From NCBI RefSeq assembly GCF_013409935.1, contig NZ_JACCCO010000003.1, positions 434,001 through 498,000 on the forward strand: DNA of 64,000 nucleotides, given 5' to 3'. This DNA is from Streptosporangium sandarakinum. Lineage in GTDB: Bacteria > Actinomycetota > Actinomycetes > Streptosporangiales > Streptosporangiaceae. The position numbers were made by a program, and so were the translations under genes. A model generated the notes under the pieces. It was given only the letters and a program-made list of their open reading frames with translations, did no database searches and was not told where the DNA came from. Positions 1-64,000 of the stretch are shown here, in pieces; within the stretch, counting starts at the first letter, position 1, and each line of letters opens with the position of its first letter.

Positions 1-96
1 GCGTCGCGGAGCGACCCGCGGCTGCGCAAGGAACTGCAGAACAGGTGGAAGACCATCCACAAGGAGATGCGCAAGCCCGGCCGGATCCGGCCCTAG
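1..96 (+). CDS. C-terminal end of an unidentified protein (5' truncated by window edge)
   Basis: Frame 1 is open from the first base to a TAG stop at 94-96, giving 31 residues. They are rich in Arg and Lys and end in GRIRP. No domain can be recognised from so short a tail. A strong rho-independent-type hairpin about 120 bases downstream (216-256) supports this being the true 3' end of a plus-strand gene. The function is unknown. Confidence 0.5.
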   Translation, partial: ASRSDPRLRKELQNRWKTIHKEMRKPGRIRP

Positions 97-215
97 GCGT
101 GTCGCCCGGCCGGGCGGGCCCGGCGCGCCGCCCGGTCCGAGCGGGATCCGCGGGCGGGTCCGGCCGGGAACGCCCTGCGCGCGGGGCCGGCCGGGCCCGT
201 CCCGGGGGTGAGACG

Positions 216-256
216 CCGAAGCCCCCGCCCGGCGGAGGGCCGGGCGGGGGCTTCGG
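216..256 (+). terminator. Strong hairpin terminator of the upstream gene
   Basis: A perfect 18-bp stem (216-233 with 239-256) encloses a 5-base loop. It is almost pure G/C and has no clear U tract, as is usual in high-GC actinomycetes. It lies 120 bases downstream of the TAG that ends the plus-strand gene at the window edge. Confidence 0.6.
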
Positions 257-371
257 GAAGCGGAGGGGTCCACCGGGACGACCGGCCGGACCGAAGGCCG
301 CGGGAGGCGTATCCGGCGGGATCGCCGGAAGGGAGCCGCGGGAGGCGGAACCGGGAAGGACCTTACCTGCC

Positions 372-400
372 GGGTGTTCCGCCTCCTGGGCGGAACACCC
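372..400. terminator. Hairpin terminator (distal of two) downstream of the WhiB gene
   Basis: A 12-bp perfect inverted repeat (372-383 with 389-400) has a 5-base loop TCCTG. It lies beyond the 3' end of the minus-strand WhiB gene and facing the plus-strand gene at the window edge, so it can act in both directions. Confidence 0.6.
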
Positions 401-414
401 TGATCGTGCGGCGA

Positions 415-449
415 CGTGTGATCCCGCGCCGGAACGGCGGGATCACACG
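415..449. terminator. Hairpin terminator (proximal) downstream of the WhiB gene
   Basis: A 13-bp perfect inverted repeat (415-427 with 437-449) has a 9-base loop. It begins 26 bases past the WhiB stop codon and is the first hairpin met by WhiB transcription. With the stems at 372-400 and 216-256 it makes a tandem barrier between two genes that read toward each other. Confidence 0.65.
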
Positions 450-475
450 CGGGGGAAGCCGGGTGGAGGTGTTGC

Positions 476-790
476 TCAGGCGACGGCGCTGATGCCGGCG
501 CTGGCGGCACGACGCATGCGACGGCGACGCTCGGAGGCGCGCTCGTCCTCGTTCAGGCCGCCCCAGGTGCCGTACTTCTCCGGACGCGACAGCGCGTAGT
601 CGAGGCACTCGGCGCGGACGGGGCACTGGGCGCAGATGGCCTTGGCCTTCCGCTCGCGGATGTCGCGCTCAGGCTGGCGCTCGCCGTCGGGACCGAAGAA
701 GAGCACGAGGTCCTCACCCCGGCACGCGGCGTCATCCTGCCAGCCCCAGCTGGGCCGAGGACGGGCGGTCTGCCGGCGTACCTGAGACAT
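476..790 (-). CDS. WhiB-family iron-sulfur transcriptional regulator
   Basis: This 104-residue protein has the four cysteines that bind the WhiB [4Fe-4S] cluster: C23, then C53, C56 and C62 in CxxCPVRAEC. The family turn GTWGG follows at 74-78, and then an Arg-rich tail (ERRRRMRR) that contacts DNA or the sigma factor. The start was chosen at ATG 788-790 because AAAGGTGG sits 8 bases upstream; a longer in-frame start at 865 lacks a ribosome site. WhiB-like proteins act with the principal sigma factor in development, redox sensing or stress. Which paralogue this is cannot be decided from the sequence alone. Two terminators follow the gene. Confidence 0.93.
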   Translation of the reverse strand: MSQVRRQTARPRPSWGWQDDAACRGEDLVLFFGPDGERQPERDIRERKAKAICAQCPVRAECLDYALSRPEKYGTWGGLNEDERASERRRRMRRAASAGISAVA

Positions 791-895
791 GAGAAAACCA
801 CCTTTTACGTGAGAGGTAATTCGGGTTGATGCCGCATTGGACGTTTGTGGCGTCCCTGATTCCAACGCCGGGATTGCCCGTGATGTTCCCTCAGG

Positions 896-1846
896 TCAGG
901 CGAGAGCGGGCGTGGCGTACCGCACAGGCGTGAGCCTGTCCAGCGTGACCAGCCGATAGGTGGTGACCGTCTCGGCGCAAGCCGTACCACATGGCGTTGT
1001 GAGCGTCATGGGCTCGACCACCACCCGGAAACGAGCGTCGCCACCGCGCACGAGGACTTCGGTGGTGACGCCGTCCGACCTGGAGGACTCCACGGCCACT
1101 CCACCGACCGAGAGCTCGCCCGTATGGGCGCGGACGAAATGCTCAGCGGCCTGCGACGGCTCGGGGATGCCCGCGCGTCCCCGGAAACGGTCGAGGATGA
1201 CCTCGCCGGACCGGTACGCATCGACTGCCGCGATCGCAGCAGCCTGAGACATGCTGCCGTAGTAAAGCCCGTGTGGCAAGCACACGAGGTTGGCGGCATA
1301 GCGATCGCCGCCAACATGTGATGTTTCCCATATTCTGTCCGGCAAAACCTCTGCCAAGGACCGAGCCAGGGGCAGTCCAATGCGGGCGCAGCACGCGTTG
1401 CGCTTGGCATGCGTGCACACCAGAAAAACCGGCTCACTCACAAGTATGCAGGACTCCGGGACCACTCCGGCCACCAGCGCGTCCATGTCAAGATCGGATG
1501 GACCTGCGATGACGCCCTCGGCGATCCACGGCTCGGGGGCCGTGGCGTCGGCGACCATGACGTGGATCCCGCCCGTCACGGGCTTCCGGTGCCCCGGGCG
1601 GCGGATGAGCTGGGGCCGGATGCCGAGGTTCTGCGCCCGTCTGATAAGCGCGTGAATTTCCTCGGGCAGCCGGCAGTCCTCCAGGTGCGAGGCCCACGGG
1701 CCGGAGTGCTCGATGAGCAGCCAGAAGCGGGCCCCCACCGTCGCGCTGGCGAGAACCGGCAGGTCACCGGTGTGACAGCCCGCGGGATGCGAGCAACTTC
1801 CTGCCCACGCCCGCCTGTCCGTTCCCGAAACGCACCCCGAGCTCAC
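896..1846 (-). CDS. Sucraseferredoxin-like (Suc-Fer) protein, iron-regulated
   Basis: This 316-residue protein belongs to the sucrase/ferredoxin-like family, which has a thioredoxin-like [2Fe-2S] ferredoxin fold. Visible signatures are C18 and C24 near the N-terminus, the cysteine group at 144-153 (CTHAKRNACC), and ETSHVGGDRYAAN at about 174-186. The start is GTG 1844-1846, preceded by AGGAGGGG; longer in-frame extensions have no ribosome site. An iron box lies 17 bases upstream of the GTG, so the gene should be repressed by an IdeR/DmdR regulator with Fe2+. Family members occur near siderophore genes and have been proposed to help reduce ferric siderophores. No siderophore gene is seen nearby. 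Confidence 0.85.
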   Translation of the reverse strand: MSSGCVSGTDRRAWAGSCSHPAGCHTGDLPVLASATVGARFWLLIEHSGPWASHLEDCRLPEEIHALIRRAQNLGIRPQLIRRPGHRKPVTGGIHVMVADATAPEPWIAEGVIAGPSDLDMDALVAGVVPESCILVSEPVFLVCTHAKRNACCARIGLPLARSLAEVLPDRIWETSHVGGDRYAANLVCLPHGLYYGSMSQAAAIAAVDAYRSGEVILDRFRGRAGIPEPSQAAEHFVRAHTGELSVGGVAVESSRSDGVTTEVLVRGGDARFRVVVEPMTLTTPCGTACAETVTTYRLVTLDRLTPVRYATPALA

Positions 1847-1862
1847 GCACCCCTCCTTCGAC

Positions 1863-1881
1863 TTAGGTGAGACTAACCTAA
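1863..1881 (-). promoter_or_regulatory. Iron box (IdeR/DmdR1 operator)
   Basis: The 19-bp sequence TTAGGTGAGACTAACCTAA matches the actinobacterial iron-box consensus TTAGGTTAGGCTAACCTAA at 17 of 19 positions, with palindromic arms TTAGGT/ACCTAA. It lies 16 bases upstream of the sucraseferredoxin-like GTG, in the promoter position expected of an Fe2+-dependent repressor site. Confidence 0.85.
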
Positions 1882-2159
1882 TTGATCGGCGGGTGTGGCG
1901 TGAGGTGTGAGTGTGCTCTGTTCCGTCGCGCCCCGGGCGGCGCGGCCGGAGAAGGGTCGACGGAGGTCCGGTGTCAAGGCTTCGGGGCTGAGAGATCTCT
2001 GTGAGAAATCTCCCGCCCCAAGCATGGTCAGGAGATCCTGTCAAGAGGCGGACGGAAATCCGTACGCCGTCAAGGGCCGAACGGCCCGTACTCCGGGGCC
2101 TCCGGTACCGCGTCCCACGGCGTCCGGGGCCGGAAGGTGTCCAGGGCCGGAAGGCGTCC

Positions 2160-2216
2160 GGGGCCGGCCGGTTCCGCGTTCCGGGTCGGCCGGGGCCGGC
2201 CGGTTCCGCGTTCCGG
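2160..2216. repeat. 25-bp direct repeat, two copies
   Basis: The two copies, at 2160-2184 and 2192-2216, are identical and start 32 bases apart. A related GGCCGGAAGG motif also occurs twice just upstream. The repeat is immediately downstream of the glpD stop, and its function is unknown. Confidence 0.6.
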
Positions 2217-2227
2217 AGCGGCCGGAG

Positions 2228-3808
2228 TCAGCCGGTCCCGCGTTCCAGGGCGGCCAGGGCCGCGGGCATGGCCGCCGCCCTGTCCTCCGGCACGAGGCCG
2301 ATCCGGGTCCGGCGGTCGAGGAGGTCCCCGGCGTCCAGCGCCCCCTCGTGCCGGACCGCCCAGACCAGCTCGGCGCCGGTGACGCCGGTCGGCAGCGGCT
2401 CGGCCAGCGCCGGGTCCCCGGCCGCCAGCGACCGCACCGCCGCCGCCTCGGCGCCGTACCGCGCCACCAGCCGCCCCCGCGCCGCCACGCCCGGCGGGAG
2501 GTACCCGACGAGGGGCAGCCGCGCCGTACGGCTCGCCCCGGCGGGCAGGCCCCGCAGCCGCACCACGAGGTCGACCGCGTCCTCGGCCATCCGCCGGTAG
2601 GTGGTCAGCTTGCCGCCCACGACCGTGACCGCCCCGCCGGGGGAGGCCAGCAGCGCGTGCCGCCGTGACAGGTCGGCGGTGCGCCCGCCGTCCCCGTCCC
2701 GCCCGCCGATCCCGTCGCGCCCGCCTCCGCCGAGGAGCGGGCGCAGCCCGGCGAAGGCCCCGGCGACGTCCTCGCGCCGGATCTCCGCGGCCAGCACCGA
2801 GTTGAGCACGCCGAGCAGGAACGCCACGTCCTCCTCCGGCGCCTCCGGCACGTCGGGGACCGGCCCGTCCACCGGCTCGTCGGTCAGGCCGACGTAGACG
2901 CGGCCGTCGTCCTGGGGCAGGACCAGCGCGAACCGGTTGCTCTCCCCGGGGATCGGCACGTGCAGCCCGGCCCGCAGACCGGGGAGGGTCTCCGGGCGCA
3001 GCACGAGGTGGGTGCCGCGCGAGGGCCGCAGCGGGATGCCCGGGTCGAGGCCGGCGGCCCAGACCCCGGTGGCGTTGACCGTCGCCCGGGCGCGGATCGT
3101 GAAGACGTCGCCGGTCAGCTCGTCGCGGACCTCGGCGCCGTCCCCGGCCAGCGCGAGGGCCCGGCAGCGGGTCAGGATCCTGGCCCCGTGCGCGGCGGCC
3201 GTCCTGGCCAGCGCCACCACCAGGCGCGCGTCGTCGTTCAGCCGCCCGTCCCAGGACAGCAGCGCGCCGCGCAGGCCGTCCGGCGCCAGCGGCGCGGCCA
3301 GCTCCAGCGCCCGCCGGGCGGGGATCCGCGCGGGGCCGGGCAGCAGCGCGCGGGGCGTGCCCGCCGCCGCCCGCAGCCCGTCGCCGAGCCGGTAGCCGGC
3401 CATCACCGTCGCCGCCCGGGAACGGGAGACCCGCGGGGTCAGCGGCAGCAGGTACGGCGCGGCCCGCACCAGGTGCGGGGCGGTGCGGGCGAGCAGCACA
3501 CCGCGCTCCACCGCGCTCTCCCGGGCCACCCCGACCTGCCCCCTGGCCAGGTAGCGCAGCCCGCCGTGGATCATCTTCGAGCTCCACCGGGAGGTGCCGA
3601 ACGCCAGGTCGCAGGCGTCGATCGCGGCCACCGACAGGCCGCGGGAGGCGGCGTCGAGCGCCGCCCCGGCGCCGGTCGCGCCCAGGCCGACCACCAGCAC
3701 GTCGACCACGAGGCCGCGCGTCTCGGCCAGCTCGCGCGCCCGGCGGGCGGCGTTGAGGGAGGAGCCCGGAAGCGACGGGCCGGGGAAGCCGGGGGCGGGG
3801 GAGCTCAC
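2228..3808 (-). CDS. glpD: FAD-dependent glycerol-3-phosphate dehydrogenase
   Basis: This 526-residue flavoprotein oxidises sn-glycerol 3-phosphate to dihydroxyacetone phosphate at the membrane. The N-terminal Rossmann motif GLGATGAG (41-48) binds FAD, and GTSRWSSKMIHGGLRYL (71-87) is the classic GlpD/GlpA signature. A second FAD segment, GGKLTTYRRMAEDAV, lies near residue 400, before the C-terminal helical domain. The start is GTG 3806-3808, overlapping the TetR stop (GTGA), so the two are translationally coupled. The divergent gene is an alkyl-DHAP-synthase-like enzyme that would use DHAP-derived substrate. The TetR protein probably controls both. Confidence 0.9.
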   Translation of the reverse strand: MSSPAPGFPGPSLPGSSLNAARRARELAETRGLVVDVLVVGLGATGAGAALDAASRGLSVAAIDACDLAFGTSRWSSKMIHGGLRYLARGQVGVARESAVERGVLLARTAPHLVRAAPYLLPLTPRVSRSRAATVMAGYRLGDGLRAAAGTPRALLPGPARIPARRALELAAPLAPDGLRGALLSWDGRLNDDARLVVALARTAAAHGARILTRCRALALAGDGAEVRDELTGDVFTIRARATVNATGVWAAGLDPGIPLRPSRGTHLVLRPETLPGLRAGLHVPIPGESNRFALVLPQDDGRVYVGLTDEPVDGPVPDVPEAPEEDVAFLLGVLNSVLAAEIRREDVAGAFAGLRPLLGGGGRDGIGGRDGDGGRTADLSRRHALLASPGGAVTVVGGKLTTYRRMAEDAVDLVVRLRGLPAGASRTARLPLVGYLPPGVAARGRLVARYGAEAAAVRSLAAGDPALAEPLPTGVTGAELVWAVRHEGALDAGDLLDRRTRIGLVPEDRAAAMPAALAALERGTG

Positions 3809-4362
3809 GGTCGCAGGTACCTCTCCAGGAGGGTGGCGAGTTCGTCGTCCAGCTCGCCGGGGGAGGCCGGGGCGAGCACCGCCGGACCCGACAGCAGGAA
3901 CGACTGGGCGGTCAGCAGCACGGTCCCGGCCAGCCGCGCCGGGTCGCCGGGCCGTACGGCGCCCAGCTCCTGCCCGCGCGCGACGGACTCCGCCACGAGC
4001 GCCAGCATGGCGTCCTGGCTGGCTCCCCGGCGGCGCAGCAGGTACGGCAGGAGCAGCTCGGGATCCACCTCGACGATCTTCCGCCAGAGCGGGTGGCCGC
4101 GCAGGGCCCGCACCACCCCGACCGCCGCGGCGACCGGGTCGTCCCCGGCGAACCGGCCGGCGACGAGCGTCCACTCGCGGGTCATCAGGTCGGCGACCAG
4201 CGCGCGGACGTCCGGCCAGCGGCGGTAGATCGTCATCCGGGAGACCCCGGCCCGCCGCGCCACGTCGGTGAGCGTGGTGCGCCGCACGCCGACCGCGAGC
4301 ACCATCTCGCGGGCGGCGTCGAGAACGGGATCGGGGTCGCGGGCGGGGCCGCCGGTGTCCAT
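3805..4362 (-). CDS. TetR-family repressor of the glpD / AGPS-like locus
   Basis: This 185-residue TetR-family regulator has its N-terminal helix-turn-helix at about 29-51 (TTLTDVARRAGVSRMTIYRRW) and a ligand-binding C-terminal domain. The start chosen is ATG 4360-4362. An upstream ATG at 4389 would put the coding region across the operator at 4373-4395, so it is less likely. The stop overlaps the GTG of glpD by 4 bases. Position, coupling and the palindrome upstream suggest it represses itself, glpD and the divergent flavoprotein gene. The ligand is unknown; a lipid or glycerol metabolite is a guess from context. Confidence 0.88.
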   Translation of the reverse strand: MDTGGPARDPDPVLDAAREMVLAVGVRRTTLTDVARRAGVSRMTIYRRWPDVRALVADLMTREWTLVAGRFAGDDPVAAAVGVVRALRGHPLWRKIVEVDPELLLPYLLRRRGASQDAMLALVAESVARGQELGAVRPGDPARLAGTVLLTAQSFLLSGPAVLAPASPGELDDELATLLERYLRP

Positions 4363-4372
4363 GACCACATTG

Positions 4373-4395
4373 TGACGGATGGACGTCATCTGTCA
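4373..4395. promoter_or_regulatory. Putative TetR operator in the divergent promoter
   Basis: A 23-bp palindrome has half-sites TGACGGATG and CATCTGTCA (9 bp each, one mismatch) around a 5-base spacer. It lies between the divergent starts of the TetR gene and the AGPS-like gene, overlapping where the promoters should be. Half-site length and centre fit a TetR dimer site. Confidence 0.6.
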
Positions 4396-4417
4396 CAGTG
4401 TAGACGTGGAGACTCCG

Positions 4418-6019
4418 ATGACCGCCGCCGCCGAACCGATGCTCTGGTCGGGCTGGGGCGACCCCGCGCGGGCCGCCGAGCTGCCCGAACCGGTCCGCCG
4501 CCTGCTGGGCGACCTGCTGGGCGTCCGCGCGCCGGACACCCCCGCCGCGGCCCTCGACGAGGTGCGGCTGCCCGGCACGGCGCTCCCCGCGCCGGTCGTG
4601 GCCGAGCTGGAGGAGGCCGTCGGCGCCGGGCACGTCCGCCGCGACCACGAGACCCGCGTCCGGCACACCCGGGGCAAGTCCACCCCCGACCTGCTGCGCA
4701 TCCGCGCCGGGGACGGCTCGGACGCCCCCGACGCCGTCGTGCTGCCCGGCTCCCACGACGAGGTGCTGGCGGTGCTGCGGATCTGCGCCGCGCACCGGGT
4801 GGCCGTCGTGCCGTTCGGCGGCGGCACCTCGGTCGTCGGCGGCCTGGCGGCCGACCGGCGCGGCTTCGCCGGGGTCGTCGCGCTGGACGTCTCACGGCTG
4901 AACCGGCTGGTGTCGGTGGACGCCGAGTCCATGGTCGCCGAGCTGGAGCCGGGGCTGCGCGCGCCGCAGGCCGAGCGGCTGCTGGCCGGGCACGGGTTCA
5001 CCCTGGGGCACTTCCCCCAGTCGTTCGAGTACGCGACGCTGGGCGGCTTCGCCGCGGCCCGCTCCAGCGGGCAGGCGTCGGCGGGCTACGGCCGGTTCGA
5101 CGACATGGTCGTCGGCATGACCGTGGCCACTCCGCGCGGCACCCTGGAGCTGGGCCGCGCGCCCAAGTCGGCCGCCGGGCCCGACCTGCGCCAGGTGATC
5201 CTCGGCTCCGAGGGCGCGTTCGGGGTGATCACCTCGCTGCGGCTGCGGGTGCGCCGGGCCCCCGCCGAGCGTCTCTACGAGGGCTGGCGGTTCCCGTCGT
5301 TCGCGCAGGGGACGGCCGCGCTGCGGCGTCTCGCCCAGGACGGCCCCGTGCCCACCGTGCTGCGCCTGTCCGACGAGACCGAGACGATGGTCGGCCTGGC
5401 CAGGCCGGACGAGCTGGGCGGCCTCGCGGCCGGCGCGGGCTGCCTGGCCGTCACGGGCTACGAGGGCGAGCCGGGGGAGGCGCGGGCGCGGCGGGACGCC
5501 GCCGCGGAGATGCTGGCCGGGCTCGGCGGCACCTGCCTGGGCCCGGACCCGGGCGAGTCGTGGGCCCGGGGCCGCTACTCCGCCCCCTACCTGCGCGACT
5601 CCCTGCTCGGGGCCGGGGCCACCGTGGAGACGCTGGAGACGGCCGGGTTCTGGTCCGCCCTGCCCGGCCTCTACGACGCCGTACGGCTGTCGCTCCAGGG
5701 CTCCCTGGGCTCGCCGCTGGTGATGTGCCACGTCTCCCACGTGTACGGCACCGGCGCCTCGCTGTACTTCACGGTCGTCACGGCCCAGTCGGCCGACCCG
5801 CTGGGGCAGTGGGAGGCGGCCAAGAAGGCGGTGAACGAGGCGATCGTCGCGGCCGGGGGCACGATCTCCCACCACCACGGCGTCGGCCGCGACCACCGGG
5901 ACGCCTACGCCGCCGAGATCGGCGAGCTGGGCGTGGAGATCCTCCGGGGGATCAAGGACCGGCTTGACCCGGACGGCGTCCTCAACCCGGGGGCGCTGGT
6001 CGCCCCGGCGCCGGACTGA
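4418..6019 (+). CDS. FAD-binding oxidase, alkyldihydroxyacetonephosphate synthase-like
   Basis: This 533-residue vanillyl-alcohol-oxidase-family flavoprotein has the FAD-binding PCMH motif PFGGGTSVVGG at 132-142. The C-terminal HHHGVGRDH at 485-493 is the histidine signature of alkyl-DHAP synthases, where it forms the active site, and the DPDGVLNPG end is also typical. AGPS exchanges the acyl chain of acyl-DHAP for a fatty alcohol, making the first ether-lipid intermediate. The start ATG 4418 has GGAG 6 bases upstream; GTG 4406 and ATG 4379 are alternatives, the latter inside the operator. Facing glpD, which makes DHAP, supports a lipid role. An FAD-linked 2-hydroxyacid dehydrogenase is the alternative. 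Confidence 0.8.
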   Translation: MTAAAEPMLWSGWGDPARAAELPEPVRRLLGDLLGVRAPDTPAAALDEVRLPGTALPAPVVAELEEAVGAGHVRRDHETRVRHTRGKSTPDLLRIRAGDGSDAPDAVVLPGSHDEVLAVLRICAAHRVAVVPFGGGTSVVGGLAADRRGFAGVVALDVSRLNRLVSVDAESMVAELEPGLRAPQAERLLAGHGFTLGHFPQSFEYATLGGFAAARSSGQASAGYGRFDDMVVGMTVATPRGTLELGRAPKSAAGPDLRQVILGSEGAFGVITSLRLRVRRAPAERLYEGWRFPSFAQGTAALRRLAQDGPVPTVLRLSDETETMVGLARPDELGGLAAGAGCLAVTGYEGEPGEARARRDAAAEMLAGLGGTCLGPDPGESWARGRYSAPYLRDSLLGAGATVETLETAGFWSALPGLYDAVRLSLQGSLGSPLVMCHVSHVYGTGASLYFTVVTAQSADPLGQWEAAKKAVNEAIVAAGGTISHHHGVGRDHRDAYAAEIGELGVEILRGIKDRLDPDGVLNPGALVAPAPD

Positions 6020-6095
6020 GCGGCGGGCCGGCGCCGGCCGGTTCGGACTTCCCGGGATTTTCCGGGGAATTATCTACCCCCGCCGGAGCGGCCGA

Positions 6096-6160
6096 TCTAT
6101 GATCATCTGCCTTGACATCCTCCCCGCCTGAAGGGCGGGGGATTCCAACCCGCTTCCTAC
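6096..6160 (-). ncRNA. Predicted 3' end of the omega RNA (right-end element RNA) and its guide
   Basis: On the minus strand, just past the tnpB stop, the right end folds into CCCCGCC-CTTCA-GGCGGGG (complement of 6122-6140) and ends GAGGATGTCAA at 6112. In characterised TnpB systems the omega RNA ends there, and the next 16 or so bases (about 6111 down to 6096) serve as guide. The RNA start was not determined. This call rests on position and on the known biology of the family. Confidence 0.4.
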
Positions 6161-7453
6161 GCGATGAGGAGAGCGGGATGGGGTTCGCGGTGCACCGGCC
6201 CGGTGACCCGGGGCCCTTCCCGCGCAGCCACGGCATGCCCTGCCGCGTGTGCGATGTTGCGTGCGGCGTTCACATCGGCGTGCCCGGCGTGATGGCAGGA
6301 GCGGCACCGGAAGCGCGCTTGGCTCTCACGCGCCCTCCGGTCCACGAACCCGCACGCCGAACAGCGCTGACTGGTGAACGCCGGATCGACCCGGATGACC
6401 CGGCCGGGCGCCTTGTCCTCCAGGCGGGTGACGAGCAGACCCCAGCCATTGGCCAGGATGCCGCGGTTCAGCCCGGCCTTCTGTCGCACCCCGCGGCCCG
6501 GCTTCTCGGCCGTGCCGCGGGCCGATCGGGTCATCGCGGCGATCTTGAGGTCCTCGACCGCGATGACGTCGAACCGGCGGGCCAGATCGGTGCTGGTCTT
6601 CTCCACCCAGTCCTTACGCCGGTCCTTGCGCCGCGCCTTGAGCCGGGCGAGGGCGGCCTTGACCTTCGCCCGCCGGGCCGAGCCGGGCTTGGCGCGGGCG
6701 AGCCTGCGCTCCAAGCGCCGCAGCCGCGCCTGCTCGGTCTGCCGCAGGGGTTGGACGGTGAGCAGTTCACCGGTGGACAACGCCGCCGAGACCACCACGC
6801 CCCGATCCACCCCCACGACCTCGCCGTTGCCGGGTGCGGGAACCGGGACGGGGACGGCGGCGAAGGCGACATGCCAGCGCCCGGACCGGTCCCGGGTCAC
6901 CCGGTAGGACTTCACCCCGGCCGGAACGGGCCGCGACCAGCGGAACCGCACCCAGCCCACCTTGGGGACGCGGACCTCGCCGACGTGGCGCGACAGGCGC
7001 CGCACGTCCTCGGCTTTGACGGCGACGATCCGAAAGCCTTCGCTGCGGCCGCGTTTGCGCCAGGTGGGCCGCTTGTGAGTGCCGCCGAAGAAGTTCGCCA
7101 TCGCCTGGGCGAAGTCCTTCAGCGCCTGCTGCTGCACGATGACCGACCCATCGGCCAGCCACGGGCAGGCGGCGCGGGCCTGGGTGAGCTGGCGGCACTG
7201 CTCGGCGAACCCCGGAGCACCGCCGCGTCCGGGCCACCAGAACGAATGCTGCTCGACCGCGAGGTTCCACACGTACCGGGCATGGCGGCAGTGCTCGGCC
7301 AGCGCCGCCTCCTGGACGGGGGTGGGCTGCAGCCGGTAACGGGACACGCACGGAATTTTACCGACTGTTACCGGACCGCTACCGGCGAAACGGGGAAGTT
7401 CCCGGTGTCCGGCCGCTCCGCGTTTCCTCCCCGTCCTGAAGGGCGGGGCTTTC
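6112..7453 (-). mobile_element. TnpB-only IS200/IS605-family element (IS1341 type)
   Basis: An intact tnpB on the minus strand is bounded on both sides by a related hairpin-forming sequence: 6119-6146 (CCTCCCCGCCTGAAGGGCGG and onward) and 7426-7453 (CCTCCCCGTCCTGAAGGGCG and onward), both in the same orientation. The right end, read on the minus strand, closes with the hairpin and GGATGTCAA at 6112-6120, the usual end of such elements in actinomycetes. No tnpA transposase is present, so it cannot move without help. Exact ends were inferred from the hairpins. It lies next to a C-terminal gene fragment at 7467-7550. Confidence 0.7.
6157..7347 (-). CDS. tnpB: TnpB RNA-guided endonuclease of an IS605-type element
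   Basis: This 396-residue TnpB has an N-terminal helix-turn-helix domain and an OrfB/RuvC-like nuclease with all three acidic residues present: D181 (VVGVDRGV), E265 (IAVEDL) and D358 (AGHADVNAARN). The zinc ribbon is CSAC (C329, C332) with CRSC (C348, C351). It therefore looks catalytically intact. TnpB proteins use an omega RNA derived from the right end of the element to cut DNA and help retain the element. GTG 7345-7347 was chosen because homologues start near SRYRLQPTP; a longer frame to 7455 runs into the end hairpin. Confidence 0.88.
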   Translation of the reverse strand: MSRYRLQPTPVQEAALAEHCRHARYVWNLAVEQHSFWWPGRGGAPGFAEQCRQLTQARAACPWLADGSVIVQQQALKDFAQAMANFFGGTHKRPTWRKRGRSEGFRIVAVKAEDVRRLSRHVGEVRVPKVGWVRFRWSRPVPAGVKSYRVTRDRSGRWHVAFAAVPVPVPAPGNGEVVGVDRGVVVSAALSTGELLTVQPLRQTEQARLRRLERRLARAKPGSARRAKVKAALARLKARRKDRRKDWVEKTSTDLARRFDVIAVEDLKIAAMTRSARGTAEKPGRGVRQKAGLNRGILANGWGLLVTRLEDKAPGRVIRVDPAFTSQRCSACGFVDRRARESQARFRCRSCHHAGHADVNAARNIAHAAGHAVAAREGPRVTGPVHREPHPALLIA

Positions 7454-7466
7454 ACGCTGCAGATTC

Positions 7467-7550
7467 ATGGTGACGGCGGGGCAGTGGCCCACGGCGAACA
7501 CCGGGACGCGGGTGTACGTCGACGACTTCACCATCGGCCGGCTGCCCTGA
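7467..7550 (+). pseudogene. Orphan C-terminal gene fragment beside the insertion
   Basis: An open frame ending in TGA at 7548-7550 encodes 27 residues reading MVTAGQWPTANTGTRVYVDD and ending FTIGRLP. This looks like the final beta strands of a secreted or carbohydrate-binding type domain rather than a free-standing protein. There is no ribosome site. The frame runs back into the tnpB element end at about 7453, so the rest of the gene was probably lost or displaced when the element arrived. The parent family is not identified. Confidence 0.35.
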
Positions 7551-7636
7551 CGGCGCCGGTTGCGGCCAACGAAAAATCTACATTGTAAAGGCGTCGGGCG
7601 CGGACAGGACGAGAACGATCCCCCGCCGACGACCGG

Positions 7637-8128
7637 TCACCCCGATCCACCGGACGGCGGACGCCGCGGCCGGTCGGAGAGCGGCCAGACGTAGGGCAGC
7701 CCGTCCGGCTCGTCGCCGAAGATCGGGCGGTAGAACTCCGGGGACTTGCGCAGCAGCGCCGACCGGTGGCTGAGGTGCAGCTCCGGGTCGCCCAGCCAGG
7801 GCGGCAGCTCCCCGGCGGCGGCGAGCTCCGCCTGGGAGCGGGGCGCGGCGACGCCGAGGAGGCCGGACAGCTCCCGCGTCAGCTTGTCCGCGCAGGTGTC
7901 GGCCCGGCCCCCGGCGCACCACCGCTCGCAGACCTCCAGGCCGTACCTGACCAGCGCCTCCTCGTACCCGGCCCACATCCGCACCGCCGGGTGGTGGCGC
8001 CAGCCGTACCCCGGGACGGTCAGCGCGCGCAGCACCTGGATGGTCTCCACCCGCTGCTTGCCGAGCCGCAGGGGGTCGAGGACCCGTGCGGTGGCGGCGA
8101 AGTCGGGGTAGGGGAGGAAGGTCTGCAT
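7637..8128 (-). CDS. MSMEG_6728-family (pyrimidine-dimer DNA glycosylase-like) protein
   Basis: This 163-residue protein opens with MQTFLPYPDFAATARVLDP, followed by LRLGKQRVE and GYGWRHHPAVRMWAGYEEAL. These are hallmarks of the small actinobacterial family related to Pyr_excise, the T4 endonuclease V-like pyrimidine-dimer glycosylases. The conserved Arg/Lys/Glu patch near the N-terminus fits a DNA-repair enzyme, but biochemical proof for this branch is limited. The start ATG 8126-8128 is preceded by CGGGAGC. The last 12 residues are Pro/Gly-rich. The upstream gene on the other strand begins within 60 bases, so the promoters may be divergent. Confidence 0.75.
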   Translation of the reverse strand: MQTFLPYPDFAATARVLDPLRLGKQRVETIQVLRALTVPGYGWRHHPAVRMWAGYEEALVRYGLEVCERWCAGGRADTCADKLTRELSGLLGVAAPRSQAELAAAGELPPWLGDPELHLSHRSALLRKSPEFYRPIFGDEPDGLPYVWPLSDRPRRPPSGGSG

Positions 8129-8181
8129 CGCGGCTCCCGTACCCGCTTAACCCTGCGCATGTCCGAGATCAACGTCAAAAT

Positions 8182-9696
8182 ATGGTCATGGTCGATATCG
8201 GTCGGGCCGCGAGACGCGGACGTGACGGCTCCTCCCGGGTGTCGGAGGAGGGCGCGGGCTGGTCGTGCGCCCGGGTGGGTACGTTCCGGGACATGCTCCC
8301 CGGCCGGGAGAGCTTCTCCTGGCTGAACCCGCGCACCCTGTGGCGGTCGAGGAACGAGGTCCTGGCGACACTGTTCGGGGATCCGTCCGGTGAGGTGCGC
8401 GCCCGCTGGGTGGCCGCCCAGCGGGAGCGGGGCGCGGATCCGGCCATGCGGATCCCGGTGGACGTCGGCCCGGAGTTCTCCTTCCTGGTCCTGGGGGACA
8501 CGGGGGAGGGGGACGCCTCGCAGTACGCGGTCGTCCCGGGGGTGCTGAAGATCGGGCGGGGCACCTCCTTCGCCGTCATCGCCAGCGACGTGATCTACCC
8601 CGCCGGGTCGGGCAACGACTACGACGTCAAGTTCTTCCGCCCGTACCAGGACTACCCCGCGCCGATCTACGCCGTGCCCGGCAACCATGACTGGTACGAC
8701 GGGCTCGGCGGCTTCATGCGCGTCTTCTGCGAGGCCCCGGCGCTGAAGGCCGAGCGGCAGGGCTTCCGGCTGTCGCCCTCCGGGCTGCGGGGCCTGCTGT
8801 GGCGCAAGCCGGACGTGATCGACGAGGCGGCGCTGGAGCGGGCGCGCGAGCGCCGGTCCGAGCCCGGCCAGCGGGCCGTGCAGCCCGGACCGTACTGGGC
8901 GCTGGAGACCCCCTCGCTGCTCATCGTGGGGGTGGACACCGGGATACGCGGCACGCTGGACGCCGGGCAGGCGCGGTGGCTGCGCGAGGTCTCGCGGGAT
9001 CCGCGGCCCAAGATGCTGATCACCGGCAAGCCCGTCTACGTCCGCGACGAGTACAGGCCGTCGGCGCTGGAGGGGGGCGGCACGATCGACGACATCGTCG
9101 CCGACCCCGCGCACAACTACGTCGCCGCGATCGGCGGGGACGTGCACAACTACCAGCGTTTCCCGGTCAGCAGGGGCGGCCGGACGATCCAGTACATCGT
9201 GGCCGGCGGCTCCGGGGCGTTCATGCACGCCACCCACACGATCCCCAGGGTCACGGTGGGCGGCGTCAGCGAGGACGACTACCGCTGCTACCCGCTGCGC
9301 GGCGACTCGCTGTCGTTCTACAGCAGGCTCTACAGCGACCGGCTGCGGATGCGCTGGCTCTACCTCACACCGGCCGAGAGCGCGGCGGTGATGTCGCGGC
9401 GGATCGGCGTCGCCCCCGTCCGGGACGTCCCGCCCGTGCCCGTCACGGCGCGGATGAGGTGGGCGGCGCGGATCCTCGGCGGCCTGCCGATGCCGTTCCG
9501 GCTGCCGGTGGGCCGGACGTTCCACCGCTACCTGTCGGAGCTGTCCGACTGGGACACCCCGCCGTTCTTCAAGAGCTTCCTGCACGTCTCGGTGACCCCG
9601 GAGGCCCTGACGATCCGGTGCTTCGCCGCGACCGGCTGCCTGGAGCAGGAACTCGAACCCCCGCTCGAGGACGAGGTGGTGATACCGCTCGCCTGA
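8182..9696 (+). CDS. Metallophosphoesterase (calcineurin-like)
   Basis: This protein has about 504 residues with a calcineurin-like phosphoesterase core. Metal ligands are visible in LGDTGEGD (about 105-111), IASDVIY (D136), GNHDWYDG (167-174) and GGDVHNYQRF (about 318-327). The N-terminal 90 and C-terminal 120 residues lie outside the core and are characteristic of this larger subgroup. No signal peptide or membrane segment is evident. The start is uncertain: ATG 8182 or 8188 has no clear ribosome site, and GTG 8239 or ATG 8294 are alternatives. The substrate cannot be predicted. Confidence 0.75.
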   Translation: MVMVDIGRAARRGRDGSSRVSEEGAGWSCARVGTFRDMLPGRESFSWLNPRTLWRSRNEVLATLFGDPSGEVRARWVAAQRERGADPAMRIPVDVGPEFSFLVLGDTGEGDASQYAVVPGVLKIGRGTSFAVIASDVIYPAGSGNDYDVKFFRPYQDYPAPIYAVPGNHDWYDGLGGFMRVFCEAPALKAERQGFRLSPSGLRGLLWRKPDVIDEAALERARERRSEPGQRAVQPGPYWALETPSLLIVGVDTGIRGTLDAGQARWLREVSRDPRPKMLITGKPVYVRDEYRPSALEGGGTIDDIVADPAHNYVAAIGGDVHNYQRFPVSRGGRTIQYIVAGGSGAFMHATHTIPRVTVGGVSEDDYRCYPLRGDSLSFYSRLYSDRLRMRWLYLTPAESAAVMSRRIGVAPVRDVPPVPVTARMRWAARILGGLPMPFRLPVGRTFHRYLSELSDWDTPPFFKSFLHVSVTPEALTIRCFAATGCLEQELEPPLEDEVVIPLA

Positions 9697-9731
9697 GCGA
9701 AAGTGTCGGGGCGGCGTGGGAGGCTGGCCTC

Positions 9732-11438
9732 ATGCACGTGGCAGTGGCGGCCGGTCCGGGGAGCGGTGGCGTCCTGCTGCCCGCCGGGGGCGAGGCGCGG
9801 ACCGTCGCCGACCTGGCGGCGGCCGTCCGGGAGCTTGAGACGGGGTCCGGGGCGCGGGCCGTTCCGGGCGCGCCGGAGCCAGGGGCGCGGGCCGTCCCGG
9901 GGCCGGGCGCCGGGCGGGGGGCGCCTCCGGGCGCGGCGGGCGGGCGTCCGCGCTGGGTCTGGGCCGACACCCGCGCGGTCTACCCCGCCCTGCTCGACGC
10001 CGGGGTGCGGGTGGGCCGCTGCCACGACCTGGCGCTGACCGAGGGCCTGCTGCTGGGATACGAGGGGCGGTACGGCGAACCCCGCTCGGCCGCGGCGGCG
10101 CACGCCCGGCTGCACGGCCTGCCGGTGCCCGACGACGACCACCAGGCGCCCGGCGGGGAGCGGGCGCGTCAGGCCGCGCTGTTCGAGGATGAGCCGCCCG
10201 CGCCGGACGCCGGGCCGGTGGCCGAGGTCCTCGCCGACCAGCTCCGGCGGATCGAGGCCACCGCCGACCCGCACCGGTTCCGGTTGCTGGCCGCGGCCGA
10301 GTCGGCCGGGGCGCTGATCGCCGAGGAGATGAGCCGCGACGGCATGCCCTGGCGGCGCGACGCGCACGACGCGCTGCTGGCCGAGCTGCTCGGCCCGCGC
10401 CCGGTGCACGGCATGCGCCCGGCGAAGCTGCAGGCGCTGGCCGATCAGGTGTCGGCGGCCTTCGGCACGCCGTTCAACCCCGACTCCCCGCAGCAGATCA
10501 TCCGGGCCTTCAAGGCGGCGGGGGTGCCGGTGGCCTCCACCCGGGCCCACGAGATCAGGAAGGTCGACCACCCCGGGGTCGCGCCGCTGCTGGCCTACAA
10601 GGAGCTGGCGCGGATCCACAGCTTCCACGGCTGGGTCTGGGCCGACCAGTGGGTGCGCGACGACCGCTTCCGGCCGGAGTACGTCGTCGGCGGCGTCGTG
10701 TCGGGCAGGTGGGCCACCAGCGGCGGCGGGGCGCTGCAGATCCCCAAGGTGATGCGCCGGGTGGTGGTGGCCGACGAGGGCTGGATGCTCGTCGTGGCCG
10801 ACGCGGCGCAGCTGGAGCCGCGGGTGCTGGCCGCGATGGCCGGGGACGGCGGGCTGGCCCGCGCGGCCGGGGAGGCCGATCTGTACCAGGCTCTGGCGGG
10901 GGCGTTCGGCGGCGACCGCGCCCACGCGAAGATCGCCATGTTGTCGGCCATGTACGGCGGGACCAGCGGCGACGCCCCCACGCTGCTGGCCGTGATGCGG
11001 CAGCGCTTCCCGCAGGCGTACCGGTTCGTCGAGGAGGCGGCGCGCAGCGGCGAGGAGGGGCGGCTGGTGAGGTCCTGGCTCGGCCGCACCTGCCCGCCGC
11101 CGTCGGCGCGCTGGAAGGAGCTGGTCTCGGGCCCGGAGGGCAGGCGTGCGGCGCGCGACCGGGGCCGGTTCACCCGCAACTTCGTGGTCCAGGCGACCGC
11201 GGCGGAGTGGGCGCTGTCGCTGCTGGCGGTGCTGCGCGGGCTGCTGCCGGACCCGGCGCGGCTGGTGTTCTTCCAGCACGACGAGGTGATGGTGCACTGC
11301 CCGGCCGAGCTGGCCGAGGAGGTCGTCGCGGCGGTGGGCCGGGCGGCCGGGGAGGCGACGCGCCTGCTGTTCGGTGCGACGCCGGTGCGCTTCCCGATGC
11401 AGGCGGTCGCGGTGCGCTGCTACGCCGACGCGAAGTGA
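9732..11438 (+). CDS. PolA-like protein, bifunctional 3'-5' exonuclease/DNA polymerase family
   Basis: This 568-residue family-A polymerase is smaller than PolA (about 900). Motif A is present as VVADAAQLEPRVLAAMAGD, motif B as AKIAMLSAMYGG, and motif C as FFQHDEVMV with the catalytic HDE. The N-terminal part corresponds to a 3'-5' exonuclease-like domain, but I do not see the usual DEDD metal ligands, so proofreading is doubtful. Residues 40-75 are a Pro/Gly/Ala-rich linker. Motif A is divergent (DAAQLEP where PolA has DYSQIEL). ATG 9732 begins 35 bases after the metallophosphoesterase stop. It is probably an auxiliary repair polymerase. Confidence 0.75.
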   Translation: MHVAVAAGPGSGGVLLPAGGEARTVADLAAAVRELETGSGARAVPGAPEPGARAVPGPGAGRGAPPGAAGGRPRWVWADTRAVYPALLDAGVRVGRCHDLALTEGLLLGYEGRYGEPRSAAAAHARLHGLPVPDDDHQAPGGERARQAALFEDEPPAPDAGPVAEVLADQLRRIEATADPHRFRLLAAAESAGALIAEEMSRDGMPWRRDAHDALLAELLGPRPVHGMRPAKLQALADQVSAAFGTPFNPDSPQQIIRAFKAAGVPVASTRAHEIRKVDHPGVAPLLAYKELARIHSFHGWVWADQWVRDDRFRPEYVVGGVVSGRWATSGGGALQIPKVMRRVVVADEGWMLVVADAAQLEPRVLAAMAGDGGLARAAGEADLYQALAGAFGGDRAHAKIAMLSAMYGGTSGDAPTLLAVMRQRFPQAYRFVEEAARSGEEGRLVRSWLGRTCPPPSARWKELVSGPEGRRAARDRGRFTRNFVVQATAAEWALSLLAVLRGLLPDPARLVFFQHDEVMVHCPAELAEEVVAAVGRAAGEATRLLFGATPVRFPMQAVAVRCYADAK

Positions 11439-11613
11439 CGACGGGCGCGGCGCCGCGTGGGCCGTGCGGCGGCTCGCCGGTTCGGGGGCCGGGGCCGTAC
11501 GGGCGCCGACGGCCGGAACGTGGCGCGCCTCATCCCCCTGCATCCCCCTGCCGCCGGCGCCGGGACCGTACGGGCGCCGATGGCCGCCGGTGCCCGTACG
11601 GGGAGCCGGGGGG

Positions 11614-12900
11614 TCAGGCGGCGCGCGCGGGCCGGGTGGTGAGGGCCAGCCAGGCGGCGGTGACGGTCACCATGACCGCCGTGGCGGTGCCGAGCGTGCC
11701 GTAGGACAGGCCGCTCACGATCAGCCCGGCGAGGATCGTGCCGCCCGCGCCGCAGACGTTCATCAGCAGGTCCGACAGGCCCTGCACGGCGGGGCGGCGC
11801 TCCAGCGGCACGGCCTCGGTGAGCATCGCCGAGCCCGCGATCAGGCCGCAGGACCAGCCGACGCCGAGCAGGCCGAGCCCGGCGGTCACCCGGCCGATGT
11901 CGTGCGGCCCGGCCCCGCCCGCGAGGAGGGCGGCGGCCAGGAGGACGCCCATGCCGAGGACGAGCACGCGGGTCCGGCCGATCCGGTCGGCCAGCCAGCC
12001 GACCGCAGGCGACAGGACGAACATGCCGGCGATGTGCACGCTGAGCACGACGCCGATGGTCCGGTAGCCGGCGCCGGCGTGGTCGAGGTGCACCGGGGTC
12101 ATGGACATGACCGACACCATCGCGGTGTGGGCGACCGCGATCGCCACGAGCGCCCGGGAGGCGGCGGGGCTCTCGCGCAGGGCCCGCCAGCCGGCGCGCA
12201 GCCCGCCCCGGCTCCGGGTCCGGGCCGTGGCCGGGGTCGGCGCGGGGGCGGCGGGGGAGCCGGGAGCGGCCGGAGCGGGGGAGCCCTGGGAGGTCGCGCG
12301 GGCCAGCAGCAGCGGGTCGGGCCGCAGCGCCACCAGCACGACGGCCAGCGCGAGCGCGAACGCCAGCAGGGAGAGCGCGAAGGGGCCGGTGTCGGGGGCC
12401 AGGCCGAGCCGGCGGCCGAGGCGTTCGGCGGGTTCGGCCAGGTTGGGGCCGGTGACCGAGCCGATGGTGGCGGCCCACACGACCCACGCCAGGTGCCGGG
12501 CCGAGTGGCCGGGGGCCGACAGGTCGGTCGCGGAGTAGCGGGAGGCGAGGTTGCCCGCGCTGCCGCCGCCGAACAGCACCAGGCCGGCGAGGAGCAGGGG
12601 CCACACGCGCGTGGCGATGGCGAGCAGCGCCACCAGGCAGCCGAGCACCGCGCAGGCGTAGGCCAGGGTCAGCCCGGCCCGGCGGCCATCCCGGTTCGCG
12701 GCGCCGGCGGTGGGCAGGGCCAGCAGGGCGGCGCCGAGCACGCTGGAGGTCCCGGCCAGGCCGCTGATCGCCACCGAGCCGGACAGCTTGGCGACCACCA
12801 GCGAGCTGAGGGCCGTGCCGACGGCGACCCCGACCCCGCCGGTGATCTGCGCGATGGACAGCACCGCGAGGGTCCGCCGCTGCACCGCCGCGATGTTCAT
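11614..12900 (-). CDS. MFS transporter
   Basis: This 428-residue major facilitator protein has many hydrophobic segments. The MFS loop motif is seen as GWLADRIGRTRVLVLG in the C-terminal half. A Pro/Ala-rich cytoplasmic loop (GSPAPAAPGSPAAPAPTPAT) separates the two six-helix bundles. ATG 12898-12900 was preferred because the first membrane helix follows closely; GTG 12957 would add 19 residues and neither start has a strong ribosome site. The substrate is unknown, with an exporter the likeliest role. A pure-GC intergenic segment follows on the 3' side. Confidence 0.75.
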   Translation of the reverse strand: MNIAAVQRRTLAVLSIAQITGGVGVAVGTALSSLVVAKLSGSVAISGLAGTSSVLGAALLALPTAGAANRDGRRAGLTLAYACAVLGCLVALLAIATRVWPLLLAGLVLFGGGSAGNLASRYSATDLSAPGHSARHLAWVVWAATIGSVTGPNLAEPAERLGRRLGLAPDTGPFALSLLAFALALAVVLVALRPDPLLLARATSQGSPAPAAPGSPAAPAPTPATARTRSRGGLRAGWRALRESPAASRALVAIAVAHTAMVSVMSMTPVHLDHAGAGYRTIGVVLSVHIAGMFVLSPAVGWLADRIGRTRVLVLGMGVLLAAALLAGGAGPHDIGRVTAGLGLLGVGWSCGLIAGSAMLTEAVPLERRPAVQGLSDLLMNVCGAGGTILAGLIVSGLSYGTLGTATAVMVTVTAAWLALTTRPARAA

Positions 12901-13094
12901 CCGGCTTTCAGGGGAAATATCGTCTTTTTCTGGGATGGATGAGGGGGTGCGCGTCACCAGTGAAGTCTGCCATCACTCATGACACCATTTGAAGCGATAT
13001 TCCGGTCCCCGCCGGGTGCGCGGACGGGGCGGTCTACGACGCGATCCATACCAGCCCGCCATGCCGGCCCCCGGGTGCGGGACGGGGCGGCCGG

Positions 13095-15242
13095 TCAGGC
13101 GTTCGGGGTGAAGGTGTCGAGGAAGACCTGCCGGAACGCCGCGCTCCTCCCCCAGTCGAGGTCCTGCACGGCGAACGTGATCCGGTAGGCGGTCGCGTCG
13201 TCCACCATGACGTACCGGGTGAGCCCGTGCATGGGCACGGCTCCGCCGGACACCGCGTAGGTGTACTCCAGGTCGGCGGCCTTCCAGTCGCGGTAGGGCA
13301 CCCGGGAGAGGCCGACCTCGGTGTACTCGTCCAGGCCGTTCCGGTCGGCGCGGCGCAGCGCGGTCATCGGGTCGGTCACCGGGACGGGGGTGACGGTGAC
13401 GCTCCGCCCGCTGTTCCTGGGGCCGGTGAACACGGTGCCGCCGTCGTCGCCCGGCTTGGCGGCCCAGCCCTTGGGCAGCGCCGCCGCGACGCCGGCCTCG
13501 CTGAGCCGCCGGTATCCGTCGGGGATCTCGGTCCGCGGCCGGTCCGGGGTCGCCGGGTCGGCGGGTGCCGAGGCGGCGGAGGAGCCGGGGCTCGTGGTGG
13601 CGGCCGGGGGCGCCGGGGCGTCCGAGGTGCGGGGCAGCAGCAGGACCAGCGCGGCGATCACCAGCACCAGCGCCACGGCCCCGCCCGCCGCCAGCATCCG
13701 CGGTGCCGGCCGGCCGCCGCCGGACCGGCCCTCCCGCCGCCGCGCGCCGGGGGCGCCGGGGTCCTCCGGCGCCGCGTGCCGCCGGCCGCGCAGGGGGGCG
13801 CCGGCGGCCGGCCGGGCCGCTGGAGCGTTCTCCGCGGGCGGTCGCGGGGAGGAGCCGGCCGTACCGGTGGGGGAGCCGGGCGGGGGGTCTCCGAAAAAGG
13901 GGGAGGAGAAGTCCGCGGAGGAGCTGCGCAGCGCGTCGTAGCCGCGCATCCCGGACGGGGAGCCGCCGGACGGCGGGCCCGGGAAGGGGGCGGTCTCGGG
14001 TCCGGACGCGGCCTGCGGGTCGTAGGGCACCCGCACCGGGCCGGAGGGGGTCTCGATGATCCGCGACGGCATCGGTCCGGGCGAAGGGGCCCGCGGGGCC
14101 GTGGGGCGGGCCGCCGGGGCGTCGGCGGGGAAGGACGCCTGAGCGCCGGAGGCGGGAAACCGCTCGGAGGAGGTGAGGAAGGGATCCTGCCCGGAGGGGC
14201 TCGGGAAGGGGTCCCGGGCGGTGGGGGCGGGGAAGGGTCCCCGCCCGGCGTCGTGGCCGAACGGGTCGGACGAGCCGGGCAGGTCGGACGGACCGGGCAG
14301 ACCGGACGGGCCGGGCAGACCGGACGGGCCGGGCAGACCGGACGGGCCGGGCAGACCGGACGGGCCGGGCAGCGCCTGTTCCAGCAGGCGGGCCGCCTCG
14401 GCGGCGGTCATCCGGCCGTCGGGGTCCCTGCGCAGCAGCCCCTCCAGGACCGGGGCCAGCGTCCCGGCCCGTACCGGCCGGACGGGCTCGCCGGAGAGGA
14501 TCTCGTTGAGCACCGTCATCGCGTCGGGCCCCTCGTACGGAGGGCGGCCCTCGACCGCGGTGTACAGCGTGGCGCCGAACGCCCACAGGTCGGCGGCGGG
14601 GGTGACCGCCCGGCCGGTCAGGCGCTCCGGCGGGACATAGGCGGGCGAGCCCACCAGCAGCCCGGCCAGCGGGGCGGCGCCGTCGTCCTCCAGCGCGGCG
14701 ATGCCGAAGTCGGTGAGCACCACCCGGTCGGCGGTCAGCAGCACGTTGCCGGGCTTGACGTCGCGGTGCAGGATCCCGGCGGCGTGGGCGTGGCGCAGCG
14801 CGTCGAGGACCCGGACGCCGATCTCGGCGGCCTGCGCCACCGGCAGCGGCCCGCCCTGCCGTACGGCCTGCTCCAGGGACCAGCCGCGGACCAGCTCCAT
14901 CACGATCCAGGGGCGGCCGTCCTCCTCGGCGACGTCGTGGACGGCGGCGATGCCCGGGTGGCTGAGCCGGGCCGCCGAACGGGCCTCGTGGATCATGCGC
15001 CGGTGGGCGGCCCGCGTGCCCGCGGGGTCGAGCCCGGGGGGCAGGATCAGCTCCTTGATCGCGACGTCGCGGTCGAGCAGCACGTCGTAGGCGTGCCACA
15101 CCCGGCCCAGGCCGCCGCGGCCCACCGGCGACACCAGCCGGTAGCGCCTGCCGATCAGCCTGTCCGGCCTCGGGACCGCACCCGGCGGGAGAGGCTCGCC
15201 GTCGGGTCCGGCAGGGGCGTCACCGGTCAAGCGATCGGTCAT
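13095..15242 (-). CDS. Membrane Ser/Thr protein kinase with extracellular domain
   Basis: This 715-residue Pkn-type kinase has its catalytic domain at about 34-295: GRGGLGRV (41-48), VAIK with K63, HRDVKPGN (159-166), DFG (178-180) and a PPERL activation-loop end. A long Pro/Ser/Gly-rich juxtamembrane region follows. It includes six LPGPSx hexapeptides coded by an 18-bp tandem repeat. One membrane helix (LAAGGAVALVLVIAALVLLL) then leads to an extracellular C-terminal domain of about 150 residues ending VFLDTFTPNA. That domain has no PASTA repeats. The start ATG 15240-15242 has GGAG upstream. The signal sensed is unknown. Confidence 0.9.
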   Translation of the reverse strand: MTDRLTGDAPAGPDGEPLPPGAVPRPDRLIGRRYRLVSPVGRGGLGRVWHAYDVLLDRDVAIKELILPPGLDPAGTRAAHRRMIHEARSAARLSHPGIAAVHDVAEEDGRPWIVMELVRGWSLEQAVRQGGPLPVAQAAEIGVRVLDALRHAHAAGILHRDVKPGNVLLTADRVVLTDFGIAALEDDGAAPLAGLLVGSPAYVPPERLTGRAVTPAADLWAFGATLYTAVEGRPPYEGPDAMTVLNEILSGEPVRPVRAGTLAPVLEGLLRRDPDGRMTAAEAARLLEQALPGPSGLPGPSGLPGPSGLPGPSGLPGPSDLPGSSDPFGHDAGRGPFPAPTARDPFPSPSGQDPFLTSSERFPASGAQASFPADAPAARPTAPRAPSPGPMPSRIIETPSGPVRVPYDPQAASGPETAPFPGPPSGGSPSGMRGYDALRSSSADFSSPFFGDPPPGSPTGTAGSSPRPPAENAPAARPAAGAPLRGRRHAAPEDPGAPGARRREGRSGGGRPAPRMLAAGGAVALVLVIAALVLLLPRTSDAPAPPAATTSPGSSAASAPADPATPDRPRTEIPDGYRRLSEAGVAAALPKGWAAKPGDDGGTVFTGPRNSGRSVTVTPVPVTDPMTALRRADRNGLDEYTEVGLSRVPYRDWKAADLEYTYAVSGGAVPMHGLTRYVMVDDATAYRITFAVQDLDWGRSAAFRQVFLDTFTPNA
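14265..14372 (-). repeat. Six tandem 18-bp units inside the kinase gene
   Basis: Six head-to-tail 18-bp units run from 14265 to 14372; the four at 14301-14372 are identical and the two at 14265-14300 have drifted. Each encodes a hexapeptide of the form LPGPSG, LPGPSD or LPGSSD in the linker between the kinase core and the membrane helix. The identity of the copies indicates recent slippage expansion. Confidence 0.85.
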
Positions 15243-15465
15243 CGTCTCCAGTCCCCCCGCAGGCAGCCTGATCTGTGAGGCTGGACACGATATAAGCCTT
15301 ACATTCAGTAATGAAAGTTGATGTTTGGCGAACCATTCGCAGACGGCATCGCCGATGCCCGTCCGCCACGGCCCGCCGCCTCCCGGACATCCGGGCTGAC
15401 GTCGTACGACGCGCCGCGGCCCGCGGCGGACCGGAGGACCGGCCACCGTCCGCCCGGCCCCGGAG

Positions 15466-16875
15466 TCAGCGCTCCGGTCCGCCGCCGGGGCCGGCCGCCT
15501 CGGCGGCGGCTGTCAGGGCCGTTGTGAAGGCCGACGCGGGCGGGCTCACCAGACCGGCGCCCACCTGCCCGGTGCCCGCGACCCGGCCCGCGATGCCGGT
15601 GTTGACCGCCGGCAGCAGCCCCGTCCGGGCGACCAGCGCGACGTCGACGCCCACCGGCGTGCCGCGGAAGCCGAGGACGGGGATCCGGTAGGCGGGGTGC
15701 TCGGCGAGGGTGATCTCGTACATGGACCGGGTGGCCCGCATCGCGTCCGGCACGTCGCCGCCGACGAACCTGACGATCGCCGGGGCCGCCGCCATCGCGA
15801 AGCCGCCCAGGCCGGCCGTCTCGGTGATGGTGGAGTCGCCGATGTCGGGGTTGGCGTCGGCCGGGCCGTACGCGCCGAGGTACAGCCCGTCCGGCACGCC
15901 CGCCGGGCCGGTGAACCAGCGGTCGCCCAGCCCGGAGACCTGGATCCCGAAGTCGGTGCCGTTGCGGGCCATCGCCACGACCACGGTGGAGCCGGGCACG
16001 TCCCGGGCGGCGTCGGCGCTCACCTTGCAGGCCGCCATGCCCGCGTTGAGGAAGAAGTGGTCGTTGCCGTGCACGAAGCGCAGCACCTCGGCCGCCCGGC
16101 CCGGCGCGGCGTCCACGATCGCCGCGGCCAGCTCGCGCACCAGCAGCGACGTGGCGGCGCGGTTGCGGTTGTGCAGCTCGTCGCCCATCTGCAGGGCCTG
16201 GGCGATCAGCGCCCCGAGGTCCAGCGGCCCGGTCAGCTCCAGCGCGGCCCGCAGCACCGGTCCCAGGACCTCGCCCATCCAGGTGAGCCGCCGCAGCACC
16301 TCCGGGCCGTAGGCGCCGTAGCGCAGCACCTTGCCCAGCCCCTCGTTGAGCGAGCAGAAGGCGGTGCCGCCGTGCTCGGCGTCGTGTACCTCCAGCATCC
16401 ACATCGACGGGCTGACCACCCCCGCCATCGGCCCCACGGTCCGGTGGCGGTGGCAGGGCTCCAGCCGGACGCGCCCGGCGGCCAGCAGCCTCCCGGCCTC
16501 CTCGGGGTCGCCGGCCAGTCCCTCCAGCAGCGCCGCCCCGACGAGCGCGCCGCGCATCGGCCCCGAGGCCCGCTCCCAGGTGATCGGCGGCCCGGCGTGC
16601 AGGAAGGTGCCCGGCGGCAGGTCCAGCGCCTCGCGCGCCGGCCGTACGGTGACCAGGCGGGGCCGGGCGGACACCAGGCGGCCGACGGCGACCTCGTTGG
16701 CCTCGGCCCTGCGCGGGTCGGCCAGCACCCGGGCGAGGTCGTCGCCGGTGCCCGGCATCGGCGGGCGCCAGTCCACCCGGATCCTCGGTACGGCCTGCGC
16801 GTCCAGCGCCTCGCCGAGCGGCTCGGCGCCGGCCGTGACCACCCGGAGCTCTCCGGAGAGCAGGGGCATCGTCAC
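15466..16875 (-). CDS. allG: DUF1116 protein, AllG subunit of oxamate carbamoyltransferase
   Basis: This 469-residue protein is of the DUF1116 (YlbE) family. Recognisable segments are HRHRTVGPMAGVVSPSMWM, SLNEGLGKVLRYGA, GDELHNRNRAATSLL and MARNGTDFGIQVSG. In Escherichia coli the fdrA-ylbE-ylbF trio is now assigned as AllFGH, which converts oxalurate and phosphate to oxamate and carbamoyl phosphate in anaerobic allantoin use. GTG 16873-16875 has GGAGGT 5 bases upstream; ATG 16869 is an alternative. The gene is third in the order allH-allF-allG, separated from allF by 88 bases. The function of the actinobacterial version is inferred. Confidence 0.8.
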   Translation of the reverse strand: MTMPLLSGELRVVTAGAEPLGEALDAQAVPRIRVDWRPPMPGTGDDLARVLADPRRAEANEVAVGRLVSARPRLVTVRPAREALDLPPGTFLHAGPPITWERASGPMRGALVGAALLEGLAGDPEEAGRLLAAGRVRLEPCHRHRTVGPMAGVVSPSMWMLEVHDAEHGGTAFCSLNEGLGKVLRYGAYGPEVLRRLTWMGEVLGPVLRAALELTGPLDLGALIAQALQMGDELHNRNRAATSLLVRELAAAIVDAAPGRAAEVLRFVHGNDHFFLNAGMAACKVSADAARDVPGSTVVVAMARNGTDFGIQVSGLGDRWFTGPAGVPDGLYLGAYGPADANPDIGDSTITETAGLGGFAMAAAPAIVRFVGGDVPDAMRATRSMYEITLAEHPAYRIPVLGFRGTPVGVDVALVARTGLLPAVNTGIAGRVAGTGQVGAGLVSPPASAFTTALTAAAEAAGPGGGPER

Positions 16876-16963
16876 GGGGCACCTCCGCGTGCGGAACGGC
16901 CCGCGAGGCGGTCGCCGGGCCGGTGGGTCGTCGCCGGGTGTTCCCGGGAGGGTTCGCGGGCCG

Positions 16964-18559
16964 TCATCGGGCACCCGCGGCCAGGGCGGCGGCGTGCCGG
17001 GCCGCCCGGGCGTTGGAGGCGAACACCGCCGCCCCGGCCGCGCGCAGCGCCTCGGCCTGGCCGCCGAGCCCCTGCGGGTCGCCCTCGGTGCCGACCAGCG
17101 CCACCACCACCGCCGTCCCCCGGGCGACGGCCGCGGCGACGGCTGGGGCGAGCCGCCGCGCAGGGTCGGGGTCGGCGCCGTGCCCGAGGACCACGTCCAG
17201 GAGCGCGACGTCACCGCCCGGCACGCCTGCCAGGGCCTCCAGCCGCAGCGTGGGGTCGATCATCGGGTGGGCCCGGCCGCGGGTGTAGGCGTCGTCGCCG
17301 AAGTCGGTGAACCGCCCGGTCCCGGCCACCAGCCGGGCCTCGGCGCACAGGGTGCCCCCGGCGTACAGGCCGTGCAGCGCCGCGCCGCTCCGGCGGGCCG
17401 GCCCGCCGGAGCCGGTCGGACCGCCCGCCTCAGCCGTTGCGGGCGGGGCCGTCGCCGCACCGCCCGGTTCCCCGGTCCCGTCGCCCGGTCCCCGCGCCCC
17501 GCCGTCCCCGGCCTTCCGGCCGGCCGGTCCCGGGGCGGGCCAGGAGGGCCAGGCGGGGACCGGCGCCCCGAGCGCACGCAGGGCGCTCTCGGCCGCCGCG
17601 GTCAGGTCGCCGTTCCCGGGGCCGAGCAGGGCGGCCACCACCGGCGTGGCGAGCCCGGCGGCGGCGTCCCGCACCGTCCGGGCCACCTCCGGGGCGGGGG
17701 GCTTGGAGACCAGGACGATCAGCTCGGTCGCCGGGTCGGCGTCGAGCGCGGCGAGGGCCCGGAGCGTGGACAGCCCGCCCACCTCCGCCGACAGGTCCCG
17801 GCCGCCCACGCCGAGCACGTGCCGCACGCCCACGCCCGCCAGGTCCAGCAGGCAGGCGACCTGCTGCGCGCCGGTGCCGGAGGCGGCGACCATCCCGACC
17901 GGGCCGGGCCGCAGCACGTTGGCGAAGCCCAGGCCGGTCCCGCCGATCACCGCGGTGCCGCAGTCGGGCCCCATGACCAGCACGTCCCGCTCGGCGGCCC
18001 GCCGCTTGAGCAGCACCTCCTGCTCGACGGGCACGTTGTCACTGAAGATCATCACCGGCAGGCCGGCCTCGATCGCGTCCATCGCCTCGGTGAAGGCGTA
18101 CGGTCCCGGCACCGAGACCAGGGCCAGCACCGGGCCGGGGTCCGCGGCGAGGGCGCGGGCGGCGGCGCCGACCGTGCGCGGGGCGAGCCCGGCCGCACCG
18201 CCGAAGCCGCCGGGGTCCCCGAAGCCCCCGAAGCCGCCGGGGCCGTCCAGGCCCGCCGGGCCACCGCCCCCGCCGCCCGCCGTACGGCTCGCCAGGCCGG
18301 CCAGCAGCCGGTCCAGCTCGGCGGCGGCGGCCTCCAGGGCGGCCGGGTCCTCACCCCGCAGCGCGACCAGCAGGTCGCCCGGACCGGCCTCGGGCAGGCC
18401 GAAACCCAGGTCGGCGGCGACGCCGCGGTTGAGGCCGGTGGCCATCGCCACCAGGGCGACCTCGACGCCGGGCAGGTCGGAAGCCGTCCGGCTGACCCGC
18501 ATCAGGGTGACCGAGTCGTGGTAGGCGCCCGCGCGCACCCGGACCAGATCGACGCTCAT
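16964..18559 (-). CDS. allF: FdrA-like protein, AllF subunit of oxamate carbamoyltransferase
   Basis: This 531-residue protein of the FdrA family is built like succinyl-CoA synthetase alpha/ATP-citrate-lyase chains. It has a CoA-binding-type region with SDNVPVEQEVLLKRRA, the motif VMGPDCGTAVIGGTGLGFAN, and a second ligase-like domain ending in LLDVVLGHGADPDP. Two Gly/Pro-rich inserts (about 110-130 and 375-420) are absent from enteric FdrA. The start ATG 18557-18559 overlaps the allH stop (ATGA), so the subunits are translationally coupled. Acyl-CoA synthetase activity should not be assumed; the neighbours argue for oxamate carbamoyltransferase. Confidence 0.85.
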   Translation of the reverse strand: MSVDLVRVRAGAYHDSVTLMRVSRTASDLPGVEVALVAMATGLNRGVAADLGFGLPEAGPGDLLVALRGEDPAALEAAAAELDRLLAGLASRTAGGGGGGPAGLDGPGGFGGFGDPGGFGGAAGLAPRTVGAAARALAADPGPVLALVSVPGPYAFTEAMDAIEAGLPVMIFSDNVPVEQEVLLKRRAAERDVLVMGPDCGTAVIGGTGLGFANVLRPGPVGMVAASGTGAQQVACLLDLAGVGVRHVLGVGGRDLSAEVGGLSTLRALAALDADPATELIVLVSKPPAPEVARTVRDAAAGLATPVVAALLGPGNGDLTAAAESALRALGAPVPAWPSWPAPGPAGRKAGDGGARGPGDGTGEPGGAATAPPATAEAGGPTGSGGPARRSGAALHGLYAGGTLCAEARLVAGTGRFTDFGDDAYTRGRAHPMIDPTLRLEALAGVPGGDVALLDVVLGHGADPDPARRLAPAVAAAVARGTAVVVALVGTEGDPQGLGGQAEALRAAGAAVFASNARAARHAAALAAGAR

Positions 18560-19506
18560 CCGTCCCGCCCTCCGGCCCGCGCGGCTCCGTTCGCCCCGTC
18601 CCCGGCCCGCGCGGCTCCGTTCGCCCCGTCCCCGGTGAGCGCGACGACGGCGGTCAGGCCGATGCGCAGGCCCCACGCGAGGTCGGCCCCGGAGGTGTGG
18701 CCGAGCCGGAGCAGCCGCTCCAGCGCGGGCTCAAGGGGCGACCCGCCGGTCAGGCCCCGGAGGACGGCCAGCACCTCCGCGCACGCCTGGCCCCGCGCGG
18801 CGCAGTGCAGCAGCGTGGCCGAGACCGCGGTGGTCCGGCCGCGCGCGTCGAAGGCGACCGCCGCGCCCAGCCGGTCGGCCAGCCGTACGGCGCGGCGTGC
18901 CCCGGCCGCCGTCCCCAGGTGGCGCAGCGCCACGAGCGTCCCGGCGAGCACGTCGTCGCCGCTCGGGGTCAGCCCGGGACCCAGCCCGACGAGGCGTTCG
19001 GCGGCCGTGACGCAGTCGTGCGGCGAGGCCCGCGCGCACCCGGCGGCCAGCAGCCCGGTGGCGTCGGAGCCCTCCAGCCCCGGCCGCCGCGGCGACCGGT
19101 CGCACACCCCGGCCAGCACCGGCAGCGCGGCGGCCAGCCGCGCCGGGCCGGCCCGGCCCGGCGGCGGCGCCGGATCCCACCAGCGCCGCACCCCCAGGCG
19201 CAGCCGTTCCAGCTCCACCGCGCCGTCGCCGACCCACGCCTCGTCGCCCACGGCGGCCGCCGGCGGCGTCCCGGCGGTCACCAGCGCGTTGGGCAGCCGG
19301 ACGGCCCCGCCGGTCGTCACCGCCACCACGCGCGGCTCAAGCTCCGCGCGGACCTCCAGATAGATCGCCGAGGGGAACACCGCCAGCACCCGCGCGGGCC
19401 GCCGGGGCGCCTCCAGCACCGGCCGCAGGGCCGCGCTCGCCGCGCCGGTCGCGTCCGCCCGCACCGGGGACGACCGCGGTCCCCTCGGGCATGCCGTGAC
19501 GCTCAT
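18556..19506 (-). CDS. allH: DUF2877 protein, AllH subunit of oxamate carbamoyltransferase
   Basis: This 316-residue DUF2877 (YlbF) protein has the family core GLGPGLTPSGDDVLAG around residue 190, followed by ARGRTTAVSATLLHCAARGQ. ATG 19504-19506 has GGGGAGG 4 bases upstream. The gene is first of allH-allF-allG and lies back to back with pucR, so the 137-base gap should hold both promoters. The last 25 residues contain a duplicated GDGANGAARA from a 33-bp DNA repeat at about 18563-18628, which looks like a recent, probably neutral, expansion. Confidence 0.8.
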   Translation of the reverse strand: MSVTACPRGPRSSPVRADATGAASAALRPVLEAPRRPARVLAVFPSAIYLEVRAELEPRVVAVTTGGAVRLPNALVTAGTPPAAAVGDEAWVGDGAVELERLRLGVRRWWDPAPPPGRAGPARLAAALPVLAGVCDRSPRRPGLEGSDATGLLAAGCARASPHDCVTAAERLVGLGPGLTPSGDDVLAGTLVALRHLGTAAGARRAVRLADRLGAAVAFDARGRTTAVSATLLHCAARGQACAEVLAVLRGLTGGSPLEPALERLLRLGHTSGADLAWGLRIGLTAVVALTGDGANGAARAGDGANGAARAGGRDG

Positions 19507-19581
19507 TCCGCCTCCCCGCCGGCCGTCCCCCGTCGAGCCGACCGTAGAACGGCAGGTGAGGCGGGCCGTACGGGTAAAGAT

Positions 19582-19634
19582 GCCAACGCTCGGCCGGAGA
19601 GTTGGCTCTTCCTGACAGGGGTCCCATCGGTCAG
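19582..19634. promoter_or_regulatory. Inverted repeats in the allH-pucR divergent promoter
   Basis: Two dyads sit between the divergent allH and pucR starts. One is GCCAAC (19582-19587) with GTTGGC (19601-19606), spaced 13 bases. The other is CTGAC (19612-19616) with GTCAG (19630-19634). They lie within 65 bases upstream of the pucR ATG and are candidate PucR sites, but no binding consensus is known to me for this subgroup. Confidence 0.35.
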
Positions 19635-19643
19635 AATCAGCGC

Positions 19644-21209
19644 ATGGAACCTCCCGTGCGGCCGGCGAGCACCGGAACGATCATCCACGGTGTCGCGGTC
19701 GGGGAGGTGCTGGGCGTCTCCGCGCTGGCCGGGGCGCGGCTGATCGCCGGGGAGCGCGGGCTGGGCCGGATCGTGCAGCGGCTCAACGTGATGGAGGTCC
19801 CCGACATCCTGGCCTGGGTCAAGCCGCACGAACTGCTGCTCACCACCGGCTACCCGCTGCGCAACACCCCGCAGTCGCTCGGCCGGCTGGTGGCCGACCT
19901 CGACGAGCGGGGCCTGGCGGCGCTCGCCGTCAAGCCGGGCCGTTACCTCGACCGGCTGCCCGCGGAGATGGCGGAGCAGGCCGACCGCCTGGGGTTCCCG
20001 CTGATCCGGCTCCCCGACGGCGTCGGGTTCGACGACATCCTCAACCAGGTCCTCACCGACATCCTCAACCGGCAGGCGGCGGTGCTGGCCCGCGCCGAGG
20101 AGGCCCACCGGGCGCTGGTGCAGGTCGTGCTGGCCGGCGGCGGCCTGCGGGAGGTGACGGCGGAGGTCGCCGGGCTGCTCGGGGTGGCGGTGGCCGTGCT
20201 CGACCGGGGCGACCGCACGCTCGCCGCCGCCGGGCCCGCCGAGTACCTGGCCGCGCTGCGCAGCGCCCCGGAGGGCAGCCGCACCTCCGTCCCCGTCGTC
20301 GCGGGCGGCCACCACCACGGCCGCATCGTCGCCTGCGGGCCGGTCGGCTCGATCGCCGGCAGCGACGTCGGCATTCTGGAACGTGCCGCCACGGTCGCCG
20401 CGCTGGTCGTGACCCGGCAGGAGGCGGTCAACGCGGTGGAGAGCAAGTATCGCGCCGACTTCCTGCGCGACGTGCTGACCGGCCGGGACGGCGATCCCGC
20501 CCGCGTCGCGGCGCGCGCCCGGACCTTCGGCTGGGAGCTGGAGCGCCCGGTCACCGTGCTGGTGGCCGAGCTCGACCCCGGCGGCGGCGACGAGCGCGCC
20601 GCCCAGGACCGCCTGCCGGCCTGCTGGGCCGCGGCGGTGCGCCGCCACGACCCGCGCGGCGCGGTGGCGGGTTTCTCCCACGAGGTCGTCGCCGTCGTGG
20701 ACGCCGCCGCCGACGTCGCGCGCCTGGCCAAGGACGCCGCCGCGGCCTTCGCCGAGTGCGCGCCCGCGACCTTCTCCACGGGCGCCAGCCGTACCGCCCC
20801 GGCCGTCGAGGGGCTGCCCGACGCGTACGGCCAGGCGCTGAAGGCGGCCCGGGTGGGCCGGCAGCTCCACGGTCCCGGCGCGGTCGCCCACTTCGACCAG
20901 CTCGGCGTCTACCGCCTGCTGTCGCTGGTCGGCGACACCGGCGAGCTGCACGCCTTCGTCCGCGAGACCCTCGGCCCGCTCGCCTCCGACGACGACCCCG
21001 AGAACGCCGACCTGCGCCGGACCCTCCAGGTGCTGCTGGAGACCAACCTCAACGTCGCCGAGACGGCCCGCAGGCTGCACTTCCACTACAACACGCTGCG
21101 TTACCGGATCGGCAAGCTGGAGCGCATGCTGGGGGGCTTCACCGAGGACGCCCATCTGCGGCTGAACCTCACGCTGGCCCTGCACGTCCTGCGGATGCGC
21201 GGCATCTAG
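19644..21209 (+). CDS. pucR: PucR-family purine-catabolism regulator
   Basis: This 521-residue PucR-type regulator has an N-terminal PucR domain (about 20-140, starting VGEVLGVSALAGARLIAG) that senses a purine-pathway metabolite in Bacillus PucR. A GGDEF-like central part (CdaR type) follows, and a C-terminal helix-turn-helix reading LNVAETARRLHFHYNTLRYR. ATG 19644 was chosen over the upstream in-frame ATG 19602 because it lies at the homologues' usual start. The gene is divergent from allHFG and upstream of the permease and molybdenum-hydroxylase genes, so it is the obvious candidate regulator of the whole region. It ends 10 bases before the S4 gene. Confidence 0.88.
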   Translation: MEPPVRPASTGTIIHGVAVGEVLGVSALAGARLIAGERGLGRIVQRLNVMEVPDILAWVKPHELLLTTGYPLRNTPQSLGRLVADLDERGLAALAVKPGRYLDRLPAEMAEQADRLGFPLIRLPDGVGFDDILNQVLTDILNRQAAVLARAEEAHRALVQVVLAGGGLREVTAEVAGLLGVAVAVLDRGDRTLAAAGPAEYLAALRSAPEGSRTSVPVVAGGHHHGRIVACGPVGSIAGSDVGILERAATVAALVVTRQEAVNAVESKYRADFLRDVLTGRDGDPARVAARARTFGWELERPVTVLVAELDPGGGDERAAQDRLPACWAAAVRRHDPRGAVAGFSHEVVAVVDAAADVARLAKDAAAAFAECAPATFSTGASRTAPAVEGLPDAYGQALKAARVGRQLHGPGAVAHFDQLGVYRLLSLVGDTGELHAFVRETLGPLASDDDPENADLRRTLQVLLETNLNVAETARRLHFHYNTLRYRIGKLERMLGGFTEDAHLRLNLTLALHVLRMRGI

Positions 21210-21219
21210 ACTCTGGAGG

Positions 21220-21438
21220 GTGAACGAGACCTTCGAGCTGGAAACCGACTACATTCCGCTCTGCGACCTGCTGAAGTACTGCGCCGTCACCGACACCGGG
21301 GGCCAGGCCAAGCACTTCATCGCCGAGGGGAACGTCATGGTCGACGGTGAGGTCGAGACCCGCAAGACCCGCAAGATCCGCGGGGGTCAGGTCGTGACCG
21401 GCGACGGTTTCGAGATCCGGGTGGTCGCCGCCCGGTAA
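21220..21438 (+). CDS. S4-domain RNA-binding protein (YbcJ/YaaA-like)
   Basis: This 72-residue protein is almost wholly one S4 RNA-binding domain: LCDLLKYCAVTDTGGQAKHF, then IAEGNVMVDGEVETRKTRK and an IRGGQVV strand. Such stand-alone S4 proteins bind structured RNA, often on ribosomal subunits. GTG 21220 follows CTGGAG directly and is 10 bases after the pucR stop, so the two are probably co-transcribed. The link to purine catabolism is likely accidental. Confidence 0.8.
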   Translation: MNETFELETDYIPLCDLLKYCAVTDTGGQAKHFIAEGNVMVDGEVETRKTRKIRGGQVVTGDGFEIRVVAAR

Positions 21439-21493
21439 GGCCGCCACGGCCCGTTGGGCCCGCCGGGGGAGTGGGACGGCGGCCGGGATCCGG

Positions 21494-21522
21494 CTGCCGA
21501 CCGGGATGATCGGTTTCGGCAG
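21494..21522. promoter_or_regulatory. 29-bp dyad upstream of the permease gene
   Basis: CTGCCGA (21494-21500) pairs perfectly with TCGGCAG (21516-21522), and the inner ACCG and CGGT also match. The dyad is about 120 bases upstream of the permease ATG in the 205-base gap after the S4 gene. It could be an operator for PucR or an RNA hairpin. No known purine riboswitch core was recognised here. Confidence 0.35.
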
Positions 21523-21643
21523 TTCGTGCCAGTGCGAGAAGTGACAGGGCGGGCCTAAGGTGCCCGCAGCGAACAGCTTGGGATTCGGGAGGGATGCCTA
21601 CGGGGCGGCCACCGACCGACGGCCCGGTGAAAGGTAGGGCTTG

Positions 21644-23029
21644 ATGGTTGCAGGTTGGACCAAGCACGGTGACGGCAGGCACCTGGCACCCGGCGAGGTG
21701 GTGCGACCGGACGAGCGGCTGTCGTGGCCACGGATGATCGGATTCGGGGCCCAGCACGTCGTCGCGATGTTCGGCGCCACGTTCGTCTTCCCTCTCGTCA
21801 TGGGGCTCGACCCCAACGTCGCCATCATGTTCTCGGGCGTGGCGACGATCATGTTCCTGCTCATCGTGCGCGGGAAGATCCCCAGCTACCTCGGCAGCAG
21901 CGCCTCGTTCGTGGGCGGCGTGCTGGCCATCCGGGCGCTGTACGGCGGCGACACCCCGGCCGGCGACGCGGTCGTCACCGGGGCGATCCTGCTGGTCGGC
22001 CTGGTGCTGGCCCTGGTGGGCCTGGCCATCCACTTCGTCGGCGTGCAGATCATCCACCGGGTGTTCCCGCCGGTCGTCACCGGCGGCGTCGTCATGCTGA
22101 TCGGGTTCGGCCTGGCCTACGTCGTCGCCGACGTCTACTGGCCCAGCGACCAGTGGATCGCGCTGATCACCATGGTCGTCACGTTTCTGATCATCGTGGC
22201 GTTCCGCGGGTTCATCGGGCGGATCGGCATCCTCCTCGGGCTGGTCATCGGCTTCGTGCTGTCCTGGGCGGCCGACCGCGTCCTCGGCGACATCACCGCC
22301 TACAACGCCGGGACCGGGAAGATCGACACCCACCCCCGGGTGAACCTCGACGCGGTGGCGAGCGCCGACTGGATCGGCCTGCCGAACATGCACCTGCCCG
22401 ACATCAAGGTCTCGGCCGCGCTGCTGGTGCTGCCCGCGGTGATCGCGCTGATCGCCGAGAACGTCGGCCACGTCAAGGCGGTCGGCGAGATGACCGGCAC
22501 CGACGTCGACCCCTACCTGGGCCGGGCGATCGCCGCCGACGGCGTCACCACCGTGGTCGCCACCGCCTTCGGCGGCTCCCCGACCACCACCTACGCCGAG
22601 AACATCGGCGTCATGGCCGCCACCCGGGTCTACTCCACGGCCGCCTACTACATCGCGGCCGTCATCGCGATCCTCTTCGGCCTGTGCCCGAAGTTCGGCG
22701 CGCTGGTGGCGGCCACCCCGAACGGCGTGCTCGGCGGCATCACGGTGATCCTCTACGGCATGATCGGCCTGCTCGGCGCGAAGATCTGGATCGAGAACCG
22801 CGTCGACTTCTCCAACCCGATCAACATGGTTCCGATCGGGGCGGGCATCATCCTCGCCATCGGCCCGGTCAAGCAGATGTTCGGCTCCGACTTCGCGCTG
22901 GAGGGCATCGCCCTGGGCACCATCGTCGTCGTGGGCGGCTACCACCTGCTGCGGGTCGTCTCCCGGCAGAGCGGGGCCGCGGAGGCCCCGGCGGAGGGGG
23001 CCGGGCAGACCCGGGAGGCATCGGGATGA
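21644..23029 (+). CDS. NCS2-family xanthine/uracil permease
   Basis: This 461-residue nucleobase/cation symporter-2 protein has about 14 hydrophobic segments. The family signatures are FGAQHVVAMFGATFVFPLV near the N-terminus, IALIAENVGHVKAVGEMTG, and AFGGSPTTTYAENIGVM, where Glu and the TTTYAENIG loop form the base-binding site. ATG 21644 has AAAGGTAGGG upstream. The context (PucR, hydroxylase, allFGH) favours xanthine or another purine as substrate over uracil. The stop overlaps an ATGA with the small repeat ORF that follows. Confidence 0.88.
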   Translation: MVAGWTKHGDGRHLAPGEVVRPDERLSWPRMIGFGAQHVVAMFGATFVFPLVMGLDPNVAIMFSGVATIMFLLIVRGKIPSYLGSSASFVGGVLAIRALYGGDTPAGDAVVTGAILLVGLVLALVGLAIHFVGVQIIHRVFPPVVTGGVVMLIGFGLAYVVADVYWPSDQWIALITMVVTFLIIVAFRGFIGRIGILLGLVIGFVLSWAADRVLGDITAYNAGTGKIDTHPRVNLDAVASADWIGLPNMHLPDIKVSAALLVLPAVIALIAENVGHVKAVGEMTGTDVDPYLGRAIAADGVTTVVATAFGGSPTTTYAENIGVMAATRVYSTAAYYIAAVIAILFGLCPKFGALVAATPNGVLGGITVILYGMIGLLGAKIWIENRVDFSNPINMVPIGAGIILAIGPVKQMFGSDFALEGIALGTIVVVGGYHLLRVVSRQSGAAEAPAEGAGQTREASG

Positions 23030-23229
23030 CGGACGGGCGCCGCGGATCCCGGGCCGGACGGCCGGGCGGGAGTGACCTCGGGGTGACGGCCGGACACGGC
23101 CGGTCCCGGGCCGGACGGCCGGGCGGGAGAGGCCCCGGGCCGACGGCCGGGCATGGCCGGTCCCGGGCCGGACGGCCGGGCGCGGGAAGCCCCGGGCCGA
23201 ACGTGCGGACGCGGGGGATACCTGGATGA
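23026..23229 (+). CDS. Small Arg/Gly/Pro repeat ORF, coupled on both sides (hypothetical)
   Basis: A 67-codon frame starts at ATG 23026, overlapping the permease stop as ATGA. It ends at TGA 23227-23229, overlapping the next gene's ATG in the same way. It is made of three copies of a 19-residue unit containing RAGRPG and TAGHG. The peptide is basic and low in complexity and resembles no family I know. The exact fit between two coupled junctions is the only argument for translation; it may instead be a neutral repeat expansion that kept the reading frame open. Confidence 0.4.
   Translation: MTDGRRGSRAGRPGGSDLGVTAGHGRSRAGRPGGRGPGPTAGHGRSRAGRPGAGSPGPNVRTRGIPG
23047..23217. repeat. 57-bp tandem repeat, three imperfect copies
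   Basis: Copies start at 23047, 23104 and 23161, each opening TCCCGGGCCGGACGGCCGGG. The period of exactly 57 bases (19 codons) keeps the frame of the small ORF at 23026-23229. Between-copy differences are few, suggesting a fairly recent expansion. Confidence 0.85.
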
Positions 23230-24095
23230 AGCCGCCCCCGTTCGAGTACCACGCCCCCCGTTCCGTCGCCGAGGCGATGGAGGTCCTGGCCGCGGCCGGA
23301 CCGGAGGGCAAGGTGCTCGCGGGAGGCCAGAGCCTGATCCCCCTGCTGAACATGCGGCTGGCCGCCCCCGGTCACCTCGTCGACGTCAACCGGCTCACCG
23401 GGCTGGACACGGTCGAGGTCGAACCGGGGGGCGTGCGGGTCGGCGCGCTGGCCAGGCACGCCCGCGTGGAGCGGTCGGCCGGGGCGGCCGCCGCCCAGCC
23501 GCTGCTGCGCCAGGCGCTGCGGCTGGTCGCCCACCCGGTGATCCGCAACCGGGGCACGGTCGTCGGCAGCCTGGTGCACGCCGACCCCGCCGCCGAGCTG
23601 CCCGCGGTGCTGGCCCTCCTCGGCGGTTCGGTACGGCTGGCCCGGCCCGGCGCGGTCCGCGACGTCCCGGCCGCCGGTTTCTTCACCGGCCCCCTGGAGT
23701 CGGCCGCCGAGCCGGGCGAGCTGGCCCTCTCGGCGTTCTTCCCCGCCCTCGGCCCGCGCTGCGGCACCGCCTTCCACGAGGTGGCGCGGCGGCACGGCGA
23801 CTACGCCCTGGCCGGGGTCGCGGCGCTGGTCCGCCTGGACGACGGCCTGCGCGTCACCACCGCCCGGGCGGTGTGCGTGAGCGCGGGCCCGGTCCCGGTC
23901 GTGGTGGACGTCACCGGCCACGCCTGCGCGGACGGCTGGGCCGCGGCGGCGCGGGACGTGGCGAAGCGGGTCGAGCCGGAGGACGACATCCACGCGAGCG
24001 CGGCCTACCGGCGGCACCTGACCGGCGTCCTGGCCGAGCGGGCGCTGCGGGAGGCGGCGGCGTCCGCGGCGGGCGACGTGGGTACGAGGCGGTGA
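23226..24095 (+). CDS. Molybdenum hydroxylase FAD-binding subunit (CoxM/XdhB type)
   Basis: This 289-residue protein is the medium FAD subunit of a xanthine-dehydrogenase-family enzyme. The FAD loops are AGGQSLIPLLNMRLA (about 37-51) and HPVIRNRGTVVGSLVHADPA, with the CO-dehydrogenase flavoprotein C-terminal domain after them. The start ATG 23226 overlaps the preceding small ORF. It works with the 2Fe-2S and molybdopterin subunits that follow, in the M-S-L order usual in bacteria. The FAD passes electrons from the substrate to an acceptor. Xanthine or hypoxanthine is the likely substrate from context, which the sequence alone does not prove. Confidence 0.85.
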   Translation: MKPPPFEYHAPRSVAEAMEVLAAAGPEGKVLAGGQSLIPLLNMRLAAPGHLVDVNRLTGLDTVEVEPGGVRVGALARHARVERSAGAAAAQPLLRQALRLVAHPVIRNRGTVVGSLVHADPAAELPAVLALLGGSVRLARPGAVRDVPAAGFFTGPLESAAEPGELALSAFFPALGPRCGTAFHEVARRHGDYALAGVAALVRLDDGLRVTTARAVCVSAGPVPVVVDVTGHACADGWAAAARDVAKRVEPEDDIHASAAYRRHLTGVLAERALREAAASAAGDVGTRR

Positions 24096-24217
24096 ACGGG
24101 CCGTACGGCCCGGCGGACGGCGCGACGGGCGTGATGGGCGGGACGGGCGGCGCGGCGGCCGGGAGACGGTGAGCCCGGCCCCGGACGCGGCGACGAGCGG
24201 TGAGGAGCGGTGAGCCG

Positions 24218-24856
24218 ATGACGAACATCGCGGTCACACTGACCGTGAACGGGGTGGTCCGGCGGGCCGAGGTGCCCGGAAGGCGGCTGCTGTCCGACTG
24301 CCTGCGCCACGACCTCGGCCTGACCGGCACCCACGTCGGGTGCGAGCACGGGGTCTGCGGCTGCTGCACCGTGCTGCTGGACGGCGAGCCGGTGCGTTCC
24401 TGCCTGACGCTGGCCGCCACCGCCGACGGCCACGAGATCACCACGGTGGAGGGGCTGGCCGGGCCGGACGGGGAGCCGTCGCCGGTGCAGCGGGCCTTCG
24501 CCGAGTGCCACGGCCTGCAGTGCGGCTTCTGCACCCCGGGCTTCCTGTGCACGGTCACCGCCCTGCTGCGCGACAACCCGGCGCCGAGCGAGGAGGAGGT
24601 GCTGGAGGGGCTCTCCGGCAACCTCTGCCGCTGCACGGGCTACCAGAACATCGTCAGGTCCGTCCGCCGCGCCGCCGAGCTCATCGCCGGGGAGGACGAC
24701 GGCGGCCCGGCCGGGTGGCCGTCCGGGCCGGTCCGGACGTCCGGGGACGCCGAAGACACCGGCCATGCCGGGCCCGCCGGGGACGCCGAAGGTGCCGGGC
24801 GTGCCGGGATCGCCGGGGGCGCGACCGGGGAGCGCGCCGGGGCGGAGGGGGCATGA
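24218..24856 (+). CDS. Molybdenum hydroxylase 2Fe-2S subunit (CoxS/XdhC type)
   Basis: This 212-residue protein has both iron-sulfur sites of the family. The plant-ferredoxin-type cluster has C42, C47, C50 and C62; the second, helical-domain cluster has C102, C105, C137 and C139. The usual protein ends near residue 160. Here about 50 Gly/Ala/Asp-rich residues follow (AGPAGDAEGAGRAGIAGGAT), an unusual disordered tail. ATG 24218 has GGTGAG 3 bases upstream. The stop overlaps the large-subunit ATG (ATGA). The 122-base gap before it holds a short GTGA-coupled frame that I do not call a gene. Confidence 0.88.
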   Translation: MTNIAVTLTVNGVVRRAEVPGRRLLSDCLRHDLGLTGTHVGCEHGVCGCCTVLLDGEPVRSCLTLAATADGHEITTVEGLAGPDGEPSPVQRAFAECHGLQCGFCTPGFLCTVTALLRDNPAPSEEEVLEGLSGNLCRCTGYQNIVRSVRRAAELIAGEDDGGPAGWPSGPVRTSGDAEDTGHAGPAGDAEGAGRAGIAGGATGERAGAEGA

Positions 24857-27240
24857 CGACCAGGCTGTTCGGCGAGCCGGTGCCGCGCCGCGAGGACCCG
24901 CGCCTGCTCACCGGGCGGGGCCGCTATCTGGACGACCTCGGCGCGGGCGCGCTGGAGGCGGCCTTCGTCCGCTCCCCGCACGCTCATGCCCGCATCCTCG
25001 ACATCGACGTCTCCGCGGCGATCGAGGTCGAGGGACTGGTGGCGATCTACACCTGGGAGGACCTGCCGGAGGAGGTCGGCGCGCCGCTGCCGCTGCTCAT
25101 CCCGCATCCGGCGCTGACCCACGGCCGCACCGCCCGCCCGCTGGCCCGCGACGTCGTACGGCACGTCGGCGAGCCGGTCGTGATGGTCGTCGCCCGCGAC
25201 CGCTACCTCGCCGAGGACGCCTGCGCGCTCATCCGGGTCGACTACGAGCCCGCCGAGGCCGTCGTCGGCGTGGAGACGGCGACGCGCTCGGCCCGGCTCG
25301 TCCACGACGACGTGCCGGGCAACGTCGGCGCGCACCTGGTGCAGGAGGTGCCCTCGGCGGCCGGGCTCGGCGCCCGTGAGGCGATCGATGCCGCCCCGCA
25401 CACCCTGTCCTTCCGCCTCGACATCGAGCGCAGCGCCTCCATGCCGCTGGAGGGCCGCGGGGTCTACGCCCGGTGGGACGCCGACGACCGCTCCCTGCGG
25501 ATCTACTCCAGCACCCAGACCTCCACCAGCGTCCGGATGGCGGTCGCGGCCCGGCTGGGCCTGCCGCTGACCAAGGTCGAGGTCATCGCCCCCGACGTGG
25601 GCGGCGGGTTCGGCGTCAAGATCGTCCATCCGTGGCCGGAGGAGGTCCTCGTCCCCTGGGCCGCCATGCTGCTCGGCCGCGAGGTCAAGTGGACCGAGGA
25701 CCGGCGCGAGCACTTCGTCTCCTCCGCCCACGAGCGGGCCCAGGTGCAGCACGTGCGGGTCGGCTTCGACGACGCCGGCCGGGTGCTGGGCCTGGACGTG
25801 ACGATCCTGCACGACCACGGGGCCTACACGCCGTACGGGATCATCGTGCCGATCATCACCGCCACCCAGCTTCCGGGCCCGTACCGGATCGGCGCCTACC
25901 GGGTCGAGTTCTCCTCCGTCTACACCAACACCGTGCAGGTCACGCCGTACCGGGGGGCGGGCCGCCCCCAGGCGGCCTTCTGCATGGAGCGGACCATGGA
26001 CCGCATCGCCGCCCACCTCGGCCTGGACCGTACGGCGGTGCGCGAGGCGAACTTCATCCAGCCGGACGAGTTCCCCTACGACCAGGGCCTGACCTTCCAG
26101 GACGGCCGCCCGCTGATCTACGACAGCGGCGACTACCCCGAGTCGCTGCGGATGCTCAAGGAGCTCATCGGCTGGGACTCCTTCGGCGAGCTCAGGGCCC
26201 GCGCCGCGGCCGAGGGGCGGCGGCTCGGCATCGGGCTCGGCTGCTACGTGGAGGGCACCGGCGTCGGCCCCTACGAGGGCGGCCACGTCCAGATCACCTC
26301 CGACGGCCGGGTGCACGTCTCCACCGGCCTGACCTCCCAGGGGCAGGGCCACGAGACCGCGTTCGCCCAGATCGCCGCGGCCGAGCTGGGAGTGCCGCTG
26401 GAGCGGGTCTCGGTGGTCACCGGCGACACCCGCAGGTTCGGCTACGCGGTCGGCACGTTCGCCTCGCGGGCCGCGGTGATGAGCGGCAACGCGATCGCGC
26501 TGGCCTGCCGCAGGGTGCGGGAGAAGGCGCTGCGGATCGCCGCCGACGCGCTGGAGGCCGACCCGGGCGACCTGGAGATCGTCGACGGCGAGGTCCGGGT
26601 GGCCGGCACGCCCGGCGTGGCCGTGCCGCTGGCCACGGTGGCGGTGCTGGCCAACCCGCTGCGCTACGCCTTCGACGCCGAGGCGGCCCGCGCCACCCAG
26701 TTCGCCGGGACGCCCTCCCCGGACCGGCCGCCGGTGGCCGAGGGGGAGGAGCCGGGGCTGGAGGGACGCGACTACTACTCGCCGGTCCGCTCGACCTTCG
26801 CCTCCGGCATGCACGCGGCGATCGTCGAGACCGACCCGCTGACCGCCGAGATCCGCGTCCTGCGCTACGCCGTCGTCCACGACTGCGGCAACCTGGTCAA
26901 CCCGATGATCGTCGAGGGGCAGATCCACGGCGGCGTCGCCCAGGGAGTGGGCGGCGCGCTGTACGAGCGCATGGTCTACGACGAGCACGGGCAACTGCTG
27001 AACGCCTCGTTCATGGACTTCCTGATGCCCTACGTCACCGAGGTGCCGCGGATCGAGACCGCGCACCTGCGGACCCCGTCCCCGCTGAACCCCCTGGGCA
27101 TCAAGGGCGCCGGGGAGGCCGGGGTCATCCCGGTGTCGGCGGTGATCGCCTCGGCGGTGGAGGACGCCGAGGGCATCCGGATCGACCGGATGCCGATCTC
27201 CCCGTCGGAGCTGTTCGACCTGCGCCGCGCGGCCGGCTGA
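24853..27240 (+). CDS. Molybdenum hydroxylase large subunit, molybdopterin-binding (CoxL/XdhA type)
   Basis: This 795-residue subunit binds molybdopterin cytosine dinucleotide. PYRGAGRP at about 365-372 marks the non-CO branch; form I CO dehydrogenases have AYRCSFR. Gln/Gly-rich GLTSQGQGHETAFAQIA and GIKGAGEAG, with catalytic E755, complete the active site. The start ATG 24853 overlaps the 2Fe-2S stop. The CO-dehydrogenase label often given to such proteins is therefore not supported. Flanking purine genes suggest hydroxylation of hypoxanthine, xanthine or a related N-heterocycle. No maturation factor (XdhC chaperone) is present in the window. Confidence 0.88.
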   Translation: MTTRLFGEPVPRREDPRLLTGRGRYLDDLGAGALEAAFVRSPHAHARILDIDVSAAIEVEGLVAIYTWEDLPEEVGAPLPLLIPHPALTHGRTARPLARDVVRHVGEPVVMVVARDRYLAEDACALIRVDYEPAEAVVGVETATRSARLVHDDVPGNVGAHLVQEVPSAAGLGAREAIDAAPHTLSFRLDIERSASMPLEGRGVYARWDADDRSLRIYSSTQTSTSVRMAVAARLGLPLTKVEVIAPDVGGGFGVKIVHPWPEEVLVPWAAMLLGREVKWTEDRREHFVSSAHERAQVQHVRVGFDDAGRVLGLDVTILHDHGAYTPYGIIVPIITATQLPGPYRIGAYRVEFSSVYTNTVQVTPYRGAGRPQAAFCMERTMDRIAAHLGLDRTAVREANFIQPDEFPYDQGLTFQDGRPLIYDSGDYPESLRMLKELIGWDSFGELRARAAAEGRRLGIGLGCYVEGTGVGPYEGGHVQITSDGRVHVSTGLTSQGQGHETAFAQIAAAELGVPLERVSVVTGDTRRFGYAVGTFASRAAVMSGNAIALACRRVREKALRIAADALEADPGDLEIVDGEVRVAGTPGVAVPLATVAVLANPLRYAFDAEAARATQFAGTPSPDRPPVAEGEEPGLEGRDYYSPVRSTFASGMHAAIVETDPLTAEIRVLRYAVVHDCGNLVNPMIVEGQIHGGVAQGVGGALYERMVYDEHGQLLNASFMDFLMPYVTEVPRIETAHLRTPSPLNPLGIKGAGEAGVIPVSAVIASAVEDAEGIRIDRMPISPSELFDLRRAAG

Positions 27241-27346
27241 GCCGCGCCGTACCGTTCCGCCTCGCGCCGTACGGCCCGAGCCGTCCGGGCCGCCCGCCTC
27301 GCGCCGTACGGGCCGCGGGCAGGGGCGCGGGAGCGGGGGAGCGGCG

Positions 27347-28795
27347 TCAGGAGTCGCCCGCGGGGCCCGGCCGGGGCCCGGCGTCGTCCCGGGCGGGGCC
27401 CGGGTCGCCGTCCGGCGCGGGGTCCGGCGCGGGGCCGGAGGCGGGGTCGTCCGCCGGGACGGGCCGCTCGGTCACCGGGATCCCGGTCGCCGCCTCTCCG
27501 ATCAGCGGAACCTCCGCCGCCGCCTCCCCGGCCGCCTGGCCCTCCGTCCCGGGCCCGTCCGGGTCGGGGGCCGGCGGCAGGTCGCGCATGGTGCGCAGCG
27601 GGGAGAGCACCGGCGGCACCACCGCCAGCACGGTGATCCCCACGACCACCCACAGCGTGGCGCGGGCGCCGAACTGCTCGCCCAGCAGACCGCCGGCCAG
27701 GCCGCCGAGGGGCAGCGTGCCCCACACCAGGAAGCGCATGGTGGCGTTCATCCGGCCGAGCATGCGCTCGGGGGTGACGCTCTGGCGGAAGGTGACCTGG
27801 CCGACGTTGTAGAGCACCACGCCGATCGACTGGACGAACGCGCCGATCGCGAACAGCGAGATCCGCCAGCCGGGCTCGGTCAGCGGCACCAGGGCGGTGA
27901 ACGGCGTCGTCACCATGATGGACAGCCAGATGATCCGGGCCGAGCCGACCCGGCGGCTCATCGGTCCCACGAGCGCCGCGCCGGTCAGGCCGCCGACGGA
28001 CACCACCGAGAACAGCACGCCGATCGCGCCGGGGGACAGGCCGATCACCCGGGTCAGGAAGATCATCTCGACGGCGGCCATCATGCCGTTGGCGAGGTTC
28101 GCCAGGGCGGTGGAGGCGGCGATCAGCCGCAGGATGCGGTGGGAGGCCACGTATCGCAGGCCCTCGCCGATCTCCTTCAGCAGCCCCCGCCGCTCGCTGC
28201 GGTCCGGCACCTGCTCGGTGGCGTCGATCCGCCCCAGCATCAGCGCCGAGCCCAGGAAGCTGACGGCGTCCAGCACCACCGCGATCGGCGCGGTGAGCAG
28301 CTGGATCAGTCCGCCGCCGACGGCCGGGCCGGCGATCTGCGCCGAGTTGCGGACGATCTCCAGCTTGGCGTTGCCGTCCATCAGACGGTCCCTGCCGACC
28401 AGGCTCGGCAGGTAGCTCTGGTAGGCGACGTCGAAGAAGACCGTGGCCAGGCCCGAGCCGAGCGCCACGATGTACAGCTGGAGCAGGCTCAGCCCGCCGA
28501 ACCACCAGGCGAGCGGCACCGAGGCCAGCAGCACGGCCCGGACCAGGTCGGCGGAGACCAGGATCCGCCGGCGCGGCATCCGGTCCACCCACACCCCGGC
28601 CGGCAGCCCGACAAGCAGGAAGGCCGCCGTCTGCGCGGCGGCCAGCAAGCCGGTCTCGAACTCGCTCGCGTGCAGCGCGAGCACCGCGACCAGTGGCAGT
28701 GCGAGGTTGCTGACCTGCGTGCCGACCTGGCTGATCGTGTCCGCTCCGAACAGGAGCGAGAAGTTCCGGTGCCGGAACAGACTGGGGGTGGTCAC
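27347..28795 (-). CDS. MFS transporter, EntS-like/MFS_3 family
   Basis: This 482-residue exporter of the EntS-like MFS group starts TPSLFRHRNFSLLFGADTIS and carries GLPAGVWVDRMPRRRILV as the conserved loop. A distinctive YQSYLPSLVGRDRL segment follows the fourth helix. About 80 residues after the last helix are Pro/Asp/Gly-rich and likely disordered. GTG 28793-28795 is the start. A -35 TTGACT and a -10 AAACAT end 6 bases upstream, so the mRNA is probably leaderless. The substrate is unknown; relatives export siderophores or macrolides. Confidence 0.82.
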   Translation of the reverse strand: MTTPSLFRHRNFSLLFGADTISQVGTQVSNLALPLVAVLALHASEFETGLLAAAQTAAFLLVGLPAGVWVDRMPRRRILVSADLVRAVLLASVPLAWWFGGLSLLQLYIVALGSGLATVFFDVAYQSYLPSLVGRDRLMDGNAKLEIVRNSAQIAGPAVGGGLIQLLTAPIAVVLDAVSFLGSALMLGRIDATEQVPDRSERRGLLKEIGEGLRYVASHRILRLIAASTALANLANGMMAAVEMIFLTRVIGLSPGAIGVLFSVVSVGGLTGAALVGPMSRRVGSARIIWLSIMVTTPFTALVPLTEPGWRISLFAIGAFVQSIGVVLYNVGQVTFRQSVTPERMLGRMNATMRFLVWGTLPLGGLAGGLLGEQFGARATLWVVVGITVLAVVPPVLSPLRTMRDLPPAPDPDGPGTEGQAAGEAAAEVPLIGEAATGIPVTERPVPADDPASGPAPDPAPDGDPGPARDDAGPRPGPAGDS

Positions 28796-28801
28796 CGAGG
28801 C

Positions 28802-28830
28802 ATGTTTGCGATCTTTTCACTGGAAGTCAA
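28802..28830 (-). promoter_or_regulatory. Sigma-70-type promoter of the MFS gene
   Basis: On the minus strand TTGACT (28825-28830) and AAACAT (28802-28807) are 17 bases apart. The -10 box ends 6 bases before the GTG, which fits a leaderless transcript. Confidence 0.45.
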
Positions 28831-28909
28831 TGCCTCTGTTTCCCAACTCCACCGGCCGGAGAATGTCAGATCTCACAGTGATAACGGCGGCCGTCGCGGG
28901 CACGGAAGC

Positions 28910-28937
28910 GACCACGGCCGCGGTGGCGGCCGTGGTC
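28910..28937 (-). terminator. Hairpin downstream of cydB
   Basis: A perfect 12-bp stem (28910-28921 with 28926-28937) closes a GGTG loop, 112 bases past the cydB stop. It would end the cydAB transcript before the next gene's promoter. Confidence 0.5.
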
Positions 28938-29048
28938 ACGGTGTTCCGGCGCGGGGCCGGTGGGACGGCGGGCGGGGAGGACGGCGCGCCGCCCGCTGTC
29001 AGGACGCCCGGGCCCGGGCGGCCCCGCCGGGGGGCTCAGGCCCGGGTC

Positions 29049-30005
29049 TCAGACTCCGGCCCGGGCCTCGGGACGGGAGACCTCGGCGACCAGGCGCTTG
29101 CGGAACACCCAGTAGGTCCACCCCTGGTATCCGAGCACGAACGGCAGCGCGATCAGGCCGATCCAGGTCAGCATGCCCAGCGTGTAGGGGCCCGAGGCGG
29201 CCTCGGCGACGGTCATGCCCGGCATGGGGGCCGCGGACAGGGTGGTGAACAGCGCGGCGCCGGTCAGGACGATGGCGGAGGCGGTGGCGGTGAACGCCCA
29301 GCCGTCCCTGCCCCGCCAGGTCAGTGCGACCCCCGCGGCCAGGACGGCGACCGCGGCCAGCGCGCACGCCCACGGCCACGGCGCCGCGGCCCAGCCGGTG
29401 CCCGCCGGGGGGATGCCCGGCAGTGCCACCACGGCGGCGGGCAGCGCCACCGCCGAGGCGGCCATCGCGGCGCGGCGGGCGCGGGCCCGCACCGGGCCGG
29501 TGGTCTTCAGGGCGACGAAGACCGCGCCGTGCAGGGCGAACAGCGAGAGCGAGAGGACGCCGCCGACCAGCGCGGCGATCGCGCTGCCCCGCAGCAGGTC
29601 GGCGAAGACGGCGCCCCACAGGAAGGCGGGGAGCGCGCTGCCGGCCACGATGCCCAGGTCGCACCAGCGGCGGTCCGCGGCGTGGTGCACCTTGCCCCGC
29701 CACTCCAGGCCGACGCCGCGCACGATCAGCCCGACCAGGACCAGCATGAGCGGCAGGTAGAACTCGCTGAGCAGGCCGGCGTACCAGGCGGGGAACGCGG
29801 CGAACATCGCGCCGACCGCGGTGATCAGCCACACCTCGTTGCCGTCCCAGACCGGGCCGATGGTGCCGAGCACCTGCCTGCGCTCGGCCTCGTTCCGCGA
29901 CAGCGCCGGGGACAGCATGCCGACGCCGAAGTCGAAGCCCTCCAGGACGAAGAAGCCGGTCCACAGGAAGGCGATGACGATGAACCAGAAGGTCGTCAGT
30001 TCCAT
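29049..30005 (-). CDS. cydB: Cytochrome bd oxidase subunit II
   Basis: This 318-residue membrane protein is the second subunit of the bd quinol oxidase. The N-terminal FWFIVIAFLWTGFFVLEGFD and FGVGM are the family signature, and the GPVWDGNEVWL motif follows. It has about eight hydrophobic helices and ends in a short charged tail. The gene is 13 bases downstream of cydA and surely in the same operon. Bd oxidase reduces O2 to water with high affinity and works in hypoxia or when the bc1-aa3 branch is inhibited. No cydDC exporter gene is in the window. Confidence 0.95.
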   Translation of the reverse strand: MELTTFWFIVIAFLWTGFFVLEGFDFGVGMLSPALSRNEAERRQVLGTIGPVWDGNEVWLITAVGAMFAAFPAWYAGLLSEFYLPLMLVLVGLIVRGVGLEWRGKVHHAADRRWCDLGIVAGSALPAFLWGAVFADLLRGSAIAALVGGVLSLSLFALHGAVFVALKTTGPVRARARRAAMAASAVALPAAVVALPGIPPAGTGWAAAPWPWACALAAVAVLAAGVALTWRGRDGWAFTATASAIVLTGAALFTTLSAAPMPGMTVAEAASGPYTLGMLTWIGLIALPFVLGYQGWTYWVFRKRLVAEVSRPEARAGV

Positions 30006-30018
30006 GTGCGTTGTCCGC

Positions 30019-31455
30019 TCAGTACATCAGGGTCGGCTGGAGCAGGGCGGTGCGGTCCTCGTCGCCGTCGCGCGAGGGAGGCGTGAGGGGGCCGGGGGTG
30101 GCGGGCTCGGGCCCCGCCTTGATGTGACGGACCAGCAGTACGGCCTCGGCCAGGGCGAGCGCGCCGTACAGGGCCGTGAAGACCGCCAGGGAGATGGCGA
30201 CCTCGGTGAGGCTGACGCCGGGGGAGACGCTCGCGGCGGTGAGCAGCTCGCCCTGGACGACCCAGGGCTGGCGGCCGATCTCGCCGAGCAGCCAGCCGGC
30301 GGTCATCGCGAGGGTCGGCAGCGGCAGGGCCAGCAGGCAGGCGCGGGCGAACCAGGCGGGCAGCGGGCGCGGGCGCGGGTCGCGGCGGCGCCGGCGGGTC
30401 AGCCACAGGCCGAGGACCGACAGGGCCACGGTCGCCATGCCGAAGACGATCATGACGCGGAAGGACCAGTAGACGACGGGCAGGTTGGGGATGTAGTCGG
30501 CCGGGCCGAACTGCTGGGCGTAGGCGGCCTGCAGGTCGTCGGTGCCCCGGATGACGGCGTCGACGTCGCCGGTGGCCAGGAAGCTGAGCACGTTGGGCAG
30601 TTCGACTCCGGGCACGGGGGAGAACGGCGCGCCCGCCGTGCTGTGCCGGAGCCCTTCGGCGGCGGCCAGCTTCATCGGCTGCTGCTCGTTCAGGAGCTTG
30701 GCGGACGTGTCGCCGGTGAAGGCGACGACGACGCCGGCGACCGCCGTCATGACCAGCGCGGCGCGCATCGGCGTGCGCCACATGCTCTCCTGGCCGCGCC
30801 GCACGGGGACGGTGCGGTCGGGGTCGAGGCGCCGCTCGCGCAGGATGCGGTAGCCGCAGACGGCCAGCACGAACCCGCCGGCGACGATGAACGCGGCGCC
30901 GACCACGTGGGGCACCTGGGCGAGGGCGGTGGGGTTGGTGAGCACGGCCCACAGGTCCGTCATGCGGGCCCGGCCGCCGACCACCTCGTAGCCGACCGGG
31001 TGCTTCATCCAGGCGTTGGCGGCGAGGATGAAGTAGGCCGAGAGGTTGGAGCCGATCACCGCCGCCCAGAGGGTGGCGAGATGGACGCGCTTGGGAAGCC
31101 GGTCCCACCCGAAGATCCACAGGCCCAGGAACGTCGACTCCAGGAAGAACGCCAGCAGCGCCTCCAGCGCCAGCGGGGCGCCGAAGACGTCGCCGACGAA
31201 GACGGAGTACTCACTCCAGTTCATCCCGAACTGGAACTCCTGCACGATGCCGGTCACCACGCCCATCGCGAAGTTGATCAGGAAGAGCTTCCCGAAGAAC
31301 TTGGTGAGTGTCAGGTAGCGCTCCTGACCGGTGCGGTGCCAGGCGGTCTGCAGACCGGCCACGAAGACACCCAGGCCGATGGTCAGGGGTACGAAAAGAA
31401 AGTGGTAGACGGTGGTGATTCCGAACTGCCACCGCGCCAGGTCCAGTGCGTCCAT
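30019..31455 (-). CDS. cydA: Cytochrome bd oxidase subunit I
   Basis: This 478-residue subunit carries the haem groups. Haem b595 ligand H18 (YHFLFVPLT), H183 (VPHVVGAA) for haem b558, and the conserved acids E98 and E106 are present. The Q-loop is the short form common in actinobacteria. ATG 31453-31455 follows AGGGGAAG; longer upstream frames are not coding. The promoter region is covered by tandem palindromes (31475-31523) that look like sites for a BlaI/CopY-type repressor, so expression is probably held down until an envelope or respiratory signal. Confidence 0.95.
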   Translation of the reverse strand: MDALDLARWQFGITTVYHFLFVPLTIGLGVFVAGLQTAWHRTGQERYLTLTKFFGKLFLINFAMGVVTGIVQEFQFGMNWSEYSVFVGDVFGAPLALEALLAFFLESTFLGLWIFGWDRLPKRVHLATLWAAVIGSNLSAYFILAANAWMKHPVGYEVVGGRARMTDLWAVLTNPTALAQVPHVVGAAFIVAGGFVLAVCGYRILRERRLDPDRTVPVRRGQESMWRTPMRAALVMTAVAGVVVAFTGDTSAKLLNEQQPMKLAAAEGLRHSTAGAPFSPVPGVELPNVLSFLATGDVDAVIRGTDDLQAAYAQQFGPADYIPNLPVVYWSFRVMIVFGMATVALSVLGLWLTRRRRRDPRPRPLPAWFARACLLALPLPTLAMTAGWLLGEIGRQPWVVQGELLTAASVSPGVSLTEVAISLAVFTALYGALALAEAVLLVRHIKAGPEPATPGPLTPPSRDGDEDRTALLQPTLMY

Positions 31456-31474
31456 CTTCCCCTCACGGGTCAAA

Positions 31475-31523
31475 GCTCTACAAGCCGTAGTGCTACCCCT
31501 AGTAGTACTACAAGCTGTAGAGC
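31475..31523 (-). promoter_or_regulatory. Tandem palindromic operators upstream of cydA (BlaI/CopY-like)
   Basis: Two direct copies of a 13-bp near-palindrome, CTACAAGCCGTAG (31478-31490) and CTACAAGCTGTAG (31508-31520), are joined by an overlapping palindrome GTAGTACTAC (31502-31511). Together GCTCTACA (31475-31482) and TGTAGAGC (31516-31523) form a longer dyad. The CTACA-n3-TGTAG core resembles operators bound by BlaI/MecI/CopY winged-helix repressors. The sites sit 20-68 bases upstream of the cydA ATG. Confidence 0.65.
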
Positions 31524-31823
31524 AAGGAAGGGCGCCGACGCCGCGAGCTGGTGCGATCTTCGTCACATGGCCCGGCCCGGACCGCACTCCGGACCGGGCC
31601 GAGATCGCCCCCTCCGGCCCGCGGCGCCGGTCGTCCCCTGCGTGACGCCGGGGAACCGTTCCCCGGCGGCCCGGCGGGACGGGACCGCTGCCCCGTTCGC
31701 CGGACGCGCCCCGGGCCGCAGGGCCCCGAGGACGCGCCGGGTCCATGCTGGCGCCGCGGGGGCGGGCGGCGCGTCAGCCGCCCGGGGGACTTCCGGGTAC
31801 ACCGGTCGGTGGACCCCGGGGGA
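31524..31823. other. Intergenic region between cydA and the deacetylase gene
   Basis: Three hundred GC-rich bases contain one strong element, a perfect dyad at 31646-31668 with 11-bp arms around a single central base. It lies downstream of the deacetylase gene and may be its terminator. No gene is supported here. Confidence 0.5.
31646..31668 (-). terminator. Hairpin downstream of the deacetylase gene
   Basis: An 11-bp perfect inverted repeat (31646-31656 with 31658-31668) would form at least a 9-bp G/C-rich stem with a 5-base loop. It is about 155 bases past the deacetylase stop, so its role as terminator is tentative. Confidence 0.4.
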
Positions 31824-32702
31824 TCAGGGCCGGCGGCCCGCGGCCTCCAGGTAGGCGTGGAGGTTGCCGAGCTCGAAGCCCCGGCGCTGGATCTTCCTGA
31901 CCAGGACGCGGAAGTCGCGGGACAGGTTCGGCCGGAAGTGCAGCAGCAGCACGTCGCCGGGGCGGAGCTTCTTGTCCGGCACCTGGTAGGCGATCTTCCC
32001 GCCCGGCTGCACGGTCGCCGTCCAGAGCAGCAGCGCGTCCATGCCGCACGCCTTGGCCGCCCTGCGCGTCAGGGTGTTGAAGCTGCCGAACGGCGGGCGG
32101 AACAGCCTGGGCGCCTCGCCGACGTGCCGGCGGACCAGCTTGGCGGTGTCGCAGATCTCCGCCTTCTGCCGCTCGTAGCCGAGCGTGGGCATGTTGGGAT
32201 GGGTCAGCGTGTGGTCCTCGATCGTCGCCCCCGCCTCACGCAGGTCGCGCACGTAGTCCCACTTCCCGGCGCCGAGGTACCTGCCTCCCTGGGCGGTCGG
32301 GTCGGTCGCGCCCCTGGCCTCGACGGCGTCGCGGGTGACGAAGGCCGCGATCGGGATGCGCTGCTCGCGGACCTGCGCCAGGAACCCGGGGTCCTGCTCC
32401 CAGCCGTCGTCGATGGTGAGGAAGACGACCTTCCGCTTGGTCGGGATGGAGCTGATCACGGGCGGCAGCCCGTCGGCGGGCGTGGGGATCCGGTCCACCT
32501 CGCCCGGCTCGGGCAGCGCCCCGGGCGGCCCGGAGGGGGACGGCGAGGCGGACTCGGCGGGGGAGGAGGCGCGGGCGGCGCTCTCCCGGTCGCCCGACGC
32601 GCCGCCGCCCGCGCCCGTGTTCTCCTGGCCGCAGCCCGTGCTCGCCGTCACGACCGCGAGCGCGACCGCCGCCCCGGCCATCCATGATCTCCCCGATGCC
32701 AT
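31824..32702 (-). CDS. Polysaccharide deacetylase lipoprotein (NodB homology domain)
   Basis: This 292-residue exported protein has a lipoprotein signal with hydrophobic MAGAAVALAVVTASTGC and lipid-modified C24, then a Ser/Pro/Gly-rich linker to about 85. The NodB domain has TIDDG (D98, D99), the metal His pair H164 and H168 (DHTLTH), RPPFGSFN and LLHFRP. All catalytic motifs are intact, so it should remove N-acetyl groups from cell-wall glycan or a similar polymer at the outer face of the membrane. ATG 32700-32702 is used; ATG 32681, with GGGGAG 7 bases upstream, is an equally good start. Confidence 0.85.
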   Translation of the reverse strand: MASGRSWMAGAAVALAVVTASTGCGQENTGAGGGASGDRESAARASSPAESASPSPSGPPGALPEPGEVDRIPTPADGLPPVISSIPTKRKVVFLTIDDGWEQDPGFLAQVREQRIPIAAFVTRDAVEARGATDPTAQGGRYLGAGKWDYVRDLREAGATIEDHTLTHPNMPTLGYERQKAEICDTAKLVRRHVGEAPRLFRPPFGSFNTLTRRAAKACGMDALLLWTATVQPGGKIAYQVPDKKLRPGDVLLLHFRPNLSRDFRVLVRKIQRRGFELGNLHAYLEAAGRRP

Positions 32703-33048
32703 GGCGCACCATCCTGCCAGGGGCCGGGGACCGGTCGTCACAGAAATGGCCATATGAGGCATTTATCGGAAATGAGGGATTACGTCTCCCGGAGGGGCCG
32801 GCCGGCGCCGGCGGAGAGTCCGGCGATGTTGGGATCTCCTGACCCATTCCGGGCCGGGGCATCAGCGTCTTCCCATGTCAGGAGGGGTAATACCTGCGGT
32901 TACCGGGAGGTTCGCCACCGGCCGTTCCCGCCTGCCGGGCCGCGCCGGACGGTGGCCGTGCCGGAGCGGTCCGGCCGCCGGAAGCGGCCGCGGGGCCGCG
33001 CCGCCGGTGGACCGGGATCGGAGAAGCGACCAGCCATGTGAGGACCAT
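32703..33048. other. Divergent promoter region
   Basis: This 346-base gap between divergent genes has a small dyad GGTAA (32887-32891) / TTACC (32901-32905) and A/T-richer patches near 32740-32790 that could hold promoters. No gene or RNA was recognised. Confidence 0.35.
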
Positions 33049-34326
33049 ATGACCCATGAAGATCAGCACACCGCCGACCCTCTCGCCCGCGTGCTGGGCT
33101 GGGCCGGCCTCGGCCTCGGCCTGGCGCACATCGTCGCGCCGAAGACCGCCGGCCGGGTCTACCGGAGGCTGGCGCCGACGGGTGGGCGGGAGTTCATCCA
33201 GGCCATGCCGATGATGGGCGGAACGTCCGGCCGCGGCCTGCGGCGGAGGCTCATGCCCACCGGCGGCCGGGAGTTCCTGTACGCGATCCCGTCACCGGGA
33301 GCGGGAGGCAGGCTCCGCGGGCTGCCGATGGCGGGCGGCCGGGGGCTTCCCCGCGGGCTGCGGCGGGCGCTGGCTCCGACCGGCGGGCGGGAGTTCCTGC
33401 ACGTGATCCCGACGCCCGGGGCGCGGGACCTGCTCCACATGACGCCGCCCGGCACCGGCCGGGGCATCACCGGCCGGATCCGTACGATGCTGGCGCCGAC
33501 CGGCCGGCGGGAGTTCCTGCACGTGATCCCGTACCCGGGAGGCCGCGGGCACGCCCACGGGATGGGGGACCACCACCGCATGGGCGGCATGAGGCGCATG
33601 ATGGCGCCGGGCCGCGGCATGGGCGGCATGACGCGGCTGATGTCGTCGGGCCGCATGAGGGCCGGCCGGGGCCGGCGCGGCGGCGCGGGCGGCCGCATCG
33701 GGGCCCTCACGGCGGCCACCGGGCTCGCCGCCGCCGTGTACGCCGCGGCGCGGATCGGCCGGCGCGGCACGATCACCCGGGAGCAGCAGGGCCGTGAACT
33801 GGGTGAACGGGTCCGGGACCTGCGGGCGGCGGTGACGATCAACCAACCTCGCGAGGAGGTGTACCGGTACTGGCGGGACTTCGGGCACCTTCCGCGGTTC
33901 ATGACGCATCTGGAGTCGGTGGAGGTGACCGGGGACGGGCGGTCGCACTGGACGGCGCGGGGACCGGCGGGCAAGAGCGTGCAGTGGGACGCGGAGATCA
34001 CCGAGGACCGCCCGGGCGAGCTGATCTCGTGGCGGTCCACGGGACGGGCGACGGTCCCCAACAGCGGGACGGTGCGGTTCGCCGACGCCCCGGGCGGGCG
34101 GGGCACCGAGGTGCGGGTGAGCCTGCGGTACGACCCGCCGGGCGGCAAGGCGGGACTCGCGCTTGCCCGGCTGCTGGGTGAGCACCCCGAGCAGCAGGTC
34201 CGCGACGACCTGCGCCGGTTCAAGCAGGTCATGGAGACCGGGGAGGTGGTGCGGTCCGAAGGCAGCCCGGAGGGCACCCGCGCGCTCCGGCAGGCCGTAC
34301 AGCGTCCCGCCCAGCCGGTGGGGTGA
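33049..34326 (+). CDS. SRPBCC-family protein with four-copy N-terminal peptide repeat
   Basis: This 425-residue protein has a typical cyclase/dehydrase-like SRPBCC domain at about 260-410 (VTINQPREEVYRYWRDFGHL to DLRRFKQVMETGEV), a fold that binds hydrophobic ligands. The N-terminal half is unusual. After a hydrophobic GWAGLGLGLAHIVAPKTAG come four copies of a LAPTGGREFLHVIP-type unit (41-53, 68-81, 108-121, 148-161) separated by Gly/Arg/Met-rich spacers, then a hydrophobic stretch near 220. ATG 33049 follows GTGAGGA. The next gene, a zinc dehydrogenase, starts 9 bases downstream, a pairing common in actinomycetes. Confidence 0.75.
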   Translation: MTHEDQHTADPLARVLGWAGLGLGLAHIVAPKTAGRVYRRLAPTGGREFIQAMPMMGGTSGRGLRRRLMPTGGREFLYAIPSPGAGGRLRGLPMAGGRGLPRGLRRALAPTGGREFLHVIPTPGARDLLHMTPPGTGRGITGRIRTMLAPTGRREFLHVIPYPGGRGHAHGMGDHHRMGGMRRMMAPGRGMGGMTRLMSSGRMRAGRGRRGGAGGRIGALTAATGLAAAVYAAARIGRRGTITREQQGRELGERVRDLRAAVTINQPREEVYRYWRDFGHLPRFMTHLESVEVTGDGRSHWTARGPAGKSVQWDAEITEDRPGELISWRSTGRATVPNSGTVRFADAPGGRGTEVRVSLRYDPPGGKAGLALARLLGEHPEQQVRDDLRRFKQVMETGEVVRSEGSPEGTRALRQAVQRPAQPVG

Positions 34327-34335
34327 GGGGGAGAC

Positions 34336-35505
<1,170 letters not shown>

Positions 35506-35516
35506 CGCTCTGACCT

Positions 35517-35579
35517 GGGCCCACCGGCCCGGCGAGAAGGTCCCGGCCACGACGCCGGGCGCTCCCGGCCGGTGGGCCC
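35517..35579 (+). terminator. Hairpin terminator after the zinc dehydrogenase
   Basis: A perfect 13-bp stem (35517-35529 with 35567-35579) encloses a 37-base loop that itself contains a CCCGGC/GCCGGG pair. It begins 12 bases after the stop codon. Confidence 0.55.
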
Positions 35580-35685
35580 CCGCCTGCCGGCGCGCGCCGG
35601 GCCGGCGGACCGCCGCCGATCGCCCGCCACGCCGACGGCACATGTCGCCCTACCGGCGCGGCGGGCGGATGCCTACAGTGCTGGG

Positions 35686-35721
35686 TTGACGTCCTCCCCA
35701 CGGCTGAGGCCCGGGGTCTCC
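35686..35721. other. Sequence resembling the right end of the TnpB element
   Basis: TTGACGTCCTCCCC (35686-35699) matches 13 of 14 bases of the tnpB element end at 6112-6125. It is followed by a hairpin-capable CCCC...GGGG and TCTCC, as in that element. It may be a solo end relic or a chance promoter-like sequence upstream of the CoxG-like gene. Confidence 0.35.
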
Positions 35722-35738
35722 GCGCCGGAAGGAACCTG

Positions 35739-36473
35739 ATGAAGGTCGCAGGCAGTGCCGTGCTCGGCATCGACAGGGACCGCGTGTGGTCCGCGCTCCA
35801 GGACCCGGCCGTGCTCGTGCGCACGATCCCGGGCTGCGAGCGCCTGGAGGAGACGGGGCCCGGCGCCTACCGGATGACGGTCACCGCCGGGGTCGCCTCG
35901 ATCAAGGGCGTCTACCAGGGGGAGGTGACGCTGACCGAGCCCGACGCGCCGAAGCGGTTCGTGCTCCGGGCCCGGGGGCAGGGCGCCCCCGGCACGGTCG
36001 ACGCCACCGTCGAGATCCGCCTCAGCGACGCCGGGGACGGCACCAGGGTCGACTACGACGCCGAGGCGGTGGTCGGCGGCATGATCGGGGGCGTCGGCCA
36101 GCGCATGCTCGGCTCGGTGGCGAAGAAGACCGCGGGCGAGTTCTTCTCCGCCGTCGAAGGCCACCTCTCCGCCGCCGCGGAGGTCCCCGCCGCTCCCGCG
36201 ACCGGGGCCGCCGGAGCCGCCGGGGCCACCGGGGCTGTGGCGGCCGTCCCGGGGACCGTCGCGGTCCCCGCCCAGGCCGGCCCGGCGACCCTCACCGAAG
36301 AGGCGGCTTCGGCCGGGCCGCGGGTCTACGAGCGTCCCGCCGTCCGGCCCGCCCCGCGATCCGCCGCGGCCGGCCCCGCCTGGCCGGTCCTCGCCGCCTT
36401 CGGGATGGGCGCCGGGGTGGCGCTCGGCAGCGCGGTGATCGGCTGGCTGCTGGGCCGCGCCGGCCGCCGCTGA
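35739..36473 (+). CDS. CoxG-like SRPBCC protein with C-terminal membrane helix
   Basis: This 244-residue protein opens with a CoxG/SRPBCC domain (1-150): MKVAGSAVLGIDRDRVWSAL, then IPGCERLEETGPGAYRM and VSGVGQRM-type GGVGQRMLG. An Ala/Gly/Val-rich linker leads to a C-terminal hydrophobic helix (WPVLAAFGMGAGVALGSAVI) and a short basic end, so it is probably membrane anchored. CoxG proteins recruit CO dehydrogenase to the membrane in Oligotropha. Here no cox operon adjoins; the molybdenum hydroxylase is 8 kb away. The start ATG has GGAAGGAAC upstream. Confidence 0.82.
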   Translation: MKVAGSAVLGIDRDRVWSALQDPAVLVRTIPGCERLEETGPGAYRMTVTAGVASIKGVYQGEVTLTEPDAPKRFVLRARGQGAPGTVDATVEIRLSDAGDGTRVDYDAEAVVGGMIGGVGQRMLGSVAKKTAGEFFSAVEGHLSAAAEVPAAPATGAAGAAGATGAVAAVPGTVAVPAQAGPATLTEEAASAGPRVYERPAVRPAPRSAAAGPAWPVLAAFGMGAGVALGSAVIGWLLGRAGRR

Positions 36474-36607
36474 GCCGTGCCCGGCGGGGCCTCATGTCCC
36501 GGTGAAGGGCCGGGGCTTTTCCCGTCAAGGGCCGCGCGCCCGTACGGCGGCGCGGCGGATCCGGTGGCACCGTCGGGCTGTCGGCCGACGACGGGCCCGG
36601 GGAGACC

Positions 36608-39400
36608 ATGGAGCCGCTGCTGATCCTGCACGCCGTCGCGGCGGTGTGCGCCCCGGCCATGGCGCGCCGGTTCGGCCGCGACGCCTTCCTCGTGCTCGCC
36701 CTGCCGCCCGCGTGCGGGTTCGCCTACACCCTGTGGGCCGTCGTCACGGGCACGCCCGTCGCCTCGCACCACGACTGGGCGCCCGCGCTGGGACTCGGCC
36801 TGACCTTCCGCGCCGACGCGCTGAGCCTGCTGATGATGACGCTGGTCACCGGGGTCGGCGCGCTGGTGCTGCTGTACTGCTCCCGCTACTTCTCCGCCGG
36901 CGAGGACGGGCTCGGCAGGTTCGGCGGGGCGCTGGTGGCCTTCGCCGGGGCCATGCTCGGCCTGGTGGCCGCCGACGACCTGCTCCTGCTGTACGTGTTC
37001 TGGGAGCTGACCACCCTCTTCTCCTACCTGCTGATCGGCCAGGACCCGGCGAGCCGGGCCGGGCGCCGGGCCGCGCTGCAGGCGCTCACCGTCACCACCT
37101 TCGGCGGGCTGGCCATGCTCGCCGGGTTCGTCATGCTGGGCGAGGCGGCCGGCACCTACCGGATCTCGCAGCTCGTCGCGCACCCCCCGGCCGGCGGGAC
37201 GGTGCCCGCCGCGCTGGCGCTCGTCATGACCGGCGCGCTGTCGAAGTCGGCGATCTTCCCGTTCAGCATGTGGCTGCCCGCCGCGATGGCCGCGCCGACC
37301 CCGGTCTCGGCCTACCTGCACGCCGCGGCGATGGTCAAGGCCGGCGTCTACCTGCTGGCCAGGCTCAGCCCGGCCTTCGGTGAAGCGGTCCCGTGGCGGG
37401 CGGCGGCCGTGTCGCTCGGCCTGCTCACGATGGTGCTGGGCGGCTGGCGGGCCCTGCGCGAGAACGACCTCAAACGGCTGCTCGCCTACGGCACGGTGAG
37501 CCAGCTCGGCTTCCTGACCGTGCTGTTCGACACCGCCACCCGTGGCGCCGCGCTCGCGGGCGCCGCCATGCTGGGCGCGCACGCCCTGTTCAAGGCGTCG
37601 CTGTTCCTGGTCGTCGGGGTCGTCGACCACGCCGCCGGCACCCGCGACCTGCGCGAGCTGAGCGGCCTGCGGCGCTCGGCGCCCTGGCTGTGCGCGGTCG
37701 CGACGGCCGCCGCGGCCTCCATGGCGGGCCTGCCGCCCTTCTTCGGGTTCTCCGCCAAGGAGGCGGCCTTCGAGTCGCTGCTCGGCGGCGGACTCGGCCG
37801 GTCGGCGACGCTGGCCGGGGTGGTGCTCGGCTCGGCGCTGACCGCCGCCTACAGCCTGCGCTTCCTCACCGGGGCCTTCGGGAGCCCGCCGGGCAGGGAC
37901 CCGACCCCGCTCGCCCCCTACGGCGCCGCGACGTTCCTGCCGCCCGCCCTGCTCGCCGTGCTCGGACTGGCCGCCGCCCCCTTCGCCTCCTGGTACGGCC
38001 GGGCCATGGACCCCTACACCGCCACCTTCGCCACCCCCGGCCACGACGCCCACCTCGCGCTGTGGAGCGGCGCGCCCGTCCCGCTGCTGCTGTCCGCCGT
38101 CGCCCTGGCCGCGGGCGCGCTGCTCTTCGCCGCCGGGGACAGGGGGGCGCGGGCCGGGCGGCTGCTGCGCACGATCGACTCCGGCCGGGTCTACTGGGCG
38201 CTCGTGCGGGGCACGAACCGCTTCGCCGGGCAGCTCACCGGCGTCGTCCAGCGCGGCTCCCTCCCCGACTACCTCATGATCGCGTTCGCCACCCTGGCGG
38301 GCATCGCGGCCTTCGCGCTGCTGCACGGGCCGGTCACCACCGCGGGACCGGTCGTCGTCCTGTGGAAGCGCGCCGAGCAGCCCGTCGTCGGGGCCCTCCT
38401 CGCCGCCACGGCCGTCCTGGCGCCGCTCGCCCGCTCACACGTCGTGCTCGCGCTGCTGGTCGGGCTGACCGGGTACGGCACCGCGCTGCTGTTCCTCGCC
38501 CACGGCTCACCCGACCTGGCGATGACCCAGCTCCTCGTCGAGACGCTGAGCCTGGTGGCGTTCGTGCTGGTGCTGCGCAGGCTCCCGATCGTCCCGGAGG
38601 AGGAGCAGCGGCCCCGGGTGCCGCCGGCCGTACGCGCCGTGCTCGGGCTGGTCACCGGCCTCGTGGCGGCCGGCGCGGGGGCGCTGGCGGTCAACGCGCG
38701 GTCGGAGACGCCGATCGGGACGCTGCTGGCCGGTCCGGCGGAACGATCGGGGGCCGCCAACATCGTCAGCGCGCTGCTGGTGGACATCAGGGCCTGGGAC
38801 ACCCTCGGGGAGACCGCCGTCCTCGTCGTCCTCACCCTGGGGGTGACCAGCCTGGTCTTCCTGCGCCGCCGCACGTACGCGCTGGAGCGGCCACCGGCCG
38901 GGCACCGCAGGCCGCCGGGCCGGACCTACTGGCTGACGGCGACCCTGCCGCCCGGCGAACGGGCCGCCGTCCTGGAGATCGTGGCGAGGATGATCTTCCA
39001 CACCCTGCTGCTCGTCTCGGTCTTCCTGCTGTTCACCGGGCACGGCTCGGTGGGCGGCGGGTTCGCCGGCGGCATCGTGGCCGGGCTCTCCCTGGTCGTC
39101 CGCTACCTCGCCGGAGGCCGTTACGAGCTGGCCGTCGCCGCGCCGACCGGCGCCGGGGTGCTGATGGGGCTGGGCCTGCTGCTGTCGGTGGCGACCGCGG
39201 CCCTGGGCCTGGCGTTCGGCGGCGCGCCGCTGCGCGCGTTCTCCGCCGACCTGGCCGTCCCGCTGGCCGGGAAGGTCCACCTGTCCACCGTGCTGCTGTT
39301 CGACCTCGGGATCTACCTGACGGTGCTCGGCATGGTGCAGGACATCCTGCGCGGCCTGGGCGCCGAACTGGACCGGCAGATCGAGGAGGAGGCCCGGTGA
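36608..39400 (+). CDS. mrpA: Mrp Na+/H+ antiporter subunits A and B, fused
   Basis: This 930-residue membrane protein has the complex-I NuoL-like MrpA core. WELTTLFSYLLIG and GALSKSAIFPFSMWLPAAMA with APTPVSAYLHAA mark the proton channel, and Lys/Glu residues lie within the helices. A C-terminal MrpB domain (about 781-930, from FHTLLLVSVFLLFTGHGSVG) is fused in frame, an arrangement known in other bacteria. ATG 36608 has GGGGAG 3 bases upstream. It is the first gene of an operon in which every following gene overlaps its predecessor. The complex exchanges Na+ for H+ and supports alkali and salt tolerance. Confidence 0.92.
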   Translation: MEPLLILHAVAAVCAPAMARRFGRDAFLVLALPPACGFAYTLWAVVTGTPVASHHDWAPALGLGLTFRADALSLLMMTLVTGVGALVLLYCSRYFSAGEDGLGRFGGALVAFAGAMLGLVAADDLLLLYVFWELTTLFSYLLIGQDPASRAGRRAALQALTVTTFGGLAMLAGFVMLGEAAGTYRISQLVAHPPAGGTVPAALALVMTGALSKSAIFPFSMWLPAAMAAPTPVSAYLHAAAMVKAGVYLLARLSPAFGEAVPWRAAAVSLGLLTMVLGGWRALRENDLKRLLAYGTVSQLGFLTVLFDTATRGAALAGAAMLGAHALFKASLFLVVGVVDHAAGTRDLRELSGLRRSAPWLCAVATAAAASMAGLPPFFGFSAKEAAFESLLGGGLGRSATLAGVVLGSALTAAYSLRFLTGAFGSPPGRDPTPLAPYGAATFLPPALLAVLGLAAAPFASWYGRAMDPYTATFATPGHDAHLALWSGAPVPLLLSAVALAAGALLFAAGDRGARAGRLLRTIDSGRVYWALVRGTNRFAGQLTGVVQRGSLPDYLMIAFATLAGIAAFALLHGPVTTAGPVVVLWKRAEQPVVGALLAATAVLAPLARSHVVLALLVGLTGYGTALLFLAHGSPDLAMTQLLVETLSLVAFVLVLRRLPIVPEEEQRPRVPPAVRAVLGLVTGLVAAGAGALAVNARSETPIGTLLAGPAERSGAANIVSALLVDIRAWDTLGETAVLVVLTLGVTSLVFLRRRTYALERPPAGHRRPPGRTYWLTATLPPGERAAVLEIVARMIFHTLLLVSVFLLFTGHGSVGGGFAGGIVAGLSLVVRYLAGGRYELAVAAPTGAGVLMGLGLLLSVATAALGLAFGGAPLRAFSADLAVPLAGKVHLSTVLLFDLGIYLTVLGMVQDILRGLGAELDRQIEEEAR

Positions 39401-40211
39401 GCGTCCCGCTGCTGCCGATCGCCGCCTCCGCGACGCTGGTCGCGGCCGGGGCGTCGCTCCTCCTGGAACGCAGCCTGGTGCGGCTGCTGGCCGGCGTCAT
39501 CCTCCTCGGCAACGGGGTGAACCTGCTGATCGTCACGGTCTCCGGCCCGCCGGGGGACCCGCCGATCCTCGGCAGGTCCGCTCCCGGCCGGATGGCCGAC
39601 CCGCTGCCGCAGGCGATGGTGCTCACCTCCATCGTGATCACCATGGGCGTCACCGCGTTCCTGCTGTCCATGGTCCACCGGTCCTGGCAGCTCACCGGCG
39701 GCGACGAGGTGCAGGACGACACCGAGGACCGCCGGGTGCGGCTGCGCTCCCAGCACGACGAGATCGCCGAGGCGGTGCGCGAACGGCGGAGGGCCTACCG
39801 CAGGCTGGTCGCCGGGCAGCGCGCCGAGCTGGCCCGCCTGAACGCCGCCCGGCACGAGCGCGAACACCGGGAGGCCCGGGAGATGCGGCGGCGGATCGAC
39901 GAGGTCGGCGCCGAGCTCGACCGCTGGGTCCGCGAGCACGGGGAGGCACTGCCCCCCGAGCGGATCGCCGAACGGCGCGCCGAGGCCCGGCGCGCCGAGG
40001 AGGAGTCCCGGCGCGAACGCCACGAGCGGGTCCGCCGGATCCGCGAGGACTTCGCCCGCAGGGAGCGGGAGCTCGCCGAACACGAGCGGGAGGTCCGCGA
40101 GCGGCTGAAGGCCCGCCGCCGCGAGGCCCGGGAGCGGATGCGGGCCGCCATCCGGGCCGACCGGGCCCGGCAGGCCAGGGCCGAGGACCCGGACCTGGAG
40201 GGCGACGACTG

Positions 40212-40212
<1 letters not shown>
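39397..40212 (+). CDS. mrpC: Mrp antiporter subunit C with a C-terminal coiled coil
   Basis: Residues 1-100 form a normal NuoK-like MrpC with three helices (GVILLGNGVNLLIV, PQAMVLTSIVITMGVTAF). Ordinary MrpC ends soon after the EVQDDTEDRR tail seen here at 104-113. This protein continues for another 155 residues, almost all Arg, Glu and Ala in heptad-like order (ERRAEARRAEEESRRERHER), a long, highly charged coiled coil. It is likely cytoplasmic. GTG 39397 overlaps the MrpAB stop (GTGA), and the stop overlaps the mrpD ATG. The extension could tether the complex to a partner or regulate it; no function is known. Confidence 0.85.
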
Positions 40213-41968
<1,756 letters not shown>

Positions 41969-41972
<4 letters not shown>

Positions 41973-42517
41973 GCAGGCCGGACGGCGACCGCGCGCCCCT
42001 GCTGTTCGGCAGGCCCGTCCCGCCCCGCACGGTGGCCTGGCTGACGGTGGTCTGGCTGCTGCTGTGGGGCGAGCTGAGCGTCGCCAACGTCCTGGGCGGG
42101 CTGCTCGCCGCGCTGGCCGTCGTCTGGCTGCTGCCGCTGCCGGCCCGTAAGCCCGCGCTGCGCATCCACCCGGCCCGGCTGCTGGTCTTCCTGGCCGTCT
42201 TCGCCACCGACCTGGTGATCTCCAGCGTCCGGGTCGCGTTCTGGGCGCTGCGCTTCGGCACGGTGCCGCCGATGGAGATCGTCGAGGTACGGCTGCGCAC
42301 CTCCTCGGAGGTGATGGCGGTGCTGGCCGTGGTGGCGCTGTCGGCGCTGCCCGGCAGCCTCGTGCTGGAGGCCCGCCTGGCGGACGGGGAACTGGTCCTG
42401 CACGTCCTCGGGCTCACCGGTGACGTGCAGGGGACGACGCGGGCGGACGTGGCGAAGCTGGAGGCGCGCATCGTGGCGGCCTTCGGCACCACCGCCGACA
42501 GGGAGGAGCTGCGATGA
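41969..42517 (+). CDS. mrpE: Mrp antiporter subunit E
   Basis: This 182-residue MrpE has the usual N-terminal helices (VVWLLLWGELSVANVLGGLL) and the family core SALPGSLVLEARLADGELVL with VHVLGLTG-type ending HVLGLTGDV. GTG 41969 overlaps the mrpD stop (GTGA), and its own stop overlaps mrpF (ATGA). MrpE is needed for full antiport in studied systems though it is not related to complex-I subunits. Confidence 0.9.
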
Positions 42518-42777
42518 CGGCGATGGTGTACCCGGTGGTGCTGGCGCTGCTCGGCGGCGCGGCGGCGCTGACGCTGTACCGGCTGGTGCGCGGCCCGTCC
42601 ATGCTGGACCGCGCGATCGCCCTGGACGTGCTGACCGCCGTGGTGATGTGCGTGATCGGCGCGGCGGCGGTCGCGCGCGGCCAGTACTCGGCGCTGCCGC
42701 TGCTGCCGGTGCTGACCCTGCTGGGGTTCGTCGGATCGGTCTCGCTGGCCAGGTTCTTCGCCGGGCGGGCGCGGTGA
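42514..42777 (+). CDS. mrpF: Mrp antiporter subunit F
   Basis: This 87-residue protein has three helices and the MrpF signature YRLVRGPSMLDRAIALDVLT in the first half. ATG 42514 overlaps the mrpE stop, and its stop overlaps mrpG (GTGA), keeping subunits in fixed ratio. Length and helix pattern are normal for the family. Confidence 0.92.
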   Translation: MTAMVYPVVLALLGGAAALTLYRLVRGPSMLDRAIALDVLTAVVMCVIGAAAVARGQYSALPLLPVLTLLGFVGSVSLARFFAGRAR

Positions 42778-43100
42778 CCGCCCTGGACATCGCCGCCGCG
42801 GCGTGCCTGCTGCTGGGCGCCGCGCTGGCGTTCGTCGCCGGGGTGGGGATGGTCCGCTTCCCGGCCACCCTCGCCCGCATGCACGCCGCGACCAAACCCC
42901 AGGTGCTCAGCCTGCACCTGGTGCTGCTGGCCATGTGGCTGCGCCGCCCCACCTGGGCGACCGCCGGGCCGCTGCTGCTGGCCGCGATCTTCCAGGTCAT
43001 CACCGCCGCGGTGGCCGCCTACATGGTCGGCCGCGCCGTCTACCGCGGCGGCGAACCCGAGGACGGCACGGCCATCCCGGCCGGTGAGCCTCGCGCCTGA
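42774..43100 (+). CDS. mrpG: Mrp antiporter subunit G
   Basis: This 108-residue MrpG (PhaG/MnhG) has three helices and the conserved GMVRFPATLARMHAATKPQV after the first. GTG 42774 overlaps the mrpF stop. It is the last gene of the Mrp operon; the next gene starts 26 bases on with its own promoter. Confidence 0.9.
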   Translation: MTALDIAAAACLLLGAALAFVAGVGMVRFPATLARMHAATKPQVLSLHLVLLAMWLRRPTWATAGPLLLAAIFQVITAAVAAYMVGRAVYRGGEPEDGTAIPAGEPRA

Positions 43101-43113
43101 GGATCCCCGGGCG

Positions 43114-43119
43114 TAACGT
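43114..43119 (+). promoter_or_regulatory. -10 box for a leaderless gene
   Basis: TAACGT lies 7 bases before ATG 43127, the spacing seen when transcription starts at the initiator codon. No Shine-Dalgarno sequence is present. Confidence 0.4.
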
Positions 43120-43126
43120 GGCGGGT

Positions 43127-44029
43127 ATGCGGGAGGCACGTGCGGAGGATGCCCGGACCGAGGCCAGAAGGCTCGTCACGAGCCTGCTGGGCACGGAGCG
43201 ACCCCAGGCCGGCGCCCTGCTCCGCGAGGCGGAGGCGGCGCTGGGGGCCGGTCGTGTCGAACACTGCGTGGAGCTGGCGCGTGGAGCGCCGCTCACCCGC
43301 CGCTCCACCGAGCTATCGGCGGTGGCCGCCCTGCTGGTCGGCACCCGCGACCTGGGGGAGGAGTGGTGGCGGCGGCCCCGCGGCGACAAGCTGCCCGCGC
43401 CCGACGAGGCGCTGGCGGCCGCGACCGCCATCGACCCGTGGACAGACCTGACCGTGCTGGAGATGCTCGCCGCCTGGATCGCCGACGACGCCGCCGACGA
43501 GGTGTGGGGCCCGCCCGCGGCGTCGGCCGACCTGAACTCCTGGCAGGCCGAGGACCGCGTCGGCCTGCCGCCGGACGCCGAACCCGGCAGGCGCCTCGTC
43601 GTCGCCTTCGACGCGGGCGGCCGGCTCGACGCGCTGGTGGTCAGGCGCCCCGACGGCGAGCTGGGCTCCAACCTCGACTTCGCCTCCCTGCGCTACTCCC
43701 GCCCCGCCGAGGCCCAGTGGAGCTGGGGCGTGGCGGCCGGCCTCGGCCCGCACCGGCTGGAGGAGGACCCCGACCCCTACGCCGAGCCCGTCGACGGCGA
43801 CGCCGCCCGGACCCTGCGCGCCTGGGCCCTGGACAACGGCGCCTCCGCCGGGCAGGCCGGCGAGCCGTGGCGGACCAGGGGCGACGTGGTGGCCGCGGTC
43901 GACCGGGTCGACTGGATGTGGCGCAGCGGCGAGTGGTTCGCCTGGTGGCGTGCGGTGTCCGCGCTGGTCGACGGCGACGCCGACCGGCTCGCCGCCCGCC
44001 TGGAGGACATCGCCGAGGACTCCGGGTAG
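43127..44029 (+). CDS. Conserved hypothetical protein, acidic, Trp-rich C-terminus
   Basis: This protein of about 300 residues has no family I can name. It is Ala/Glu/Asp-rich and soluble, with an N-terminal helical part (TEARRLVTSLLGTERPQAGA) and a C-terminal segment with several tryptophans (VDWMWRSGEWFAWWRAVSAL). ATG 43127 follows a -10-like TAACGT and lacks a ribosome site, suggesting a leaderless transcript; GTG 43118 is an in-frame alternative inside that box. It follows mrpG on the same strand but may be transcribed separately. Confidence 0.65.
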   Translation: MREARAEDARTEARRLVTSLLGTERPQAGALLREAEAALGAGRVEHCVELARGAPLTRRSTELSAVAALLVGTRDLGEEWWRRPRGDKLPAPDEALAAATAIDPWTDLTVLEMLAAWIADDAADEVWGPPAASADLNSWQAEDRVGLPPDAEPGRRLVVAFDAGGRLDALVVRRPDGELGSNLDFASLRYSRPAEAQWSWGVAAGLGPHRLEEDPDPYAEPVDGDAARTLRAWALDNGASAGQAGEPWRTRGDVVAAVDRVDWMWRSGEWFAWWRAVSALVDGDADRLAARLEDIAEDSG

Positions 44030-44132
44030 CGTTCGCCGCTCCCGTCCGTCCGGCGGTCCGGGGTCACGCGGGGTACGGCCGGCCCGGGGCCGCGTCCGAT
44101 CCGGCGGCTCGGGCGGTTTCGGCCCGGCGCGC

Positions 44133-44762
44133 TCAGCCCTCGCCGAGGTCGCCCGCGCGGTGGTGCCGCCGGCACAGCACCCGGTAGCGGATCAGGGCGG
44201 CGTCGGTGTCGCCGATGACGACCTGCTCGCCGGTGCGGACCATCCTGTCGCCGACCACGCGGGCGTTCAGCAGACCGGGACGCCCGCACCAGCACAGGAC
44301 CTCGACCTGCAGGCGGCTGATCTCGTCGGCCAGCTCGAACAGGCGCTGGGCGGCGGGGAACATCTGCGAACGGAAGTCGGAGGCCAGCCCGAAGGCGTAG
44401 ACGTCGACACCGTGGTGGTCGGCGAGGTCGGCGAGCTGCTCGATCTGGTCCACGGTGTAGAAGCACGCCTCGTCGCAGATGACGTAGTCGACGGGCTCGT
44501 GCCGCCGGACCAGGTCCACCAGGTCGAGGTCGTCCACCACCTCGATGGCCTCGCTGTCCAGCCCGATCCGGCTGGTGACCTTCGGCCCGCCCGAGCGGTC
44601 GTGCTTGGTCAGCACGAGACCGCGCCTGCCCTGACGGCCGTGGTTGTAGTTCATCTGCAGGGCCAGCGTGGACTTGCCGCAGTCCATCGGGCCGAAGTAG
44701 AAGCGCAGCACCCCGTCCCGGGTCCTGGGGGGAACAGTCGAAAGCGCGGACGATTCGGTCAC
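44133..44762 (-). CDS. tdk: Thymidine kinase, type II
   Basis: This 209-residue thymidine kinase makes dTMP from thymidine and ATP in the salvage pathway. The P-loop is GPMDCGKST at 24-32 and the Walker-B-like DEA at 97-99. The lasso/zinc part has VLCWCGRPG and a second cysteine in LCRRHH. A GTG start at 44760-44762 has a TAGGCT -10 box (44771-44776) 8 bases upstream and no ribosome site, so the mRNA is probably leaderless. It reads away from the small membrane protein gene. Confidence 0.93.
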   Translation of the reverse strand: MTESSALSTVPPRTRDGVLRFYFGPMDCGKSTLALQMNYNHGRQGRRGLVLTKHDRSGGPKVTSRIGLDSEAIEVVDDLDLVDLVRRHEPVDYVICDEACFYTVDQIEQLADLADHHGVDVYAFGLASDFRSQMFPAAQRLFELADEISRLQVEVLCWCGRPGLLNARVVGDRMVRTGEQVVIGDTDAALIRYRVLCRRHHRAGDLGEG

Positions 44763-44770
44763 GGGCCGCC

Positions 44771-44776
44771 AGCCTA
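44771..44776 (-). promoter_or_regulatory. -10 box of the thymidine kinase gene
   Basis: TAGGCT on the minus strand, 8 bases before the GTG start, fits a leaderless actinobacterial promoter. Confidence 0.4.
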
Positions 44777-44921
44777 GTGGGTCAGGGCGGGGTGTTTGGG
44801 CGGACGGTGCGCTGGTAGGAATTAACAGGTCCTTTGCCGGTACCGCCGAGTTCGGCCGGATCCGGCACCATGTGAACAGAGAGGGAGATCCCCTTTTGAC
44901 CTTGAGAGAGTGGGAGCGCCC

Positions 44922-45410
44922 GTGACCACCACCAAACCCTCCATGCCCCCCGTCGACGGTGTCGAGCGGAACTCCGTGGGCCGGAAACCCGCGGCGACCG
45001 CACCGGCGCAGCCCTCGGGCGCCGGTCCGGCCGGCTCAGCCGAGACCGCGGAGATCCCCGCGCTCACCGCGATGATGACCGAGGACGAGGTCGTCGCGGC
45101 CAAGGCCGAGGCGGCCCGCTGGCGCTACGGGTTCTACGTCGTCCTCACCGGACTGCTGGTCATCCTCGTCGCGTTCGTCGTGATCAGCATGCGCGCCGGC
45201 GAGAGCGCCGCGCCGTTCGCCGGCCTGGTCGGGGTGTCGGGCGCGATCATCGGCGCCTACTTCGGCGTCCAGGTCGGCCAGTCCGGCAAGGACCGGGCCG
45301 AGGCCGAGCTGCGCCGTACCAACGAGATGGCCATCCGGCTGGCCGCGAAGGTCCACGCGCACGACGCGGACGCGGTGATCAGCTCCATCATGGGGCCGCG
45401 CCGCCGCTGA
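44922..45410 (+). CDS. Small membrane protein, unknown function
   Basis: This 162-residue protein has a disordered Pro/Ala-rich N-terminus of about 60 residues, then two hydrophobic segments (FYVVLTGLLVILVAFVVIS and FAGLVGVSGAIIGAYFGVQV) and a charged C-terminal helix with RAEAELRRTNEMAIRLAAKV. The Gly-rich second helix followed by a coiled segment is like other short actinobacterial membrane proteins. GTG 44922 has GGGAG 5 bases upstream; GTG 44910 is an alternative. It ends at a very strong double terminator. Confidence 0.7.
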   Translation: MTTTKPSMPPVDGVERNSVGRKPAATAPAQPSGAGPAGSAETAEIPALTAMMTEDEVVAAKAEAARWRYGFYVVLTGLLVILVAFVVISMRAGESAAPFAGLVGVSGAIIGAYFGVQVGQSGKDRAEAELRRTNEMAIRLAAKVHAHDADAVISSIMGPRRR

Positions 45411-45416
45411 CCGTCC

Positions 45417-45450
45417 CCGTACGGGGCGGGTCGCGACCCGCCCCGTACGG
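45417..45450. terminator. 34-bp perfect palindrome (terminator)
   Basis: Arms of 17 bp (45417-45433 and 45434-45450) are exact complements. In RNA this gives a 15-bp stem with a 4-base loop, 6 bases after the membrane-protein stop codon. Confidence 0.65.
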
Positions 45451-45462
45451 ACCCTCGCACGC

Positions 45463-45502
45463 CGGGCCGCCCGGCGGGAGAACCCTCCCGCCGGGCGGCC
45501 CG
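45463..45502. terminator. 18-bp stem, AACC-loop bidirectional terminator
   Basis: The arms 45463-45480 and 45485-45502 are perfectly complementary with the loop AACC, and TTTCCT follows on the plus strand. Together with the palindrome at 45417 it separates the membrane-protein gene from the facing AIM24 gene. Confidence 0.7.
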
Positions 45503-45591
45503 TTTCCTGCCGCTCTCCGGCGCTTCCTGGTGCCTTCTGTTGTCTTCCGGCGCTTCCCGCGGCCTTCCGGCGTCTCCCGCCTTCCGGCGGG

Positions 45592-46257
45592 TCAGCCGCG
45601 CGACTGCGGCACGATCGGGCCCTCACTGGCCTGGACCAGGACGAACCCCTGCCCCTGGAAGGCGAGCTGTACGGCCTCGCCGCTTCCGCGCCCGATGAGC
45701 GCCCCCGCCTTGAAGGTGCGGTTGATCCCCACGCCCAGCCCTGCGCTCCAGCACACCGCCGACTGGCTGTCGGCGAACGTCGGGCCCCAGGAGGTGTCGA
45801 GCAGCGCCGGCGTGCCGTGCGCGGTGACCGCGACCCAGCCGGTGCCGGTGAGCGTCGTGTTGAACAGGCCCCCGGCCGCGACGCCCGCGCCCTGCACCCG
45901 GCGGATGTCCCAGGTGAGCTGCGGGTCGAAGGCCAGCAGGTTCGTCCCGTTGACGGTGATCGCCTCGTTCTCCAGGTAGAACAGGTGCACGTCCTGGGCG
46001 TTGTCGGCGAGGAAGAGCATGCCCTGCCCGCGGACCCGCATCAGCGGCGCGCCCTCGCCGGTGACCATCTTCTTCAGCAGCTTGCCGACCCCGCCGCCCT
46101 CGTAGTCGAAGTCCATCTTCCCCTGGAAGGCGACCATCGACCCCTGCCGCGCCAGCACCTCACCGTTGAGCTGCACCCGCAGCATCTTGGCGTTCTGCAG
46201 GACGAAGTGACCGGGGACCTGCCCCTGGTCCATGTTGCCGAAGAACGAGCTGCGCAC
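45592..46257 (-). CDS. AIM24-family protein
   Basis: This 221-residue beta-rich AIM24 (TerD-like fold, DUF124) protein has an MVAFQGKMDFDYEGGG strand, GQGMLFLADNAQDVHLF, and the C-terminal GQGFVLVQASEGPIVPQ. Bacterial members are cytoplasmic and of unknown role; in yeast AIM24 is mitochondrial. GTG 46255-46257 has GGAAGG about 9 bases upstream. It faces a double terminator on its 3' side. Confidence 0.82.
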   Translation of the reverse strand: MRSSFFGNMDQGQVPGHFVLQNAKMLRVQLNGEVLARQGSMVAFQGKMDFDYEGGGVGKLLKKMVTGEGAPLMRVRGQGMLFLADNAQDVHLFYLENEAITVNGTNLLAFDPQLTWDIRRVQGAGVAAGGLFNTTLTGTGWVAVTAHGTPALLDTSWGPTFADSQSAVCWSAGLGVGINRTFKAGALIGRGSGEAVQLAFQGQGFVLVQASEGPIVPQSRG

Positions 46258-46401
46258 GGGCGATGCCTTCCGCGTCGGGGATGACGGTCATGTGTTCAGC
46301 GATCGTAGGGGCCCGAGAGTTCCCGCCGGCCTCCGGAGACCGGTGCCCGGAAGTCCCCGCGGGGCTTCTGGTCTCGCGCCGTGACCAATACTCTGGCCTC
46401 C

Positions 46402-47010
46402 ATGGGCGACGGTGGACCATCTCTGCGGCTGACGGACATCGTGACCACGTTGGACACGGCGCTCACGGCCCTGAGAGCCGTGGACGCCGACTTCGACTAC
46501 CGGGTGGGCGGCACCGGTGCCGCTCTCCTGCAGGGTGTCCGTCTCCCGGCCGGGGACGTCGACCTCCTGGTGGCCCGGCGAGAGGATGTGGACACGTTCG
46601 CCACGGCCCTCTCGTCGTTCCCGTGCCTTCACCCGGCGGCCTGGCTCCCAGCGGCTTCGCAGTACTTCGCCAGGTACGAGATCGACGGAGTGAAGATGGA
46701 GATCAGCACCGTCGAACGGCAGGTCGACTCGGACGGGCTGGAATGCGTCGGCCCCGGCCCATGGCGGCACTATGTCATGGTCACGTGCGGCTCTCATCGT
46801 GTCCCTGTGGTCCGTCTGGAGCTCCGGTTGGCCACGGAGCTTCTACGGGATCGGCCTGATCGCTATGAGCCTCTCCTCGATCACATGGGCGCCCACGGAT
46901 TCGATCCTGGCCTTCTGCGGACGGCGATGAATGCTCACCGCCTTCCCGTGGAACGCCGACGACTGGTTCGAGACCGCCTCACGCGCTTCTCTGTCGACCT
47001 CGAACTCTGA
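46402..47010 (+). CDS. Nucleotidyltransferase-like protein
   Basis: This 202-residue protein has the N-terminal pattern of minimal nucleotidyltransferases: YRVGGTGAALLQG (33-45) followed by GDVDLLVARR with D52 and D54 as the probable metal pair. The rest fits the family used in antitoxin-like or AbiEii-type proteins, but no partner toxin adjoins. ATG 46402 is 7 bases after a TACTCT -10 box, so a leaderless start is favoured over GTG 46381. Base composition is visibly less GC-rich than neighbours, suggesting acquisition by transfer. Confidence 0.55.
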   Translation: MGDGGPSLRLTDIVTTLDTALTALRAVDADFDYRVGGTGAALLQGVRLPAGDVDLLVARREDVDTFATALSSFPCLHPAAWLPAASQYFARYEIDGVKMEISTVERQVDSDGLECVGPGPWRHYVMVTCGSHRVPVVRLELRLATELLRDRPDRYEPLLDHMGAHGFDPGLLRTAMNAHRLPVERRRLVRDRLTRFSVDLEL

Positions 47011-47019
47011 ACCTGCGAA

Positions 47020-47139
47020 TCAGAAGAAGGCGGCCGCCTCTTGCTCCCGGGACATGCTGAACTGCACCTGACACTTCCGCATCGACTGCAGTCCGACTGA
47101 GGCGCTGAGCCGAGCAGAGGGCCGGTCCTCCCTGGCCAT
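47020..47139 (-). pseudogene. Possible small ORF or gene remnant
   Basis: In a low-GC gap a minus-strand frame from ATG 47139 to TGA 47020-47022 encodes 39 residues (MAREDRPSARLSASVGLQSM and onward, ending EAAAFF). The same frame stays open upstream to just inside the methyltransferase 3' end. It has no good ribosome site, so it may be the C-terminus of a lost gene. No family is recognised. Confidence 0.25.
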
Positions 47140-47212
47140 GGGCCTAATTTCCAGCGCCCCGGCCGGAGGCGGTTTTTCCTGTACCGCGGAGGTGAAGTCC
47201 CACTGACTGTGA

Positions 47213-47908
47213 TCAGGGACGCCGCAGTTTCACCGCGAGGAAGGACGGCGCTTGGTGAAGCTTTTCGTAGGCGGTTTCATCGATCTCCCGCAGGCCGGCT
47301 GCCGGGCGGGGTTCGACCAGTTGCTCCAGCACGAATCCTGCGGCCAGTAGCTCGCCCAGGAAGGTCTCCAACGGTATGCGCTGGTAGTGGATGGAGAGCT
47401 CACCGTCTCCAAGAGGCAGGTCCCTCCAGTCGTGGCTGAAGTACGAGCCTCCGAAGTGGCACCAGTCGGCTGTGGGGTGAGTGGTCGATACCAGAAGCCA
47501 TCCATCTGGCCGCAGGATGCGGCGCAGTTCGCCCAGTAGTCGCACCCGGTTTCTGATGTGCTCGTATACGAGGGCACAGACCGCACCGTCGAACGATGCG
47601 TCAGCGGCGAAGCCGAGTGGCTCCTCCAGATCGTGGAGGAGCAGTTCCGCGTGACCGTTCACGCGTGCTCGTGCGTGGCGCAGCAGCGTGGCGCTGCCCT
47701 CGATTCCGACCACCTGGGCGCCGCGGGCCGAGAGTTCGGCCGCGTAGTGGCCTGCCCCACAGCCGACATCCAGGATTCTGGCCCCGGAGACATCGCCTGC
47801 GAGTCGCAGCATCGCGGGTCTGTCGGTGTAGGCGTTGTACGGGCTCGTATCCGAATGCTCGGCGAAGAAGTCGCCGAGCGCGCCATGGTAAGCGGTCGCC
47901 TTGTGCAT
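47213..47908 (-). CDS. Class I SAM-dependent methyltransferase
   Basis: This 231-residue methyltransferase has motif I ILDVGCGAGHYAAEL at 46-60, acidic VVGIEGS after strand 2, and a FDGAVCALVYEHI motif. The methyltransferase_11 core is complete. The C-terminus with EPRPAAGLREIDETAYEKLH is typical of this branch. ATG 47906-47908 is chosen over a longer frame to 47992. The GC content is lower than neighbouring genes, like the nucleotidyltransferase-like gene. The substrate is unknown. Confidence 0.82.
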   Translation of the reverse strand: MHKATAYHGALGDFFAEHSDTSPYNAYTDRPAMLRLAGDVSGARILDVGCGAGHYAAELSARGAQVVGIEGSATLLRHARARVNGHAELLLHDLEEPLGFAADASFDGAVCALVYEHIRNRVRLLGELRRILRPDGWLLVSTTHPTADWCHFGGSYFSHDWRDLPLGDGELSIHYQRIPLETFLGELLAAGFVLEQLVEPRPAAGLREIDETAYEKLHQAPSFLAVKLRRP

Positions 47909-48060
47909 CGGGACATCATGGCGGTGGGCACAGGTGGATCGCCATTGAAGGCCGCCCGGGGTTTCTCCGCCGGTTGGCCGAAGACTGCCCAACGGCTCCG
48001 CGTGGCTTCGGCAGGGTCCGCCGATTCGCAGGGCCCGCCGTACTGGGTAGACACGGGAGC

Positions 48061-50142
48061 ATGCGCAGCGTCCGTATCGGGGTCGACACCGGCGGCACGT
48101 TCACCGACGTGGTCGCGGTGGACGAGCGGACCGGGGAGATCACCACCGTCAAGACCCCCTCCACGCCCGCCGACCCGGCGGACGGGTTCATGGAGGGGGT
48201 GCGCAAGGTCCTCACCGCAGCCGCAGCCGCAGCCGGAGCAGGAACCGAGGCCGCAGCCGCAGCCGGGGCCGGGGGTCTGGAGAGCGTGACCGCGGTCGTC
48301 CACGGTACGACCGTCGCCACCAACCAGCTCCTGGAGGACCGCGTCTCCGGCCTCGGGTTCGTCACCACCGAGGGGTTCGAGTTCATCCTGGAGATCGCCC
48401 GGCAGAGCGTCCCGGACGGCTACGGCAACTCCTACTTCTGGGTCAAGCCGCCGCGGATCGTCCCGGTGCATCGGGTCAGGACCGTCGGCGGGCGCCTGGA
48501 CCACACCGGCGCCGAGGTCCGGCCGTTCGACGTCGAGCAGGCCGTGGCGGCGGCCAGGTGGTTCCGGGAGCGGGGGATCACCGCGATCGGCGTGTGCTTC
48601 CTGCACTCCTACGCCAATCCCGCGCACGAGCTGCGCATGCGTGAGGTCCTGGCGCGGGAGCACCCCGAGGCGGTCGTCTCGATCTCCAGCGACGTGCTGC
48701 GCGAGTACCGCGAGTACGAGAGGTCCGTCACGACCCTGGTGGACGCCGCCGTCAAGCCGACCGTGCGCCGCTACATCGCCGGGCTCGCCGACCGGCTCGG
48801 CATGCCGTTCTCGGTCATGAAGAGCAACGGCGGCGTGCTGTCGGCGGCCGAGGTCGTGCACCGGCCCGTCACCACGGTGCTCTCCGGCCCGGCGGCGGGC
48901 GCGCTCGGCGCCGCGCTGATCGCCTCCACCGCCGGTCACCCTTCGGTGATCACCCTGGACGGCGGCGGCACCTCCACCGACGTCGCGGTGGTGGTCGACG
49001 GCGAGCCGTCGCTGACCACGGAGGGCTCCGTCGGCCGCTACCCGTGCAAGATCCCGATGATCGACATCGTGACCGTCGGCGCGGGCGGGGGCTCCATCGC
49101 GTGGATCTCGCCCGAGGGCACGCTCAAGGCCGGCCCCCGGTCTGCCGGGGCCGACCCCGGGCCGCTCTGCTACGGCCGCGGCGGCACCGACGTCACCGTC
49201 ACCGACGCGCACGTCTTCCTCGGCCGGGTGCCGCCGTACCTGCTGGGCGGGGAGATCCCGCTCGACGCCGACGCCGCGCGGCGGGGCGTCGAGGAGCTGG
49301 CGGGCAAGCTCGGGCTGAGCGCCGAGCGGACCGCCGTCGGCATCCTGGAGATCAGCGCCTTCAACCAGTCCAACGCGATTCGCCGGATCACCGTCGGCAG
49401 GGGCCTGGACGTGCGCGACTTCCCCATGGTGGCGTTCGGCGGCTCGGGACCGCTGCCGGCGTGCCGCCTGATCGACATCCTCGGCCTGCCGTCGGTGCTG
49501 GTGCCGCCCGACCCGGGCAACGTGTCGGCGTTCGGCCTGCTCACCGTGGACGTCAAGGACGACCACGTGCGCACCTTCGTCACCCGGGACCTCTCCCTCG
49601 CGGACGCCGCCGACGTCTTCGGCGAGCTGGAGGGACGGGCCGCCGAGGCCCTGACCCGCGAGGGCTTCCCCGCCGACCGGCACGTCTACGCCCGCAGCGC
49701 CGACCTGCGCTACTACGGCCAGGCGTACGAGGTGCGGGTGCCCGTCCCGGCCGGGCCGCCGGACGAGGCGTGGCGGGCCGAGGTGCTCGACCGCTTCCAC
49801 GAGGCCCACCGGCGGCTGTACGGGTACGGCTACCGCGACGACCCCCGCCACGGCGTCGAGTGGGTCAACCTCCGTGTCTCCGGCATCGGCCCCATCACCC
49901 GCCCGGCCGTCCGGCGCAGGCCGTACGGCGCGGCGGAACCCCCGCCGCCGGCGGCGGTCCGGGAGGTCTTCCACGACGGGTGGGCGCGGGTGCCGATTCA
50001 CCGCCGCGCCGCGCTGGCCCCCGGGATGACCGTCCGCGGCCCGGCGGTCATCGAGGAGTACGGCTCCACGCTGCCGCTGCACCCGGGCTTCACGGCGCGG
50101 ATGGACGAGTACGGGAACCTGGAGGTGCGCCGTGAACCCTGA
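48061..50142 (+). CDS. hyuA: Hydantoinase/oxoprolinase subunit A
   Basis: This 693-residue HyuA has the ASKHA-type ATP-binding motif IGVDTGGTFTDVVAVD (6-21) and TLDGGGTSTDVAVV near 300, with a C-terminal HydA/OxoA domain. HyuA and HyuB form ATP-dependent hydantoinase, 5-oxoprolinase or acetone-carboxylase-like enzymes. Residues 53-69 are an Ala/Gly-rich insert (AAAAAAGAGTEAAAAAGAG) coded by GCAGCC hexamer repeats, recent slippage. ATG 48061 begins without a ribosome site. The next gene, hyuB, starts 60 bases downstream. The exact substrate cannot be told. Confidence 0.88.
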   Translation: MRSVRIGVDTGGTFTDVVAVDERTGEITTVKTPSTPADPADGFMEGVRKVLTAAAAAAGAGTEAAAAAGAGGLESVTAVVHGTTVATNQLLEDRVSGLGFVTTEGFEFILEIARQSVPDGYGNSYFWVKPPRIVPVHRVRTVGGRLDHTGAEVRPFDVEQAVAAARWFRERGITAIGVCFLHSYANPAHELRMREVLAREHPEAVVSISSDVLREYREYERSVTTLVDAAVKPTVRRYIAGLADRLGMPFSVMKSNGGVLSAAEVVHRPVTTVLSGPAAGALGAALIASTAGHPSVITLDGGGTSTDVAVVVDGEPSLTTEGSVGRYPCKIPMIDIVTVGAGGGSIAWISPEGTLKAGPRSAGADPGPLCYGRGGTDVTVTDAHVFLGRVPPYLLGGEIPLDADAARRGVEELAGKLGLSAERTAVGILEISAFNQSNAIRRITVGRGLDVRDFPMVAFGGSGPLPACRLIDILGLPSVLVPPDPGNVSAFGLLTVDVKDDHVRTFVTRDLSLADAADVFGELEGRAAEALTREGFPADRHVYARSADLRYYGQAYEVRVPVPAGPPDEAWRAEVLDRFHEAHRRLYGYGYRDDPRHGVEWVNLRVSGIGPITRPAVRRRPYGAAEPPPPAAVREVFHDGWARVPIHRRAALAPGMTVRGPAVIEEYGSTLPLHPGFTARMDEYGNLEVRREP

Positions 50143-50202
50143 GCGGGGGAGAAGCGGGGAACAGCCGGTGAGCAGGAGTGGGCGAGGGGCGGTGAGCGAC
50201 CG

Positions 50203-52107
50203 ATGAGCACGGCCGATCCGGTGCTGGTGGAGATCGTCGAGGGCACGCTCGCCTCGGTTGAACGGGAGGTCGAGACCGCCATCGCGCGCACCGCCCGCTC
50301 GCCGATGATCCGCGACGCCCACGACTTCCGCGCCGGCATCCACGACGCGCGGCTGCGCAAGCTCACCGGCAGGTCGTACTCGGCGCTGGTCCAGCCCGTG
50401 GTCCGCGACTTCCCGATCGCGGAGATGAGCCCCGGCGACGTGTTCTTCCACAACGACGTCTACCTGTCCGAGGGCGGCATCGGTCACCTGCCCGACCTGT
50501 GCGTGACGGTCCCGGTCTTCCACGACGGCGCCGTGGTGGCCTTCGTGCAGGCGTTCGGGCACCACGACGACATCGGCGGGGCGGTTCCGGGGTCGATGCC
50601 CTCGCACGCGCGCAGCGTGTTCGAGGAGGGCCTCATGGTCCCGCCGATCAGGCTGTGGGACCGGGGCGTGCCCAACCGGGCGGCGCTCACCATCATGACC
50701 CGCAACTCGCGCATGCCGGACTCGCTGGCCGGCGATCTGGACGCCGAGTGCTCGGCCTGCCTGATGGGCGCCCGGCGGCTGGCGGAGCTGTTCGCCCGCT
50801 ACGGGCGTGAGGCGGTCGAGGCGTGCTTCGACGCGATCATCGCGAACACCGCCGAGACGTTCCGCAGGGAGCTGCTGGCGAAGATCCCCGAAGGGGTCCA
50901 CGTCTGGGAGGACTACGCCGAGCACGACGGCGTCGACCCGCCCCGGCTGCACGCCCAGCGGATCACTCTCACCGTCGACCACTCCGCCACCCCGCCGCTG
51001 GTCGTCGACTTCACCGGCACCTCGCCGCAGGCCAGGGGGCCGATCAACCACGCGGGTGACTACGCCGACGGGGTGTTCCTGAAGAAGTGGCTCGCGCCGA
51101 TCCTGCGCAACCTCGCCGACACCCCCGATCGGATGGCCGAGCTGGACGTCAACGAGGGCGTCGTCCCGCTGATCGGGATGCGCTTCCCGGAGAAGGGCAC
51201 GCTGCTCACCCCGATCTTCCCGGCCCCCACCAACGCCCGCACGTTCGTGATCCTGCGGCTGCTCGGCGTGCTGGCCGGGGTGCTGGCCAAGGCCACCGGC
51301 GGGCGGATGCCGGCCGACCAGGAGACCATCCGCTACACCGGCGTCCACGGGACCGGCGCGGACGGCGCGCCGTACCTGATGCGGGAGGTCCTCGGCGGCG
51401 GCTCGGGCGGCCGGTGGTACGCCGACGGCGAGGACACCATCCACGTCGTGCCCGACTCGCGCAACATCCCGGTGGAGTTCGCCGAGTCCCGCTGGCCGCT
51501 GCGGGTCGAGCGGCTGGGCCTGGCGCGCGACTCCGGCGGCCCCGGGCTGCACCGGGGCGGCCTCGGCTACGACAAGCATGTGCGGATGCTGCGCGACGCC
51601 TCGTTCATGTCCATCGCGGACCGGTCGATCCTGTCGTGCTGGGGGGTGAACGGCGGGCGGGCCGGGCGGCCGTTCTCCGTGGAGATCGAGGGCCGGGTGA
51701 TGGAGGGCCTGGTGGACGACGCCCCGGTCCGCGCCGGGGAGGTCATCCGGGTGCGCACCACCGGGGGCGGCGGCTGGGGCTGCCCGCTGGACCGCGACCC
51801 GGAGGCGGTGGCCGCCGACGTCCGCGACGGCAAGGTCTCGCCGGAGAGCGCCCGCGACGACTACGGGGTGGTCCTGCGCCCTTCCGGCGGGTCCGGAGGG
51901 CCGGACATCCCAGGCGGCTCCGGCCGCGCGGAGCTCGTGGGCCTCGCGGAGTCCGCGGACGGGCCGCTGGTCGACGCCGAGGCCACCGCCCTGCGCCGCG
52001 CGAGGCTTCGCGCCGCGCTCCCCGGCACCACGCCCTTCTTCGACCGCGGCCCCGGCTTCCCGTCGCTGTCCGGCGACCTGCCGTACGCCGATGTCGACTT
52101 CATGTGA
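50203..52107 (+). CDS. hyuB: Hydantoinase/oxoprolinase subunit B
   Basis: This 634-residue HyuB family member has the core GDVFFHNDVYLSEGGIGHLP, then VPVFHDGAVVAFVQAFGHHD and DIGGAVPGSMP, and a C-terminal RTTGGGGWGCPLDRDPEAV. It pairs with HyuA. About 40 residues near the C-terminus (GGSGGPDIPGGSGRAEL) are Gly-rich and unlike the family. ATG 50203 sits after GGTGAGCGACCG. The pair is not flanked by a transporter or racemase, so its substrate class remains open. Confidence 0.87.
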   Translation: MSTADPVLVEIVEGTLASVEREVETAIARTARSPMIRDAHDFRAGIHDARLRKLTGRSYSALVQPVVRDFPIAEMSPGDVFFHNDVYLSEGGIGHLPDLCVTVPVFHDGAVVAFVQAFGHHDDIGGAVPGSMPSHARSVFEEGLMVPPIRLWDRGVPNRAALTIMTRNSRMPDSLAGDLDAECSACLMGARRLAELFARYGREAVEACFDAIIANTAETFRRELLAKIPEGVHVWEDYAEHDGVDPPRLHAQRITLTVDHSATPPLVVDFTGTSPQARGPINHAGDYADGVFLKKWLAPILRNLADTPDRMAELDVNEGVVPLIGMRFPEKGTLLTPIFPAPTNARTFVILRLLGVLAGVLAKATGGRMPADQETIRYTGVHGTGADGAPYLMREVLGGGSGGRWYADGEDTIHVVPDSRNIPVEFAESRWPLRVERLGLARDSGGPGLHRGGLGYDKHVRMLRDASFMSIADRSILSCWGVNGGRAGRPFSVEIEGRVMEGLVDDAPVRAGEVIRVRTTGGGGWGCPLDRDPEAVAADVRDGKVSPESARDDYGVVLRPSGGSGGPDIPGGSGRAELVGLAESADGPLVDAEATALRRARLRAALPGTTPFFDRGPGFPSLSGDLPYADVDFM

Positions 52108-52143
52108 CGGCTTCGGATGACCCGGGGGCCGGGGCGGTGCGGT

Positions 52144-53112
52144 TCAGCCGCGGTGGCGGAGGGTGCGGACGACGGCGAGGGCGCCGAAGGCGAGGGCACC
52201 GGTGAGCAGGATGGCCGTCTCGGTCAACTGGAAGCGCCAGAACCGGTCAACGGGATGGTAGTAGACGGCGTACCGGTAGCCGGAGCCGACCAGGCACTCC
52301 TCCCCGAGCAACTGGGCCCGGTCGGACCGGGTGTCCACGCCGGCCGGCAGCGGGCAGGGGGGCGGGGGCGGGGCCGTCAGCTCCCGGCCCGAGGGGTCCA
52401 CCCAGGACTCCCGGACGAGGGCGCCCCCGCCGCGGGCGACCGACGACCGGTCGGCGGTGACGACCCGCACCGGTTCGGCGTAGGAGGGGCGGCTGGAGAA
52501 GACGACGGGCAGAGCCAGGCAGATCACCGCGACGGTCACCGCCATCGCGGCGAGGGTGCGGCGCGTCACCGTTCCGGCGGCGGCGCCGACCGCGAACGCG
52601 AACAGCCACCAAGCGGCCGGGACGATTCCGGTGATGGTGAAGTTCCCTGGTTCCATCGTGACGTCGCCCGTCACGCCGGAGAAGATGTTCCGCCACGCGC
52701 CGACCATCGCCGACAGCGCCAGGGCGGCACCGGCCACCAGTGCGCCGAGCATGCCGAGCTTGACCGTCAGCCAGCGCCGGATCGGCACCGCCTGCGTCCA
52801 GGCCAGGGCGTTGGTGCCGCGTTCGAACTCCGCGGCCAGCAGTGGCGCCCCCCAGAACACGCCTATCAGCGCGGCGCCGAATATGGGCAGCAGGCCGAAG
52901 ACGAGGAAGACGGGCCGGTAGTGGTCGGTGTAGACCACCTGGTTCACAGCCGAGCAGGAGACCGCCGGGCCGGGGCAGCCGGGCGGCGCGTACTCGGCGA
53001 GATAGGCGGTGGCGCGCAGGGCCGAGACGAGCATCAGCACGCCCAGAGCGAGCAGCAGCCCGCCGGTCACCAGGATCTGCACGCGGTGCTGCCGCCAGGT
53101 CAGCCAGAACAA
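52144..53112 (-). CDS. ABC transporter permease (GntR-controlled)
   Basis: This 322-residue membrane protein has about six helices and is typical of permeases next to YtrA-type regulators. It starts FWLTWRQHRVQILVTGGLLL, then PLLAAEFERGTNALAWTQ and VPIRRWLTVKLGMLGALVAG; a large extracytoplasmic loop with four cysteines follows. The start is TTG 53110-53112, preceded by GAGAGGA 8 bases upstream, an uncommon initiation codon. The ATPase and GntR genes are upstream on the same strand. The cargo is not known; related systems respond to cell-wall or membrane stress. Confidence 0.82.
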   Translation of the reverse strand: MFWLTWRQHRVQILVTGGLLLALGVLMLVSALRATAYLAEYAPPGCPGPAVSCSAVNQVVYTDHYRPVFLVFGLLPIFGAALIGVFWGAPLLAAEFERGTNALAWTQAVPIRRWLTVKLGMLGALVAGAALALSAMVGAWRNIFSGVTGDVTMEPGNFTITGIVPAAWWLFAFAVGAAAGTVTRRTLAAMAVTVAVICLALPVVFSSRPSYAEPVRVVTADRSSVARGGGALVRESWVDPSGRELTAPPPPPCPLPAGVDTRSDRAQLLGEECLVGSGYRYAVYYHPVDRFWRFQLTETAILLTGALAFGALAVVRTLRHRG

Positions 53113-53199
53113 GGAGGGTTCCTCTCGAAGGGACTCGCGGAGGGCTCGTCGAAGGAGCCGCGAGAGGCCCGGCCGGTGCGGCGGGCCCGGGTGCGGGGG

Positions 53200-54081
53200 T
53201 CAGTGCGCGGGGGACAGGGCGGGTCGGGGGAGCGCCGCTGCGTCGGGGGTGCGGAGGTAGGCCAGCACCATCTCCTCCAGCGTCACGGGGCGGGCGCTCC
53301 AGCGCGGGTCGGGCGGCGGCGCGTCGTCGCGGACGAGCAGGGTGGCCTGCCGTCCGGCGCCGCTCCGGGAGACCACCGGCAGCCGGGCGGCGAGCGCGTC
53401 GGCGGTCTCGGCCGGTCCGGTCAGCAGGCTGTGCCGGGCCATCAGTTCGTCGATGTCGCCGCTGACCTGGACCCGGCCCCCGTTGACCACGACCAGCCAG
53501 TCGCAGACGCCCTCCAGTTCGGAGACGACGTGCGAGGACAGCAGCACCGTCAGCCCGGTCTCGGCCACCGCGCCCATCAGGCCGCGTGCCACGTCGTCGC
53601 GGGCCAGCGGGTCCAGGTCGGCCAGCGGCTCGTCCAGCATCAGCAGGTCGGGGCGCTTGGCCAACGCGACGGTCAGCGCCACCTGTGTCCGCTGGCCGCC
53701 GGAGAGCCGGCCGATCCTGCGGTCGAGCGGGATGCCCAGTTCGGTCAACCGCCGCCGGGCCGCCGCGTCGTCCCAGCGGGGGTTGAGTCCGCGTCCGAAC
53801 CGGAGCATCTCCGACACCCGGAACCCGGTGTAGAGCGGTTTGTTCTGGGCCACGAACGCCGTCCGCTCCCCGCTCTCGCGGGCCGGGCGGCCGAAGATCC
53901 GCACCTGTCCCGTGGTCGGGGTGAGCAGGCCCACGGCGAGCCGGAGCAGGGTGGTCTTGCCCGCGCCGTTCGGCCCGACCAGGGCGGCGACCCGGCCGGC
54001 CGGGACCGCCACCGAGCAGTCGCGCAGCGCCCAGGTGCGCCGGTGGCGCATGCCCAGGCCGGTGGTCTCCAGCGCGTTCAT
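53200..54081 (-). CDS. ABC transporter ATP-binding protein
   Basis: This 293-residue ATPase has Walker A GPNGAGKTT (36-44), a Q-loop in FVAQNKPLY, signature LSGGQRTQVALTVALA, Walker B LLMLDEPLADLD and the switch H in LLSSHV. About 60 residues after the core form a C-terminal extension ending in LSPAH. It partners the permease that follows and is controlled by the GntR regulator gene just upstream, 37 bases away. Confidence 0.93.
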   Translation of the reverse strand: MNALETTGLGMRHRRTWALRDCSVAVPAGRVAALVGPNGAGKTTLLRLAVGLLTPTTGQVRIFGRPARESGERTAFVAQNKPLYTGFRVSEMLRFGRGLNPRWDDAAARRRLTELGIPLDRRIGRLSGGQRTQVALTVALAKRPDLLMLDEPLADLDPLARDDVARGLMGAVAETGLTVLLSSHVVSELEGVCDWLVVVNGGRVQVSGDIDELMARHSLLTGPAETADALAARLPVVSRSGAGRQATLLVRDDAPPPDPRWSARPVTLEEMVLAYLRTPDAAALPRPALSPAH

Positions 54082-54118
54082 GCGATCCCCCGCCGGGAAG
54101 AGGGGGTCTTCAGCGTGT

Positions 54119-54511
54119 TCATGCGATCTCCTGCCGGAAGGAGTCGGTCAGGACCGAGGCGATGAGCGCCTCCAGGTCCTCCAGCGTCAGGCCGGCCTGA
54201 CGGCCGTCGCGCACCCAGCGGACCAGCTCGGCGCGCAGCCGGGCGCGGTCGTCCATGGAGGTCTGGCCCAGCGACCGCTGCACGAACGTGCCGAGGCCGG
54301 GCCGCCCGGCGACCAGGCCCTCCCGTTCCAGCTCGCGGTAGGCCTTGAGCACGGTGTTGGGGTTGATCGCGAGCCGGGCCACGACCTCCTTGGCGGTGGG
54401 CAGCCGGTCACCGGGTTGCAGCACGCCGAGGCGGAGGGCGTGGCGTACCTGCTGGACGAGCTGGAGGTAGGTCGCCACCCCCGACCCCCGGTCGAGGCGG
54501 AATTCGATCAC
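54119..54511 (-). CDS. GntR-family regulator, YtrA subfamily
   Basis: This 130-residue regulator is a short GntR protein with an N-terminal winged helix (IEFRLDRGSGVATYLQLVQQ, then PTAKEVVARLAINPNTVLKA) and a brief C-terminal helix, the YtrA layout. These proteins usually repress the ABC operon that follows. GTG 54509-54511 has AAAGGTGG upstream. A CACTA-n6-TAGTG dyad 13 bases upstream of the GTG is a likely operator. Confidence 0.88.
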   Translation of the reverse strand: MIEFRLDRGSGVATYLQLVQQVRHALRLGVLQPGDRLPTAKEVVARLAINPNTVLKAYRELEREGLVAGRPGLGTFVQRSLGQTSMDDRARLRAELVRWVRDGRQAGLTLEDLEALIASVLTDSFRQEIA

Positions 54512-54520
54512 GCAGCCACC

Positions 54521-54542
54521 TTTCACTATTGGATTAGTGGAA
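54521..54542 (-). promoter_or_regulatory. Putative YtrA-type operator
   Basis: CACTA (54524-54528) and TAGTG (54535-54539) are perfect inverted arms, 6 bases apart, with further matching TT/AA outside. The site is in the promoter of the GntR-ABC operon. Confidence 0.5.
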
Positions 54543-54731
54543 TGGTGGAGATCTCCCCGGCGCGTGTCAAGCCGCGCCTCCGCCGTACGGACTCTTACAA
54601 CGGGTTCGACACACTTTGACGTCATCCTGTGATCTCCCATTGACGAGTGGATCGTCCTGGGTTCTGCTTCGGTTGGGCATTCGTGATCGTCGCCGTACCC
54701 GGGGCGATCCGGGAGACGGGATGGGACGCGC

Positions 54732-56930
54732 ATGCGCCTTCGATCGGTGGTGGCCAGCCTCGCGCTGGCCGCGGCTTTCTTATCGATCACGGCCGCGCCC
54801 GCCCCCGCGGAGACCGGTCCCCTTCCCGCGAAGACCGCCGCGGAGTCCCTCTCGGAGACCGCCGCGAAGGCTCCGGCGAAGGCCGCCGCCGAGACCCTTT
54901 CCGGGGCCGCCGCGCAGACCCTCTCCAGGGCCGCCGCGAAGTCCCTCTCCGAGGCCGTCGCGACGACGCTCTCGAAGACCGCCGCGCATGCCGAGCCCGT
55001 CCAGCCCGTGCCGCCCGCCCCGGGCACCGCCGGATGCGATCCCGTCGCCGGCGCCGAATGCCTGCTGCCGTTCCCCAACGACTGGTTCACCACCCGGGCG
55101 CGCACCCGCACCGGGCTGCGGGTGAACCTCGCGGCCGAGGCGATGCCGCGCAACGCGGCGGGCGTTCCCGTCGACCCCGCGCAGTGGAACGCCGCCGACG
55201 GCTTCTCACCCGGGTCCATGCTGCTGGCCCACGTCCCCGGGATCGACCTGGGCAGGACGGGTGCCGCACCGGTCACCGACATCGGGTGGTCGCTGCGCCG
55301 CGACGCCCCCGTCGTGATCGTGGACACCCGTACCGGGGAGCGCTGGCCGTACTGGGCGGAGCTGGACGCGAACGCCGCCGACCCCGCCCGCCGGGCGCTG
55401 ATCGTCCGGCCGGCGCGCAACTTCCGGGAGGGCCACCGCTACGCCGTCGCCCTGCGCGGGCTCAAGGACGCCACCGGGCGCGACATCCCGGCGCCGGAGA
55501 CCTTCGCCCGGCTCCTCGGCGACGACCTGCCCGCGCGGGACCCGCTCGCCACCCGGCAGCGGGCGCTGCGCCGTACGGTCGAGGACCTCGGCCGGGCCGG
55601 GGTGGACGCCGAGGGCCTCTACCTGGCCTGGGACTTCACCGTCGCCAGCGATCAGGGCATCGCCGGGCCGGTGCTCGCCATGCGCGACCGGACGCTGCGC
55701 TCGCTGCGCGGCCGCTCGCCGGAGTTCACGGTCGGCTCCGTCACCGACCTCACGCCGGAGCAGGACCCGGGCATCGCCCGCGAGGTCAGCGGCGAGATCT
55801 CCGTCCCCAACCACCTCGACAAGCCCGGCGGCCCGCCCGGGTCGAGCCTCAACCGGGGCCCCGACGGGCTGCCCCGCCCGCTCGGCGACACGCTGAAGGC
55901 GCAGTACCAGTGCGAGATCCCGCGCTCGGCGTTCCGGCGGCCCGCCCGCGCCGCCCTGTACGGCCACGGCCTGCTGGGCCGGGCCACCGAGGTGCGCGCG
56001 GCCAACGTGCGGGCGATGGCCGCCGAGCACGGCTTCGTCTTCTGCGCGACCAAGTGGATCGGCATGGCGGAGGAGGACGTCCAGCACGTGGCGGGCGTGT
56101 TCGCGGACCTCTCCCGGTTCGGCACGGTCACCGACCGCCTCCAGCAGAGCCTGCTGAACTTCGTCCTCCTCGGCCGGGCGATGACCGCCAAAGACGGCTT
56201 CGCGGGCCACGAAGCCTTCCAGGACGGGCACGGCAGGGCGCTGATCGACCGGCGGGCCGGTCTCGCCTACGACGGCAACAGCCAGGGGGCCATCGCGGGC
56301 GGCGCGCTGGTCGCCGTCTCGCCCGACGTGCGCAACGCCGTGCTGGGCGTGCCGGGGATGAACTACAGCACGCTGCTCAACCGCAGCGTCGACTTCCAGC
56401 CGTTCCAGCGGCTCATGGACGCCGCCTACCCGGACAGGCTCACCCAGCAGGTCTGCTTCGCGCTGATGCAGATGCTGTGGGACCGGGCCGAGACGAACGG
56501 CTACGCCCAGCACCTGACCGACGACCCGCTGCCCGGCTCGCCCCGCCACCGCGTGCTGCTGCACGCCGCCTTCGGCGACCACCAGGTCGCCACGGTGACC
56601 GCCGAGGTGGAGGCCCGCACGATCGGGGCCCGGGTCCACCGGCCCGCGCTCGCCGAGGGCCGCAGCCCGGACGTGGCGCCGTTCTGGGGGCTGCGGGCGC
56701 TGCCCCGCGCGCCGTACGAGGGGTCGGCGCTGGTCGTCTGGGACAGCGGCACGCCCGCCCCGCCGACGGGGAACGTCCCCCCGCTCGGCCCGCAGTACGG
56801 GCACGACCCGCACGAGGATCCGCGCAACGACGTCCGGGCGCGGGTGCAGAAGGCCCACTTCCTGCGGGACGGCCTGGTGGTCGACGTCTGCGGCGACGCC
56901 CCCTGCGCGACCCTGCCGGCGCAGGACTGA
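54732..56930 (+). CDS. Secreted protein with octapeptide repeats and a serine-hydrolase-like motif
   Basis: This 732-residue exported protein has a Sec signal (1-27, MRLRSVVASLALAAAFLSIT then AAPAPAE). Residues 31-86 are about seven copies of an eight-residue unit of the type AAAKSLSE, an Ala/Ser/Leu-rich amphipathic stretch. The body begins near 95 with LLPFPNDWFTTRARTRTGLR. A GNSQG at 515-519 (S517) in LAYDGNSQGAIAGGALVAV resembles the nucleophile elbow of alpha/beta hydrolases. A further His and Asp can be found downstream (DHQVATVTAEV), but the triad is not proven. The family is conserved in actinomycetes as hypothetical. ATG 54732 follows GGGACGCGC. Confidence 0.72.
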   Translation: MRLRSVVASLALAAAFLSITAAPAPAETGPLPAKTAAESLSETAAKAPAKAAAETLSGAAAQTLSRAAAKSLSEAVATTLSKTAAHAEPVQPVPPAPGTAGCDPVAGAECLLPFPNDWFTTRARTRTGLRVNLAAEAMPRNAAGVPVDPAQWNAADGFSPGSMLLAHVPGIDLGRTGAAPVTDIGWSLRRDAPVVIVDTRTGERWPYWAELDANAADPARRALIVRPARNFREGHRYAVALRGLKDATGRDIPAPETFARLLGDDLPARDPLATRQRALRRTVEDLGRAGVDAEGLYLAWDFTVASDQGIAGPVLAMRDRTLRSLRGRSPEFTVGSVTDLTPEQDPGIAREVSGEISVPNHLDKPGGPPGSSLNRGPDGLPRPLGDTLKAQYQCEIPRSAFRRPARAALYGHGLLGRATEVRAANVRAMAAEHGFVFCATKWIGMAEEDVQHVAGVFADLSRFGTVTDRLQQSLLNFVLLGRAMTAKDGFAGHEAFQDGHGRALIDRRAGLAYDGNSQGAIAGGALVAVSPDVRNAVLGVPGMNYSTLLNRSVDFQPFQRLMDAAYPDRLTQQVCFALMQMLWDRAETNGYAQHLTDDPLPGSPRHRVLLHAAFGDHQVATVTAEVEARTIGARVHRPALAEGRSPDVAPFWGLRALPRAPYEGSALVVWDSGTPAPPTGNVPPLGPQYGHDPHEDPRNDVRARVQKAHFLRDGLVVDVCGDAPCATLPAQD
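54825..54990 (+). repeat. 24-bp repeat units coding for an octapeptide
   Basis: About seven imperfect 24-bp units starting near AAGACCGCCGCGGAGTCC encode AAxxxLSx octapeptides just after the signal peptide of the secreted protein. Copies differ at several positions, so this is an older expansion than the kinase repeat. Confidence 0.6.
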
Positions 56931-56938
56931 GCCGGGGG

Positions 56939-57553
56939 TCAGCCGGGGGTGTCCTCGCCGGCCCGGTCCAGCAGGACGAACTCGCCCGGTACGGCGGCGC
57001 CGTCGACGAGGAGGTCGGCCCGGTCGCGGGTGCCGTCGGTGGCGAACCACTCCCGCTCGGACCGCGTCCACCGGCTCCACTGCGGCGCGAACTCGGCGCC
57101 GTCCCGGGCCAGGGCGCGTGCCAGCCGCAGGTCGCCGGGCGCCTCCACCCAGACGGTGAGGGCGGCCGGGGTGTCGCGCCGGGCCGTGCTCACCCCCTCC
57201 AGCAGCAGCACCGGCGCGATCGGCACCTCCACCCAGTCGGTGTGGGTCTCCCGGACCCAGTCGTAGCGGCGGTACCCGCCGGGCCGGCCGGCCGCCAGGG
57301 GGGTGAGCACCCCCTCCTCCACGTGCCGGAACCAGGCCACCGGCGGCTCGTTCCACGGCACCGGAAAGTCGTCGCTGTGGACCACCTGGGCGTTCAGGGT
57401 CCGCGCCAGCCGCCCGGCGAAGGTCGTCTTGCCAGAGCCGCCGGGCCCGTCCACCGCGACGACGCGGACCGGGCCGCATGACGGCGGCAGTTCCAGAACC
57501 GTCCGGGCGAGATTCTCGAAGGAGATGACATCCACCTTTCCATTAGAAACCAT
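56939..57553 (-). CDS. Uridine-kinase-like P-loop NTPase
   Basis: This 204-residue P-loop protein has Walker A GPGGSGKT at 36-43, then VVHSDDFPVPWNEPPVAW, where uridine kinases have the DDFY substrate motif. LLLEGVSTARRDTPAALTVW matches the sugar-kinase Walker B region. It may phosphorylate uridine or a similar nucleoside; other small-molecule kinases are possible. ATG 57551-57553 lacks a clear ribosome site, and GTG 57535 is an alternative. It ends 9 bases before the stop of the facing secreted-protein gene. Confidence 0.75.
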   Translation of the reverse strand: MVSNGKVDVISFENLARTVLELPPSCGPVRVVAVDGPGGSGKTTFAGRLARTLNAQVVHSDDFPVPWNEPPVAWFRHVEEGVLTPLAAGRPGGYRRYDWVRETHTDWVEVPIAPVLLLEGVSTARRDTPAALTVWVEAPGDLRLARALARDGAEFAPQWSRWTRSEREWFATDGTRDRADLLVDGAAVPGEFVLLDRAGEDTPG

Positions 57554-57708
57554 GGGAAAGCCGGGGAAAAACCCGCGGATACCCAGGGAGACCGCGGTTT
57601 CTGACAACATTTTTCACTTCTGTCATGGTTTAGTGGGAAGCCGTGGCGGTCCGGGGTACGGAACGGCCCCGCCGATGGCGGAGAATGATTTCCCCGCCCA
57701 GGTTCGAC

Positions 57709-57714
57709 TAGGCT
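57709..57714 (+). promoter_or_regulatory. -10 box of the CoA-transferase gene
   Basis: TAGGCT, preceded by a TTCGAC-like sequence, lies about 14 bases before the GGAGG ribosome site. It is identical to the thymidine kinase -10 box. Confidence 0.35.
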
Positions 57715-57739
57715 CGACCACCACCGACGGAGGTTGATC

Positions 57740-58894
57740 TTGCATGGAGCCCTCGGAGACATCGTCGTCCTCGACCTGTCGCGTGCGCTCGCGGGGCCGC
57801 ACGCCGCGCAGATGCTCGGCGACCTGGGCGCCCTGGTGATCAAGGTCGAGCACCCCGTCGGCGGCGACGAGTCGAGAGGCTGGGGCCCGCCCTTCGTCGG
57901 TCCCGACGCCGACGTCTCCACCTATTTCCTCGCCGCCAACCGCAACAAACGCTCGGTCACCGCCGACCTCAAGACACCCGGCGGCAGAGCCCTCGTCGAA
58001 CGCCTGGTACGGCGGAGCGACGTGCTGGTCGAGAACTTCCGCACCGGCGTCCTGGACCGCCTGGGCTTCTCCGTCGAGCGGCTGCACGAGCTCAACCCCC
58101 GCCTGGTCATCCTGTCGATCACCGGGTTCGGCCACGACGGCCCCGAGGGCGGCCGTCCCGGGTACGACCAGATCGCCCAGGGCGAGGCCGGGCTGATGAG
58201 CGTCACCGGTCCGCCCGGCGAGCCGTACCGGGTCGGCTCTCCCATCGCCGACCTGCTGGCCGGCATCCACGGCGCCTACGGCGTGGCCGCCGCCCTCTAC
58301 GAACGGGAACGGACCGGGCGCGGCAAGGTCGTGCGCACCTCCCTGCTGGCCTCGGTGGCCGCCGTGCACGCCTACCACGGCACGGCCTGGACCGTCGCGG
58401 GCCAGGTCCCCGTGGGCGTCGGCAACCACCACCCCTCCATCGCCCCCTACGGCGCGTTCCGCTGCGCCGACGGCATGATCCAGATCGCCGCGGGCAACGA
58501 CGCGCAGTGGCGGAAGGTGGCCGCGCTGCTGGGCCTCGACCCCGCCGTCCCCGGATACGCGACGAACCGCGACAGGTGCGAGCACCGCGACGAGCTCGTC
58601 GCCGACATCGAGCGGACGCTGGCCGGGCACGGCCGCGCCCACTGGCTGGCCGCGCTGGAGGCGGCCGGCGTGTCCGCCGGGACGGTCAGGTCCATCGACG
58701 AGGTCTACGCCTGGGAGCAGACCCGCTCGCAGGGGCTCCTCATCGAGGTGGACCACCCCGTGCTCGGCGCCATCGAACTGCCCGGCCCGCCACTGCGTTT
58801 CGACGGCGAGCCGCCCGCCCGGCACACCGCCCCACCGGTCCTGGGCCAGCACAACGACGAGGTCCTCGCGTGGCTGGAGGAGCGTGAAGGCTGA
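57740..58894 (+). CDS. CaiB/BaiF family CoA-transferase
   Basis: This 384-residue family-III CoA-transferase has the N-terminal Rossmann segment ALGDIVVLDLSRALAGPHAA, then LGDLGALVIKVEHPVGGD. D171 (GSPIADLLAGIHGAYG) is the catalytic aspartate that carries the acyl group. The start is TTG 57740, because GGAGG ends 6 bases before it; TTG 57734 would be too close. The gene is followed 33 bases on by a carboxyltransferase, so the pair may activate and then carboxylate or decarboxylate an acyl-CoA. The substrate acid is not known. Confidence 0.87.
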   Translation: MHGALGDIVVLDLSRALAGPHAAQMLGDLGALVIKVEHPVGGDESRGWGPPFVGPDADVSTYFLAANRNKRSVTADLKTPGGRALVERLVRRSDVLVENFRTGVLDRLGFSVERLHELNPRLVILSITGFGHDGPEGGRPGYDQIAQGEAGLMSVTGPPGEPYRVGSPIADLLAGIHGAYGVAAALYERERTGRGKVVRTSLLASVAAVHAYHGTAWTVAGQVPVGVGNHHPSIAPYGAFRCADGMIQIAAGNDAQWRKVAALLGLDPAVPGYATNRDRCEHRDELVADIERTLAGHGRAHWLAALEAAGVSAGTVRSIDEVYAWEQTRSQGLLIEVDHPVLGAIELPGPPLRFDGEPPARHTAPPVLGQHNDEVLAWLEEREG

Positions 58895-58927
58895 CGCCCT
58901 CCTCCCGGCCGGAACCGGAGGATCTCG

Positions 58928-60424
58928 ATGAGCCCGACCCGTCCCGACGCCCGCACCATGATCGACATCGTCCTCGACCCGGGGACGTGGCGGTCCTGGG
59001 ACGCCCCGCCCGCCGAACCGGCCCCGAACGGGTCCGACTACGCCGAGGAGCTGGCCGCGGCCCGCGCCCGGAGCGGATACGACGAGTCGGTCGTCACCGG
59101 CGAGGGGCTGCTGGACGGCCGCCGGGTCGCGGTCGTCGCCTGCGAGTTCTCCTTCCTCGCCGGATCGATCGGGGTGGCCGCGGCCGAACGGCTCACCGCC
59201 GCCGTCGAGCGGGCCACCGCCGAGCGGCTCCCGCTGCTGGCCGCGCCCGCCTCCGGCGGCACCCGCATGCAGGAGGGCGCGCTGGCCTTCACCCAGATGG
59301 TGAAGATCACCGCCGCGGTCGCCGCGCACCGCGCCGCGGGCCTGCCGTACATCGTCTACCTGCGCCACCCCACCACCGGCGGGGTCTTCGCCTCCTGGGG
59401 CTCGCTCGGGCACGTCACCGCGGCCGAGCCGGGCGCGCTCATCGGGTTCCTCGGGCCCCGGGTGTTCGAGTCGCTGCACGGCTACCCGTTCCCCGAGGGC
59501 GTCCAGGTCGCCGAGAACCTCTTCGCCCACGGCCTGATCGACGCGGTCGTCTCCGCCGAGGACGTCCGGCGGATCGCCGCCGGCGTGCTGGCCGTGCTGT
59601 GCGCGCCGCGCGAGGTGCGGGTCAAGGAGCCCGAGGCGGACGAGCCGGCCCAGCCGGTCGATGCGTGGGAGGCGGTCATCCGCTCCCGCCGCGACGACCG
59701 CCCCGGGGTGCGGGCCCTGCTGCGCCACGGCGCCTCCGACGTCACCCCCCTCAACGGCACCGGCGAGGGGGAGAACGACCCCGGCCTGCTCATCGCCCTG
59801 GCCCGTTTCGGTGAGGCCCCCGCCGTCGTGCTCGGCCAGGACCGCGGGCGGCGGCGGTCCGGGGCCCCGCTCGGCCCGGCCGGGCTGCGGGTCGCCCGGC
59901 GCGGCATGCGCCTGGCCTCGGAGCTGGGCCTGCCGCTGGTCACCGTGGTCGACACCTCCGGGGCGGCGCTGTCGAAGGCCGCCGAGGAGGGCGGTCTCGC
60001 CGCCGAGATCGCCCGGTCGCTGGCCGACCTGGTGACGCTCGACGCCCCGACCGTCTGCCTGCTGCTCGGCGAGGGGGCCGGGGGCGCCGCGCTCTCCCTG
60101 CTCCCGGCCGACCGGGTGCTGTGCGCCCAGCACGCCTGGCTGTCCCCGCTGCCCCCCGAGGGCGCCTCGGCGCTGCTGTACCGCAGCGTGGACTTCGCCC
60201 CCGAGATCGCCGCCGCCCAGGGCGTGAAGTCCACCGACCTGCGGCGCGACGGCATCGTGGACCGGGTCATCCCCGAGCTCCCCGACGCCGCCTACGAGCC
60301 GGAGGCGTTCTGCCGCCGGGTGTCCGCCGCCCTCGAACACGAGATCGCCGGCCTGCTGGCCGTCCCGCCCGCCGACCGCCTCACCGCCCGCCTGGCCCGC
60401 TACCGGCGGCTCGGGGTGGGCTGA
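58928..60424 (+). CDS. Fused acyl-CoA carboxylase carboxyltransferase (AccD-AccA type)
   Basis: This 498-residue protein combines a beta-type carboxyltransferase half (FSFLAGSIGVAAAERLTAAV, then LLAAPASGGTRMQEGALAFT) with an alpha-type half (LGLPLVTVVDTSGAALSKAA, then AEEGGLAAEIARSLA). In most bacteria these are two chains. No zinc-binding four-cysteine motif is seen in the AccD half. There is no biotin carboxylase or biotin-carrier gene in the window, so it must use distant partners or do something else. ATG 58928 follows GGAGGATCTCG. Its stop overlaps the end of the facing gene by 25 bases. Confidence 0.82.
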   Translation: MSPTRPDARTMIDIVLDPGTWRSWDAPPAEPAPNGSDYAEELAAARARSGYDESVVTGEGLLDGRRVAVVACEFSFLAGSIGVAAAERLTAAVERATAERLPLLAAPASGGTRMQEGALAFTQMVKITAAVAAHRAAGLPYIVYLRHPTTGGVFASWGSLGHVTAAEPGALIGFLGPRVFESLHGYPFPEGVQVAENLFAHGLIDAVVSAEDVRRIAAGVLAVLCAPREVRVKEPEADEPAQPVDAWEAVIRSRRDDRPGVRALLRHGASDVTPLNGTGEGENDPGLLIALARFGEAPAVVLGQDRGRRRSGAPLGPAGLRVARRGMRLASELGLPLVTVVDTSGAALSKAAEEGGLAAEIARSLADLVTLDAPTVCLLLGEGAGGAALSLLPADRVLCAQHAWLSPLPPEGASALLYRSVDFAPEIAAAQGVKSTDLRRDGIVDRVIPELPDAAYEPEAFCRRVSAALEHEIAGLLAVPPADRLTARLARYRRLGVG

Positions 60425-61644
60425 GGAGACCCCGCCGGCCGGGACGCCTCCGGGGCCCCGGAGGCCTCGGAAGTTCCGGAAGCCCCGGGAGCGGGCTCCG
60501 GCCGGACCGGGGTGACGGCCCGCACCGTGTCGTGCCAGATCTCGGCTCCCGCCGCGTCGTAGCCGACGAGCTGGAAGCCCTCCAGATAGGGGTCGGGACG
60601 CCGGTACGTGCCGGAGAACAGCGCGACGCCGCTGTCCCACGGGTCGGCGACCGCGACGGCGTCGGCCGACGTGCCGTCCCGGAAGACCAGCGCGATCCGG
60701 GCGGTTCCGGCGCGGGCGACGCCGTACCAGAGACCGTCGTGCAACCGCAGGTCGACCGGTGTCTCCTTGCCCCCGAGGTCGGTCAGGAGGTGTCCGGGCT
60801 CGACCAGGTTCATCCCTACGGCCTCGCCGCCGCGCCACCAGACGACCGTCCGCTCGGGGTCGGTGTAGAGGCGTGCGGTGAGGCCGCCGGGCAGGTCGGC
60901 TGCGGGCCCGACGGGCGGTTTCGCCAGCTCCGGGGGAGGCATGGGGGCGTCCTGCCTGATCCGCTGCACGACCCGGCCGTCGCCGTCGAGGAACTCGAAG
61001 CGCGTCACCCCGGCGTCGGCCGGGAAGGACACGGTCCACACCGCCAGCGGCGCGCCGCCGGGACGGTGAACGGTGCCGGGGATCCGGGCGCCGTCCCCGG
61101 TGACGGCCTCGACCCTCGTCACGCTCGTGCGGGCGGCGCCGTAGCCCAGTTCGACCGGCCGGCGCGGCCAGCGCGAGTGGAAGGGGTCCAGCCGCCAGGC
61201 GTTCTCGCGCTCGTGACCCGCCGGAGGCACCTTCGAGCAGCCGCTCGACGTCCCGCCGGTCGCCTGCTGGACGAGGTCGCAGAACCGGTGGCCGCCGGGA
61301 GCGGCCCCACCGGAGAACCACATGATCACCGGCCTGTTCTCCGCCGGATCCCTGACCGTCACCGGTTCGCCGACCGGCGGGTTCTCGGCGATTGACCGCC
61401 GGTAGGGGCCCGGCTCCTCGACGGCTCCGGTGGCGATGCCCGCCCCGGAACCGCCGCCCGCGTTCAGGAGCACCGTCACGGCGGTCACCGCCGCCACGGC
61501 GGCGGCCACCGGGATCAGCGCGAGCCTGCGGCGCCGTGTCCGGCGGGCGCGGGAGACCGTCCTGGCGTAGGCGTCGGGGGCGGTGCCGTAGGTTCCGGCG
61601 CGGGCGTCGAGCGCGGCGCGCAGCCGCTCCTCCAGATCGTTCAT
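60400..61644 (-). CDS. Membrane protein coupled to a SigE-family sigma factor (possible anti-sigma)
   Basis: This 414-residue protein has a 40-residue cytoplasmic N-terminus (MNDLEERLRAALDARAGTYG, basic RRTRRRR), one membrane helix (LALIPVAAAVAAVTAVTVLL), and a large extracellular domain ending in a Ser/Pro/Ala-rich tail. ATG 61642-61644 overlaps the sigma-factor stop (ATGA). This position and topology match the anti-sigma-like partners of SigE-family genes, although no zinc anti-sigma (ZAS) HxxxCxxC motif is present. The tail overlaps the facing carboxyltransferase gene by 25 bases. Confidence 0.72.
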   Translation of the reverse strand: MNDLEERLRAALDARAGTYGTAPDAYARTVSRARRTRRRRLALIPVAAAVAAVTAVTVLLNAGGGSGAGIATGAVEEPGPYRRSIAENPPVGEPVTVRDPAENRPVIMWFSGGAAPGGHRFCDLVQQATGGTSSGCSKVPPAGHERENAWRLDPFHSRWPRRPVELGYGAARTSVTRVEAVTGDGARIPGTVHRPGGAPLAVWTVSFPADAGVTRFEFLDGDGRVVQRIRQDAPMPPPELAKPPVGPAADLPGGLTARLYTDPERTVVWWRGGEAVGMNLVEPGHLLTDLGGKETPVDLRLHDGLWYGVARAGTARIALVFRDGTSADAVAVADPWDSGVALFSGTYRRPDPYLEGFQLVGYDAAGAEIWHDTVRAVTPVRPEPAPGASGTSEASGAPEASRPAGSPQPTPSRR

Positions 61645-62159
61645 GATTCCTCCCCGAGGGCCCTGCCGAGGGCGGCGAGGCCCCGGCTGGTGTGCGTCTT
61701 GACGGAACCGGGGGAGACGCCCATGGCGTCGGCGATCTCCCGTTCGGAGAGATCCAGCCAGTAGCGCAGGACGACGGCCTCACGCTGGCGGCGGGGGAGC
61801 CGGTCGACGGCCGCGAGGAGCTCCCGGTGCCGCTCGGCGACGAGGGCGTGGTGCTCGCCGCTGTGCGCGTCCGGCGGCGGCTCGGGACGGCGCAGCCGTG
61901 CCAGCCGCAGGTGACGCAGCCGGTTGCGGGTCAGATTGCACACGATGGACCGGACATAGGCGACGGCCGCGCCGTCGTCGCGCAGCCGGGCCCGCCGCGC
62001 GTGGAGGCGGGCGAACGCCTCCTGGGCGATGTCCTCGGGGTCGTCGGCGCCGAGCAGCCCGGCCAGGCGCACCATCGAGGGATGGTGCGCCGCGAACAGC
62101 TCGGCGAACGAGGGCGGCGTCCCGGACGAGACGCCTGGGATGTCGGAAATGTCGATCAC
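61641..62159 (-). CDS. RNA polymerase sigma factor, SigE family
   Basis: This 172-residue ECF sigma factor has region 2 (FAELFAAHHPSMVRLAGLLG, then DPEDIAQEAFARLHARRARL) and region 4 (AVDRLPRRQREAVVLRYWLD, then LSEREIADAMGVSPGSVKTH), joined by a short linker. It is of the actinobacterial SigE family that pairs with a membrane protein. GTG 62157-62159 is the start, with TAGCGT just before and no ribosome site. It is coupled to the downstream membrane gene, so the two respond to one envelope signal. Confidence 0.88.
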   Translation of the reverse strand: MIDISDIPGVSSGTPPSFAELFAAHHPSMVRLAGLLGADDPEDIAQEAFARLHARRARLRDDGAAVAYVRSIVCNLTRNRLRHLRLARLRRPEPPPDAHSGEHHALVAERHRELLAAVDRLPRRQREAVVLRYWLDLSEREIADAMGVSPGSVKTHTSRGLAALGRALGEES

Positions 62160-62207
62160 GCTACCGAGACACCCGGCGGGCCCACCGGTTGACAGGGCCC
62201 TCCCGGG

Positions 62208-62639
62208 TCACTCCTCGGTGGCGGGAAGGGTGAGGGGGACGGGGACGCGCTCGACGCGGACGGAGAAGACCTCCTCGCGCGGCACGACGACCTCGTAGGC
62301 GCCGTGGTCGACCATCCAGTAGCCCAGCGCCTCGGCCTTGAGGCCGCTGTGGCCGGTGTAGGCGATGTGCAGGCTCTCCTCGCCGTTCTCCTCGGAGACG
62401 TCGAGGACGAGGCACGGCTCGCCGCCGAACGAGCCCGTCGTGCGGACCAGCACCAGCCGGTCGAGGTCCTCGCGCTCCACCACGGCCCGCCAGTACCCGG
62501 AGGCGGGCTCGAAGCCCTCCCGGGCCTCCTCGTCGAACAGGGTGACCTCCGAGGCGCCCGGGCCGAGGGCCGCGACGTGGGTCCGCCCGCCGTAGTGGGC
62601 GACGAAACCCGACGCCACCGGCTCGATCTCGTCGCTCAT
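62208..62639 (-). CDS. Conserved hypothetical protein, acidic
   Basis: This 143-residue acidic soluble protein has beta-rich patterning (VASGFVAHYGGRTHVAALGP, then SGYWRAVVEREDLDRLVLV). No domain is recognised. ATG 62637-62639 overlaps the stop of the upstream gene (ATGA), so the two form an operon and probably work together. It ends with a VPVPLTLPATEE tail. Confidence 0.7.
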   Translation of the reverse strand: MSDEIEPVASGFVAHYGGRTHVAALGPGASEVTLFDEEAREGFEPASGYWRAVVEREDLDRLVLVRTTGSFGGEPCLVLDVSEENGEESLHIAYTGHSGLKAEALGYWMVDHGAYEVVVPREEVFSVRVERVPVPLTLPATEE

Positions 62640-63097
62640 GCCGCCGGCCGCCAGGTCAGGCCGTCGTAGACGCCGAACGGGCTCTCGCCGTCCGCGGTCA
62701 CGTGGACGATCTCCGCCCCGGCCGGGATCGGCACGGGCATGGTGTGGAACTGCGGTACGACGTGCTCGCGCGAGGTCGTGAAGCCGTTCCCGGTGAACGG
62801 CGGTGCATCGTTCCAGTCGCCACCCATGTGCGGACCGTACGGCACGACGTAGCTGTCGATGTCGCGGGCGAACCAGCGCATGAGGTAGATCTCCGGGGTC
62901 GTGACGGTCAGCTCCGAGCCCTCGAAACCCAGGTCGAGGCCCATGAAGAGCTGGGCGGGGGTGGTCAGGCGGGCGCAGTCCTGCACCCGGTAGACGTATC
63001 CCGAGATGACGGTCCGCCTGCCTGACAGGTAGGGCACGAGCAGCCGAGGCGGGATGACCTTCTGCATCTGCGTTCTGCGCCCAGGTGGATCACTCAC
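62636..63097 (-). CDS. Conserved hypothetical protein
   Basis: This 153-residue protein contains the segments RTVISGYVYRVQDCARLTTP, MRWFARDIDSYVVPYGPHMG and GNGFTTSREHVVPQFHTMPV. The pattern looks like a compact enzyme or toxin-like domain, but I cannot name a family. GTG 63097 lies 6 bases after a TAAAAT -10 box (63104-63109) and has no ribosome site, which suggests a leaderless mRNA; ATG 63067 is an alternative. It is coupled to the next small acidic gene. Confidence 0.68.
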   Translation of the reverse strand: MSDPPGRRTQMQKVIPPRLLVPYLSGRRTVISGYVYRVQDCARLTTPAQLFMGLDLGFEGSELTVTTPEIYLMRWFARDIDSYVVPYGPHMGGDWNDAPPFTGNGFTTSREHVVPQFHTMPVPIPAGAEIVHVTADGESPFGVYDGLTWRPAA

Positions 63098-63103
63098 GGT
63101 CGC

Positions 63104-63109
63104 ATTTTA
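63104..63109 (-). promoter_or_regulatory. -10 box of the two-gene operon, inside the nitrilase stop
   Basis: TAAAAT on the minus strand ends 6 bases before the GTG. Its first three bases are also the TAA stop codon of the upstream nitrilase-family gene. Confidence 0.45.
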
Positions 63110-63922
63110 CGATCCGCCGGCTCCGAGCCGCCGGTGTTCCAGGCACGGCAGGGCATTCCGGGTGTCAATCGTGATCTGAGGGTCGAGTACGGACGTCAGC
63201 ACCCCGGGGGCCGGGCCCAGGTCGGCGCGGACGACGCCCATCGGGTCGACCAGCATGCTGCGGCCGACGCCGAAGCCGTCGCGGGACGCGGGGTTGGGGG
63301 CCTGGCCCACGGCCGCCACCCAGACCGTGTTCTCGATCGCCCGGGCTCGCACCAGGGTCGCCCAGTGCTCCTCCTTCATCGGGCCGGACCCCCACGCCGC
63401 GATCACCGCCAGCACCTCGGCCCCCCGGTCCACCAGGGCCCGTCCCAGCTCGGGGAAGCGGACGTCGTAGCAGGTGACGAGGCCGACCCGCAGGCCGGCC
63501 AGCTCCACCACCGCCGGCGTGTCGCCCGGTGCGACCAGCTCCGACTCGCGGGCCCCGAAGGAGTCGAACAGGTGGATCTTCCGGTAGGCCGCGGCGATCT
63601 CGCCGGACGGGCCGAGCGCCACCGCGGTGTTGTGCACCCGGCCGCCCCCCGGCCCGCCCGGCTGCTCGCCGGGTTCGAACACGCCCGCGATCACCGCCAT
63701 GCGGTGCGCGCGGGCCGCCTCGGCCAGCCCGGTGACGAAGGGGCCGTCCAGCGGCTCGGCCAGGTCGGTGATCCGCTTGCCGTACCGGGTGAGGGTGGCC
63801 TCGGGGAAGATCGCCAGCTCGGCGCCGTCGGCGGCGGCCCGCTCCAGCGCCTCGCGCGCGCGGCGCAGGTTGACGGCGGGCTCCTCATCGACGGGGATCT
63901 GGCACAGGGCGATGCGCGTCAC
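63107..63922 (-). CDS. Carbon-nitrogen hydrolase (nitrilase superfamily)
   Basis: This 271-residue enzyme has the complete catalytic triad: E41 (AIFPEATLTRYG), K115 (AYRKIHLFDSFG) and C151 (VTCYDVRFPE). The length and the GARES segment fit the omega-amidase/deaminated-glutathione-amidase-like group. It would hydrolyse an amide or nitrile in the cytoplasm. GTG 63920-63922 has AGGAGG about 7 bases upstream, a strong site. It is the first gene of a leftward unit whose second part has its own promoter. Confidence 0.88.
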   Translation of the reverse strand: MTRIALCQIPVDEEPAVNLRRAREALERAAADGAELAIFPEATLTRYGKRITDLAEPLDGPFVTGLAEAARAHRMAVIAGVFEPGEQPGGPGGGRVHNTAVALGPSGEIAAAYRKIHLFDSFGARESELVAPGDTPAVVELAGLRVGLVTCYDVRFPELGRALVDRGAEVLAVIAAWGSGPMKEEHWATLVRARAIENTVWVAAVGQAPNPASRDGFGVGRSMLVDPMGVVRADLGPAPGVLTSVLDPQITIDTRNALPCLEHRRLGAGGS

Positions 63923-64000
63923 CGGTTGCCTCCTGAGCGGTATGGCCCCCGCCCGCCGGAACCCGCCGCGGCGGAGATCCGCCTGACGGGTCCTAGGGGG

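Follow-up and report, generated by a model that had tools for sequence, protein, structure and literature searches.

What does a homologue of the AllFGH complex of E. coli do next to a nucleobase permease and a molybdenum hydroxylase in the soil actinomycete Streptosporangium sandarakinum? The E. coli complex is described in PMC11326118 as the oxamate (oxalurate) carbamoyltransferase of allantoin use, and the original prediction for this locus was a different purine or N-heterocycle route. Our analysis started from a stretch of 64,000 nucleotides (the window) and was extended to the rest of the genome, to relatives and to a sample of the phylum. We propose, with a probability of roughly 0.7, that the genes at this locus form the central part of a pathway that degrades pyrimidines oxidatively and conserves energy, whose substrates we infer throughout.

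Gene content of the locus

The AllF, AllG and AllH homologues are adjacent and diverge from a PucR-type regulator, which is followed by an NCS2 permease and coxMSL-type genes; the Pfam matches agree in this with the original prediction. Of the two gene callers used, the second gave fewer antisense artefacts than the first, neither of them being a trained gene finder. The gene starts given here are proposals for which fitting Met codons were picked by hand. The CoxL ORF as listed (24340-27240) is over-long, and we propose a start at 24853. Neighbour counts rest on bit thresholds that we set ourselves, both for the 46 loci of the barbiturase group defined below and for the 107 barbiturase loci, which, like the set of 131 used below, include repeats of one genome (e.g. 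L122 is G396, and L152 is G402). Positions are those of the window:

15466-16869, minus strand: AllG-like (DUF1116) subunit of a predicted ureidomalonate carbamoyltransferase (PF06545, 319 bits; AllG tree)
16964-18559, minus strand: FdrA/AllF-like subunit (PF00549 CoA-ligase domain; NF004760, 346 bits, below the cut-off of 433)
18556-19506, minus strand: AllH-like (DUF2877) subunit (PF11392, 96 bits)
19582-19606, no strand: inverted repeat GCCAAC-N13-GTTGGC, candidate PucR operator in the divergent AllH/PucR region
19644-21209, plus strand: PucR-type regulator (PF07905, PF17853, PF13556)
21220-21438, plus strand: S4-domain protein of 72 aa between PucR and permease (PF13275; 15/46 group loci)
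21644-23029, plus strand: NCS2 nucleobase permease, predicted uracil importer (PF00860)
23226-24095, plus strand: coxM-type FAD subunit of a predicted uracil hydroxylase (PF00941, PF03450)
24218-24856, plus strand: coxS-type 2Fe-2S subunit (PF01799, PF00111)
24853-27240, plus strand: coxL-type molybdopterin subunit, predicted to convert uracil to barbiturate (PF02738, PF20256; NF040766, 1502 bits)
35739-36473, plus strand: CoxG-family protein, possible pathway member (PF06240; near barbiturase in 2/107 loci)
47596-50142, plus strand: HyuA-like subunit, possible pathway member (PF01968, PF05378; homologue near barbiturase in 12/107 loci)
50203-52107, plus strand: HyuB-like subunit, possible pathway member (PF02538; homologue near barbiturase in 13/107 loci)
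57734-58894, plus strand: family III CoA-transferase (PF02515; near barbiturase in 25/107 loci)
58928-60424, plus strand: AccD/AccA-like carboxyltransferase (PF01039, PF03255; near barbiturase in 24/107 loci)

With an FAD subunit, a 2Fe-2S subunit and two MoCo-binding domains, CoxMSL has the subunit set of a xanthine oxidase family molybdenum hydroxylase. The motif PYRGAGR lies at CoxL residue 365 and is present in all 33 CoxL matches checked, while the form I active-site motif AYxCSFR was found in none of them, which bears out the original observation that the large subunit carries PYRGAGRP and not the CO-dehydrogenase motif. The proteins share their subunit types with the CoxL-type hydroxylases (NF040766; form II CoxL), PYRGAGR resembling AYRGAGR, the motif of form II, and differ from them in the predicted substrate, which is uracil and not CO. 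The gene order M-S-L is the one that PMC13203968 gives for form I; the same source reports the role of form II CoxL as unclear, and adds that CoxL surveys via homology, KO or COG may also catch form II. Genomic context and co-occurrence point to a molybdenum hydroxylase other than CO dehydrogenase, predicted to convert uracil to barbiturate.

Within its own genome, the inverted repeat has its sole exact copy in the AllH/PucR region, and, of the 34 loci reached with the full-length query, 21 have a relaxed form (one substitution, spacer 10-18) ahead of PucR. We found no candidate operator near the barbiturase gene of this genome, and of 100 loci one had the relaxed repeat upstream of carbamate kinase or barbiturase. 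These scans of the own genome and of 100 loci did not reveal a regulon shared by the repeat at AllH/PucR and the operon of the barbiturase, and the idea was dropped.

A barbiturase-type partner outside the window

The genome has a single match to PF09663, at C3:510567-511634, approximately 60 kb from the trio and outside the window. Compared with PDB entries, its product scored 587 bits against barbiturase 5hwe and 321 bits against the best cyanuric acid hydrolase, 6bum. At the five specificity positions located in PMC3758960, Group VI barbiturase has Asn, His, Lys, Val and Ser/Ala; the protein has N210, H340, K344, V364 and A365, and cyanuric acid hydrolases have R, T, R, G and G. The fifth position is Gly in five barbiturases from compact clusters (131 loci, with genomes repeated). 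Judging from its sequence, the protein is a barbiturase-type enzyme, for which barbiturate hydrolysis is predicted.

The compact clusters, which occur in other classes, bring together a barbiturase-type gene, an NCS2 permease, carbamate kinase, AllHFG, cox genes, CoxG, an amidase and hyuA/B, some of them with a cytosine-deaminase-like gene as well. Their permease is a more distant NCS2 protein, and none of the 107 barbiturase loci had a match of at least 250 bits to the window permease. The latter scored 349 bits with RutG, 265 with uracil permease and 149 with xanthine permease among the substrate-named NCBIfam models, all below the cut-offs.

Among 60 relatives, AllG was found in 36, PF09663 in 37 and both in 35. 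CoxL of the NF040766 type exceeded the cut-off in 34, and every one of these has PF09663. In a phylum sample of 396 genomes, 49 have AllG, 27 have PF09663 and 22 have both, so that PF09663 is absent from 27 of the 49 AllG genomes; CoxL reached at least 1387 bits in 24, 21 of them with PF09663 and 23 with AllG. The Fisher tables, like the carbamate kinase adjacency below, were tallied by hand, and the Fisher values overstate independence because the genomes are related. Several genomes depart from the full set: G434 and G447 have CoxL and PF09663 without AllG; G428, G435 and G451 have AllG and PF09663 without an over-cut-off CoxL; and G032 and G157 have AllG, HyuA/B and a lower over-cut-off CoxL (1137 and 1129 bits) without PF09663. 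Taken over relatives and phylum sample, the neighbourhood of AllFGH, PucR, permease and hydroxylase is conserved and not limited to one strain. The 60 loci of 7.6-20 kb are a chosen subset of the AllG places found, and the contig scan of relatives retained the 80 best out of 552, for the most part Streptosporangiales with their near kin, which is not a sample of the wider family. In the genus searched from G050, where we were looking for Rhodococcus clusters, 8 of 78 genomes gave a match, at 39-42% identity.

In relation to energy conservation, a carbamate kinase match ends at most 140 bp upstream of PF09663, on the same strand, in 23 of the 37 relatives with PF09663, an arrangement to be expected if carbamoyl phosphate is derived from the product of barbiturase. 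G418, which has AllG and PF09663, gave no full-length match to carbamate kinase. In S. sandarakinum itself, there is no carbamate kinase beside the barbiturase gene, and the only full carbamate kinase of the genome (C1:1072325) adjoins arginine deiminase. The original prediction had allantoinase, carbamate kinase and ureidoglycolate dehydrogenase (AllD) all missing. This stands for AllD, which is unmatched, and not for the other two, since they are encoded outside the window, the allantoinase at C1:1091546 (562 bits, over the cut-off).

The AllG proteins form a separate group

In a tree of 67 rows, the AllG proteins that carry the barbiturase-group label, 46 in all, make up one side of a branch (100/98). 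The label means that PF09663 is present in the genome (Embleya was assigned separately; its plasmid regions have no annotated genes, and ORFs were called from the sequence). Second and third AllG copies from elsewhere in PF09663 genomes (L060-L064) were labelled apart and left out of the 46; these five fall outside the barbiturase group, and counting by genome would break the single group. Also outside it is E. coli AllG, which groups with L085 and L086 (100/100; the composition of those three rows was flagged as odd). The L085 locus, whose AllG thus clusters with that of E. coli, has an over-cut-off AllD (516 bits).

With E. coli AllFGH, as described in PMC11326118, the trio shares three homologous subunits and, by prediction, a reaction type in which an N-carbamoyl amide is cleaved with phosphate to yield carbamoyl phosphate. 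It differs in its separate AllG group, in a genome without an AllD match and in having a barbiturase-type gene as partner. It would also differ in substrate: ureidomalonate is a homologue of oxalurate with one additional CH2, and we infer that the AllFGH-like complex converts it to malonamate and carbamoyl phosphate.

A proposed pathway for uracil breakdown

In the pathway that we propose, the NCS2 permease would import uracil, CoxMSL would oxidise it to barbiturate, and the barbiturase some 60 kb away would open the ring to give ureidomalonate. The AllF-AllG-AllH-like complex would then use phosphate to split ureidomalonate into malonamate and carbamoyl phosphate, taking the place of the hydrolytic ureidomalonase, and, in the predicted reaction direction, carbamate kinase would derive ATP from carbamoyl phosphate. 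An amidase and malonate enzymes would complete the route; the family III CoA-transferase might conceivably activate malonate and the AccD/AccA-like carboxyltransferase might account for malonyl-CoA decarboxylation, both roles being guesses, and the Hyu proteins may take part. The divergent promoters would be under PucR control.

The known oxidative pyrimidine pathway, as presented in PMC3758960, likewise has a barbiturate intermediate and a Group VI-type barbiturase, and ends by hydrolysis through ureidomalonase to urea and malonate, whereas an energy-conserving phosphorolysis is predicted here. The strain in which barbiturase was characterised is Rhodococcus erythropolis CCM2595 (=JCM3132; PMC3961730). 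In the open-licence literature of PubMed Central we found no paper joining these genes. The locus adds candidate genes for the initial oxidation of uracil, a step to which no gene is known to have been assigned.

Alternative explanations

Could the trio instead be an ordinary oxamate (oxalurate) carbamoyltransferase of purine or allantoin use, with CoxMSL as a xanthine dehydrogenase? PMC11326118 ascribes this reaction to E. coli AllFGH, PucR regulators take their name from purine catabolism, and the over-cut-off allantoinase adjoins a glycerate kinase gene and lies near an xdhB-type gene. However, AllD, which makes oxalurate, is over the cut-off in none of the 60 relatives, another source of oxalurate being possible; allantoinase tracks the trio weakly (25/36 relatives with AllG and 11/24 without; Fisher p 0.11 among 60 related genomes); AllG stands apart from the proteins of E. 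coli and of the AllD-bearing locus, albeit in rows flagged for odd composition; and the permease is RutG-like. We judge this explanation quite unlikely, and AllD, allantoinase and the position of AllG led us to reject the allantoin route as the main reading. The original prediction of a different route appears right in placing the trio outside allantoin use, but a purine route is not supported, the family that tracks the trio being that of barbiturase (35/36 relatives with AllG). Also unlikely, in our view, is a variant of the same pyrimidine pathway in which AllFGH acts on another ureide (e.g. methyl-ureidomalonate from thymine) and an amidase hydrolyses ureidomalonate. The pathway of PMC3758960 is hydrolytic, the amidase of the compact clusters is present in 7/46 group loci, and at one locus, L118, coxL/coxM occur together with an amidase and an AtzD-family gene although AllFGH is missing; yet the AtzD-family protein of L118 lacks the barbiturase signature, and a carbamate kinase immediately precedes the barbiturase family gene in 23 of the 37 relatives that have one, which speaks against this variant.

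A further explanation would have the AtzD-family gene and AllFGH break down cyanuric acid, with carboxybiuret as the AllFGH substrate. Plasmid cassettes of Raoultella and Aminobacter carry an AtzD-family gene, fdrA, DUF1116 and arcC, joining a ring-opening amidohydrolase, AllFG-type genes and carbamate kinase much as in our pathway, and NF052395 would label the S. sandarakinum protein a cyanuric acid amidohydrolase (472 bits against a cut-off of 360). The cassettes differ, however, in their cyanuric-acid-hydrolase signature, in AllG proteins of another tree group and in the lack of a coxMSL match at both plasmid loci, whereas the protein studied here is closest to 5hwe and has barbiturase residues at 5/5 positions. 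On these signature residues we reject the cyanuric acid route for this genome, and we regard the explanation as highly improbable. It is hardly credible that CoxMSL is a CO dehydrogenase in a coincidental neighbourhood: the name of NF040766 (aerobic CO dehydrogenase large subunit) and its score (1502 bits against a cut-off of 950) speak for it, but AYxCSFR is absent from 33/33 matches, PMC13203968 calls the role of form II unclear, and PF09663 is present in 34/34 relatives with this CoxL.

Implications

The pyrimidine pathway that we favour would supply genes for uracil oxidation and for a phosphorolytic, ATP-yielding end of oxidative pyrimidine breakdown. We see an even chance that the idea extends further, namely that AllFGH types are general phosphate-using cleavers of N-carbamoyl amides, serving at least three ring-opening routes according to clade (oxalurate in allantoin use, ureidomalonate in the uracil-barbiturate route, and carboxybiuret or a similar compound on the cyanuric acid plasmids), and that the NF040766 'CO dehydrogenase' group is a uracil oxidiser. 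The locus suggests what one CoxL group within the wider kind that includes form II, as treated in PMC13203968, may do. If the proposal is true, two misnamed enzyme groups (NF040766, 'CO dehydrogenase', and NF052395, 'cyanuric acid amidohydrolase') would gain functions, the NCBI annotation of the hydroxylase and the barbiturase would be corrected, and pyrimidine breakdown would draw on a relative of the three-subunit enzyme employed in allantoin use by E. coli.

Gene content and conservation of the AllG neighbourhood

All the genes named in the original prediction were found in the window, and their neighbourhood is conserved in other genomes. The features are:

minus strand: AllH, FdrA and AllG (the trio)
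19582-19606: inverted repeat GCCAAC-N13-GTTGGC, between AllH and PucR
plus strand: PucR; a small gene with an S4 domain; an NCS2 permease; and coxM, coxS and coxL, which encode the FAD, 2Fe-2S and molybdopterin subunits of a molybdenum hydroxylase

The large subunit scores 1502 bits, over the cut-off of NF040766, a model named aerobic CO dehydrogenase. As stated in the original prediction, its motif is not of the CO dehydrogenase type: PYRGAGR stands at the site of AYxCSFR in form I CO dehydrogenases, and did so in 33/33 CoxL matches checked. The KGxGE stretch, which we take to be the place of the catalytic Glu in the hydroxylase family, was present in all 17 of these that reach that far, the other 16 stopping short at locus or match ends. 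Of the NCBIfam models that name a substrate, RutG gave the highest score for the permease (349 bits), followed by those for uracil permease (265) and xanthine permease (149); none reached its cut-off.

We compared 60 loci around AllG by tblastn, with thresholds that we set ourselves. The barbiturase group, labelled by the presence of PF09663 (the AtzD/barbiturase family) in the genome, comprises 46 loci: the window itself, a locus from an Embleya plasmid, and 44 from the set of 60. The search of actinobacterial genomes proposed earlier indeed showed the trio recurring with PucR, permease and cox genes: FdrA was found in 46 and AllH in 41 of these loci, coxM in 37, coxS in 36, coxL in 31, PucR in 32, the permease in 25, carbamate kinase in 11, a PF09663-type barbiturase in 10 and an amidase in 7, with several loci cut off by contig or locus ends. 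The S4-domain gene (YbcJ/YaaA-like; 21220-21438, between PucR and permease) also occurs in other loci of the group. Among 13 other actinobacterial AllG loci, 5 of them extra AllG copies, none had PucR, permease, coxL or barbiturase by tblastn; coxM and coxS occurred in 1, FdrA in 5 and carbamate kinase in 6. Three sister loci (L072, L074, L081) likewise gave no barbiturase, and carried coxM, coxS and coxL in 2 each, hyuA in 2 and the permease in 1. In L074 and L081, whose genomes have no PF09663, AllG is accompanied by HyuA/HyuB and a CoxL of lower score; the ring may be opened by HyuAB there.

A relaxed form of the inverted repeat lies upstream of PucR in 21/34 loci, mostly from near kin. The exact repeat occurs once in the genome of S. 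sandarakinum and was not found by its barbiturase gene, so it looks like a candidate operator of local reach and offers no evidence of a regulon for the pathway.

Co-occurrence of AllG, PF09663 and CoxL

Of 60 relatives, 36 have AllG and 37 have PF09663; 35 have both, the exceptions being G038 (AllG only) and G434 and G447 (PF09663 only). In 396 Actinomycetota genomes the counts were 49, 27 and 22. Fisher p for AllG with PF09663 is 4e-13 in the relatives and 4e-18 in the phylum sample, values in which kinship of the genomes overstates independence. NF040766 was over its cut-off in 34 relatives, of which 34 had PF09663 and 32 AllG. Because all three were missing from 10 of the 36 genomes in this set that belong to the organism's own family (its own genome counted among the 36), they are gained and lost as a set. 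In the phylum sample NF040766 was over its cut-off in 30 genomes, scoring at least 1387 bits in 24, of which 23 had AllG and 21 PF09663; the other six had AllG without PF09663 (G032, G135, G157) or PF09663 without AllG (G181, G192, G297). G032 and G157 combine AllG and HyuA/B with lower-scoring CoxL proteins (1137 and 1129 bits), and since they lack PF09663 this enzyme group may not always act on barbiturate. Two genomes of the same genus (G398:C1:331774, G403:C5:340821) carry a second CoxL that exceeds the NF040766 cut-off, scoring about 1055 bits.

A probable barbiturase partner

The single PF09663 gene of S. sandarakinum (C3:510567-511634) lies outside the window, about 60 kb from AllG. Against PDB its protein scored 587 bits with 5hwe (Barbiturase) and at most 321 with cyanuric acid amidohydrolases. 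PMC3758960 gives five positions that tell the two enzymes apart: Asn, His, Lys, Val and Ser/Ala mark barbiturase, and Arg, Thr, Arg, Gly and Gly mark cyanuric acid hydrolase. Here they are N, H, K, V, A, the barbiturase type. In 131 matched loci, some of them the same genome more than once, we read NHKVA in 106, NHKVS in 6, NHKVG in 5 and RTRGG in 12, the last including both plasmids (Raoultella, Aminobacter). Compact clusters of other classes, which add a PF09663 gene, carbamate kinase, amidase, CoxG and hyuA/hyuB, are by their residues also barbiturase-type at four of the five positions, the fifth being Gly in five of them (NHKVG; L068, L073, L078, L084, L090) where the published residue is Ser/Ala. 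Some compact clusters also hold a cytosine-deaminase-like gene, under its cut-offs. Of the remaining two matches, one (L070) is cut short and one (L118) resembles neither enzyme. L118:7028-12063 (G181), from a genome in which no AllG was found, joins this AtzD-family gene to an amidase and coxL/coxM. The barbiturase-type protein at L101:12489-13643 would be named cyanuric acid amidohydrolase by NCBIfam NF052395.

In 23/37 relatives with PF09663 (hand count), a carbamate kinase match lies on the same strand as the PF09663 match and ends at most 140 bp upstream of it. It is split in two pieces in G451 and lies 3.3 kb away in G433; G414 has only fragments adjoining the barbiturase family gene (C50:351992-352326), which look like a decaying gene. 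No such adjoining copy exists in S. sandarakinum; there the sole full carbamate kinase lies close to an arginine deiminase gene.

AllG phylogeny and other ureide contexts

In a tree of 67 AllG proteins, a single branch (support 100/98) separates the 46 of the barbiturase group from all others; five further copies, located elsewhere in genomes with PF09663, lie among the others and received a separate label. E. coli AllG clusters (100/100) with a pair of Actinomycetota loci, of which one has an over-cut-off AllD (516 bits), and both plasmid AllG proteins of AtzD-family clusters belong to a six-row group (99/95) that also holds an E. coli plasmid, L057, L065 and L083, exact places being less sure for the rows flagged for odd letter composition (E. 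coli, L085, L086, L213, L215, L216). The BiuH-like gene of L057 scores 278 bits against a cut-off of 370. Tree groups thus follow gene contexts. On L213 (Raoultella plasmid, 7773-15414) and L214 (Aminobacter pSR8, 7427-12520), an AtzD-family gene with the cyanuric-acid-hydrolase signature is joined to fdrA, DUF1116 and arcC, which suggests a second ring-opening route closing with an AllFGH-type step. L216 (E. coli pEC5931-1, 5807-13985) and L057:8423-12995, where FdrA/DUF1116 and carbamate kinase adjoin a gene for a cysteine hydrolase or a BiuH-like protein, would be a further ureide context.

A predicted barbiturate route

An allantoin route, or the purine route considered in the original prediction, did not hold up well: allantoinase was present in 25/36 relatives with AllG versus 11/24 without (Fisher p 0.11), a weak association. 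AllD was over its cut-off in 0/60 relatives, with weaker hits in 15, and gave no hit in S. sandarakinum.

A passage of PMC11326118 describes AllFGH as oxamic transcarbamylase. Oxalurate, ureidomalonate and carboxybiuret differ solely in the group that links the acylurea part to the carboxylate (no group, CH2 and NH, respectively), and this likeness of structure makes an oxalurate transcarbamylase a natural candidate for ureidomalonate. Counting against the proposed barbiturate route are the hydrolytic nature of the known pathway, the distance between the barbiturase gene of S. sandarakinum and AllG, and the genomes that depart from the co-occurrence pattern. We found no paper joining these genes in the open-licence PubMed Central literature.

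Other window genes recur near barbiturase elsewhere (hyuA in 12/107 loci, hyuB in 13, CoA-transferase in 25, carboxyltransferase in 24), and any malonate roles among them are guesses. Of four other genes of the window taken as controls, MFS, ADH and ABC gave 0/107 and the 60400-61644 gene 1/107. Homologues of the window permease, at a 250-bit threshold that we set, were found in 0/107 barbiturase loci, so the compact-cluster permease is a more distant NCS2 protein. In the proposed route, all of whose substrates are predicted, uracil would be converted to barbiturate, barbiturate to ureidomalonate, and ureidomalonate to malonamate and carbamoyl phosphate, from which carbamate kinase would yield ATP.
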